From the IMG/VR virus record IMGVR_UViG_3300043570_001331, positions 1-41,654 of that record: a stretch of 41,654 bases of DNA, one strand, 5' to 3'. Positions 1 to 41,654 of the stretch are shown here, one piece after another. The position numbers were made by a program, and so were the translations under genes. Positions within the stretch are counted from its first letter, which is position 1, and each line of letters begins with the position of its first letter. Under the pieces are notes generated by a model. It worked only from the letters and a program-made list of their open reading frames with translations. It searched no databases and had not been told where the DNA came from. The DNA is from a virus.

Positions 1-219
1 AGACTTTACAATCTGTTCAAGGGTGTCAAAGTTAGGTGTAGATTGATACTTCGAGTGATACTCCTTTGTCATCTGTAAGATGATTTTAAAATACTTATTG
101 TCAAAATAAACACTCTCAATAACATCCATAATTGATGTTGAAAATTCTTTGTCGACAATAAGTTGGTTTAAAAGTTGTATCTGAAATGTGTTCCCTAAGT
201 AATCAAAATTTTTATTCAT
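1..219 (-). CDS. 41: Replicative DNA helicase, gp41/DnaB-like (N-terminal part)
   Basis: Only the first 73 codons lie in the window; the gene runs off the left edge. The start ATG is at 217-219. The fragment is helical and matches the pattern of the T4 gp41 N-terminal domain: a stretch like FQIQLLNQLIVDKEF, then YFDNKYFKIILQ, then an EYHSKYQSTPNFDTL segment that parallels the T4 'EYHSVPS' region. In that family the N-terminal domain forms the hexamer collar and contacts primase; the ATPase domain would lie outside the window. It is the last gene seen of the minus-strand replication block and follows a short gene after 38 bases. No Shine-Dalgarno is visible. The assignment rests on a short fragment plus context. 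Confidence 0.7.
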   Translation of the reverse strand, partial: MNKNFDYLGNTFQIQLLNQLIVDKEFSTSIMDVIESVYFDNKYFKIILQMTKEYHSKYQSTPNFDTLEQIVKS

Positions 220-257
220 AAATCGTTTTTGTAGTCCCTTGTTTTATTAAATATAAC

Positions 258-707
258 TTAGTTCAACTCAAATCCCAAATATTCAAAACTTAATTCTTCC
301 TCGGAAAAAATGTCAGTTAAATCTCTCAAAACATCTTTCAAAAATGGTCGTACATCAACGGTATAACGAACTTTGGGTGGATATAATTTTCCATCAAAAT
401 ATCTATGACAAATTGTCTGCTCTCCAATTCTGATGTGAATATTGAAGTGTTCGCTACCTTCAGTGAATGATGTCTCCATTAGGGTTGGGTCGTTCATAAT
501 CGCGTCTTGGTTATCTGACATATAGATAACGGTTTTCATCTTAAGATGATGTTGGAGTTGCTCCTTTAGTTGTTTAATGTAGTAGTACAACTCTAACGAG
601 TTTTTTGCGTTTGGGTTGAATCCTCTAACATTAAAAAACCTTTGAACTACGATGTTGTCATTCAACGTAAGTAAGAATTCCATTTTGGTACTGTCTTGCT
701 CTCTCAT
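258..707 (-). CDS. Conserved phage-type hypothetical protein in replication block
   Basis: A protein of 149 residues that I do not recognise. An ATG 24 codons further upstream (779) would also keep the frame open, but it would overlap the exonuclease gene by 70 bases and add a very Lys-rich peptide. The ATG at 705-707 sits two bases after the exonuclease stop and is preferred. The protein is mixed alpha/beta, with no membrane segment or signal peptide. It carries a central helix (LELYYYIKQLKEQLQHHL) and an acidic C-terminus (IFSEEELSFEYLGFELN). It lies between the exonuclease and the helicase, so a role in DNA metabolism is likely by context only. Confidence 0.7.
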   Translation of the reverse strand: MREQDSTKMEFLLTLNDNIVVQRFFNVRGFNPNAKNSLELYYYIKQLKEQLQHHLKMKTVIYMSDNQDAIMNDPTLMETSFTEGSEHFNIHIRIGEQTICHRYFDGKLYPPKVRYTVDVRPFLKDVLRDLTDIFSEEELSFEYLGFELN

Positions 708-709
708 AT

Positions 710-1708
710 TTATTTTTTGTTTGTATTTCTTTTTTCTTTTCTTGTTAATTTTAGGAATGGTGTTAGGAAACTTACCCAAGCATCATCGTTCTTGGGTAGA
801 TACTTAAAGAGACCATCCTCCATCATCATTCTCATTAAGTTTTTGTAACCCCTATCGGTGGGGTCTATTGTATCGTTTAATATCTGTGTTACTAACTCTT
901 TTCCTTCTTCGGTTATTAACGGATTAGATAGGTCAACAATCTTCTTATTTGTACTATAGAACTCTTCACCAAGTATAGACAATTTCGTCTTACCTGTCAA
1001 AATATTATTTAAAACTTTAATAGGTTTTTTTTGTGGAATTTTTCCTGCGATATCCAATAATTCTTCGATAGTGCAAGGTTTCTCCTGAACTTGGGGGAAA
1101 TATTTAACCAATGTTTTTTCACCAAGTCCCTCAATACCAATAATATTATCTCCTTTATCACCTGTGAATACCTTTGTTAATAACACATTGTAATGTGGAA
1201 TTTTAACTTTGTTAATAACGATGTTATCTCCGTTTTTAAAGTATTCTTTTGTGTTTGGTGCATAGATGGTTACATTATCCGAGATAAGCTGTGTAAGGTC
1301 CTTATCTGCGGAAAATATGATGATTTTTTCATCGACCGCAATCTTGCAATAATGCGCAATCAAATCATCCGCCTCATTATTCGCCATTTCAACTTGACGA
1401 ACAAATATTTCTTCCAAATATTGTTTAACTCTTGATTGTTGATACAAATATGATTCATACTTGTATTCGTTCATATCCAATGTTCGGTTTGCCTTATACT
1501 GTGGATATAAACTTTTTCTAACGGATGAATTAGAATCACCGTCCCAAAATACCACTACCTTATCGTGGTTGTGTTCTTCAAGGAATTTGCGGAGTATATT
1601 CACAAAGTGAAATACTCCACCCACATGAGCTCCGTCGTTATACACGTCTTTGGCTCCGTGGAATCCTATCTTGAATAAGTTGTTTCCGTCAACTAATAAT
1701 GTTTTAAT
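710..1708 (-). CDS. rnh: 5'-3' exonuclease / RNase H-like (FEN family), apparent ATT start
   Basis: Flap-endonuclease/T4 RNase H family nuclease, expected to remove RNA primers and flaps at the fork. Catalytic acidic motifs in order: LLVDGNN near the N-terminus, VVFWDGDSNSSVRK, NNEADDLIAHY, FSADKDLTQL and FTGDKGDNIIGIEGLGEKT, the last being the helix-hairpin-helix region. The first ATG/GTG/TTG codon in frame is a GTG at 1645, which would remove the LLVDGNN motif and its metal-binding Asp. The frame remains open to a TAA at 1721-1723, and within it the only reasonable start is ATT at 1706-1708. That start gives a canonical (M)KTLLVDGNNLFKIGF N-terminus and 332 residues. An AAGAGA lies just upstream. 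A sequencing error of ATG to ATT is the alternative. The gene follows uvsX by 30 bases. Confidence 0.88.
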   Translation of the reverse strand: MKTLLVDGNNLFKIGFHGAKDVYNDGAHVGGVFHFVNILRKFLEEHNHDKVVVFWDGDSNSSVRKSLYPQYKANRTLDMNEYKYESYLYQQSRVKQYLEEIFVRQVEMANNEADDLIAHYCKIAVDEKIIIFSADKDLTQLISDNVTIYAPNTKEYFKNGDNIVINKVKIPHYNVLLTKVFTGDKGDNIIGIEGLGEKTLVKYFPQVQEKPCTIEELLDIAGKIPQKKPIKVLNNILTGKTKLSILGEEFYSTNKKIVDLSNPLITEEGKELVTQILNDTIDPTDRGYKNLMRMMMEDGLFKYLPKNDDAWVSFLTPFLKLTRKEKRNTNKK

Positions 1709-1738
1709 GTCTCTTGTGTTTTATAGTGTGAATACTTC

Positions 1739-2743
1739 TCAATCCTCTTTCTCTTCTTTCAATTCAAAATCTAAAGATGCAATACCAAGAATATCTTTCC
1801 AATAGTCAGCATGTTCTTTTTTATAAGCCTCAATAGATATCTTTTCTTCTGCAGCTTCTTTACCCGCCAAGAACCCGTGTGGTGTTACAATTATCTTACC
1901 ATCTTCATAACCCAATCCATTAATGTGATTCTTCATCACAGAAATTTTAGTTCTAATTGCAAATTTAACACTTCTTTTGTCTTTTGTTGCAGTAATTTTG
2001 TTAGTTCCTGCACCTTTTTGGTTACCGAATAAGAATACCAAAGATGAGTTTAACCAAATTGCCTCACCACCTTTAGCTTTAATCTTAGGTTGTCCAAATG
2101 GATTATCAGGTAATTCAACCCAAGGTTGGTTGACAATAACCAAAGTGTTTTCGTATTTTGAATCTGATTTACGAGAACCTGAAATACGTTGGTTGATACC
2201 CATACCAATTTTGTCTGCCAATACAGATGCGTTGTGTTGCTTTCCACCTTTACCATCAAATGTCATCTTACAAGGAACTGAACCAACAGAATCCCATAAG
2301 AACAATAAACTATAATCCAACTCACCTTTTTCTTGCGCATCTAACAAACTATTAATATAGTCGGTGATTTGCTCAATATAATTGAAGTTGTTATTAAAGA
2401 TGTAGAATCCGTCCCAATCAACTTCTCCTGTTGCTTCATCAACAACTTCTTCACAGTCAAAACCCATAAGTTTTGCGTGTTCAAAAGACCATTTTTGTTC
2501 AGTAATAATGAACACAGGTAGAATACCTTTCTTTTGAGCATCAACCGCAGATTTAACCAATGCGGTAGTTTTTCCTGTATCTGAGTGACCCAAGAACATA
2601 TTTAAATGTCCAATCGCAGGACCAGGTACTCCAACCGCATCTAAGAAATCAGGACCTAAGTCAAAAAATCTTTGGGGTTTGTATTTTGCTGAGGTAGAGA
2701 ATTTTTTCTTTACCAAGCTGAAATCATTTTTTTTAATTGCCAT
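1739..2743 (-). CDS. uvsX: UvsX/RecA-like recombinase
   Basis: Strand-exchange ATPase of the RecA/UvsX type, 334 residues, a size close to RecA and T4 UvsX. Visible motifs are Walker A GHSDTGKT at about residues 52-59, an ITEQKWSFEHA region containing the conserved Glu after the second strand, and Walker B LLFLWDSVGSV at about 145-155. A VIVNQPWVELPDNPFGQP segment corresponds to the L2 DNA-binding region, followed by KAKGGEAIWLNSS. In T4 it loads onto gp32-coated single-stranded DNA to drive recombination-dependent replication, and here gp32 lies just upstream. The start ATG is preceded only by an A-run. A terminator hairpin separates it from gp32. Confidence 0.93.
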   Translation of the reverse strand: MAIKKNDFSLVKKKFSTSAKYKPQRFFDLGPDFLDAVGVPGPAIGHLNMFLGHSDTGKTTALVKSAVDAQKKGILPVFIITEQKWSFEHAKLMGFDCEEVVDEATGEVDWDGFYIFNNNFNYIEQITDYINSLLDAQEKGELDYSLLFLWDSVGSVPCKMTFDGKGGKQHNASVLADKIGMGINQRISGSRKSDSKYENTLVIVNQPWVELPDNPFGQPKIKAKGGEAIWLNSSLVFLFGNQKGAGTNKITATKDKRSVKFAIRTKISVMKNHINGLGYEDGKIIVTPHGFLAGKEAAEEKISIEAYKKEHADYWKDILGIASLDFELKEEKED

Positions 2744-2767
2744 ATTTTTTTTTAGTTAAAAAGAAAA

Positions 2768-2802
2768 AGCTTGGACACTTTACCTAAGTGAATGTCCAAG
2801 CT
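2768..2802 (-). terminator. Rho-independent terminator after gp32
   Basis: A perfect 10-bp stem (AGCTTGGACA/TGTCCAAGCT) with a 15-base loop is followed on the minus strand by a TTTTTCTTTTT tract. It starts 11 bases after the gp32 stop codon and lies before uvsX, so it should end or attenuate the gp32 transcript. Confidence 0.85.
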
Positions 2803-2812
2803 CATTATATAA

Positions 2813-3673
2813 TTAGAACGGTAAGTCAGAGTCAACTTCATCATTTGCCTGAGAGTCAACAATATCTATTTTAGTTTCAGATTTTTTAGACCCACCCATT
2901 GAAGTTGTTGATTCAGTGTCATTACCATATACATAACCACCCTTATCATTATCCCATTTTGGAGTTTCTCCACGAGCGATAGCCTCAAGATAATCAACAG
3001 GTTTTTTAGAATAAACATCTAACCAAGTTAATTCATCTTCAACCCAAGCTTTAGACTGAGCAGCTTCTGCGTGTACAGGACCTTGGTCTTCATACATAAT
3101 TGTAGACACACTTGTGTAATCTTTACCTGCGTTTGTTTTAGATTTTGTTAACTCAATGATTAAGTCACGTCCTTTTTCAGGGTCGGTAACATCACCTTTG
3201 TTTCTCCAAATTGGAATGATTTTATCTAAGATACCATCATTCTTATAATTGTGTTTGAATCTCCAAAACTTCGGACCATCTTCTTCGTGGTCTCTGTCAA
3301 TAACCTTAACAATATAAAACTTACGAGATTTATATTGTTTAGCCAATTCTTTGTCTGACTCTTTGCCAGTTGACATCAATTCTTCATAAACCTCATTTAA
3401 TGGAGAACGCTCGTTGTCATTCTTTGCTGGGTCATAGAATTTTTGCCATTGTCCACCTACTTGAATTTCGTGGTACCATGCTTCTTTAAATGGTGAAGAA
3501 CCATCTTGTGTTGGTAGGATACGTATTTTACGTTGTCCTGATTTCTCTTTGTCTCCAAGGATACAAGCGAAATACTTTTTCATTCTTTCGTCTTGCGACA
3601 TTTTGCTTTGGGCCCCGCCCCCTTGTTGTGCTTTTTCGTACTGTGCCAATACGGCGTCTAATGAACTCATCAT
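2813..3673 (-). CDS. 32: Single-stranded DNA-binding protein, gp32-like
   Basis: A protein of 286 residues, close to T4 gp32 (301). The N-terminal segment (SLDAVLAQYEKAQ) is followed by a core with KIRILPTQDG, FYIVKVIDRDHEEDGPKFWRFKHNY and KGRDLIIEL, which fits the gp32 OB-fold. The C-terminus is a Ser/Asp-rich linker ending in DSDLPF, which looks like the acidic partner-binding tip of bacterial SSB. Only one Cys is present, so the Zn-binding site of T4 gp32 is missing. Two ATG codons open the frame and either could be used. A terminator follows, and a perfect sigma70-type promoter lies about 40 bases upstream, consistent with strong independent expression. Confidence 0.88.
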   Translation of the reverse strand: MMSSLDAVLAQYEKAQQGGGAQSKMSQDERMKKYFACILGDKEKSGQRKIRILPTQDGSSPFKEAWYHEIQVGGQWQKFYDPAKNDNERSPLNEVYEELMSTGKESDKELAKQYKSRKFYIVKVIDRDHEEDGPKFWRFKHNYKNDGILDKIIPIWRNKGDVTDPEKGRDLIIELTKSKTNAGKDYTSVSTIMYEDQGPVHAEAAQSKAWVEDELTWLDVYSKKPVDYLEAIARGETPKWDNDKGGYVYGNDTESTTSMGGSKKSETKIDIVDSQANDEVDSDLPF

Positions 3674-3710
3674 ATTTTATTTAAATTTTAATTTGTTGGT
3701 TTGTTGTATA

Positions 3711-3739
3711 ATTATAATCTAGTTTTGGGTGTTTGTCAA
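3711..3739 (-). promoter_or_regulatory. Perfect sigma70-type promoter for gp32
   Basis: On the minus strand TTGACA (3739-3734) is followed by exactly 17 bases and then TATAAT (3716-3711), matching both consensus hexamers and the ideal spacing. The predicted start of transcription lies about 30 bases before the gp32 ATG. The same stretch can also be read as TTTG-N20-TATAATTA, loosely like a Bacteroidota promoter. Confidence 0.75.
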
Positions 3740-3741
3740 AT

Positions 3742-3767
3742 AAAAAAACCACCTTTTTAGGGTGGTT
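3742..3767 (-). terminator. Rho-independent terminator upstream of gp32 unit
   Basis: The stem AACCACC/GGTGGTT with a 7-base loop is followed by a T-run on the minus strand. It ends the upstream unit (genes 4457-4681 and 3790-4452) two bases before the -35 hexamer of the gp32 promoter. Confidence 0.85.
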
Positions 3768-3789
3768 CTTATTAATATGTTAAATAATA

Positions 3790-4452
3790 TTATTTATATC
3801 TTAACTCATCTTTTTGTCCACTTCCTTGGAAGGAGCCCTTGATATCGTTAACATTTATGTCAGTCACATCCTGTGGAGTTAAAACATAATCATTTTTTCC
3901 CGTCTTTTCCATCTCATCTTTTTTATCATCAAAAAATTGTGATAATTTTTGATTAAATGGATATGAATCATAGCTTCTTAACTCTAATTTTTCTTGAGGT
4001 GTTTTCTCTCTATACTTTTCAATCTTGTTTTCAAGAGCGTTAAGTTTGTTCATAATAGCATCCATCTCACCTAATCTTGATTCCAATTTAGTCAATTGTC
4101 CAAATAAGTTATCAAAATAATCATCTTGTTTTTTCTCAATATTTTTTTGAGAATCTACCAATTCAGTAATGTCTAATTCTTCAGAACCACTTTCAGTACC
4201 ACCTTCTTCAGATTTTCCGTCATCATCAATCTTTTCAACATCAGGGTCATTATCAACATCTATTGGTGTTGGTGCTCCGCCTGGTGCTGGAGGTGGTGGT
4301 GGGGTTGCTAATGCATCTGCAGGGGGTGGCGGGGGTGCTGCTCCTTCTTCAGGGGCCAACGCAGCCAAGTCATCACCAGCCTGTTCTCTGATATAATTAT
4401 TGATACTTTTGTATCTTTGAATTTCACTTAATATTTTTTTATCTAAACTCAT
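3790..4452 (-). CDS. Proline-rich, coiled-coil phage protein (structural?)
   Basis: A 220-residue protein that I cannot assign to a family. Residues 1-25 form a basic helix (LDKKILSEIQRYKSINNYI). Residues 38-63 are almost entirely Pro, Ala and Gly with two runs of five prolines. Residues 64-100 are acidic and Ser/Gly/Glu-rich. Residues about 104-150 are a likely coiled coil (heptad-like LTKLESRLGEMDAIMNKLNA). The tail is polar. No signal peptide or membrane segment is present. It is co-transcribed four bases after the 74-residue gene and sits just downstream of the hub gene, which suggests a virion or assembly role by position only. Confidence 0.7.
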   Translation of the reverse strand: MSLDKKILSEIQRYKSINNYIREQAGDDLAALAPEEGAAPPPPPADALATPPPPPAPGGAPTPIDVDNDPDVEKIDDDGKSEEGGTESGSEELDITELVDSQKNIEKKQDDYFDNLFGQLTKLESRLGEMDAIMNKLNALENKIEKYREKTPQEKLELRSYDSYPFNQKLSQFFDDKKDEMEKTGKNDYVLTPQDVTDINVNDIKGSFQGSGQKDELRYK

Positions 4453-4456
4453 TGTA

Positions 4457-4681
4457 TTATCCGTTTAATAATTGTTTAATTCCTCTAGATGTTTCTACTC
4501 TAACTTTTCTATTGGCAGTTGTTTGTTGACCAGCTCTTTCGATAAGACCGTCTCTTTCTCTTACAGTATAACAATCTCCAGTATCTAAATCACAAACTTG
4601 TTTAGTTCCGTCTCCGTTGTCTTCTTCTGAAAATCTAACTGATTTTCCAAGATAGTTATCTAATGTTGTTTTTAAGCTCAT
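4457..4681 (-). CDS. Small hypothetical protein next to baseplate genes
   Basis: A protein of 74 residues, not recognised. It has a FSEEDNGDGTKQVCDLDTGDCYTV segment (two Cys five residues apart, possible beta hairpin) and a basic C-terminal half (RKVRVETSRGIKQLL). The start ATG lies 13 bases after a TATTTATA motif, so this gene appears to head the unit that also carries the proline-rich gene four bases downstream. No Shine-Dalgarno is visible. Confidence 0.65.
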   Translation of the reverse strand: MSLKTTLDNYLGKSVRFSEEDNGDGTKQVCDLDTGDCYTVRERDGLIERAGQQTTANRKVRVETSRGIKQLLNG

Positions 4682-4694
4682 AAAAATCTTTTTA

Positions 4695-4702
4695 TATAAA
4701 TA
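4695..4702 (-). promoter_or_regulatory. TATTTATA promoter-like motif
   Basis: On the minus strand TATATTTATATA lies 13 bases before the ATG of the 74-residue gene. It is one of twelve copies of this octamer upstream of first genes in the window. Confidence 0.5.
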
Positions 4703-4737
4703 TACGATTTAAGTGAATGTTATTCCTAATTACTAAA

Positions 4738-7700
4738 TTATATAAATTTAAAATTAAAAGTTTGTGGTACGTTTTGCGGGTTTAAAGTTTTATTTGTAGG
4801 AACTGCGGTAACTATAAATTGAATATCGACCGTTTGACCATCTTTAAGAAAATTGGTTTTAAATTCAGGAACTGGATTATTAATTAATATATCGGCAACA
4901 TCGTTACGGGTTATTGTGAATACGTTACCAGAAACATAATTTGAGATTACTAACGGTACACTTCTATTTATTGTTTCTCTTCTAACATTATTTACAATAG
5001 AAGTATCAAAAACCGCAACAATCATATCAACATTTTGTTCTAATGTCCAAGTATTAAGTGCAGCCGCTTGAGGATTCACACTAACAGTTAATTTACCAGT
5101 TAAATCTCTTATTAATATTTCTGTTTCTCCTATTAACGTAACAGGTCCTGTTTGTTGTGGTTGAGTATTTGTGTTTTTTGAGTTTTTTGGTACAGGTGTT
5201 ACTTGTGCTGGGTCATAGGTGAAAAGGGTCACACTTCTTCCAATTCCATTTACTCCACTAACAATTATAAGATTTTTTTGAGCATTAGTTAATCCATTAT
5301 TAGTATATGGAACAACGACATTTAAGTTAGTTGAACTATTAACAGTTATGCCAGTAGTTGTCAATACGTTATTAATTGTAATTCCTGTGATATTTTCAAA
5401 ATCCACACCCGTTATTGTTAATATTGTACCACTCACACCTGTTAATGGTGATATGGTTAATATCCTTGGAGGTAAACAATTTGATGATTGATTAACCGTA
5501 TTTAATTGTTGTTGAATTGTTTGACTATTTCTCGTAGTTTGAGTTTTTAATTGCCCTGCAGAATCTACGTTTAACCCCGCATCTCCCGCAGACTTAAATC
5601 CTTTATCAAACGTTGATTGTAATTTAGTATATTCACTAATGTGTGAGTCAAAATAATCTTCACTAACATTAGAAACAGGCCAATAACACACATAATATTT
5701 AGTAAGGCCTAATCCTGTTGTCGTATTATATACTCTATCAACATTTGAAGATAATTTTGAAATCATAAAATCAAAGAATTTTCCTATGTTATCAAAATTG
5801 GCAACAGGTTGTGATGTAGGTTTATCAGTTGAATTTGATATATTTACACAAGAGTATTTTTTATTACTAAAATAATTACTATTTGTCCCATAATCTGTGG
5901 TTAGTGTTATATTCGCGTAGTTATTGTTATAACCATAGAATTTACCAGTATTAAATGTCTTAGCGTAACATATTAAATAAATAAGAACTTGTAATTGTGG
6001 ATTAAGTGTTTTCTTTTGAAGTTCAGTAACAAATTCAGTTTGATTTATACTTGTCGTTACCGATGATTGAGCATCTCCCCAAGTTTCATAAGCAACCGCT
6101 AAATTACTACTACAAGAATTTTGTGCGGCTGCGGTACTATCACCAACCTGACTAACGTATTTAGATTTATTAACATTAGTAATTGCCTTGGCAGTTACAG
6201 AATCTTTTCTATTTTTAATAATTGCCTCTACTTTAGTTAATAAATTTTGATTTATACTTTGTAAAAAACTATCAATTGATGGTAAGTTATAAATACCTTG
6301 TCTAACACCACCAAATGTTGTTTGGAATGAACCAGGAGTAATGACATGACTAACATCAGTAATAAAATAAGGCCCATTAAACATCGGAACGTGTCTAAGA
6401 TTAAAATACATTGTTGGCTGTAATAAAGCATTACCCAAACAACTAACTTGACAAGTATAACTTCTTTGTTTGTATAAATTATATAAACTTACGTTTTGAG
6501 TTGCAACATTTCTACCGTTAGCTTGGTCAACCATATTTAATTGTGTCTGAATTGTCTCTGAAGTAGCCTTACCACTTTCCATTCCAACTTGGAATGAATA
6601 GAACACTCCTTGGTTTCTATTTCCAATATCAACATTAAAACCAACACATTTATTTGAAACCGCCCAATCTTTTTTAGTCGTTTGGTCTTCAATTAATGGG
6701 TTATCAGACGCTCTTCTTAATTCAAATGCATCATCTCTAAATCTTGAATTTCCTTTTGGTAAATCTAAATGTGTGGATGGTTGTCCCACATAAAAACAAA
6801 TCATCTTAGGGCTTGAATTTCTATAATCAACATTTAAAAATGTCCCCCACATATTGTCGGCAAACTCTAATTGACCATTAGCTTGTGGTATGGTAGTACC
6901 ATCAACATCTTGTATATTATAAAAATTAACATATGCAGGTAATGGCATCACATTAAATTTATTTTTAATCAAAAACCCACTCATAAATGTGAATACACTC
7001 ATTTCCATATTAAGTGAATTTTCATTTAATATGTTTTTAAAATCAAAAATATCAACAATAATTGTATCCCCAATATTTCTTGACGCTCTGTCTAAGAACA
7101 TAATATCTTCAAATAGTGTTTTGGTTGTATAGTCAGAACCCGCAACCCATTTGTCATTTAACGCTTTAAATACCTCATAATTTTCAACCTTACTTTGTTG
7201 TCCATCAATAACTGTTTGAATAGTTCTTTCAGGTAATTGTTGTTGGTCGGGTAAATCACGTCTAATATTAGTTAATAATCCATTTAAAATAATATTTTGA
7301 AAATCAGTAGTTAACCCCAAATAAGTTTGGAGATTAGTTCCAAATTCCACACTTGTTAAGGTTGGCGAATATAACTTTTGTGTTGCAAACATTTTAATTA
7401 ATGGTGCACATAACACAACGTTAGCCTCAGTAAACTCAATATTACTGTCAATGAAGAAATCTGTTATATATGAACCTGAATCTGTATATTGTAAATTTGT
7501 GATGGTTGAGAACCCTACTTCAGTTTCCAAAGCTCTCCACGCAACAGTATTATTTGATTTAGAAGTTGCAACACTTGTTGTGTTTAATATTGACGGTAAA
7601 CTATTTTTAATATAAGGGTTAAAAAATATTGGACTGTCAATCGCATTATTTCCACCAACATGAACTATATATGATGCCATAACCCTTCTATTATAATCCG

Positions 7701-10700
7701 CTGGGTTACCATATTTCAAAATAACATCATACTCCATAAAAGATTTTACGGTATTTGAAAATGTTATTAATTGTGTTTGACCAACACTATTGAAATATTG
7801 TTCATTTGTTAATGAACCATCATTACTATTAATCTCCATTAAATTTCGAAACAAATATTGGAAGTTTTTAAAAAACACATTTGGGTCTGCTGGCGATACA
7901 CCAACAGGAACTATAATTTGCGGTCCTAAATCAATATTAGAAATTGGTTTACAGAAATTTAAAAATTCTTGTTCAAGTTTATCTAAAATACTTTTATCAA
8001 AAACCGAAAAGATTTCTTCAATATTAGAATAATCATTATCTATCTTTAATTTAAACGCCGATTGTTGTGTTGTTCCAGTTGTAATTTTATTTACATAGGA
8101 GTCTGGTTGTGGTTTTGATATTTGAGTATTATTAAAGTATCCATAATTCGATGCTGCCCATAATAATCTAACAGAACCGTTATAAATTGAGGGGTTATCC
8201 ATAAATGGACATACCGATGTTCCATTATTTAAACATTCACTTATCACTTGGTTAATTTGAGTTCCAAATGAAGGAACAACATAATATGTTAGACTTGTTG
8301 TATTGTTACTTGGAGTACAAGCGGCAGAATTAGTTGTTAAATCAGCAACACCGTTAGGTAAAACAACAGACCATGTTTGAATATTTAAATCTTCAGTTGT
8401 TGTCGTGGTACCAACCGTGGTACTTGAAACTGCACTCACGTTTGAGGTAGGGAAGTTAAATACTTTTACGCCGCCATCAACACTCGCCTGTATTTCAGAA
8501 TCGGTATACCCACTATACAAATCATAACCATTATAAAATACGTTAAAATCATTAATTACTTTAGGGTAAAAACCTGTTTGTATTTTTGTAATATCATTTG
8601 ATTTGTTTTGTAATGTTATTTCGTTAGGTAATACTCCATCAAATTTAAAAGTATATGTTTTTGTATCTGAACTTAGAATTGGGTCAAAGTTTGTTTTATA
8701 ATCAAAATCTTTCCAAACAGAATCTAAAATATCTACATTGGTATTTTTATAAGTTTTATATCTATGCCAAATAGAACCCATCTTTAAAACCCAAGCAAAT
8801 GGCATCTTATGAATAGCACCAAACTTCTTAAAACAAGACGCAATATAATCCAAATCACTTGAAGCTGCGTTGGTTTTATATTTTTCCCTTAATGTTGCTA
8901 ACGGTAATGAATTAATAAAAAGGTACGCTGCTTGTGTATAGGGGTAAGGGTCGTTTTTTCTCCAATTATAAACCCCATTTTGTATTGCATTAACAAAATA
9001 AGGTGTATTCAACATTGAGGTTGTTGTTTCAGTTTCAATTATTTTATTTGGTGATAGATAATTTACATATCCTTCGGTTGGTACAAAAGATGTTGGGTCT
9101 TTTCTTGTATTATAAAAAGCATCTAATTCAAAAGAGTTGGTTATTTCGTTACTTGGATTAGAAACTTTTAAATAAGAAAAATTAGTAACTGGTCTATTTT
9201 TAGTATAATCGTAAATGCTGTTAAAGTTGGCAATAACATTCCTATCCTCAAAAACTGTTAATACATTAGTTGTATTGTACACTGAGTTGTTAGTACTACT
9301 ATTACTATCACTCATATTATTTGAAACCCAAGTTGGATTAGTAAACGGATATGTATCTATAATAATTGGGTCGTTTGGTGCGTTTTTGACTAATTGTAAT
9401 AATCCGTCTGACTTTGCACTTGTCTGAGGTTCTTTACCTAAATCACTTAAACTTAAAATATTAAAAGAATTTTCTGTTAAATTTTTAATATATGGTGTAA
9501 CATAAAAATCTTTAATATAATCTTGATAAGCCCTACCCGTTCCTTGATTAGATATGTTCTCTAAAAAAACTGAATAGTTTTGGGCGGTAATATTATAATT
9601 CTTAAGTTTTAATGTTAAAAATGGTGAACTAACACCTAAGCTAGTAATAATATTATTTGTTTCTGCACTAATAATTAAATTAGATAGTTGGTCCAACTGA
9701 TTTGCATTACCCCTAATAAATCCAGAATAGTTTGAACTTAAGAATTGTCTTTCCCATATCTCATAGAAAAATTTAATCTCTTCTTTATTAGCATACGCAA
9801 TTCCTTCTGAAGGATATTCAATTGCATTAAAATTAATAATGTTGGTAGTATTTTGACTATCAATTGGCGATTGAGCTAAAGGTGGATTAAACTTTTGAGT
9901 TAGACCTCTCATATATTCCTCAACAAATTCAACTTCAGGCCACTTATCATAAAGATAACCTTTTGTGACATCAACATTACGAGGGTCGGCAATATATCTT
10001 AATTGAAATCTACCCTTTTTATCTTCAGGGGTTTCAACAAAAAATTGAGGCCAAGGATAAACAGGTATCTTACTATTAACTAAACCTTGATTTTCATTTT
10101 CCGATTTCTCAGAAATATTAACTTTATCTAAAGAATCCGTACCTTGTGCTGATGAGACGTTATCTAAGATTGCCAGTTGTCTTATAGGGTCATATCTTAC
10201 ATTCCAAGCCTTTGTGTGAACTTCATCTAATAAACGAATAAATCCTTCAGCTGAAGCCATAATTACCGCACACATATTTCTTACAGTTGGTATAAATCCA
10301 AGACCAGATGCCGAATCTTCAAGTTTTCTCGCCAAATCTGCAGATAATGTAGTTTCATATTCTGATAATTTTCTATTTGCCTCTGTTTCCATATTGGAAA
10401 TTAAAGTTTTAAAAGTTTCAAAAATATATGCGGACGGCATAATAACATTTATCTTAGTATTTTCAGTACTACTATCGGATACTTCCTTTACAAGACTAGG
10501 TCTAAAAATCTGTTTAAAATATTTGTCAATAGACTGTATGTCCGCGGTTGTTGGCAACAATATACCTGTTTGAGACGTTGTTGTTTTTTCTACATCAATC
10601 TCTGTAAACGATACATCTTTAATCATAGTATTATATGTTATACTATTTTTGATTGGTGTTTGACCTAAATTACCTAAGGTTGGGTTTGAAGCCAATAGAC

Positions 10701-11997
10701 TATTAAATTCTGTAACATAAGCATTTAAAAAACTAACCCCTTCTTCTCTTTTTGTCGGATTATCAATAAACTCTTGTTTAAACATATAAACCTCTTGACC
10801 ACCACCTTTAAGTATTATTGGTTTTGGATTCATATAAATGTTAAACCAAGACTTGGGATTACCATATACTTCGTTAAAGTAATTTTTTAGTGTTTCTTTA
10901 TAAACCCTAATATTTGTCAATGGTTCAACATTAGCTTTGGGATATGTTTCGGCAATTGACTGCTCAAAAGTTTGAAGTTTACTCATCAATTGAGCTAATG
11001 TTAATTCTGGAAAATTAGGACTAATTAATCCTTTAGCCTTATATTCACTATAAACTTCGGCAATTTTTTGATATCCTCTTTCAGTTACTAACTCCGATGA
11101 AACATTATCGTTTGATATAGTAGACTGATTTCCTGATGCTTGGTCTATCAAATTCAATTGGGTTTGTATGGTTGGGCTTCCACCGCCTTCAGGTGATGTT
11201 GGAGATTTGGAAATATTAAATGTGGTACTATACATGTGAGGAGCAGCAAGTAAATTACCCATTGAAATCTCATTTAAAATATTAAATTTATATCCAACAA
11301 ACTCTAATTCAATTTGGTAATTACCACTAAATGTATTAAATCTTGCATTAAATTTTGTAAGATTTAATTGATATCTAATTGCTTGACCATAATAACCTTT
11401 TAACGTTAAATAAAAAGGACAATAAGGTAAGTTAAAAAATGCAGAATATGGTGAGTTATCTCCAAGTTGAAATAATGCTCTACCTTGTACGTCTTCTAAC
11501 GATATTGACACACTTGGAATAAATGAAGTATTTGTTTTTACATTAATACTTGTAATACCTAATAAACCATTGTCCGTCGCTTTTTCACCAGGGTCAGTAA
11601 GACTCATTTTTGAGTACGGACTAGTATTATCATTAGTGTTGATAATTTCTTCTTGCATTTGGTTTACCCCCAAACCATTCTTTGCTCCCTTACCTGTTAA
11701 CTCATCATAATACCCTGTTGTTAAATGCGTTTCTTCTGTAGGTCTTAAAAAATTCATTTTAGCAACCGATATAGTTCTAATTCTATCTTGAGTGGTACCA
11801 CCAACAGATAACTTAGTTCTTGGTATAACTTCCGCTTCTAAATTGGCAAACATAACCAATTTTTCATGGTCAACTAATCTTTCCCTAATATTTCCAAAGG
11901 CATCAATAGTTTTGTTGGGGTCAACTACAATAATGTTATTATAATCAAATTCCACTAATATGTTACCACTGTTGTCTCCTTGTACGTTACCTGCCAT
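4738..11997 (-). CDS. Giant baseplate hub-like tail protein with IPT/TIG domain (2419 aa)
   Basis: Very large tail protein. The N-terminal ~260 residues include LEDVQGRALFQLGDNSPYS and YLTLKGYYGQAIRYQLNL, typical of baseplate/hub proteins of large myophages. At about residues 1820-1920 a segment with PMFNGPYFITDVSHVITPG and TTFGGVRQG resembles the end of hub (gp27/gp44-like) domains. About 1985-2140 (LQVLIYLICYAKTF, YGYNNNYANIT, YYVCYWP) looks like a separate globular domain, possibly a cell-wall hydrolase fold, but I see no catalytic signature I trust. About 2175-2262 is an IPT/TIG Ig-like domain (PPRILTISPLTGVSGTILTI). The last ~130 residues are beta-rich. A TIQTQLN-type motif occurs three times. 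Its start overlaps the gp53-like gene by 11 bases. It is probably the central hub/spike. Confidence 0.75.
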   Translation of the reverse strand: MAGNVQGDNSGNILVEFDYNNIIVVDPNKTIDAFGNIRERLVDHEKLVMFANLEAEVIPRTKLSVGGTTQDRIRTISVAKMNFLRPTEETHLTTGYYDELTGKGAKNGLGVNQMQEEIINTNDNTSPYSKMSLTDPGEKATDNGLLGITSINVKTNTSFIPSVSISLEDVQGRALFQLGDNSPYSAFFNLPYCPFYLTLKGYYGQAIRYQLNLTKFNARFNTFSGNYQIELEFVGYKFNILNEISMGNLLAAPHMYSTTFNISKSPTSPEGGGSPTIQTQLNLIDQASGNQSTISNDNVSSELVTERGYQKIAEVYSEYKAKGLISPNFPELTLAQLMSKLQTFEQSIAETYPKANVEPLTNIRVYKETLKNYFNEVYGNPKSWFNIYMNPKPIILKGGGQEVYMFKQEFIDNPTKREEGVSFLNAYVTEFNSLLASNPTLGNLGQTPIKNSITYNTMIKDVSFTEIDVEKTTTSQTGILLPTTADIQSIDKYFKQIFRPSLVKEVSDSSTENTKINVIMPSAYIFETFKTLISNMETEANRKLSEYETTLSADLARKLEDSASGLGFIPTVRNMCAVIMASAEGFIRLLDEVHTKAWNVRYDPIRQLAILDNVSSAQGTDSLDKVNISEKSENENQGLVNSKIPVYPWPQFFVETPEDKKGRFQLRYIADPRNVDVTKGYLYDKWPEVEFVEEYMRGLTQKFNPPLAQSPIDSQNTTNIINFNAIEYPSEGIAYANKEEIKFFYEIWERQFLSSNYSGFIRGNANQLDQLSNLIISAETNNIITSLGVSSPFLTLKLKNYNITAQNYSVFLENISNQGTGRAYQDYIKDFYVTPYIKNLTENSFNILSLSDLGKEPQTSAKSDGLLQLVKNAPNDPIIIDTYPFTNPTWVSNNMSDSNSSTNNSVYNTTNVLTVFEDRNVIANFNSIYDYTKNRPVTNFSYLKVSNPSNEITNSFELDAFYNTRKDPTSFVPTEGYVNYLSPNKIIETETTTSMLNTPYFVNAIQNGVYNWRKNDPYPYTQAAYLFINSLPLATLREKYKTNAASSDLDYIASCFKKFGAIHKMPFAWVLKMGSIWHRYKTYKNTNVDILDSVWKDFDYKTNFDPILSSDTKTYTFKFDGVLPNEITLQNKSNDITKIQTGFYPKVINDFNVFYNGYDLYSGYTDSEIQASVDGGVKVFNFPTSNVSAVSSTTVGTTTTTEDLNIQTWSVVLPNGVADLTTNSAACTPSNNTTSLTYYVVPSFGTQINQVISECLNNGTSVCPFMDNPSIYNGSVRLLWAASNYGYFNNTQISKPQPDSYVNKITTGTTQQSAFKLKIDNDYSNIEEIFSVFDKSILDKLEQEFLNFCKPISNIDLGPQIIVPVGVSPADPNVFFKNFQYLFRNLMEINSNDGSLTNEQYFNSVGQTQLITFSNTVKSFMEYDVILKYGNPADYNRRVMASYIVHVGGNNAIDSPIFFNPYIKNSLPSILNTTSVATSKSNNTVAWRALETEVGFSTITNLQYTDSGSYITDFFIDSNIEFTEANVVLCAPLIKMFATQKLYSPTLTSVEFGTNLQTYLGLTTDFQNIILNGLLTNIRRDLPDQQQLPERTIQTVIDGQQSKVENYEVFKALNDKWVAGSDYTTKTLFEDIMFLDRASRNIGDTIIVDIFDFKNILNENSLNMEMSVFTFMSGFLIKNKFNVMPLPAYVNFYNIQDVDGTTIPQANGQLEFADNMWGTFLNVDYRNSSPKMICFYVGQPSTHLDLPKGNSRFRDDAFELRRASDNPLIEDQTTKKDWAVSNKCVGFNVDIGNRNQGVFYSFQVGMESGKATSETIQTQLNMVDQANGRNVATQNVSLYNLYKQRSYTCQVSCLGNALLQPTMYFNLRHVPMFNGPYFITDVSHVITPGSFQTTFGGVRQGIYNLPSIDSFLQSINQNLLTKVEAIIKNRKDSVTAKAITNVNKSKYVSQVGDSTAAAQNSCSSNLAVAYETWGDAQSSVTTSINQTEFVTELQKKTLNPQLQVLIYLICYAKTFNTGKFYGYNNNYANITLTTDYGTNSNYFSNKKYSCVNISNSTDKPTSQPVANFDNIGKFFDFMISKLSSNVDRVYNTTTGLGLTKYYVCYWPVSNVSEDYFDSHISEYTKLQSTFDKGFKSAGDAGLNVDSAGQLKTQTTRNSQTIQQQLNTVNQSSNCLPPRILTISPLTGVSGTILTITGVDFENITGITINNVLTTTGITVNSSTNLNVVVPYTNNGLTNAQKNLIIVSGVNGIGRSVTLFTYDPAQVTPVPKNSKNTNTQPQQTGPVTLIGETEILIRDLTGKLTVSVNPQAAALNTWTLEQNVDMIVAVFDTSIVNNVRRETINRSVPLVISNYVSGNVFTITRNDVADILINNPVPEFKTNFLKDGQTVDIQFIVTAVPTNKTLNPQNVPQTFNFKFI
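5476..5520 (-). repeat. Protein-level repeat copy 3 (TIQQQLNTVNQSSNC)
   Basis: Residues 2160-2174 of the 2419-residue protein, immediately before the IPT/TIG domain. It matches two other copies in the same protein and looks like a recurring inter-domain element. Confidence 0.6.
6511..6555 (-). repeat. Protein-level repeat copy 2 (TIQTQLNMVDQANGR)
   Basis: Residues 1815-1829 of the 2419-residue protein. It differs from copy 1 (TIQTQLNLIDQASGN) at only four of 15 positions although about 1540 residues away. Confidence 0.65.
11128..11172 (-). repeat. Protein-level repeat copy 1 (TIQTQLNLIDQASGN)
   Basis: Residues 276-290 of the 2419-residue protein, just after the N-terminal domain and following a Gly/Pro/Ser-rich linker (SPTSPEGGGSP). 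Confidence 0.65.
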
Positions 11998-12310
11998 AAT
12001 AATAGAAATAGTTTGTTAAAGATGTTTTATAATCTTGTAATGAAGGTAGTAGAGGATAAGGAATAATCAATACCGCACCATCATATATGTTATTCTCTAA
12101 ACCTCCAAATTCGGGGTTTGCTTGTAATATTAACCATCCAAAATAAGGTGAGTTGTAGAACTCTTGAGAAACAACATCTAATCTACTTCTAGCAACTTTA
12201 TAGATATAAGTTTTGTCAGTTGTTTTTTGTGGTAATTGTACAAAAGGTACTACAGTTTGTTCACCGTTAATTAAGAAGTCACTATATCTATTCCAATATT
12301 GATATGCCAT
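11987..12310 (-). CDS. 53: Baseplate wedge protein, gp53-like with LysM-type fold
   Basis: A 107-residue protein. It begins AYQYWNRYSDFLINGEQTVVPF and contains YIYKVARSRLDVVSQEFYNSPYFGWLILQAN, then GAVLIIPYP. This is the pattern of small baseplate proteins (T4 gp53, P2 gpX-like) with a LysM-like unit: a strand, a helix with LDxVSQEFY, a helix with GWLIL.AN, and a final strand ending in IIPYP. In T4, gp53 joins neighbouring wedges during baseplate closure. Its start overlaps the stop of the 1680-residue gene as TAATG (translational coupling), and its end overlaps the hub gene by 11 bases. Confidence 0.7.
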   Translation of the reverse strand: MAYQYWNRYSDFLINGEQTVVPFVQLPQKTTDKTYIYKVARSRLDVVSQEFYNSPYFGWLILQANPEFGGLENNIYDGAVLIIPYPLLPSLQDYKTSLTNYFYYYGR

Positions 12311-15300
12311 TAGTTAAGTTTTGCTTTAGATATGAATACGTCTGTAGAATTTTCATCGTTCCACGTTTTATTGTTTGTATTTTGGTTTGCCGTGGCACCT
12401 AAACCTTTTATTAATTTTTGTTGTGAGTCGGTATTTGCACCTACAGTAGTATAAGTAAAGGTTCTTTTCTTTTTAAGAGTAAATGGAGTGTATTTTAAGA
12501 AAGTTTTTAATCTATCTTTTTCCATAACATTCTCAATGAAATCTTTAGTAATCGCATTCTCTTCATCGAATACGGGTTTAACCGCTACCCTATCTTTATT
12601 ACCGTCTTTCCAATATTCATCAAACTTTTTACTAATATATTTATTGTCAGCTTTATTAAATAAATCTGAATTGTCAATAACATTTTTAATTAATGCATCT
12701 TTAAATGTCGCATATTTTGTGGCGTCAGTAATATTGTCTGAAATAATCATGTAAACTCTTCTAAAAATACGACCTTTATTAGTATCACCAAATAATGAGT
12801 TTTTACTAAACGGTATAAAAACATCTTTAGTTTTAACGGTATTTGGTTCTTTAAAAACTAAGGTTCCTGTAAATCCAGTTCCTTTGTAAACAAAACTAGT
12901 TGCACTCCAAATAATTGTATTAAAATCGGTTATACCACTACTAATTACGCCAACATCATTCTTAAGTTCATCAAAAGTATTTGTTACTCCTTCAGAACTT
13001 GGGTTAACTTCTGTAGTTCCTGATATAAGATAAGAAACCACTTTACCATCTTTTATTTGATATCCATCGGTTCCTGTACCAGGATATGCTGGTACCGTAT
13101 ATGTTATAGTATTTACCCTTCCAATATATCCTATATAACTTTGTTGAACGGCAACCATACCATTTGCAATGTTAGTTACCGCATTTTGAAATACACTTTT
13201 TTTATTTTTAACAAAATTTAAATAATTATCTTTAACTTGGTTAATCAGACGATTTGTAAAATCATTTTTATTTTCTTTTAGAAACTCAATAAACCCTTCA
13301 TTTTCATTTTCAATATCCTCAATTAATTGAGTGAATATTTCATCAGTTCTTTTTTCTAAATTATATGGTTTACCAAATAAAACTGTATCGGTTGCTTTAG
13401 TTTGTAAAAACTCACCATCTTGATACGTTCTTTCCATCATCCATTGTTGACGAACCGCATTATTATATTGACTTAAAGCTTCTTTGTTTTTATTAACAAC
13501 ATTGGTAAAATATGTTTGAGTCTCTTCAACAACTTTATCCATGAATATATTATAGTTAATCGTACCTGTTTGACTAGTACCACTTGCAATATTGCTTGTA
13601 ACGGCACCAATTGTCGAATTATTATTTTGACCATTTTGAACCGCCGCCTGATTTAAAGTTGGAGGTTGAACACCATTTTCAATTGCATATTTTAAGAAAT
13701 CTTTGTCAATTACTTTATAACTTAAATCTGTTGCATCAGCCCTATCATCATACATTTCAGTGTTTGCATAATAATTAAACGTTAACGCATTTTGTAATCT
13801 GTCCACAGATTCTTTTAATCCACTACCTCCAACAAAATCAAAAGATAAAGTTACGTTAGCAATCATTGGTTGTACACCAATACCTTCAGGGTTAAGGTCT
13901 AAATCCTCGTATGCTAAAGTTAATCCTTTTGGGATAATTTTTGTATTATAAAAATCTCCAACCCTTAGAACTAATACGGGTGGTGCCCCAAATGATGTGT
14001 TTGTTGCGTTTTCATAATCATTAGTTATTTTACCATTAACCGTTTTAACCGTAGGTATTGTATCACCAGGTCTCATACATTGTTGTAAGAAAGTTAATCT
14101 TGAATTAAGACCTTCAGGTGTGATTGAATGGAATGCTGGTTGAAAGAATTTTAACTTATCTCTAAGGTTATCATAAACCATAGGAGTGTCTTGTTTAATT
14201 GTTTCAAAATAATCACATTCTGATAATAATGACCTTAAAACTCGTTTACTAATATTATCTCTACTAACAACTTGAGTTTCAAGGGTGTTTTGCGTTTCTG
14301 TGGTTGTAACAACTGTACCAACTAACTTAGGTGGTATTATTGGGGCAGGAGGACTATAAAAATCAATCGTATCAATAAAGGCTCTTCTACATGCCATTGC
14401 ATTTGTTGTATATATCTCTTTACTCTTTTTTTGACTATCACTATCAGTACAAGTTACAACTTTTTTTGGAAAGAATTCCGTTGTTTTAGTATCATATGAT
14501 AATGGTTGAGCACTTTCACCTAAAGCACCACCAACTTTAACTATTAATCTTTGTGGTGTACCTGTAACATATTTAGTTAATTTTGTATTACCTGTTATAA
14601 ATGTAATTGCAGAATCAATTCTTCTTCCAGATAACGCTATATTATATTCGTTTGTCGCAGCAGCAGATGCATTAGCATTAATTACAATTGTAATTATTCC
14701 TGTAAGGTTATTAGTAAGTTGTTTATCTATTTCATCTATTAATTCCCCAAACTTTTTTTTGTTTGGAATTATAACACTATCAAAAAATGATGTTGTCTGT
14801 TCTGCAGTATTAGGAGATTGGTCTTTATAATATGTTTTTGTTTGTTCGCTAACATATATGTCATAAAGACTGTCATAATCCACGCTAGTTTTTGCTGGAA
14901 TATCGTTGTCAAAATAAAGTCCCATTTGTTCATAACCATTAAAGATTGTATTAATAGACTCACCATCACTTGATACTTGGGCGGAATTATCTAACCCTTT
15001 AAGACTATATTCTATTTGTTCTTTAGTTAGTTCTTTTGAAGTTATTGCTTGTTGTAGTTGAAATAAATCATTTGGACTAATTGTGTAATATTTTTTAGCA
15101 AGTTCATATAAATCGTATTTTCTACATCCTGCAAAGAATGATTCTAAAATACTATCAATTCTAACTTTATTTGTTTCATTACCCAATACTTTATTAACAA
15201 TTACATTCAAGACAGATGGATGGTCAACCACTATTTTCCAAGTTAAACTACCTGACCTACTTGTATTTTTATAAGTATAAATTGGCTCTGGCCTTCCAAT

Positions 15301-17352
15301 AAAATCACTTTGATTCCAATTGGGGGTTACAGTTTCGCTAAAAACTAATCCGTATGGTGGGAACCACATAACTCTACCGCCATTAGGTCCTCTTTCACAA
15401 ACAGGTAAATCAGATACCGCAAAACCAGGCGTGTTTGAGGTTACCCAAGCTAAATTCTCAATTGAGAACATATATTTTTTAGCGTAAGCGGTATCATAAC
15501 TTCCAATTAAATTGGTTGAATCTTGTCCTCCTTCTTGTTTGTTTGGTGCAATATTAAGGTTATATGTTTTATCTAATACTGAATATGAGAATCTTCTACC
15601 TTCTGTAACAACTCCATCTTGTTTTTGTAAGTCATTATATTGTAAATAAGGAGTATCTTTAGCAAATACTCTACAATATTCAGTTCCAACTTCTTGTCCA
15701 ATAGAACCAACATAACTTAATACTCTTGAACCTTTGGTTATTTCTTTATAACCATCGTGGAATACTTTACTAACTTGGTCAATTGCATTACCAACGTGTT
15801 GTAATCTTTTACCTCCTTCAGGTTGACTATTAATAATTCTTTGAGTATCATCTAAGATTGAACCTTCTTTAAAAGTTCTTTCAGTTGACTCTGTTGTATT
15901 GTATGATGATGGTTTAAAATCAGAATCTTCTCCAGTAATTTCTCCACCAACACCTACCTTCTTTCCTGCATTACCTTTGTATTTTGGTGAAACCCATGTG
16001 AAACCACCTTCAATACCACCACCATTACTATAGGTAGGACCATTAGCACCTAAACGAATATCCTTACTTGGACCTTCATATAATTGAGCTAATTCGTGTG
16101 GACCATAAACAGGTGATTGTTGTTCATTACCAAACGCATCAACAGGTAATGCTCTACTTGGAGAGAATACTCTTGACGGGTCAGATGATATTGAACCAAC
16201 ATAAAAATTAGAATTATTTGTACTTGTACCAACAATTGCTCCACCTAATCTATCAAGTAATGTTCTATCATAATCAGGTTTGTATTTGTTGTAATTTATG
16301 TTTTTCCATAAAATAGATTTTTGACCTTGACCTGTATTATTATAAAATATTTGAGAACCTGTCTTACCCGCACCTAATAATTTATTTACGAAATTACCTA
16401 CAGCTGAAAGCGGATTAGCCAACAAAGATTGTTGTATTGTCGTTGGTGAAGGAGGATTAATATTAGGGTCAAAATATGAACCAGGTATTAATGAAAACGG
16501 AATAACACTACCACCTAATCTAAGTAAGAAGTCGGCGGATGCGGTTATTGGATTTGAAGGTACTGTAATCTGATAGTTAGGTTCGATTAACGGAACCCTA
16601 CCTGTTAAAATGTTAGTAACATTAGTACTACTATTAACATTTAATATATTTGCTCGTCCAAGTGTTCGTCTTAATGTTTCTCTACCAATTCTATCTTCAA
16701 ATTCTTTTTTAAGTGTCTTTGCACCTAATCTTGCTATAAAGGAATCACTACTTAATAATCCATTACTACCCGTTGGGTCTGGATTTAATAAAATTGATAA
16801 TGGAGTATATGATGAAGAATTAAATGTTGTTGGGTAAGGTTGGGAAGTATATAAATTTCTTGTACCTCCAGGAATTGAATTTGAAACTACGTCTAATTGG
16901 TCAAAAAATATACCAGCATCTAAATCTATTAAATTAGCATTTGAACCTTGACTACCAATTGGACCATAAACATTAAGACCTAAATATGGACGAACGTTAT
17001 TACCCCATCCAACAAATGCTGACCTGTTAGCTTGGTTTATAATATAGGCATCTTGTTGACCTGGTCCATATTCACCTTGATTTGAAAATGCGTTAGTTAA
17101 TCCATTTGGGTCTGGAACTTGTTTAAATCCCCCATCCGAACCCCATCTATTTAATGGATATAAACCATTTGCAAATGTTGGGTTATCTATTAATCCATCA
17201 GGACTATCAATAACCGCTAAGTCGGATTGAATTACCTCATATGTGATTGGGGGCGTAGCTTTATATGGAGATTTAGCATATGGTACCAAATTTCTTGTTA
17301 TAAGTTTTTTTCTAAAAACTTCGCTGCTAATATAATCTAACGGACTTGCCAT
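12310..17352 (-). CDS. Large baseplate/tail protein with OmpA-like domain (1680 aa)
   Basis: First gene of the operon that continues with the gp53-like and hub genes. The N-terminal ~500 residues are rich in Asn, Gly, Pro and Ser (YGPIGSQGSNANLIDLDAG). The middle includes AWVTSNTPGFAVSDLP and PPYGLVFSETVTPNW, then TSRSGSLTWKIVVDHPSVLN, typical of structural baseplate proteins. About residues 863-953 resemble the OmpA/MotB C-terminal domain: a helix (KFGELIDEIDKQL), a strand (GIITIVINANAS), then NEYNIALSGRRIDSAITFI and RLIVKVGGALGESAQP. The C-terminal third contains long helices and a basic end. The start ATG is 12 bases after a TATTTATA motif, with no Shine-Dalgarno. It is probably a wedge or peripheral baseplate component; exact identity is unknown. 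Confidence 0.75.
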   Translation of the reverse strand: MASPLDYISSEVFRKKLITRNLVPYAKSPYKATPPITYEVIQSDLAVIDSPDGLIDNPTFANGLYPLNRWGSDGGFKQVPDPNGLTNAFSNQGEYGPGQQDAYIINQANRSAFVGWGNNVRPYLGLNVYGPIGSQGSNANLIDLDAGIFFDQLDVVSNSIPGGTRNLYTSQPYPTTFNSSSYTPLSILLNPDPTGSNGLLSSDSFIARLGAKTLKKEFEDRIGRETLRRTLGRANILNVNSSTNVTNILTGRVPLIEPNYQITVPSNPITASADFLLRLGGSVIPFSLIPGSYFDPNINPPSPTTIQQSLLANPLSAVGNFVNKLLGAGKTGSQIFYNNTGQGQKSILWKNINYNKYKPDYDRTLLDRLGGAIVGTSTNNSNFYVGSISSDPSRVFSPSRALPVDAFGNEQQSPVYGPHELAQLYEGPSKDIRLGANGPTYSNGGGIEGGFTWVSPKYKGNAGKKVGVGGEITGEDSDFKPSSYNTTESTERTFKEGSILDDTQRIINSQPEGGKRLQHVGNAIDQVSKVFHDGYKEITKGSRVLSYVGSIGQEVGTEYCRVFAKDTPYLQYNDLQKQDGVVTEGRRFSYSVLDKTYNLNIAPNKQEGGQDSTNLIGSYDTAYAKKYMFSIENLAWVTSNTPGFAVSDLPVCERGPNGGRVMWFPPYGLVFSETVTPNWNQSDFIGRPEPIYTYKNTSRSGSLTWKIVVDHPSVLNVIVNKVLGNETNKVRIDSILESFFAGCRKYDLYELAKKYYTISPNDLFQLQQAITSKELTKEQIEYSLKGLDNSAQVSSDGESINTIFNGYEQMGLYFDNDIPAKTSVDYDSLYDIYVSEQTKTYYKDQSPNTAEQTTSFFDSVIIPNKKKFGELIDEIDKQLTNNLTGIITIVINANASAAATNEYNIALSGRRIDSAITFITGNTKLTKYVTGTPQRLIVKVGGALGESAQPLSYDTKTTEFFPKKVVTCTDSDSQKKSKEIYTTNAMACRRAFIDTIDFYSPPAPIIPPKLVGTVVTTTETQNTLETQVVSRDNISKRVLRSLLSECDYFETIKQDTPMVYDNLRDKLKFFQPAFHSITPEGLNSRLTFLQQCMRPGDTIPTVKTVNGKITNDYENATNTSFGAPPVLVLRVGDFYNTKIIPKGLTLAYEDLDLNPEGIGVQPMIANVTLSFDFVGGSGLKESVDRLQNALTFNYYANTEMYDDRADATDLSYKVIDKDFLKYAIENGVQPPTLNQAAVQNGQNNNSTIGAVTSNIASGTSQTGTINYNIFMDKVVEETQTYFTNVVNKNKEALSQYNNAVRQQWMMERTYQDGEFLQTKATDTVLFGKPYNLEKRTDEIFTQLIEDIENENEGFIEFLKENKNDFTNRLINQVKDNYLNFVKNKKSVFQNAVTNIANGMVAVQQSYIGYIGRVNTITYTVPAYPGTGTDGYQIKDGKVVSYLISGTTEVNPSSEGVTNTFDELKNDVGVISSGITDFNTIIWSATSFVYKGTGFTGTLVFKEPNTVKTKDVFIPFSKNSLFGDTNKGRIFRRVYMIISDNITDATKYATFKDALIKNVIDNSDLFNKADNKYISKKFDEYWKDGNKDRVAVKPVFDEENAITKDFIENVMEKDRLKTFLKYTPFTLKKKRTFTYTTVGANTDSQQKLIKGLGATANQNTNNKTWNDENSTDVFISKAKLN
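14495..14768 (-). other. OmpA/MotB-like domain inside the 1680-aa tail protein
   Basis: The encoded segment has the OmpA_C pattern: strand, N-x(4)-N-x-A-L-S-x-x-R-R helix, then V-x-V-G-G-x-L-G-E-S-A-Q-P, parallel to OmpA 'NxxLSxRRAxxV' and 'GxGExxP'. The Arg that contacts diaminopimelate in OmpA is retained within LSGRR. The Asp of the usual TDxxG is not obvious (NASAAATNEY instead). Confidence 0.55.
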
Positions 17353-17364
17353 TTATGTTTTATC

Positions 17365-17372
17365 TATAAATA
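17365..17372 (-). promoter_or_regulatory. TATTTATA promoter-like motif
   Basis: On the minus strand, within CTATTTATAG, 12 bases before the ATG of the 1680-residue gene, which heads a three-gene baseplate operon. Confidence 0.5.
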
Positions 17373-17399
17373 GATTGATGACTTTTTTTTATGAATTAT

Positions 17400-19229
17400 T
17401 TATTTTTGTTCTAAGGCCTTTGCAGTATCTTCGTAATATTTGTAAATCATTTTTTTAAAAGCAGGAGTTTCAAAATATTCAGTAAATTGTTGTTGACTAA
17501 CTCCAGCAGGTGCTTCAACCTTAATAGTAATAGTTCCACCAAAATCAATTTGAGAATTAACACTTTTTGAATTACTTGTTGTTGGTTCAGAACTATTAGG
17601 TTTATTTGACTTAAATACACTTTCATAAGATATTGGTTCAATTTTTCCTGTATTAGATTTGGTTGTTTCAACCTTTGAATTTACACTATCTATTGAATCC
17701 ACAATCTCTTTAGCCATTTCTCTATATTCTTTTTCGATACCACTTGTTCCTGTAACTTTTTTTGCACTTTTTTCAATCATATCTTTAAGAGTTTCTAAAC
17801 CTTTTGAACCTAATCCAGTTGCTTTATCTTTAATATCCTTTTCAATTGATTCTAATTTCTTAGTAAAAGTCGCATTATCAATTTTACCACTATCTTTTGA
17901 TATGTATAAATCACGTATTTTATCAATACCTGCAGTTAATGTTTCTGCAATTTTTTTACTTTCAGGTACTTTACTATTAATTGCACCTGAAATTGATGTT
18001 GCGATTCTTCCTGCTCCTCTAACATTACCTTCAATATATTTTGAAGACGCAACACCGAAGGTTCCTTTAGCTGCAATTGATTTTACATCCGCAACAAGTA
18101 TATCTAAATCCGCCAATTGACTTCTTTGAATATCTTCAACTGTTTTTGGAGCATCTCTTTGTTGTTTAATTAATTCATCAAATTCTTCTTGATTAAGGTT
18201 TTGTAGTTCTTTTGTAACACCATCTTTCAATTCCACTTCATATTTACCACCTTTACCCATTTTGGCAATATTTGCTAAATATTGTTTATCTTCCTCATTT
18301 TCAAACTTTAATCCCGCCATACTAACATCAGATAATCTTTTATCTAATTCTGCAGCTGCTAATCCCATTTTACTCATTTCCTTAGCACTAACACCTGTTT
18401 GGTCTTCCATCGCTTTTAAGGTTAAAACGCCTTGTGGATTTATTTTAAATGAATTTGTTTCCTCGTCAAAATATGTAAATTGTTTTGCAACTTCAGATAA
18501 ACTTGTTTGTAATCCAGATGGGTCATTAATTGAGGCATTCATTAAAGCAAATGGGTCAGTTAAATTACCAACTGAAACACCTAATCTTTGAAATGCCGCT
18601 GCCGTCTCAATTGCCCCTTCAGGGTCTAAAACTTTATCTGCTAAAGTAAAAGTTTGTTGCATATCAAACCTTAACATAGATGCTTGAGCCGCCATCTTAG
18701 TTAAACCAGCGACACCTCCTTCAAATTGAAAACGATTCATTTGACCCATATTATAGGTAACATCTTTCATTACCGTATTAGCATTCATTCCAACACTTCT
18801 AATATAGTCAATTGAAGTTTCTATATTTGGTCCAATTTGAGATGTTTCATACCCTACGTCAGCAAAGTTACTAACTAAATCTCTTGCACTTGTACCCAAT
18901 ATTTTGGAAGATGCGTATAGTTTACTAACTTGTTCTTCAGTTGCAATAACATTTCTTCTTGAACCTTCAGCAATACCCGCAATTGTTTCAGAAACGTTAC
19001 CAATTTCCCCTCCTAATCTAAGAACACCAGCTGCTGCGTTTGCCACAGCTCTGTCCATTTCTTGTAGTCTTGTCTTCCCATCAACAAATGCCCGATTAAG
19101 TGAATCGGCCTGTGTAATCATATCATCCAATGATTTTATTATCTTCTCAATTGGGCTAGTCCAACTGTCTAATTCACTTTTGAGTTTATTAGCAGAATCG
19201 GCTGAGTCGTCTAAACTTAATTGCTCCAT
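17400..19229 (-). CDS. 29: Tape measure protein
   Basis: A 609-residue protein, predominantly helical, with coiled-coil-prone segments at both ends. It has an Ala/Gly-rich region with RAVANAAAGVLRLGGEIG, SVGNLTDPFALMNASIND and MAAQASMLRFDMQQTFTLADKVLDP, which is typical of tape measures. The C-terminal ~70 residues follow a Ser/Asn/Pro/Thr linker and form a small domain (ITIKVEAPAGVSQQQFTEYF). The length is close to T4 gp29 (590), which suggests a tail of similar length (about 90-100 nm). No clear transmembrane helix is present. It follows the chaperone-like overlapping ORFs directly, the usual order. The ATG is 17 bases after a TATTTATA motif. Confidence 0.82.
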   Translation of the reverse strand: MEQLSLDDSADSANKLKSELDSWTSPIEKIIKSLDDMITQADSLNRAFVDGKTRLQEMDRAVANAAAGVLRLGGEIGNVSETIAGIAEGSRRNVIATEEQVSKLYASSKILGTSARDLVSNFADVGYETSQIGPNIETSIDYIRSVGMNANTVMKDVTYNMGQMNRFQFEGGVAGLTKMAAQASMLRFDMQQTFTLADKVLDPEGAIETAAAFQRLGVSVGNLTDPFALMNASINDPSGLQTSLSEVAKQFTYFDEETNSFKINPQGVLTLKAMEDQTGVSAKEMSKMGLAAAELDKRLSDVSMAGLKFENEEDKQYLANIAKMGKGGKYEVELKDGVTKELQNLNQEEFDELIKQQRDAPKTVEDIQRSQLADLDILVADVKSIAAKGTFGVASSKYIEGNVRGAGRIATSISGAINSKVPESKKIAETLTAGIDKIRDLYISKDSGKIDNATFTKKLESIEKDIKDKATGLGSKGLETLKDMIEKSAKKVTGTSGIEKEYREMAKEIVDSIDSVNSKVETTKSNTGKIEPISYESVFKSNKPNSSEPTTSNSKSVNSQIDFGGTITIKVEAPAGVSQQQFTEYFETPAFKKMIYKYYEDTAKALEQK

Positions 19230-19246
19230 ATTATTTTAGGTTTCTA

Positions 19247-19254
19247 TATAAATA
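19247..19254 (-). promoter_or_regulatory. TATTTATA promoter-like motif before tape measure
   Basis: The minus strand reads CTATTTATATAG, 17 bases before the tape measure ATG and immediately after an 11-bp hairpin. Confidence 0.5.
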
Positions 19255-19255
19255 G

Positions 19256-19283
19256 AAGAAGGACTATTTTTTTAGTCCTTCTT
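19256..19283 (-). terminator. Strong hairpin between chaperone ORF and tape measure
   Basis: A perfect 11-bp inverted repeat (AAGAAGGACTA/TAGTCCTTCTT) with a 6-base A/T loop. It overlaps the stop codon of the 59-residue ORF. The minus-strand tail is CTATTTATA rather than a clean U-run, so termination is possible but could be weak. Confidence 0.5.
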
Positions 19284-19451
19284 ATTGTCTTCAATCCATT
19301 TATCAAGTAAATATTTTCTAATAAAAATAGGCATTCTTTCAAAATCTTGATATGTTATTTTCATTAATGTGTTCAGGTAGTAAAATTCATCTACCTGTCC
19401 CTTTCTATAATCAGAAGAAAGGGCGAAAAAAGTCCACCCCGAATCCAACAT
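19272..19451 (-). CDS. Small tail assembly chaperone-like ORF overlapping gp26-like gene
   Basis: A 59-residue ORF that overlaps the 3' end of the 247-residue gene by 41 bases, in the frame reached by a +1 (equivalently -2) shift. It reads TFFALSSDYRKG, DEFYYLNTLMKITYQDFERM, then PIFIRKYLLDKWIED. This FYYL...Y.DF..MP.F.R.YL pattern is the sort seen in the small second tail chaperone of myophages. It can start at its own ATG (19449-19451, no good Shine-Dalgarno), at an internal ATG (19362-19364, 30 residues), or be expressed as a 293-residue fusion by frameshifting at the T6 run (19426-19431). It lies directly before the tape measure, where lambda-type G/GT pairs sit. Confidence 0.65.
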   Translation of the reverse strand: MLDSGWTFFALSSDYRKGQVDEFYYLNTLMKITYQDFERMPIFIRKYLLDKWIEDNKKD

Positions 19452-20154
19452 TTACTGTTAGACGTTCTCCTGACGGGGCTTGTAAAGTTTTAGTCATATC
19501 TAATCTTGGTTCATTTTCATTCATAAAATTTCTAATAAATTTTGAATCTGAAATTGGCATTGATTCAACAAATTTTGCAATCTTTGCCTTATCAGTTGAC
19601 CCATCAACCTCAACAATCTCTCTTTCCATTCTCCAAGTAATTTTTGGAACAACTCTACCTGCAGGGTATGAATCGGCTAATTTACTAATTGATAAAATTT
19701 CGCCATAATTTAAAGGTTTTATTTTAATAGTCGATTGTGATTTTGGTAAAATAACCGTAAAAGTTCCATCTTCATTTGGTTGTTGACCATTAACAATACT
19801 TAATTGGTCTAACATTACTGAAGTTTTAAATGGTTTTTTAGTTCCAGGGTCAGTCAAATTTAAGGACATTTCAGGTCCAAACGCTGTATTTCTTAAAAAA
19901 ATTAAGATTGCTTCAACATCACCTTCAATAAGTTCTTCAACTTTAATATCAGGTTCATAAATTTTTGCACGTAATAAATTAAGTGTTAAATCACTACCAC
20001 CGCCCATTAGAATGTTTTCATCTGAAGCAGTTAAATATCCTACTTTAATTGATTTTTTTTTGTTTTTGTAGAAAATACCTTGAGATGGTAAAGGTACCAC
20101 ATCATGTGGTAATGTAAAATTTTGTTGACCGTAGTCTATTGATTGTGTTTCCAT
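19411..20154 (-). CDS. 26: Tail/baseplate assembly protein, gp26-like (putative tail chaperone)
   Basis: A 247-residue protein. The N-terminus has FTLPHDVVPLPSQGIFYKNKK and VGYLTASDENIL, a pattern found in the T4 gp26-type baseplate/chaperone family of many myophages. It continues with VEELIEGDVEAILIFLRNTAFGPE, a small beta domain, and helices near SKFIRNFMNENEPRLDM. It ends GFGVDFFRPFF, an aromatic C-terminus common in the family. Its position between tube and tape measure supports a tail-assembly chaperone role. The last codons before the stop include TTT TTT CGC, a possible frameshift site leading into the overlapping downstream ORF. A terminator lies just upstream, so it probably depends on its own promoter or read-through. 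Confidence 0.72.
   Translation of the reverse strand: METQSIDYGQQNFTLPHDVVPLPSQGIFYKNKKKSIKVGYLTASDENILMGGGSDLTLNLLRAKIYEPDIKVEELIEGDVEAILIFLRNTAFGPEMSLNLTDPGTKKPFKTSVMLDQLSIVNGQQPNEDGTFTVILPKSQSTIKIKPLNYGEILSISKLADSYPAGRVVPKITWRMEREIVEVDGSTDKAKIAKFVESMPISDSKFIRNFMNENEPRLDMTKTLQAPSGERLTVNVGFGVDFFRPFF
19423..19431 (-). promoter_or_regulatory. Candidate programmed frameshift site (TTT TTT CGC)
   Basis: In the zero frame the codons are GAC TTT TTT CGC. A tRNA-Phe on the second TTT could slip +1 to TTC, avoiding CGC, and enter the open downstream frame (GCC CTT TCT). A -2 shift reaches the same frame. The site is 12 bases before the zero-frame TGA. Confidence 0.4.
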
Positions 20155-20157
20155 ATA

Positions 20158-20196
20158 TAAAAAAATTAACCGTAAAGTTTATTGCTCTACGGTTAA
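20158..20196 (-). terminator. Rho-independent terminator after tail tube gene
   Basis: A perfect 9-bp stem (TTAACCGTA/TACGGTTAA) with a 13-base loop is followed by a 7-T run on the minus strand. It lies between the tail tube stop and the gp26-like start. Confidence 0.82.
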
Positions 20197-20228
20197 ATAT
20201 AATTGTATGTGAAAATTCGTAAATAGTA

Positions 20229-20717
20229 TTAGTAAACCAATACACATCTGTCCATACGAAGTGAACAAGTAATTTCCGCTAAAGCATCATCACTATATCC
20301 TAAAGAACCAAAGTTAACGTCAGTTAAGAATGTTCCATAAAGAATCCATTTCTCAACAACAACACCAGTTGGGTCTAACATTTCAAGGTCAATATCTTTC
20401 TTATAACCAGCAGCATAACCCATACGACCTGTAACTGATTCAGCGTGTAAACGAACCCATTCCATAAGAGCTTGAGCGGCAGATGGTCCAATAGGGTCTC
20501 TAAATTTGACACTAATTGGGTCCCAATTAAATCTACCTGCAACGAATGTAGACGTGTTTAAAAATTGTATTTCAGTTGAACCAATTTTAATTGCTGGTCT
20601 TGAAGCTGTCTCCACAAACCATTCGTTAATTCCTAAACTTGATGGAAACCTTAATATAAACCTATTTTTTCTTTTTGGTTCGTAAGGTATCGGCATTTTC
20701 ATTAATAAATCAGCCAT
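20229..20717 (-). CDS. 19: Tail tube protein, gp19-like
   Basis: A 162-residue protein, matching T4 gp19 (163) in length. It contains NRFILRFPSSLGINEWFVETASRP, ISVKFRDPIGPSAAQALMEWVRLH, and YKKDIDLEMLDPTGVVVEKWILYGTFLTDVNFG. These are the characteristic beta-barrel strands and the 'dP.G.vve.W...g.f...v.fG' signature of contractile-tail tube proteins. It polymerises as stacked hexamers inside the sheath. It stands alone between a TATTTATA motif upstream and a strong terminator downstream, as expected for a highly expressed tube gene. Confidence 0.88.
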   Translation of the reverse strand: MADLLMKMPIPYEPKRKNRFILRFPSSLGINEWFVETASRPAIKIGSTEIQFLNTSTFVAGRFNWDPISVKFRDPIGPSAAQALMEWVRLHAESVTGRMGYAAGYKKDIDLEMLDPTGVVVEKWILYGTFLTDVNFGSLGYSDDALAEITCSLRMDRCVLVY

Positions 20718-20759
20718 GTTATTTTAATTTTTTTTTGTATTTTTTAATTGTTTATATTC

Positions 20760-20767
20760 TATAAATA
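20760..20767 (-). promoter_or_regulatory. TATTTATA promoter-like motif before tail tube gene
   Basis: The minus strand reads GGATATATTTATAG, 42 bases before the tail tube ATG. Confidence 0.5.
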
Positions 20768-20819
20768 TATCCTTGTTAAAAAGTTTTTCTATTTACTTTT
20801 TTTTTAACTGGATTATTCT

Positions 20820-21647
20820 TTACTTATATTCTTTTTTTATTCCAGATGCAGTAGAATAAGTCTTAACTAGATTATCTGGTTTATCTTTAAAATGTTTACT
20901 CATTACTTCTACATTTCTAATATCATCATCTGAAAATCCAATACTAGGTTGCTCTGGTATAAAATTATTTGAAATTTCATTTTTAATAAATGCTCTCTTA
21001 TTAATAATTCCTGACATAGCCTTAATATAAGAAACAAATTCTTCCATTGCTTTAACTTTTAATTCTTCAGGATTCGCAGCACTTCCTTGTCCAAAAATAA
21101 CTGGATGATACTTATTAAGTTCTAAGTATGATTTAATTAGTTCGTCATCACTCATATCTTCCTCACCGACAAACGACCTATACTTTTTAAGATTTTTAAT
21201 TAGTTCGTCTTTATCTATCCCATTATATCCACTAATAATGTAATTGTAAACGGCTTGTTTTAAAGTTTCGGGATTATGACCTCTTGCAGTTATAATTGAA
21301 AAGATTGAACCATTATTAATTGCTTCTCTGAAATCTGCAAATGCAGGACCTTCTTTTGCTCTCATAGCATCAATTAAAAAATCTTTATCTCCACCTGTTC
21401 TAAAGTTTCTAAACGGGTCTTCAGCATAACCTACAATTGTTTCTCCTTGATATTTAAAAGGTTGTTTACCTAAATCGTGTCTGTATTTTGAAAAATCATC
21501 GGTACTCATACCCATTTCTTCTCCATCTTCAGTTTTAATCATAATCTTGGTTGGCATGTGAACAATGTTATCATCCCAATCAAATGCATAGTATTTCATA
21601 TCTGGAGTTCCGTCTCCTTTAAATCCTTCGTTAAGTTGTCTTTTCAT
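20820..21647 (-). CDS. HAD-superfamily hydrolase-like protein in tail operon
   Basis: HAD motif I is YYAFDWDDNIV (nucleophile D23, acid/base D25 from the chosen start) and motif II is SIITARGH (Thr/Ser motif). A large insertion between them (YRHDLGKQPFKYQGETIVGYAED) would form a cap. A putative motif III/IV region with acidic residues follows. Family members are phosphatases; the substrate here is unknown. An ATG 12 codons upstream (21683) would place a GC-rich hairpin inside the coding region and encode an odd GVHKVPPNSQS peptide, so I prefer ATG 21647 (275 residues). It follows the sheath gene, an unusual place for an enzyme; it could be a virion protein or an end-processing enzyme. Confidence 0.68.
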   Translation of the reverse strand: MKRQLNEGFKGDGTPDMKYYAFDWDDNIVHMPTKIMIKTEDGEEMGMSTDDFSKYRHDLGKQPFKYQGETIVGYAEDPFRNFRTGGDKDFLIDAMRAKEGPAFADFREAINNGSIFSIITARGHNPETLKQAVYNYIISGYNGIDKDELIKNLKKYRSFVGEEDMSDDELIKSYLELNKYHPVIFGQGSAANPEELKVKAMEEFVSYIKAMSGIINKRAFIKNEISNNFIPEQPSIGFSDDDIRNVEVMSKHFKDKPDNLVKTYSTASGIKKEYK

Positions 21648-21660
21648 ACTTTGGCTATTA

Positions 21661-21681
21661 GGGGGTACTTTATGTACCCCC
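21661..21681 (-). other. GC-rich hairpin between sheath and HAD gene
   Basis: A perfect 8-bp stem GGGGGTAC/GTACCCCC with a 5-base loop, 12 bases after the sheath stop. No U-run follows on the minus strand, so it looks more like an mRNA-stabilising or processing element for the sheath message than a terminator. Confidence 0.6.
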
Positions 21682-21692
21682 ATAATTTATTA

Positions 21693-24600
21693 TTAGATAT
21701 TTTCAAACGAAGCACCTGTTGGTGTAATGAAGAACTCAATATCAATGAATTCTAACGCCTTCGTTGGTTTTAAGTAGATTTTACCCACTAATCTGTTTGC
21801 ATCTAAATCTTCAGGTGTTGAAGATACGGTTACACGGAAATCGTATAAACCTCTATCTCTTCTAATTGAATCTAAGATTGGGTTAACACTATCTAAGAAT
21901 TGTTGTCTAACGACTTGGTCGTTTTGTTCAAACAATAATCTAATTGCTACCGCTGAAATTAACTTACGAGCTTGAAGTAATAATCTTCTTACGTTCAATC
22001 TGTTAAGTGCTGTGTCAGCGACTTGTAATGTTTTATTACCCCAAATTACTGTTCCAACATCAGAGAAAGTTGCGATAGGGTTAAGTCTACCTTGATACAA
22101 TGTATCTCTATCAGTTTGAGTTAGTTTTTGTCTAGCTTTGATTGAATTTACAAGACCTCTTGTGTAACCCGCAGATGCGAACCAAGGGAATGCAATGTTA
22201 TCAGTCAATGCTAAGTTTCTACAAACCTCACCTGTTGGTGGTAAATAGATTTGAGTATTGTTAACGGTATCTCTTGTTAAAATCCAAGGATAGTAAGTAG
22301 CTGTATAGTTAGAGTCAATTCCTGTATTATCCAAATTATCAACCGCTTCTTGTGAGTAGATGATATCTAAAGGATTAGTTGAATCAGGAGTAAACATGTT
22401 ATAGTCAGGAGTTGTTGCAATGTAAACTGAGTCAGCTCTTGAGTATTGTACCATGTCTATCGCTTCTTCTACTAAGTTTGAGTTATTAACATAATCAATC
22501 GCACTTGTAGCAAACACGTTAATGTTTGTTGCTTCAGGGTTTGCGAATGTTAATATACCAAGTAAGTAAGCATAGTAATCGGTGTTTGCAAAATCTTGTG
22601 TGTTGTTTTGAACCACAATTCTTTTGAATAAACCGTCACCTGTTGCGGTTGGGTATCTTGATGATGGTGCCGCCCCCGCTAAGTAACCTGATGAACCCAA
22701 TTGGAATCTGTCTTCGTTAGTTCTCCATTCTCTGTAGATGTCCCATCCGTCAAATCCACCAGCAAAACATACTGTATATTTTCTTGAGTAGATGAAATAA
22801 TAAGGGTTTTCTTGAGTTGATGGGTCTTCTCTGAATTCAGCAACACCACATTCGAACGCTGTTTCACCACTTGACATAGAAGTATTTGCAATTGTTACAA
22901 CAGTTGCTCCTGAGTCCATGTGGAAACCTTTACTTAATACATTCCAAGGTTGACCTTCAGCCAAAGGATTTGAAATCCATCCTGCTGGTGTTTGTTTACC
23001 TTTATAAGTTAAGAATGATTCATCAATACCATATTGACTTGAAAAACCTAAATAACTTCTTCTAACAATATCTCCTGCCGATTCAACTGTTCCTCCACCT
23101 GCGTTTGAACCGAATGGTGGGTTACTAATAACTTCACCAGGGTAGAAGTATTTTGTTTTAAATTTAGGATATGGTGATGGATACACGTTATAATCTTGAT
23201 ATTCTCTTTGAGTGTAACCATAGAATCCACAAGGTAGTGCATCTACAGGATAGTTGTCAGACAATTGAATCATTACATATTTCGATATCAACGCAAATTC
23301 ACCATCCGCAGAACCGATTTTTTTAGCCACAAAATTGTTAGAAGCTGGGTCCATGTTACAATTTGTGAATTTTTCAATAACCACTGGATTAGTATCTGTA
23401 TCAAAGAAATTTCTTACAAACACATCAAATGACATACTATTATATGATAAATTAGCAATTGAAACTTTAACTTCAGTATTTGCCGCATCACCATCAGAAA
23501 TTGAAATGAATTTGAATAAGTTATAAACTTTATTACCTCTTAATTCTGAAACTAAATAAGGTGTTTCAGGTGATTGATATTTTTCTAAATTGTATGCAAT
23601 TGATGAAGTGTTTTCACTTCTAGCACTTGGTAATGCAATTAAAGTAGAATTTAATCCACGAATATAACCTTGATTATATGCGTAATTTAAAGAACTTTGA
23701 TACGTTTCTTCAACATAAATAGGAACTTCAAATCTTGATTTACCAAAATTATCAACACCCAAAACTTTAGTAATGTACTTAGCACTTGATGCTAATAACG
23801 AAGTTTCAAGTTGGAATGTATCTCCGTCTTTTGTAATACCTGATAATGCAAATTGTTCATATGGTGATTGAGTAATACCTGAATATTGACCTGTCGAAAG
23901 TAAAGTTAAATCAGTTAAACCACTTACTTGATAAATTTGTCCGTGATTCTCACTTGATGAACTGTTAGTGTAAAGTGAAATACCTCTTGAACGAACAGTT
24001 GCAACAACCATATTATTAAAATCTGTATATGCAGTACCTGTAAACGTATATGAATTACCAATTACACTACCTGAAAAATTACCAACAGTATCACCTGTTA
24101 ATGTGTTTATAGTATAGTAGAACGAATATCCAGTATATGCATTACCTGATGAAATATCAAAATTAGCGTAATACCAAGAGTCGTTCGATGCCGCACTCAA
24201 ATCATTTGCTTCATAATTATTTTCACATCCGTATGGACTGTTATCAACAGGATACGACGCAACAACACTATTATAAGTGCTTTGAGGTATTGAACCATAA
24301 ATAACTGCAGTAGTTGCAGATGTGGTTGTGGTGTTAAAAATTGCACTTAAATAAGTGTTAAAATCATTTTGTAATGTAGATGTTGAACCATCTTGTAATC
24401 TATACAACACATTTAAATTTGCAGTTACATTAGCAGGTAAATTATTTGTATTTGTAAATGTTACTGTTCCTCCTGTTGTTCCTGTAAATGTTGCGGTAAA
24501 CGAAGTACCTGAAGATGGGTCACCAATTGTTGTTGGGTCTACGTTAGCTATTAATGACAAACTCCAAGATGGACCCGCATCATATCCTGATAATCCCAAT

Positions 24601-24896
24601 ACTCTTGTAACAAACAATTGATTTGATTGTTGTAAATATGATTTAGCAATGTATGCCGCTTCATATTTAGGGATTTGAGTATTATAAAACTTAACGGGTT
24701 CTGTTCCCCCGAAATAAGCTTGAAATTCATCATAGTTTGTTATGAATACTGGTTCAAACGCTGGTCCTTTTAGTGTCTCACCAACAAGACCTAATGTCGT
24801 TACACCCACGCTTTGGGCTACGAAAGATAAGTCGGTTTCTGATGTGTATACGCCTGGTGATACGAATACTTTTTGATTTGCTTGTGCTGTTGCCAT
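21693..24896 (-). CDS. 18: Tail sheath protein, gp18-like (enlarged)
   Basis: Contractile sheath subunit. The N-terminus has VFVSPGVYTSETDLSFVAQ, then TLGLVGETLKGPAFEPV and ITNYDEFQAYFGG, which are sheath hallmarks. The C-terminal domain has FPWFASAGYTRG, DTLYQGRLNPIATF, VIWGNKTLQ, LNRLNVRRLLLQARKLI and a final beta-rich IEFFITPTGASFENI. At 1067 residues it is much longer than T4 gp18 (659). The extra sequence lies mainly in the N-terminal half and centre (Thr/Ser/Asn-rich, residues ~110-420) and probably forms surface-exposed domains. The ATG is 32 bases after a TATTTATC motif; no Shine-Dalgarno is visible. The HAD gene follows in the same unit. Confidence 0.93.
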   Translation of the reverse strand: MATAQANQKVFVSPGVYTSETDLSFVAQSVGVTTLGLVGETLKGPAFEPVFITNYDEFQAYFGGTEPVKFYNTQIPKYEAAYIAKSYLQQSNQLFVTRVLGLSGYDAGPSWSLSLIANVDPTTIGDPSSGTSFTATFTGTTGGTVTFTNTNNLPANVTANLNVLYRLQDGSTSTLQNDFNTYLSAIFNTTTTSATTAVIYGSIPQSTYNSVVASYPVDNSPYGCENNYEANDLSAASNDSWYYANFDISSGNAYTGYSFYYTINTLTGDTVGNFSGSVIGNSYTFTGTAYTDFNNMVVATVRSRGISLYTNSSSSENHGQIYQVSGLTDLTLLSTGQYSGITQSPYEQFALSGITKDGDTFQLETSLLASSAKYITKVLGVDNFGKSRFEVPIYVEETYQSSLNYAYNQGYIRGLNSTLIALPSARSENTSSIAYNLEKYQSPETPYLVSELRGNKVYNLFKFISISDGDAANTEVKVSIANLSYNSMSFDVFVRNFFDTDTNPVVIEKFTNCNMDPASNNFVAKKIGSADGEFALISKYVMIQLSDNYPVDALPCGFYGYTQREYQDYNVYPSPYPKFKTKYFYPGEVISNPPFGSNAGGGTVESAGDIVRRSYLGFSSQYGIDESFLTYKGKQTPAGWISNPLAEGQPWNVLSKGFHMDSGATVVTIANTSMSSGETAFECGVAEFREDPSTQENPYYFIYSRKYTVCFAGGFDGWDIYREWRTNEDRFQLGSSGYLAGAAPSSRYPTATGDGLFKRIVVQNNTQDFANTDYYAYLLGILTFANPEATNINVFATSAIDYVNNSNLVEEAIDMVQYSRADSVYIATTPDYNMFTPDSTNPLDIIYSQEAVDNLDNTGIDSNYTATYYPWILTRDTVNNTQIYLPPTGEVCRNLALTDNIAFPWFASAGYTRGLVNSIKARQKLTQTDRDTLYQGRLNPIATFSDVGTVIWGNKTLQVADTALNRLNVRRLLLQARKLISAVAIRLLFEQNDQVVRQQFLDSVNPILDSIRRDRGLYDFRVTVSSTPEDLDANRLVGKIYLKPTKALEFIDIEFFITPTGASFENI

Positions 24897-24928
24897 TATT
24901 AAATTATTCTGTTACAATTTATTTTATA

Positions 24929-24936
24929 GATAAATA
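24929..24936 (-). promoter_or_regulatory. TATTTATC promoter-like motif before sheath gene
   Basis: The minus strand reads GAATATTTATCTATAAAAT, 32 bases before the sheath ATG. It is divergent from the plus-strand copy at 24974. Confidence 0.45.
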
Positions 24937-24973
24937 TTCATTATTTTATGAAAAAACTTTACTTTTGGTGAAG

Positions 24974-24981
24974 TATTTATA
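24974..24981 (+). promoter_or_regulatory. TATTTATA promoter-like motif before RHH gene
   Basis: The plus strand reads AAGTATTTATAAAC, 34 bases before the ATG at 25016. Read on the minus strand it is TATAAATA, the T4 late-promoter consensus, 77 bases before the sheath gene, so it could serve either direction. Confidence 0.45.
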
Positions 24982-24984
24982 AAC

Positions 24985-25009
24985 GGTAGGAATTAATTCT
25001 ACCTTTTTT
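24985..25009 (+). terminator. Terminator/attenuator-like hairpin in RHH leader
   Basis: A 7-bp stem (one G-U pair), GGTAGGA/TTCTACC, is followed by six T on the plus strand and lies six bases before the ATG of the small plus-strand gene. No plus-strand gene lies upstream, so it may act as an attenuator. Confidence 0.5.
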
Positions 25010-25015
25010 CATACT

Positions 25016-25177
25016 ATGAAAACAAAGAAAGAAATCAAGAACATTAAAATATCCCCTGAATCACACGATATACTGAAAAAGTACTGTGAGAAGAGGGGAA
25101 TCAAGATTTATAAGTTTTTGGAAAATTTAATTATAGAAAAGTGTAAAGAGAAGAAAGATATCTACGGGGAAGATTAA
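25016..25177 (+). CDS. Small ribbon-helix-helix-type protein
   Basis: A 53-residue plus-strand gene within minus-strand tail genes. It is very Lys-rich. The pattern IKNIKISPESHDILKKYCEK then GIKIYKFLENLIIEKC fits a ribbon-helix-helix fold: one beta strand ending at ISPE, helix A, a turn GI, and helix B starting at the 'KF.E.LI' position. Such proteins bind DNA as dimers, often as autoregulators. Its TAA shares the TTAA palindrome with the stop of the convergent gp15-like gene. A TATTTATA motif and a hairpin precede it. Too short for high certainty, but the start, stop and fold pattern are coherent. Confidence 0.7.
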   Translation: MKTKKEIKNIKISPESHDILKKYCEKRGIKIYKFLENLIIEKCKEKKDIYGED

Positions 25178-26217
25178 ACTAATTGGTTTTCAAACAAAAT
25201 GTTTGCTTGTTGAGTATTATCCGTTTTTGTAATTTCTATTCTTAAAACATCATTTGTTGTTATTTGAATTACTTGAATATCACTACCATAGTAATCACCA
25301 TTAATATACACATCAAAGGTGTTAACATTATCCAATGACACAACATTCATATTGGCGGTATAATCAATTACGTCTGTTAATATTGTATTACCCGAAACAA
25401 ATAGATAGTTATTCTCAAACTCGTTAGGATTTTCAGGATATTTTTTTCTTACTTGTTTTCTTGTTGTTGTATCTATCTCAATTAATTGAGTAATTCTTTG
25501 GATGGCGGGTTTAACCTCAAACTCATCTTCATCAATTAGATATCCTAACATTGTAAAATCATAATTCTGAACGTAATATTTTCTTGCCTCCATTGTCATT
25601 TGAGATTCATCGGAAACATTGTCCATTACAATTGGAACATATTGACCTTTAATAAAAGTATATGCTTGTCTTGATGAGAATTTTTGCATAACAATCTTAT
25701 TTAATTGATTGAGCTCTCTCATTCTATTACAAATGATTTTCACACTATATTTTATATCAACAGGAACTGGTTGTGGAATTGTGTAGATGTCCATACCCTG
25801 TTCATTTCCGTTCCAAGTAGGAACCGATGCATAATAAAATTGTTTTCTATTTGGTATTGTATATTGAAGTGATGGGTTTGTACCATATTTAACTTCAGGA
25901 CTTCTAACAACTGTGATAAATGGCGGGGATGGATTATAATCCAAGTCCACAAATTTCCATGATTCTAAATATTGTGACCAGTTCTGAGTTGTAATAATAA
26001 TATCCAACATTGGAACTATTTTTCCTGCGGTCACAACTTCTAATTCAGTTTTAACAAAATCTAGCATACCCCTATCCAAATCGGCATGTAATACTGACTT
26101 AGGTAGATATGTTCCATCTTCCCTAATATAGTCCAAAAGTTGTTCTCTACGAGCAGACAATTCTTTTCTTGGAACTAATGGTAATGTTTTTTTAACTATT
26201 GTTTTTGGTAATGCCAT
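25174..26217 (-). CDS. 15: Tail completion / sheath terminator protein, gp15-like
   Basis: A 347-residue protein. The middle has PFITVVRSPEVKYG, YTIPNRKQFYYASVPTWNGNEQG, VPVDIKYSVKIICNRMRELNQL, then FIKGQYVPIVMDNVSDES and DFTMLGYLIDEDEFEVKPAI. The order of strands and helices parallels the T4 gp15 layout (potentially 'SPIKMIYELSIFTRY...' and 'SLTFEVNGWMYPP' equivalents), a protein that caps the tail and joins it to the neck. The C-terminal ~80 residues form an extra small beta domain. It is the last gene of the neck operon, with the sheath gene next along the strand as in T4. The assignment rests on pattern and order. Confidence 0.6.
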   Translation of the reverse strand: MALPKTIVKKTLPLVPRKELSARREQLLDYIREDGTYLPKSVLHADLDRGMLDFVKTELEVVTAGKIVPMLDIIITTQNWSQYLESWKFVDLDYNPSPPFITVVRSPEVKYGTNPSLQYTIPNRKQFYYASVPTWNGNEQGMDIYTIPQPVPVDIKYSVKIICNRMRELNQLNKIVMQKFSSRQAYTFIKGQYVPIVMDNVSDESQMTMEARKYYVQNYDFTMLGYLIDEDEFEVKPAIQRITQLIEIDTTTRKQVRKKYPENPNEFENNYLFVSGNTILTDVIDYTANMNVVSLDNVNTFDVYINGDYYGSDIQVIQITTNDVLRIEITKTDNTQQANILFENQLV

Positions 26218-26221
26218 TATC

Positions 26222-26584
26222 TTATTCTATTAGAAATACTTTATCTTTTAAGTTAATCATATCAATTTCTTTGGCATGAAAAACAGGTTCTCCGTTATTT
26301 TTAAATACGAATGAATCGTATTTGTAAGGGTCGTAAGTTATAATTTCATTTGAAGATGGTGTTGGAATGTCTTTAGAATAACGTTCAGAGTATTCTATTA
26401 ATTCTCCAATGACAAATGCGTGAACGTTTTTTCTCTTTTCACTTCTAACTTTTTCTTTTCCGCCTTGTCTAACTCTAAACTCAACGTCTTTTAGTTTAAC
26501 ATAATCGGCATACATAATCACTTTACTGTTATGTGTAACAGAAAAGGTATGTTTGTTTAAATTATAATATACTTTTACTTTCAT
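26222..26584 (-). CDS. Conserved phage-type hypothetical protein in neck operon
   Basis: A protein of 120 residues, not assigned to a function. It starts VKVYYNLNKHTFSVTHNSKVIMYADYVKLKDVEFRV, a beta-sheet of four or five strands, then a basic stretch (GGKEKVRSEKRKNVHAFVIG) and a C-terminal part with ITYDPYKYDSFVFKNNGEPV. It lies one base from the next gene upstream and four bases before the gp15-like gene, so it is translated with the neck/tail-completion set. Confidence 0.7.
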   Translation of the reverse strand: MKVKVYYNLNKHTFSVTHNSKVIMYADYVKLKDVEFRVRQGGKEKVRSEKRKNVHAFVIGELIEYSERYSKDIPTPSSNEIITYDPYKYDSFVFKNNGEPVFHAKEIDMINLKDKVFLIE

Positions 26585-26983
26585 TTATCTATCTACTTTT
26601 GTCCATGTTTTAACATAAACTGAAACATCTAATGGAACTCCGTATCTTGTTATATCAACATTAAATACGTCTCTTAAGTACATTATAATATTACGTCTAA
26701 TAATATTTTCATTATCTTTGGGTATTTGATTGAAATAAAATACCAATTCAATATTATCTATTGAAAAATTTTCCATACCATAATGGACGGAACCATCTTT
26801 ATTTACCTCAATCTTATGAAGGTCATTTTTATAAGTTGATTCAAAAAAATTAACTATTGATGGTAATAATTTTTCAATCTTTTTCTTATTAGATTTAATT
26901 TCTTCAATTATATCTTCTGTAGAATCTTCTTCTTTCCCTTTTTGTTTTTTTTCCTGTAAAACTTTACGAATTAAATCTCTCAT
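26585..26983 (-). CDS. Hypothetical protein in neck operon
   Basis: A 132-residue protein with an N-terminal charged helix (RDLIRKVLQEKKQKGKEEDS) and a second helix ending LLPSIVNFF, then an alpha/beta segment (LHKIEVNKDGSVHYG, IDNIELVFYFNQIP). An upstream ATG at 27010 exists but overlaps the previous gene by 26 bases. The ATG at 26981-26983 falls one base after that gene's stop and is preferred. No family is recognised. Operon position suggests a neck or connector role. Confidence 0.62.
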   Translation of the reverse strand: MRDLIRKVLQEKKQKGKEEDSTEDIIEEIKSNKKKIEKLLPSIVNFFESTYKNDLHKIEVNKDGSVHYGMENFSIDNIELVFYFNQIPKDNENIIRRNIIMYLRDVFNVDITRYGVPLDVSVYVKTWTKVDR

Positions 26984-26984
26984 A

Positions 26985-27497
26985 TTATAATCCTCTAAAT
27001 TCGTTTTCACTTACGTAAGTTGCAACAATTGTTCTATAGAATGGTTTGTAACCAGCATAGGTATGTTTGTTATCGGACCTCACATATCCGTCATCACTAA
27101 CCGCATAATATCTAACTCTGTCCTCAGATTCATAATAACCAAGATAATCACCCATAAATATTTCAACACCCAATTCATCAAGTTGTTTTTGATAAAGTGA
27201 AAATCTCATATTACCTGGCTCTTGTTGTTCAACTTTAGAATTACCCAAAAATTTATTGGTTGGAGCCATAACTTGGACAAGTCCTTTTAATTCTACGGGT
27301 GCCAAGAATTGTATTCCGTCTTCTAAAACCTCACCATAAACTGCATCGGTTTTTGTTTTATATCTATCAATACGATATAATATAACGGTGAAATTCATAT
27401 CACCCTCTAACCATTCTTCACCCATTCCGATGTCTAAATTGTAATCTTCAGCTCCGAAGAACTTACCTAATCTTGTAATTGGAACTAATTTTTGCAT
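26985..27497 (-). CDS. Putative neck / head-tail connector protein
   Basis: A 170-residue protein containing ITRLGKFFGAEDYNLDIG, DMNFTVILYRIDRYKTKTD, VYGEVLEDGIQFLAPVELKG, QQEPGNMRFSLYQKQLDELGVEIFMGDYLGYYE and DNKHTYAGYKPFYRTIV. It is strongly beta with conserved-looking aromatic positions, as in small virion connector proteins. In T4 order, genes 13/14 (neck) precede gene 15, and this gene sits in that place, so a gp14-like function is an inference from order. No catalytic motif or membrane segment was seen. Confidence 0.55.
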   Translation of the reverse strand: MQKLVPITRLGKFFGAEDYNLDIGMGEEWLEGDMNFTVILYRIDRYKTKTDAVYGEVLEDGIQFLAPVELKGLVQVMAPTNKFLGNSKVEQQEPGNMRFSLYQKQLDELGVEIFMGDYLGYYESEDRVRYYAVSDDGYVRSDNKHTYAGYKPFYRTIVATYVSENEFRGL

Positions 27498-27498
27498 A

Positions 27499-27807
27499 TT
27501 ACTTTTCTTTTTGTTTATTATAGTATGATTCAGATGATATACCTGTCGAATTAATTATCACATCAGCATTAAAATAACTTTTAATTGAGTATCTAATCTC
27601 ATTATTCCATTTCAACCTATTATCTATAGTAGATGTATTTAGATAAATGCTATCATCAGGAACAATATATTTTATGTCCATATAAAATTCATCTTCTCTA
27701 ATTCCCAACGGGGTTAAACGAAACTTAATGTCTAAAACCCCCTTAGGTTTAATCACACTAGTAAATTTATTAATTGCGTTGGTTAATTCTTCTTCCGACA
27801 TATTCAT
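27499..27807 (-). CDS. Hypothetical protein heading the neck/tail-completion operon
   Basis: A protein of 102 residues; 100 if the second ATG (27801) is used, which would place the TATTTATC motif 11 bases upstream, the commonest spacing in this window. It has an N-terminal helix (EEELTNAINKFTSVI), then beta strands (VLDIKFRLTPLG, FYMDIKYIVPDD), then a helix (WNNEIRYSIKSYF). No recognised family. It ends one base before the connector-like gene, so it is likely co-transcribed and coupled. Confidence 0.62.
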   Translation of the reverse strand: MNMSEEELTNAINKFTSVIKPKGVLDIKFRLTPLGIREDEFYMDIKYIVPDDSIYLNTSTIDNRLKWNNEIRYSIKSYFNADVIINSTGISSESYYNKQKEK

Positions 27808-27810
27808 ATA

Positions 27811-27841
27811 TTGATAAATACTTTATTTTTACTTATATTTA
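27811..27841 (+). promoter_or_regulatory. Host-like promoter for SNF2 helicase gene (TTG-N20-TATATTTA)
   Basis: On the plus strand TTG (27811-27813) is followed by 20 bases and TATATTTA (27834-27841), 22 bases before the helicase ATG. It resembles the Bacteroidota -33 TTTG / -7 TAnnTTTG arrangement, with A replacing the last G. Confidence 0.4.
27813..27820 (-). promoter_or_regulatory. TATTTATC promoter-like motif for neck operon
   Basis: The minus strand reads AAAGTATTTATCAATAT, 5 bases before the first ATG and 11 before the second ATG of the first operon gene. It is divergent from the helicase promoter. Confidence 0.45.
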
Positions 27842-27863
27842 AAGCAAACTTTTATTAAAAAGA

Positions 27864-29615
27864 ATGGAGATAAGTTTAGAGTCAAGAGCAATGATAATTC
27901 TTGAAACTTACGAGGGTGGTAATAACCATATTTTGGAGTTAAAACGTAAATCACAGATTAACAAAAAATTCTACCCAACAAGAAGTCAATCAGAATATAT
28001 TATATCGTTCCACGATAAGCAACCAAAGGTTGCAAGAAAGTGGGTAATCCTTGATGCCTACTTCGCTCAGAAATTAGCTGACGATAAATTATACACCGAA
28101 ATACCCGATAAGATTTGGGTTGAAAAACTTTTGGCGGATAAAGAAAAGGCTTACCATATTTGGGGTAAAGTTTTTGACACAGAAGAATTACACGATTTTT
28201 GGTTACCAAAAGCGGCAATCATTAAAGACAACTCAGTCAAAGATGTTGTAATTGATTATTCGAAATATTCTAATCGTCCCCCACTTGAACATCAAAAAGA
28301 AGCAATCCAAAAATTAGTAGAAAACAAAAAGTTCATCTTGGCAGATGATATGGGATTGGGTAAAACCACATCTACGATTATTGCAGCATTAGAGACAGGA
28401 GCTAAAAAAGTTTTAATCATTTGTCCTGCAACTTTAAAGATTAATTGGAAACGTGAGATTGAAAACTATTCGGACAAACCAATCTACATTGCTGAAGGTA
28501 AAAATTTTAACACCGATGCTGATTTTGTCATTACAAACTACGATATCATTAAAAACTTCCACGACCCTAAAAAGAAAGATGATTCACAAATTCTTTTATC
28601 TAAATTTGATTTAGTTATTGTTGATGAAGCACACTATATTAAGAACGCTACAGCTCAAAGAACAAAACTAATCAACGACATTGTTAAGAATATTGATAGG
28701 ATTTGGTTGTTAACTGGTACACCAATGACATCAAGACCAATAGATTATTTTAACTTGTTAAGTATTATTGATTCTCCCGTCGCCCGTAATTGGATGGCTT
28801 ACGCAATTAGATATTGTCAAGGGTATCAATTTAATGTTGGTGGAAGAAAAATTTGGAATGTCACAGGAGCGTCAAACTTAGAAGAATTGAGAGACCGAAC
28901 TTTAGGTTTAACATTAAGAAGATTAAAAGAAAATGTCCTTGATTTACCTGACAAGATAATCACACCCGTTTACTTAAGATTAAAGTCAAAAGAGTATGAA
29001 GAAGTTATGGGTGAGTACTACGATTGGTATGACAAAAACCCTGAAGAGTCAAAATCGTTAACAGTCCAATTTTCAAAATTAACTAAAGTTAGACAAATAA
29101 TTGCCGATGAAAAAATTACTCAAACAATTGAACTTGCCGAAAACATATTAGAACAAGATAAGAAAGTTATTATTTTTTGTAATTTTACCGATTCATTAAA
29201 TAAGATTGCCGAACATTTTGGAAAAGCGGCGGTTAAGCTAAATGGAGCGATGTCAAAACCTGAAAAACAATATTCTGTTGACCAATTCCAAGAGAACCCA
29301 AAGATTAAAGTTTTTGTTGGAAACATTAAAGCAGCTGGTGTCGGGATTACATTAACGGCAGCAGAAGCGGTTATTATGAACGACTTATCATTTTTACCTT
29401 CGGACCATGCACAGTCAGAAGATAGGGCATATCGTTACGGTCAAAAAAATAATGTTTTGGTTTATTATCCAATATTTGAAAACACAATTGAAGGTATTAT
29501 CTACGACATCCTAAACAACAAAAAACAAGTTATTGCAACAGTGATGGGAGACAACTTAAACCCCGCAGATGCCGCAGAAGAAATTCTACAAAGAATTAAT
29601 AAGTTGAGACATTAA
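27864..29615 (+). CDS. SNF2/UvsW-type superfamily 2 DNA helicase
   Basis: A 583-residue SF2 ATPase. Motif I is DDMGLGKT (residues 161-168), Ia is VLIICPATLKINWKRE, II is LVIVDEAHYIKN, and III is LTGTPMTSRPIDY. The C-terminal RecA lobe has KVIIFCNFTDSL (motif IV), VFVGNIKAAGVGITLTAA (V) and SEDRAYRYGQ (VI). This is the Snf2 type closest to SMARCAL1-like annealing helicases, and it probably fills the niche of T4 UvsW (branch migration and R-loop removal). The N-terminal ~140 residues are a distinct small domain. It is the first of a plus-strand group and is divergent from the neck operon. Confidence 0.9.
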   Translation: MEISLESRAMIILETYEGGNNHILELKRKSQINKKFYPTRSQSEYIISFHDKQPKVARKWVILDAYFAQKLADDKLYTEIPDKIWVEKLLADKEKAYHIWGKVFDTEELHDFWLPKAAIIKDNSVKDVVIDYSKYSNRPPLEHQKEAIQKLVENKKFILADDMGLGKTTSTIIAALETGAKKVLIICPATLKINWKREIENYSDKPIYIAEGKNFNTDADFVITNYDIIKNFHDPKKKDDSQILLSKFDLVIVDEAHYIKNATAQRTKLINDIVKNIDRIWLLTGTPMTSRPIDYFNLLSIIDSPVARNWMAYAIRYCQGYQFNVGGRKIWNVTGASNLEELRDRTLGLTLRRLKENVLDLPDKIITPVYLRLKSKEYEEVMGEYYDWYDKNPEESKSLTVQFSKLTKVRQIIADEKITQTIELAENILEQDKKVIIFCNFTDSLNKIAEHFGKAAVKLNGAMSKPEKQYSVDQFQENPKIKVFVGNIKAAGVGITLTAAEAVIMNDLSFLPSDHAQSEDRAYRYGQKNNVLVYYPIFENTIEGIIYDILNNKKQVIATVMGDNLNPADAAEEILQRINKLRH

Positions 29616-29623
29616 TCAACAAC

Positions 29624-29650
29624 GGATTATTTATATACAACTGATAATCC
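29624..29650 (+). repeat. Inverted repeat surrounding the SOD-fusion promoter motif
   Basis: GGATTAT (29624-29630) and ATAATCC (29644-29650) form a perfect 7-bp inverted repeat with a 13-base spacer that includes the TATTTATA motif. No U-run follows. It could be an operator or a 5' leader hairpin. Confidence 0.45.
29628..29635 (+). promoter_or_regulatory. TATTTATA promoter-like motif before SOD fusion gene
   Basis: The plus strand reads GGATTATTTATATAC, 21 bases before the ATG at 29657. Confidence 0.5.
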
Positions 29651-29656
29651 AGAATA

Positions 29657-31195
29657 ATGAAAAAAACACAAGAAAAAATTCAACAACTTGAAAAACAAAT
29701 TCTCACAGAACAAGCGAATCAAGAGAAAGAGTTGTTGATTACAGAAATGAAAAGAATTGGAATAGAGAAATTACCTTATTCCTACGCAGCCCTCAAACAA
29801 TTTATTAATGCAGAGACAATGGACATCCATTATAATATGCATTATAAAGGTTATGTTAAAAAACTAAATGACGCTTTAGCAAAGAAAAAATACGGGGATT
29901 TAGATTTAGAAAAAATAATTAAAACCATTGGTCGTTTTGATAAAACAATAAGAAACAACGCGGGTGGAGCGTTTAATCACGCATTGTTTTGGAATATGTT
30001 AACACCAACACCAAAAAAATTGGAGGGTGACCTTTACAAGAAGATTACAAAACAATGGGGAACTTTCTCAGGGTTTAAAAAAGAATTTGAAAAGATTGCA
30101 AAAGACAGATTTGGTTCAGGTTGGGTATGGTTAGTTTTAACTGCAAAAAATACACTTAAAATTATGTCAACTCCAAACCAAGATAATCCGTTGATGAATG
30201 TTATTCAAGGCGGTGGATTTCCGTTATTAGGTTTGGACTTATGGGAACATGCTTATTATTTGAAGTATCGAAATAAAAGAGACGAATACATTAAAAACTT
30301 TTGGAAAGTTGTTAATTGGGATTTTGTTAGTAAGATGTATGAAATGAAAACTGAAACAAAATTAAATGAATCGGTTAATCTACAGAATATTATCACCGAA
30401 TCCACACACGTTAGATTTTGTGATGCTCAAGAAGTGAAAGCATATAAGGACTTAATTAATGATTCAAAAACAAAAAAAATATATCAAGAGGGTATTACCA
30501 AGGTCTTAAGAAAAGTTTTTAATCAATTTTGGGTTGAGGGTAATTCAAAAGAAATGTCAGGTTTCTATGGTGTGGAAACAAGAGAAGGTAGGTCTGTATT
30601 AAATAATCTTAATACAAACTTTAATACATTTTGTCTATTAGTTAGGGCGGTTAATAAAGAAATTATGAGAATTAATAGACCCGAAAAAATCTTTAAATTT
30701 TATGATAAAGAAAAAAGAACGGCTAAAGAAGTTAATAGATTTATAACTGCATTAGATTTTTTCAGTAAAGAAATTTTTACAAAAAGGAATGACGATTTTA
30801 TTAACATCATTAAAGTACTTAAGAAATTATGGGATAGAGGTCAAAAATCTGAAGATGATGTTTATGTTAAAATTGAAGAATACTTTAAAGGAAATGCCAA
30901 AGTAACTAAGATTGGTGGTCACGGACAAAAAGAAGACGCATTAAAGGGTATAGATTTGATTGTTAATTTGGGGGGTATTCTACATACATCTCAAGTTAAA
31001 CCATTCTCAAGTTTTGTAAAAACAGAAGAAATTATTGAAATGTTGGATACAGGAAACGTTAAACACTATAGTGTTGATTGGTTAATATTCATCAACCCAA
31101 AGACAAATAATGTTATGATTTTTGAAAACAAACCTATTAGTGAAAAAAACCAATACGTTTTTAAACTTGAATCGTTATTATACGAAATAAAATAA
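29657..31195 (+). CDS. Fe/Mn superoxide dismutase fused to putative PD-(D/E)XK nuclease domain
   Basis: A 512-residue two-domain protein. Residues 1-33 are a charged helix. Residues ~38-230 are a complete Fe/Mn superoxide dismutase with all four metal ligands: H58 (TMDIHYNMHY), H108 (NNAGGAFNHALFW), D194 and H198 (LGLDLWEHAYYL). NQD at 174-176 resembles the second-shell Gln of Mn-type enzymes. Residues ~240-512 are unrelated to SOD. The last ~110 have helix VYVKIEEYFKG, then GHGQKEDALKGIDLIV and ILHTSQVKPF, with D433 and Q446-x-K448 in the spacing of Mrr-like PD-(D/E)XK nucleases, followed by a VDWLIFINP strand. The SOD would remove superoxide; the nuclease call is inference. It lies between the helicase and a connector-like gene. 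Confidence 0.85.
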   Translation: MKKTQEKIQQLEKQILTEQANQEKELLITEMKRIGIEKLPYSYAALKQFINAETMDIHYNMHYKGYVKKLNDALAKKKYGDLDLEKIIKTIGRFDKTIRNNAGGAFNHALFWNMLTPTPKKLEGDLYKKITKQWGTFSGFKKEFEKIAKDRFGSGWVWLVLTAKNTLKIMSTPNQDNPLMNVIQGGGFPLLGLDLWEHAYYLKYRNKRDEYIKNFWKVVNWDFVSKMYEMKTETKLNESVNLQNIITESTHVRFCDAQEVKAYKDLINDSKTKKIYQEGITKVLRKVFNQFWVEGNSKEMSGFYGVETREGRSVLNNLNTNFNTFCLLVRAVNKEIMRINRPEKIFKFYDKEKRTAKEVNRFITALDFFSKEIFTKRNDDFINIIKVLKKLWDRGQKSEDDVYVKIEEYFKGNAKVTKIGGHGQKEDALKGIDLIVNLGGILHTSQVKPFSSFVKTEEIIEMLDTGNVKHYSVDWLIFINPKTNNVMIFENKPISEKNQYVFKLESLLYEIK

Positions 31196-31201
31196 TCAAT
31201 A

Positions 31202-31209
31202 TATTTATT
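31202..31209 (+). promoter_or_regulatory. TATTTATT promoter-like motif
   Basis: The plus strand reads CAATATATTTATTAG, only four bases before the ATG at 31214, so any transcript from it would be nearly leaderless. Confidence 0.4.
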
Positions 31210-31213
31210 AGAT

Positions 31214-32338
31214 ATGCCAGTTATTCCAGAACCTGAAAGAAGTAAAATTTATACAAGGATTAAACACCTGTTAGGTGCTCCTTTAAGAAGTGTTGAAATT
31301 GAAGATGAAATGATGGATTCTTTGATGGAACTCTCTATTCAAGATTATGAACAATATGTTTTAAATTGGTTGATTGATAGTCAATGGGTTAACTTAGTTA
31401 ACTTAAATATGACTGAAAAATCTGTTGCCAATGCGTTAATTACAAGAACAATGGATTTTGAGCAACAATTTGCATACTCATATTCTAAAATTGTTGGACT
31501 TCAAGCTCAAGGTCCTTGGGTGTTAAAAAAAGATTATATCATTCTTGAACAAAACAAACAAAACTATGAAATCCCTGCAGGGCGTGACATCAATGAGGTG
31601 TTATGGTTTAGTAATCAACCTTTTACCGCATTTGGTATAGGCGGATTCGGTGGTATGGGTGGTGGAGCAGGTTTAGGGGCAAGTGAAGCAGGTTTCGCCC
31701 AAATGGGTAATCAAGGTTCTTATTTTATGATGTCAGGTTTTGACTATCTAATAAGAATGCAAGAAGCAAACATTTTAAATAGAATTCTTGGTGGTTCCTT
31801 AACTTATAGAATAACTGCATTACCTGATGGTAAAAAAGATTTACAACTTTATAACGCACCTGGTAGTCGTTTTAGTTGGAGTAATTATAATTCATATGTT
31901 GGTAAAGCGGTTTGGTATTGGTATTACGAAACAACTCCTGATAGTAGGGCAGACTGTTTAAAAAATAATCCTGATGTTATTAAATTACCATCGGATGTTC
32001 CGTTAGAAGAACTTACTTGGTCGGATTTAAATGTACCAGGACAACAATGGGTAAGAAGATGGTTCACAGCGTATGTAAAAGAAACATTAGCAAGAGTAAG
32101 AGGTAAGTATAGTGGTAATTTAAAGACACCAGACTCTGAGCTTACAATGGACTATACAAGTTTATTAACTGAAGCTAAAGATGAAAAGACAAAATTAATG
32201 GAAGAACTTACAGGTGCTGAAGGTTGGTTAACAAGATTAAGACCTGAAAAAGTTATGGAAAGAGAAGCATTACTTGCAGAGAATTTGAACAAACAAATGA
32301 AGTTCAGAGCAATGCCTCGTCAAATATACGTAATATAA
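31214..32338 (+). CDS. Connector/neck-like virion protein
   Basis: A 374-residue protein, probably structural. The N-terminus (ERSKIYTRIKHLLGAPLRSVEIEDEMM) and helix IQDYEQYVLNWLI are followed by a Gly-rich loop at about residues 140-160 (GIGGFGGMGGGAGLGA). The C-terminal half has LTWSDLNVPGQQWVRRWFTAYVKETLARVRGKYSG and a conserved-looking LLTEAKDEKTKLMEELTG helix. This C-terminal pattern (WVRRYALA..K..LGRVRxKY, then a long helix) is frequent in head-tail connector or neck proteins of large phages. No enzyme motif is seen. The next gene starts four bases after its stop. Specific identity (gp13/gp14-like) is uncertain. Confidence 0.55.
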   Translation: MPVIPEPERSKIYTRIKHLLGAPLRSVEIEDEMMDSLMELSIQDYEQYVLNWLIDSQWVNLVNLNMTEKSVANALITRTMDFEQQFAYSYSKIVGLQAQGPWVLKKDYIILEQNKQNYEIPAGRDINEVLWFSNQPFTAFGIGGFGGMGGGAGLGASEAGFAQMGNQGSYFMMSGFDYLIRMQEANILNRILGGSLTYRITALPDGKKDLQLYNAPGSRFSWSNYNSYVGKAVWYWYYETTPDSRADCLKNNPDVIKLPSDVPLEELTWSDLNVPGQQWVRRWFTAYVKETLARVRGKYSGNLKTPDSELTMDYTSLLTEAKDEKTKLMEELTGAEGWLTRLRPEKVMEREALLAENLNKQMKFRAMPRQIYVI

Positions 32339-32341
32339 TAT

Positions 32342-32677
32342 ATGTCAATAATAAGAACAGTACCCTCAACAAGGTTAATTAACGGACAAATATTGGAAAC
32401 ATCTGAAATGGCAATCATTTCAGAAACAGAATACAAAACAAATGGTGAAGATTGTATCATTGTAAGAAATGTATTAAAATCCACCATTACTTTAAATTCA
32501 CATACTACTGACCATATTGTAATAAAATCAATGACTAATGTCACAATAAAACCTGATATTGGTAAAATCGACGAAGACTATGATGAAATCGTTGCGGATA
32601 GATACACTTGTATTGAATTTAGATTTTGTGCTGGTAATTGGTATGTAATATCATCAGACGGTCTCAAGAACGCCTAA
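32342..32677 (+). CDS. Small beta-rich phage protein
   Basis: A protein of 111 residues. Repeated short strands (STITLNSHTTDHIVIKSMTN, then VTIKPDIGKIDEDYDEI, then CIEFRFCAGNWYVISSDG) suggest a small beta-sandwich or beta-helix, like head-decoration or tail-fibre tip modules; the ending 'GNWYVISSDGLK' is typical of such modules. It is translated four bases after the connector-like gene and probably belongs to the virion. Its last 24 bases overlap the 3' end of the DNA polymerase gene on the opposite strand. Confidence 0.6.
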   Translation: MSIIRTVPSTRLINGQILETSEMAIISETEYKTNGEDCIIVRNVLKSTITLNSHTTDHIVIKSMTNVTIKPDIGKIDEDYDEIVADRYTCIEFRFCAGNWYVISSDGLKNA

Positions 32678-35383
32678 TTTTTCTTCCCAACCCTCTTCAG
32701 CTAATTCATACATATAGTCAGGTTTTAAACCTCTCTTACCCCAATACGACATTTCAGCGTCAGTAATTGTTAATACATCCTCCAATTTATCTTGGTCTGA
32801 ATCTTCAAATGGCATTCCATTTATTAACTCACATTGTGCCGTAGTAAATAAACCCCTATCTTCAGGAACATTAACGATTAACGCTTCCCTCACTTCACTC
32901 TTGAAACAAACCAATAATGGTTCAATTCTTTTATTGAATGTGGTAATTGCTCTTGGAACATTATAATCACCCGTTAAGTTGGGGTCATTATCCAAAATGT
33001 CTTTATCTAACATATAACAATTAATTTGAACTCCATCACCTTTCTTTTGAACATCTCCGTGAGATGCTCTAAGTCCATTGTTAACATACATAATAACATC
33101 ACCCAAACTCACATTTAGATTGTTTTGTAATGCAAGTTCCATGTGAGCCATTCTACTCATACTATTACCTGACTTAGTTTTCTCACTTAAACGTTTCTTA
33201 TAATCTTCCATACTTAATTTAACTTTAGCTCTTTGAGCAATCTTACTTAACGGAATTTGTTTATCAAAAATTCTTTGTATGTATTCATAATAATATTCCA
33301 CAAATGATTTACCGTCACCTTCAAGTAACATCTTAATACCTTTATCCAAGAACTCCTCAATATACAATGGAAGTTTCTTTGACTTGATACTATTACCTGT
33401 TAGTTTGATTTTACCTTTAGCATCCATAACCGCGTAGTTCTTACGAGCCAAGTTAATACAAGACGGCCAAACACCATCGGTATCAAGTGCCATCTCACCT
33501 CTCATAAAGATATCGTTATACTCTGCAACATCGGCTTCAGGTCCGTAATATTCTTTACCTAACTTAACCTTCCAATTTAAACCACGACCAACATATACCC
33601 TATCCTTTGCATCTGGCGGAGTTGAGAAGTTCACACCATCCGTATCCATAACCAATGGAACATATCCTTTGGTCATAAAGAATTTAATCATTTGACGAAG
33701 ATATTGTCTACCAGTACAAGTAATCTGTTCTCCCATATACATATCACCCCAAGCATATACCTGCGGGGCAGATAACGCACCGAACATACTATTGATAAAG
33801 ATTTTAATCGGTAATTGTTTATTACCATATGACTCAGATTTCTTTTTATCTATTTCGTAATATTCCTCGGCAAGTTGTTTGTATTTGATACGGGTATCAC
33901 GGAACCACTTTAACATTCCTTTCATTGCTCCTGTTACATCACAATCAGGAAATACATCGTGTACAAGCTGAATGGAGGGGTATAGAGACGAAAAGTCCAA
34001 CTTAAGAACGTCTTTAGAGTAACCAACCTTAAGTAGTCGTGAGAGACCTCCTACGAAGTCAGTCTTATCTTGTTTTGCAGGAATAGCTAAACCATTTTTA
34101 TATGACCAAGCTAGCATCAACATCTTCCATAATGTTGCGGTTCCCATTGTTGAAACCCTTTCGTATGTTGTTGGAATCATCGCGGCCAACAAAAACGAAC
34201 CTTGATTGAACTCTTGGTCAACCTTTAGGGTTTCATCTAAGTCATCGTCAAGATACATCTCAACCAATTTATCACCACCAATCTTTGAATAAACATCCAA
34301 TCGTTTACCACAAGCCTCATCAATAGTAACATCAGCGCCTACCTTCTTATAGTTACCATTTTTAGTATTTAACCAAAAATCTTCTTTCTTAGTGTAGAAT
34401 GGTCCAATATCTAAGTGGTCAATGTAAACTCGGTCAGGTGCTTCAGCGTTAATATATTTGGTAATGTATTTCAAACCAGCACCTTTAATACTTGAATTGA
34501 TTGCTTGTGCTCTACGAACCGCATGGATAATATCAATTACATTATAACCCCAAATTGAAGTCTGAGTAAATTTCTCAACCTCGTTTGCAAGTTTTAACAT
34601 ACTATCTTTTCGTGTGAATGAATGGTTGGGGTGCAATGACTTACAAATCTTCTTTGGGTCAATCTTTAGTATTCTACATCTTTCAAATATCCAATGCCAG
34701 TCAAAGTTCGCTGAATTGTATCCACCAATAATACTTGGTTTCAATTCGTCAATCACTCGGAAAAATTCAATAATCGCGTTCTTCTCTTCGGCTTCGTCCA
34801 CACACTCAATAACTCTGTGATAACCTTTATTGGTTTTAATTCCAATCATAAAGATACGACCGTCTGCAGGTTCAAGAGCGGTCGTCTCTAAGTCATATAC
34901 AAGTCTGGTTACCTCGTTATAGTTTTCAAATCCTTTAAATAATCTTTTTTCTTTTGAGATAAGGTATTGCTCAACAGGTGGAAGAATCATCACCAATCCT
35001 TTTGTTTTCTCACCCCAAGGGTCACAACCACCATCTCTAAAGAACTGAATGAGTTCTCTATAACCTTTTAAAGATTTAACCATAAAGGTCATACCTTTTT
35101 CTAATCTTTCGTTTCCGTGTGTTTCTAATTTGTCAATTACAATTCCATGCTTTGTCATAGCCTCCTTTTGTGCTGACTTGGAATTTTTATAAAAGTTGAT
35201 TCCGTGTAAGTCACCTACCCAAGCGAATGGTGTAAACGTATCCTTACGGATTTCTTTTCCCTTACCAGGAATCTCTTTAATTTTGTAAATGGAGTTGGAT
35301 GCGTAGTCAAATTCTATTGCTACGATAAATTCTTCGGGGTCATTCCCATGCAAGAACGATTCAATTTCTTCGTTAGATATCAT
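32654..35383 (-). CDS. 43: DNA polymerase, family B (gp43-like)
   Basis: Replicative polymerase of about 909 residues (T4 gp43 has 898). The 3'-5' exonuclease domain has Exo I VYDLETTALEP and Exo II GGYNSANFDWHWIFERC. The polymerase domain has motif A LDFSSLYPSIQ, motif B KIFINSMFGALSAP and motif C VMDTDGVNF. A C-terminal basic region and an end peptide (WEEKLGVLETV) may bind the clamp. A GTG at 35413 would extend the frame by 10 codons, but it falls inside a hairpin; ATG 35381-35383 (MISNEEIESFL) is preferred. A host-like promoter lies 57-87 bases upstream. The 3' end overlaps the small beta-rich gene convergently. Confidence 0.95.
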   Translation of the reverse strand: MISNEEIESFLHGNDPEEFIVAIEFDYASNSIYKIKEIPGKGKEIRKDTFTPFAWVGDLHGINFYKNSKSAQKEAMTKHGIVIDKLETHGNERLEKGMTFMVKSLKGYRELIQFFRDGGCDPWGEKTKGLVMILPPVEQYLISKEKRLFKGFENYNEVTRLVYDLETTALEPADGRIFMIGIKTNKGYHRVIECVDEAEEKNAIIEFFRVIDELKPSIIGGYNSANFDWHWIFERCRILKIDPKKICKSLHPNHSFTRKDSMLKLANEVEKFTQTSIWGYNVIDIIHAVRRAQAINSSIKGAGLKYITKYINAEAPDRVYIDHLDIGPFYTKKEDFWLNTKNGNYKKVGADVTIDEACGKRLDVYSKIGGDKLVEMYLDDDLDETLKVDQEFNQGSFLLAAMIPTTYERVSTMGTATLWKMLMLAWSYKNGLAIPAKQDKTDFVGGLSRLLKVGYSKDVLKLDFSSLYPSIQLVHDVFPDCDVTGAMKGMLKWFRDTRIKYKQLAEEYYEIDKKKSESYGNKQLPIKIFINSMFGALSAPQVYAWGDMYMGEQITCTGRQYLRQMIKFFMTKGYVPLVMDTDGVNFSTPPDAKDRVYVGRGLNWKVKLGKEYYGPEADVAEYNDIFMRGEMALDTDGVWPSCINLARKNYAVMDAKGKIKLTGNSIKSKKLPLYIEEFLDKGIKMLLEGDGKSFVEYYYEYIQRIFDKQIPLSKIAQRAKVKLSMEDYKKRLSEKTKSGNSMSRMAHMELALQNNLNVSLGDVIMYVNNGLRASHGDVQKKGDGVQINCYMLDKDILDNDPNLTGDYNVPRAITTFNKRIEPLLVCFKSEVREALIVNVPEDRGLFTTAQCELINGMPFEDSDQDKLEDVLTITDAEMSYWGKRGLKPDYMYELAEEGWEEKLGVLETV

Positions 35384-35407
35384 ATGTTGTATAGTTGGTT
35401 TATTAGC

Positions 35408-35425
35408 TTTCACACTATCGTGAAA
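35408..35425 (-). promoter_or_regulatory. Hairpin in DNA polymerase leader
   Basis: A 6-bp perfect stem TTTCAC/GTGAAA with a 6-base loop (GATAGT) in the predicted leader, 24 bases before the chosen ATG. T4 gp43 represses its own translation by binding a leader hairpin; whether this one works similarly is unknown. Confidence 0.35.
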
Positions 35426-35439
35426 TTTACCTTCTATGT

Positions 35440-35470
35440 TAAATATAATCTAAAAAACTGAATAATCAAA
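35440..35470 (-). promoter_or_regulatory. Host-like promoter for DNA polymerase (TTTG-N19-TATATTTA)
   Basis: On the minus strand TTTG (35470-35467) is followed by 19 bases and TATATTTA (35447-35440). This fits the Bacteroidota -33/-7 layout except for the final G. Confidence 0.5.
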
Positions 35471-35848
35471 TTAGCAGCAAGCTGTTTCCGCAATGAAACT
35501 TGGTTGTATATTTATGTATAGTTCTTCTCTGATTGGAAGAATTAAATTACCCTCGTCATTTTTAATCAAAAATTGGGCATTGTATCTACCAGGAGTATTT
35601 GTATCTCTTGAAGTAAATTTAAAGTAAATGTAATATTCAGGTGTTGAACCTACAGGTAAAATTAAAGGTACAATACTACAAGGTGCTGAAACTATTTTAG
35701 GAATTCCCGTTTCAACATCTATCATTGTAAAATAGATTGTAGAAACCTCTAAGTCCTGCATTAGTTCTAAATAACCTGCGCGTCCATCCTTTAGCACTTG
35801 CATTTTAAGAACAGGTAGTGTTGCGTTTTGTTTTATGAAGAATTCCAT
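35471..35848 (-). CDS. Small beta-rich virion-type protein
   Basis: A protein of 125 residues with EFFIKQNATLPVLKMQVLKDGR, STIYFTMIDVETGIPKIVSAP, EYYIYFKFTSRDTNTPGRYNAQFLI and LPIREELYINIQ. It is an Ig-like beta sandwich of the type seen in phage baseplate-periphery proteins (loosely like the N-terminal domain of BppU). It ends with two adjacent Cys. The ATG follows a TATTTATT motif by only three bases. It stands just before the polymerase gene on the same strand, with no terminator between them. The function is inferred from pattern only. Confidence 0.6.
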   Translation of the reverse strand: MEFFIKQNATLPVLKMQVLKDGRAGYLELMQDLEVSTIYFTMIDVETGIPKIVSAPCSIVPLILPVGSTPEYYIYFKFTSRDTNTPGRYNAQFLIKNDEGNLILPIREELYINIQPSFIAETACC

Positions 35849-35851
35849 AAC

Positions 35852-35859
35852 AATAAATA
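35852..35859 (-). promoter_or_regulatory. TATTTATT promoter-like motif
   Basis: The minus strand reads CAATATATTTATTGTT, three bases before the ATG of the 125-residue gene; divergent from the plus-strand copy at 35907. Confidence 0.4.
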
Positions 35860-35906
35860 TATTGTAAATTTGTTTTATAGAGTATAACTTTTCATACTTT
35901 ACGAGA

Positions 35907-35914
35907 TATTTATA
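35907..35914 (+). promoter_or_regulatory. TATTTATA promoter-like motif before RHH/HNH pair
   Basis: The plus strand reads GAGATATTTATAGTAT, four bases before the ATG at 35919. Confidence 0.45.
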
Positions 35915-35918
35915 GTAT

Positions 35919-36071
35919 ATGAAACCAAGAAAAAAAGAAGAAGATAAAAAAATTAAATTTGCGATTAGTTTAGACCCTAAATTATTTAAACGAATGGAAG
36001 ATGATATTACTAATAAATCAGGGCTTATTGAAAAATTACTTAGAGAACACTATGGAAAAAAAGATTTGTAG
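35919..36071 (+). CDS. Ribbon-helix-helix protein
   Basis: A 50-residue protein. A basic N-terminus (KPRKKEEDKK) is followed by strand IKFAISLDP, helix KLFKRMEDDI, a turn NKSG and helix LIEKLLREHYG. This is the classical ribbon-helix-helix order, with Ser in the N-cap position of helix B, as in CopG/Arc-type DNA-binding proteins. Its 3' end overlaps the start of the HNH endonuclease gene by 20 bases, so the two are probably co-expressed and may have moved together. It resembles the other small RHH gene in this window in size, strand and context. Confidence 0.72.
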   Translation: MKPRKKEEDKKIKFAISLDPKLFKRMEDDITNKSGLIEKLLREHYGKKDL

Positions 36072-36597
36072 TAAATGTAAGATTGAAAAAGATGTTTGTG
36101 AGTTTAATACCCGAAAAAATAGAAAAGGTATTATAATTTTAAGAGGATATTGTAAAAAATGCCATACAATTATGTCGGTTAATTTTAGTTTAAAAAACCC
36201 TAAAAAAACCAAACAATATAGAGATACTTGGTACAAGAATAACTCTAAAATTTTAGTAGAAAAAAATAAAAAAAGGAGAAATTCTGATTTATTATATAAA
36301 TTAAGAATTGGAATTAGAACAAGATTAAAAATGACATTAAAGAATAATTCTTTCAAGGGTAAAACTATTGAAATATTAGGTATGGATATTAATTCATTTA
36401 AGATTTATATTGAATCTAAATTTTTAAATGGAATGTCTTGGGATAATTATGGATTAAATGGATGGCATATAGACCATATAATTCCATTGTGTTCCGCAAA
36501 AACTGAAGAAGAATTTTATAAACTTTGCCATTATACTAATCTTCAACCACTATGGGCTAAAGATAATTGGAAAAAAAGTAATAAAATATTGAATTAA
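36052..36597 (+). CDS. HNH endonuclease (probable homing/mobile)
   Basis: A 181-residue protein. The N-terminal zinc-ribbon-like region has ICSKCKIEK and GYCKKCHT. A basic middle follows (DLLYKLRIGIRTRLKMTL). The C-terminal HNH domain has GWHIDHIIPLCSA, then YTNLQPLWAKDNWKKSNK, with the DH, the Asn and the downstream Lys-rich end typical of phage free-standing HNH homing enzymes. The frame is open upstream to 36001, but the ATG at 36052 gives the usual MEKKICSKC start. It sits on the plus strand between minus-strand genes, as mobile endonucleases often do. Its TAA shares a TTAA with the stop of the convergent glycosyltransferase gene. Confidence 0.85.
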   Translation: MEKKICSKCKIEKDVCEFNTRKNRKGIIILRGYCKKCHTIMSVNFSLKNPKKTKQYRDTWYKNNSKILVEKNKKRRNSDLLYKLRIGIRTRLKMTLKNNSFKGKTIEILGMDINSFKIYIESKFLNGMSWDNYGLNGWHIDHIIPLCSAKTEEEFYKLCHYTNLQPLWAKDNWKKSNKILN

Positions 36598-38270
36598 CTT
36601 TCTTTACGTAATTCGGCAGAATAAAACTCAAAACGGTCATGTTCTGTTGGGGTTAACAACAAAAGTCCTGAATTAATGTTTCCTTTAACAGTTTCTTGAT
36701 AACAATACGACATAAGAGTTTGTTCAAAGGGATGTGCCCACTTAGTCTCTAAATAACATTTATAATTTCCGTTTTTAGTTAAAATAATTGGCCAATTACA
36801 TAAATAAATTTCACCATCAATATACGATAATCCTTGGTGTGTTTTTATGGATTTGAATTTGGTTCTTGGAGCATTTGGGTCTAAACCTTGTACAGGTAAT
36901 GATGGTTTTTCGGGAAATAACTCCCTTCTTTTGTCTTGAGGCAAGTTGTACCAACTCCACTGCGTACCATTATCACCATAAAATTCAGTATAATTTAACT
37001 TTAAAAAATCAAAATTTTCTTGTTTCATTATTGATAGTGTTTTTGAATATAAGTTAGGAACAAACCTATTAAAACCATTTTTACATACTTCACCTTTTTT
37101 AGGGTAAAATGACATATCATCTTCAAACCAATAATAGAAATCTAAACCTGTCTCATCAAAATGTTCCGCAACAAATACTCTACCACCAACAATTCCAATA
37201 TTATCTTTCTTAATATGTTCAAAACCATATTCTTCACAAAGTTCTTGATATCTTGGTGTTGTTGATAAATCAGTTGAATTATCTAATAAAAACTTTTTTG
37301 GTTTAATAATAAAATCTTTATCGTATTCTAACATTGATTGTATTAGTGTTTCAAATTGATTTGGACTATTAAATGTAATAACATATAATCCCACCTTATT
37401 AGTATCCAAATTATTAAGTATAACTTCTTTAGTACCTTCCGACTTAACAACTAGTTCATCATTCTTTAAATCCTCAAAAAACTTACCAAATAAACCATTT
37501 GACTCAATCTCAAAGTAGTTAATCAAATCTGAGTGGGTATAACACATAATACTAAAAATTGATTCTTCAGTACCCATATATCCACTTTCTAATGTTGTCT
37601 TTAGGAAATTATAATAAATTCCGTTGATATCACTTATTGTGTGTTTTGGTCCACCAAAGAATCCTCCTCTTGCAACTTTATCTACTTTAGCACCTGCAAT
37701 TGAGTTCATTTTATTAATTTCAAATCCGTGTATTTCGGTATTTGCTTCGTATGGAAAACAAACAAACGAAAACTTTGAAATGTATTTTGGTAATTTTTCT
37801 AATACCTTATCATGAGTAAAATATCCAGGATGAACAGTATTAGTTAATCCCGCATCAATCCAAAACATCATCTCTGAATTGAATTGGTCCATAATTCTGG
37901 CATCATTTAGTAAAAACATTTTAGACATTACTAAAGGATTATACATATCCAATTTTGCTTGAGTTGATTCAGGTAACCATCCCGCAAGATTATACCATTC
38001 AGGATTATTTCTTATTTCTTGAATTTTATTATAAAAGTCATTATTTTTAAACCAGTCTTGACTACGAGCAATGAATTGAGTGTTTTCGCGACTTCTTCTT
38101 TCAAATACAAAAGATTCTAAATCGGAATCACCAAAAATAATCATTGGGTTCTCAACTTGTAATAGTTGTTCAAATTTATCTAAATAATGTTGAAATGAAC
38201 GAGACCAACCTTCAGTTAGTTTATCTCTTTTAATGTTCCAAAGTCCTGTGACTAATGTTATTTTACTCAT
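36594..38270 (-). CDS. Two-domain glycosyltransferase-like protein (HtrL/YibB-like plus GT-A)
   Basis: A 558-residue protein. The N-terminal ~290 residues resemble the HtrL/YibB family: ITLVTGLWNIKRD, MIIFGDSDLESFV, MFWIDAGLTN, GGFFGGPKHTI. The C-terminal part begins VGLYVITFNSPNQFETLIQSML and contains FLLDNSTD, NIGIVGGRVFVAEHF and YYWFEDDMSF, a GT-A fold with an EDD metal/nucleotide-sugar motif. It is the last gene of a four-gene overlapping operon (8-base overlap upstream). Its likely role is glycan addition to a phage or host component. The N-terminal half is a paralogue of the neighbouring 296-residue protein. Confidence 0.75.
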   Translation of the reverse strand: MSKITLVTGLWNIKRDKLTEGWSRSFQHYLDKFEQLLQVENPMIIFGDSDLESFVFERRSRENTQFIARSQDWFKNNDFYNKIQEIRNNPEWYNLAGWLPESTQAKLDMYNPLVMSKMFLLNDARIMDQFNSEMMFWIDAGLTNTVHPGYFTHDKVLEKLPKYISKFSFVCFPYEANTEIHGFEINKMNSIAGAKVDKVARGGFFGGPKHTISDINGIYYNFLKTTLESGYMGTEESIFSIMCYTHSDLINYFEIESNGLFGKFFEDLKNDELVVKSEGTKEVILNNLDTNKVGLYVITFNSPNQFETLIQSMLEYDKDFIIKPKKFLLDNSTDLSTTPRYQELCEEYGFEHIKKDNIGIVGGRVFVAEHFDETGLDFYYWFEDDMSFYPKKGEVCKNGFNRFVPNLYSKTLSIMKQENFDFLKLNYTEFYGDNGTQWSWYNLPQDKRRELFPEKPSLPVQGLDPNAPRTKFKSIKTHQGLSYIDGEIYLCNWPIILTKNGNYKCYLETKWAHPFEQTLMSYCYQETVKGNINSGLLLLTPTEHDRFEFYSAELRKES

Positions 38271-39153
38271 ATGTCCTATTTATTTCTTCTAAAATTTTAT
38301 AAAAACTTTTATTTATTCTTGTATGTTCGGCCATATCTGTACCAGCAACCCTTTCATCTTCATGCCACCAAATATCAAAGTGTTTACGCTCAAATAATTC
38401 TTTATGGTTATAATACATTAATGTCATAACACTTTCTTCATGAGGTAAACCCTTATCTTCGGTAATAACATTTTTGGTATAATCTTCAAACAAAGTTACA
38501 ATTTCATCCCACTTATCTTTATGACCACCAAATAAACCACCAATAATATGAATACCTCTTTCCCAATTCGAATACCATTTAGGGTCTAATGTACCCGACC
38601 AATAATTTCTGTCATTTTCTTTACCGATAATTAAAAATTTATCACCTGTATCTTCTATTAAATTTGTTAGAAAATTATTATTAAATAATGTTGATTCGTA
38701 ATATCTTTGTTCGGGATGAGTACCAACTAAATACTTGTTAGGGATTAATCCACAATGTGATAATCCTGCATCAATCCAGTAATAATAATCATAAGACTTA
38801 TCTTCATTCCACCACCAATGAAATTTACTATATTGAACCTCAATACATCTATCGGATTTTTTAGTCGTTTCAATATCTTTATGTTGATTTATTAAATCCT
38901 TAAATTTTGTATTGGAAATATCAAATACTTGAAGTTTTAATTTATCTGGTGACACATTATGTATTTCATAAAAAAACGTAATTAATGATGGTAATTCCCT
39001 ATCCGATGTATAACATAGAAAATCGGCATCTGTAATTTTTAAAAGGGATAATAAACTATACCTATAATGACCTCCTCTACCGACTCTACCACCAAATTCG
39101 GTACCGTTCAAATCACTATAAATTGACGTAATAAATTTAACTTTAGTTGTCAT
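38263..39153 (-). CDS. HtrL/YibB-like putative glycosyltransferase
   Basis: A 296-residue protein. It begins KVKFITSIYSDLNGTEFGG and contains DADFLCYTSD, YYYWIDAGLSHCGL, GIHIIGGLFGGHKDKW and a C-terminal HEESVMTLMYYNHKELF. The WIDAGL and GG(L/F)FGG(H/P)K motifs recur in the N-terminal domain of the next gene, so the two are paralogues. HtrL/YibB-type proteins occur in surface-polysaccharide clusters. It overlaps its neighbours by 11 and 8 bases, so translation is coupled. The sugar and acceptor are unknown. Confidence 0.7.
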   Translation of the reverse strand: MTTKVKFITSIYSDLNGTEFGGRVGRGGHYRYSLLSLLKITDADFLCYTSDRELPSLITFFYEIHNVSPDKLKLQVFDISNTKFKDLINQHKDIETTKKSDRCIEVQYSKFHWWWNEDKSYDYYYWIDAGLSHCGLIPNKYLVGTHPEQRYYESTLFNNNFLTNLIEDTGDKFLIIGKENDRNYWSGTLDPKWYSNWERGIHIIGGLFGGHKDKWDEIVTLFEDYTKNVITEDKGLPHEESVMTLMYYNHKELFERKHFDIWWHEDERVAGTDMAEHTRINKSFYKILEEINRTYE

Positions 39154-39877
39154 AATTAAAATTTTTGTGTTGATTGTTAATTTTTAATTCATTGGTTAGT
39201 GTTCCGTTTAAATATCCTGAAGGTATTTTACAAGGACTATATAAATTCCAATTATATGTTTGAGTATAAAAATTATTATAATCTCCGTGTGACACATCAG
39301 ACCAATTACTCATTTGAGGTGCTATTGGTAGTAACGGCACATAACTTTGTTTAATTGATATGACAAATTGTGAAATGTATTCATCAATTGCATAATAACC
39401 CAAATTCTCAGGTTTTTCTATTTCTAATACATTATCATAAATTGATTTATGATAAATAATCATATTTGTTGCATAAATACCTCTATGGTGTTCCTCTTTT
39501 GGTGGGAGATTTGTTATATCTAAAAATAATGGTTGTGTTTCACTACGATTAACAGGTCTGTTTAGTGTTGGTGCCAAATTTATAATTCCAAACTCAAAAT
39601 CACCCGATTCGGTTTCAATCTTATTTATTAAATCTTTGGAATAAGGTAAGAAGGTACAATCATCCTCAATAACCATAACCGATTCATATCCTCTCTCCTT
39701 TGCAATTTTTATAACCTCAACGTGAGATAAAGTACACCCCCCATGATTATTTAAATCAATTGCCTTAAATAATTCATATTCCCAACCAATATACTCCATT
39801 TCTTTTTTAATGTGTTCTAATCTATCAGGTCTCCTTTCAAGATTCACAACAAATTTTGGGATGTTTGTAATATTCAT
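39143..39877 (-). CDS. Family 25-type glycosyltransferase
   Basis: A 244-residue protein with the GT25 (LPS-type) pattern: FVVNLERRPDRLEHIKKEM at the start, then AIDLNNHGGCTLSHVEVIKIAKERG, then SVMVIEDDCTFLP where EDD binds metal. The C-terminal half is less typical (GIYATNMIIYHKSIYD, IDEYISQFV). Family members transfer galactose or related sugars to oligosaccharides, and eukaryotic relatives modify collagen hydroxylysine. It starts in a TAATG overlap with the upstream transferase stop and ends 11 bases inside the next gene. The acceptor is not known; a neighbouring Thr/Pro-rich protein is a candidate. Confidence 0.85.
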   Translation of the reverse strand: MNITNIPKFVVNLERRPDRLEHIKKEMEYIGWEYELFKAIDLNNHGGCTLSHVEVIKIAKERGYESVMVIEDDCTFLPYSKDLINKIETESGDFEFGIINLAPTLNRPVNRSETQPLFLDITNLPPKEEHHRGIYATNMIIYHKSIYDNVLEIEKPENLGYYAIDEYISQFVISIKQSYVPLLPIAPQMSNWSDVSHGDYNNFYTQTYNWNLYSPCKIPSGYLNGTLTNELKINNQHKNFNYDN

Positions 39878-41145
39878 TAGCTAACCATATTGTGACTTAA
39901 TTGTCCTGTTATTCTATCACACCATCCTTTTGATTCTGAGAACGGCCAAACAACCCAATGAGTTGGCATTTCATCTGTTTGAAATTCTCTCCATACCTTG
40001 CAATAGTTATCAGGGTCTCTCATAAATCCAGCAATCTCATTTTTGTCTGCATCTTTACGGAATAAAGTTTTATCATCTTTACCGTGGAAGGCAACAACCC
40101 AAAACTCATAATCTGTTTCAGGAACCTGTGAATATCCAATATCAATACAATGTTTGAACATCATACAGAAACTATCTTTCCATTCTTTTTCAGTTTCAAA
40201 GTTATATGGATTTGGTGGGTAGTTCTTATCTAAAGTATATTTGTCAATTGCTCGTTTTTCAAAAAGAATACCCGAATACTTTTCATAATCGGTTAAAGTT
40301 CTAACAGGACCAAAACCATAAGGACCATCGTGTCCTTCTTGTTTTTCACCATCCATACCAAATAACTTTCTATTTGTTAGGTGAGAGTGATTATTCTTTT
40401 GTCCCCAATCTTTATCAATATCCCATTGTTTTGTTCGACCTTTACGAGTATATTCGTGATAAAATATTGGAATATGTGGATGGAATAGGTCATAACCCCA
40501 AGTGTAAGCCCTAACCGCAATCGAAATCTCTTCTCCGTGAAAATAATATTCATTATTATGTTGAACTTCAGTTGAGAACTGTCCTAATGTAAAACAGAAG
40601 TGAGCGGAATAAAATCTTGCTGTTACAGGTTTTTTAAGGTCCTTCCATCCTGGTATTGTTTCAGGTAAGAAGAACACCGCACCTTCAGGAATGAATCTAT
40701 CAAAGACCATTCTCCAAGCGTCAGGAGCTCTTCCTGCTGGGTCATTATCAGGGTCAAAAGAAGGTACGTAACCTGTTAATAGAGGTTTTTTATATCCGTC
40801 TTTCTGTAACCCTTTTATCATTTTAATAAGAATAACATCCCAATCCTTAATAGTTCTCATATGACTATCAATTTGAAGGGTATATTCTTCACCTTTATAA
40901 AGTTGTTGAGTTAAGTTTCTTGCCCAACAAACACCTTTAGAATCCGTATGTGGAATATCTAAAATTCTAAATCTTTTATCATCTCTCCATTCATCAACAT
41001 TATCAAAACCGTCTTCTGGATTAAATTGTCTTGCAATTGCAAATACAAGATTTTTTGGATATTTAGCATTCTCCAACATATCTTTAATTGTTGGAACTAA
41101 TTGTGGGTCACAAAATGATGCAATTTGGATAAATATTTTACTCAT
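39877..41145 (-). CDS. GlcNAc-type polypeptide glycosyltransferase (Skp1-like family)
   Basis: A 422-residue protein. It carries the signature of the GlcNAc-transferase family that includes the eukaryotic Skp1-hydroxyproline enzyme: IFIQIASFCDPQLVPTIKDML, then NLVFAIARQF, KGVCWARNLTQQLY, EYTLQIDSHMRTIKDWD (DSH metal motif), and YFHGEEISIAVRAYTWGYDLFHP. The C-terminal ~120 residues (YEFWVVAFHGKDDKTLF, HWVVWPFSESKGW) look like an extra domain. It is the first gene of the transferase operon, downstream of a terminator that follows the mucin-tail gene. Known relatives add GlcNAc to protein hydroxyl groups, so a protein target is plausible. Confidence 0.85.
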   Translation of the reverse strand: MSKIFIQIASFCDPQLVPTIKDMLENAKYPKNLVFAIARQFNPEDGFDNVDEWRDDKRFRILDIPHTDSKGVCWARNLTQQLYKGEEYTLQIDSHMRTIKDWDVILIKMIKGLQKDGYKKPLLTGYVPSFDPDNDPAGRAPDAWRMVFDRFIPEGAVFFLPETIPGWKDLKKPVTARFYSAHFCFTLGQFSTEVQHNNEYYFHGEEISIAVRAYTWGYDLFHPHIPIFYHEYTRKGRTKQWDIDKDWGQKNNHSHLTNRKLFGMDGEKQEGHDGPYGFGPVRTLTDYEKYSGILFEKRAIDKYTLDKNYPPNPYNFETEKEWKDSFCMMFKHCIDIGYSQVPETDYEFWVVAFHGKDDKTLFRKDADKNEIAGFMRDPDNYCKVWREFQTDEMPTHWVVWPFSESKGWCDRITGQLSHNMVS

Positions 41146-41162
41146 GATAGTATGTTTGTTTT

Positions 41163-41200
41163 GTAAAAAATAAAAAACCCTCCATAAAAATGAAGGGTTT
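41163..41200 (-). terminator. Rho-independent terminator between mucin-tail gene and glycosyltransferase operon
   Basis: A 9-bp stem with one G-U pair (AAACCCTTC/GGAGGGTTT) is followed on the minus strand by a TTTATTTTTT tract. It lies 31 bases after the 98-residue gene, whose transcript it should end at least partly. Confidence 0.8.
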
Positions 41201-41230
41201 ATTGAAATATATGTGCAAGTTTTTGTTGTA

Positions 41231-41527
41231 TTATGGACGTGTTGGAGTTGGGGTTGGAGTTGTGGTTGAAGTTACTGTTGGGGTTGGGGTTACTGCTGCG
41301 GTTGGGGAAGGCGTTGGTGTTATTGGATACACTCCATCATTAACTAATACAACACTACTAACATATAATGGTGCTATTGAATATGTATCATTTATTAACC
41401 AAATATTTTTGGTTTGATTTTGTGTTAATTCAACTTGGTATTCCCACATTGCATCATCACATCTTCTATAATTAAAGTTCACTATCGTTGAACCCGTATT
41501 CGTTAAAGTATATTTACTACATGCCAT
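41231..41527 (-). CDS. Small protein with mucin-like Thr/Pro C-terminal tail
   Basis: A 98-residue protein. Residues 1-68 form a small beta domain (KYTLTNTGSTIVNFNYRRCDD, then YQVELTQNQTKNIWLIND). From residue 70 to 98, 24 of 29 residues are Thr, Ser or Pro in TPTP-type units, resembling a mucin stalk. It has no signal peptide or membrane segment. The gene lies directly upstream of the four-gene glycosyltransferase operon, separated from it by a terminator, and begins 18 bases after a TATTTATA motif. I infer a surface-exposed virion decoration or fibre that could be O-glycosylated. The function is otherwise unknown. Confidence 0.7.
   Translation of the reverse strand: MACSKYTLTNTGSTIVNFNYRRCDDAMWEYQVELTQNQTKNIWLINDTYSIAPLYVSSVVLVNDGVYPITPTPSPTAAVTPTPTVTSTTTPTPTPTRP
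41233..41317 (-). repeat. Imperfect GTTGGG-type simple repeat encoding Thr-Pro tail
   Basis: The plus strand is an imperfect tandem array of GTTGGG/GTTGGA/GTTACT hexamers, which encodes the Thr-Pro units on the minus strand. It is prone to length change and contains closely spaced GG and GGGG tracts that could form a G-quadruplex on the plus strand. Confidence 0.65.
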
Positions 41528-41545
41528 AATTTTAAATGTTTTTTA

Positions 41546-41553
41546 TATAAATA
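41546..41553 (-). promoter_or_regulatory. TATTTATA promoter-like motif before mucin-tail gene
   Basis: The minus strand reads GATGATATTTATATAAAA, 18 bases before the ATG of the 98-residue gene. The remaining bases up to 41654 hold no supported gene. Confidence 0.5.
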
Positions 41554-41654
41554 TCATCATTTTTGAAAATAAATTATATTTTTTTATATAGTTGTCGATT
41601 GTGATAATATTAAGAAGGTTAACATAATTTGTTTATAAACTATGATAGATTATA

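Follow-up and report, generated by a model that had tools for sequence, protein, structure and literature searches.

An open reading frame of a predicted T4-like jumbo phage joins a superoxide dismutase (SOD) to a putative nuclease with a PD-(D/E)XK core, and the fusion is family-wide and old, not an artefact. Because the joint between the domains resembles a head-maturation protease site, the enzyme pair may enter the next cell in the virus particle. Our preferred reading, in which both packaging and cleavage are deduced from sequence patterns and to which we give about an even chance of being correct, is that these are capsid-internal enzymes, cleaved apart during maturation and delivered with the DNA. 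The window is the whole 41,654-nucleotide stretch of IMG/VR virus record IMGVR_UViG_3300043570_001331.

Architecture and distribution of the fusion

The gene begins with an ATG at 29657 and continues through 512 uninterrupted codons to a stop ending at 31195, and the opposite strand has many stops. The gene, its parts and its neighbours are as follows (↓, putative cleavage point).

27864-29615, + strand: SNF2/UvsW-type DNA helicase, upstream (phrog_62, E=4.6e-116; ZorD helicase part, E=6.2e-45)
29657-31195, + strand: SOD–nuclease fusion gene, single 512-aa ORF
29657-29761, + strand: N-terminal extension, residues 1-35, predicted helix with invariant I/L28-x-E30-M31
29762-30346, + strand: Fe/Mn superoxide dismutase domain, Mn-type, residues 36-230 (Pfam, PDB SODs, NCBIfam, ligands)
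30362-30373, + strand: putative prohead-protease site 1, L236-N-E238↓S239 ([L/I]236-x-E238 in 130/130)
30392-30403, + strand: putative prohead-protease site 2, I246-T-E248↓S249 ([LIM]-x-E248 in 128/130)
30425-30790, + strand: helical middle domain, residues 257-378 (AlphaFold2 (AF2) model; N-[NK]-L-N-T-N motif)
30791-31192, + strand: PD-(D/E)XK nuclease-fold domain, residues 379-512 (Foldseek; invariant E399, D433, Q446-x-K448)
31214-32338, + strand: neck/head-completion-like gene, 374 aa, downstream (phrog_211 head-tail adaptor, E=1.4e-10)
32342-32677, + strand: 111-aa gene that closes the co-directional run; it follows the neck-like gene at every locus that extends far enough

IMG/VR was scanned with whole-protein, SOD-side and C-terminal-only patterns, and the best 80 loci were taken from each scan. 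At least 389 complete homologous ORFs are present, 129 of them distinct, with overall identity falling to 54%. Both halves occur in each complete homologue (389/389), 17 others stop at contig ends, and the best 80 loci per C-terminal-only scan include no close SOD-less relative of the C-terminal part. The preliminary description had proposed a genuine SOD–nuclease fusion and had named a missed frameshift or assembly join at about residue 235 as the danger to it; the recurrence of the complete fused ORF on many independent contigs excludes both.

Conservation is uneven along the protein. Mean SOD identity across the homologues is ~88%, and the C-terminal parts diverge to ~32%. Median dN/dS rises from 0.03 in the SOD through 0.06 in the middle domain to 0.09 in the nuclease domain, from which we conclude that all three are maintained by purifying selection. 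Invariance counts given here and below are over 130 distinct family sequences. SOD genes of phages are usually taken for auxiliary metabolic genes that serve the host. In this family a core phage function is indicated, because the SOD is joined to a nuclease in every member examined and lies among head and DNA genes.

A literature search found no published description of such a fusion, in agreement with the earlier statement that none was known, and PHROGs has no family for the protein at E<=0.1, SOD included. The same architecture is present in BFVD entry A0A6J5L953, which was deposited and annotated merely as a superoxide dismutase. A first full-length AF2 model, built from a shallow alignment, was weak over the SOD (pLDDT 59); of this model we relied on the C-terminal part alone, and that part was modelled again from a deeper alignment. 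BFVD entry A0A8D9CCA0 (uncultured marine phage, 1113 aa) matched that first model in Foldseek (E=5e-12, 546 columns) and may be a larger relative.

A complete Mn-type SOD

The first half had been described as an intact Fe/Mn SOD with ligands H58, H108, D194 and H198. Both Pfam domains are indeed found well above cut-off, Sod_Fe_N at residues 37-115 (E=1.6e-21, 77.0 bits, cut-off 27) and Sod_Fe_C at residues 124-226 (E=7.4e-40, 135.6 bits, cut-off 20.9), and the four ligands are invariant (130/130). Solved Mn-SODs are the best PDB matches of this part (best E=2.4e-56), and NCBIfam scores are 195.6 bits for the Mn type versus 163.7 bits for the Fe type. The SOD is thus predicted to be catalytically complete, with manganese favoured by the scores. 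In its full two-domain fold and four metal ligands it resembles bacterial Mn-type SODs (SodA; PF00081/PF02777), and in having equivalents of Tyr34 and His30 (Y66 and H62); its C-terminal active-site Gln (Q175) is placed as in Mn-SODs. Unlike SodA-type enzymes, it carries an extended N-terminus and a C-terminal addition of 280 aa, seen in no listed PDB SOD match.

A pattern-limited scan of genome contigs for a cellular donor of the SOD gave as its best match a 49% identical SOD in a Fluviicola MAG, at most a tentative candidate. This stand-alone SOD (L463, contig JAJTEO010000009.1) has the N-terminus MNLKIVDILREG, which contains an LRE↓G pattern, and its contig may be of phage origin and have been binned together with the host. 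Most INPHARED SOD matches at 38-49% identity come from 'phage' records that are short or unannotated, or from contigs of bacterial appearance, and are probably host DNA. Bacterial-type SOD genes occur in the short 'phage' records OR845917, OR851122, OR850395, OR850012 and similar entries, which probably represent host contamination.

A helical domain and a PD-(D/E)XK nuclease fold

The second half had been described as unrelated to the SOD and as ending in a GIDLIV...TSQVK arrangement like the core of Mrr-type PD-(D/E)XK nucleases. It is indeed separate from the SOD, and can now be divided into a helical domain (residues 257-378) and a nuclease fold (from about residue 379 to residue 512). No Pfam family was found above cut-off in this half. 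The GIDLIV...TSQVK arrangement is present, and E399, G431, D433, Q446 and K448 are invariant in 130/130 sequences, with no variation at D433, Q446 or K448 despite the divergence of the C-terminal parts. E399 sits on the helix that precedes the D433/Q446/K448 core.

An AF2 model of the C-terminal part, built from 48 diverse sequences, reached a pLDDT of 88 and a pTM of 0.77. In Foldseek searches of the PDB with this model, I-Ssp6803I, SPARDA DREN and Hjc came first, with probabilities up to 1.00 and a best E of 1.2e-3, and further restriction enzymes, BstEII included, stood lower in the list. SPARDA DREN is a PD-(D/E)XK enzyme with catalytic residues D41, Q60 and K62, and it resembles I-Ssp6803I (PMC12205087); D433, Q446 and K448 are the equivalents of its catalytic residues. 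The modelled C-terminal domain has a PD-(D/E)XK core, as had been suggested, and is a putative nuclease. A chance likeness to this superfamily is ruled out by the predicted fold together with the residue invariance.

The narrower 'Mrr-type' label is unsupported, because the Mrr profile gave no Pfam match at E<=1 and the closest folds are those just named. DUF6602 gave weak matches over the nuclease region, the best at 7e-4, all below cut-off. The C-terminal part has no match among GenBank phages even at E<=1, its profiles found nothing significant in a PDB sequence search, and a search with DNA patterns for divergent nuclease motifs brought up nothing beyond close members and truncated copies. 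The family is placed in the PD-(D/E)XK superfamily without a close named relative. With I-Ssp6803I, DREN and Hjc it shares the core topology, and with DREN the D...QxK arrangement; it differs in adding its own helical domain and the SOD, and no solved structure matches it significantly in sequence.

The presence of a collateral DNase, DREN, among the fold neighbours is in keeping with a counter-defence or host take-over factor, whose nuclease, expressed late or injected, would attack host or competitor DNA or block a defence system that generates oxidative stress. The internal proteins of T4 do include an anti-restriction factor (PMC3012670, PMC9958956). We consider such a role distinctly improbable, since PADLOC models returned 0 families for the fusion and for its C-terminal part, and the slow, uniform evolution and universal retention of the SOD are housekeeping-like rather than arms-race-like.

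Gene neighbourhood and phage lineage

The order helicase, fusion, neck-like gene was found in 80/80 loci of the first scan (best 80) and in 106 of the 112 loci of a divergent set; an EndoVII-like gene was scored in between at four of the others and two lie at contig ends. The neck-like gene also matches a Flavobacterium phage (Immutovirus) gene annotated 'putative head completion protein'. To one side of the locus are genes for tail sheath and tail tube, to the other one for a family B DNA polymerase.

Elsewhere in the window, an EndoVII/HNH-like gene (36001-36597) shifts position or is absent between relatives (variation at L045, L050, L078, L390, L417, L418 and L420), is sometimes scored between helicase and fusion, and looks like a mobile free-standing endonuclease. 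Proteins of 2419 and 1680 aa are encoded in the baseplate/tail region (4738-11997 and 12310-17352, - strand), with no PHROGs match at E<=0.01. A run of glycosyltransferase-like genes lies beside the DNA polymerase (36594-41145, - strand), the last matching phrog_24687 (E=4.8e-160).

Close relatives include contigs of 317-321 kb. The whole genome G001 (321 kb) encodes gp21 (PF03420, E=1e-21), gp23 (E=4.2e-71) and gp20 (E=3.5e-76). Its bS21 gene lies between those for protease and portal, on the opposite strand, an arrangement that has been described in Bacteroidetes jumbo phages from freshwater (PMC9723584). Carriers of the fusion are predicted to be T4-like jumbo phages infecting Bacteroidota.

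The constancy of this neighbourhood can be interpreted in more than one way. An SNF2/UvsW-type helicase as the preceding gene in nearly all loci would equally suit a cytoplasmic enzyme of DNA metabolism, never packaged or cleaved, whose nuclease would join the helicase in processing phage or host DNA as replication proceeds, the SOD shielding the site or the host. Zorya ZorD, with SNF2 and an Mrr-like nuclease in one protein and a helicase part that matches the neighbouring gene (E=6.2e-45), is in keeping with such a partnership, as are the metabolic or chaperone contexts of other phage SODs. This is the main rival to a capsid role, and we judge it unlikely, as it leaves unexplained both why LxE↓S motifs are conserved where the domains meet (described below) and why the opposite neighbour is always the neck gene. 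The fixed place before a neck/head-completion-like gene might instead reflect a structural use, in which one or both enzyme folds serve as an oligomerisation or DNA-binding scaffold in the head or neck and catalysis is incidental. Invariance of the catalytic residues of both enzymes (130/130) would be unexpected if activity were dispensable, and we regard this reading as very improbable.

Putative prohead-protease sites

The linker between the SOD and the helical domain (residues 231-256) is variable, with 57% mean pairwise identity, apart from two conserved glutamates. Site 1 reads L-x-E238-(S/T/Q) in 130/130 sequences, with I at 236 in one, and the residue after E248 in site 2 is mostly S, G or A. 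In the N-terminal extension, which is possibly a targeting propeptide, E30 and M31 are also found in 130/130; E30 thus has Met at P1'.

T4 gp21 and giant-phage prohead proteases cleave after Glu in short motifs (PMC5694885, PMC9026906). The scaffold protein of this lineage has conserved LKE↓S, [IM]NE↓S (e.g. INE↓S) and LIE↓S sites, whose pattern site 1 matches. The major capsid protein (MCP) has LINE↓A near residue 60, which by analogy lies about where T4 gp23, with its propeptide of 65 residues (PMC9958956), is cut. Among other window proteins with enough homologues, four conserved [LIVF]xE[SAG] motifs occur in ~4,500 columns, and none is [LI]xES. For the paired LxES...xE pattern, the linker is the sole match within the window; G001 has ten internal matches, the linker among them.

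The glutamates of G001 (7051) were also ranked with a head-only motif built from the head proteins of G003, a 317-kb relative, and its relatives. E248 ranks 25/7051 and E238 just 662/7051; with N-terminal tags added to the motif, E248, E238 and E30 rank 31, 201 and 108. The resemblance of the linker motifs to T4 gp21-type prohead-protease sites is suggestive and the sites are putative, LxE being a short motif and the linker motif having been spotted only after the alignment was seen. The conserved linker Glu residues could instead be structural. The preliminary description had listed defence or counter-defence, protection of phage DNA or host, and carriage in the virion as possible roles, choosing none; the linker motifs add evidence for the last, and the defence-family match that was sought was not found.

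N-terminal tags and SOD-less relatives

G001 (L272-L288, 321 kb) and G003 (L485-L500, 317 kb) each have 15 matches to a paired LxE(S/A/N)...xE(Q/S) pattern that start no later than residue 30 of a protein, so that in these two ~320-kb relatives the pattern is 11-14 times as frequent there as at internal positions. Most tags are alike, M.KIVRLTESDLVRLVKRVxKEQ, and MKYIITESQLKxIxxEQ also occurs. The tag is common to about 15 small proteins per genome that are otherwise unrelated, among them the following.

G001, 199373-199729, - strand: tagged ORF
G001, 203079-203474, - strand: tagged ORF
G001, 215492-216007, - strand: tagged ORF
G003, 177514-177912, - strand: tagged ORF
G003, 217275-217736, - strand: tagged ORF

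By analogy with T4, these tags are possibly capsid-targeting propeptides or cleavage signals. The fusion itself does not begin with the common form of the tag.

The same genomes also encode distant relatives of the C-terminal module that lack an SOD. The C-terminal profile matches G003 at 176194-177465 (- strand; L493:16194-17465) with 24.5 bits, where shuffled or reversed controls reached at most 9.7 (hhalign P=4.4e-5), and, more weakly, G001 at 178481-179848 (- strand; L280:18481-19848) with 21.1 bits (hhalign P=0.004). Both proteins start MRDLI... and continue with LxE-type sequences (LLRE↓E; LIE↓S), the one in G003 directly adjoins two tagged ORFs, and the one in G001 has a recognisable D...QVK motif. 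The N-[NK]-L-N-T-N motif of the middle domain is also recognisable in these paralogues. Conservation of the SOD-less helical plus PD-(D/E)XK relatives between genomes is low. We hypothesize that a tagged, capsid-bound nuclease gained an SOD at its front and that its tag was left as the linker.

A model for the enzyme pair

In the capsid-internal model, the fusion precursor would be made late and taken into the prohead core, as T4 internal proteins are. A gp21-type prohead protease would then cut the linker after E238 and/or E248, and perhaps also after E30, releasing free SOD and free nuclease within the capsid. Both enzymes would be injected together with the phage DNA. The SOD might guard early infection or the packaged genome against superoxide, and the nuclease might act on DNA, whether the host genome or restriction-damaged or branched phage DNA. 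A broader version, in which this two-enzyme polyprotein is loaded, split and injected as one of a larger capsid-targeted set bearing the LTES...VxKEQ tag in Bacteroidota jumbo phages, is advanced more tentatively.

SOD is found in the virions of giant viruses of eukaryotes (PMC9405923). If packaged and processed as proposed, the SOD would be, as far as we know, the first case of an antioxidant enzyme that particles of a bacterial virus deliver. The LxE tag would then also provide a sequence handle with which to predict other cargo injected by these abundant lake phages.

Comparison with known systems

Other jumbo phages also encode an Fe/Mn SOD, but the stand-alone enzymes of Vibrio phage 2.275.O and of the Wroclawvirus phages PA5oct and Callisto are ~180-190 aa, unfused, 27-32% identical and located in non-structural gene neighbourhoods. 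The bS21-encoding freshwater Bacteroidetes jumbo phages share with the fusion carriers T4-like genomes of ~317-321 kb and a bS21 gene among gp20, gp21 and gp23, and superoxide dismutase is nowhere mentioned in the main text of that report (PMC9723584). In Zorya, ZorD couples an SNF2 helicase to a nuclease, whereas here the two are separate proteins of neighbouring genes and the nuclease, which has no PADLOC match, is attached to an SOD; no other Zorya genes were recognised among the neighbours examined.

The T4 internal proteins (IPI-III and Alt), which have a capsid targeting sequence (CTS) and are processed by gp21, share with the fusion LxE-type motifs, the gp21/gp23 system and surroundings of late head genes. 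Foreign nucleases fused to the CTS are packaged in the T4 system, and giant-phage propeptides may have several cut sites (PMC9026906, PMC5694885, PMC9958956). The fusion, whose packaging we infer, differs from IPI-III and Alt in having its putative sites mainly between two enzymes and not just near a terminus.
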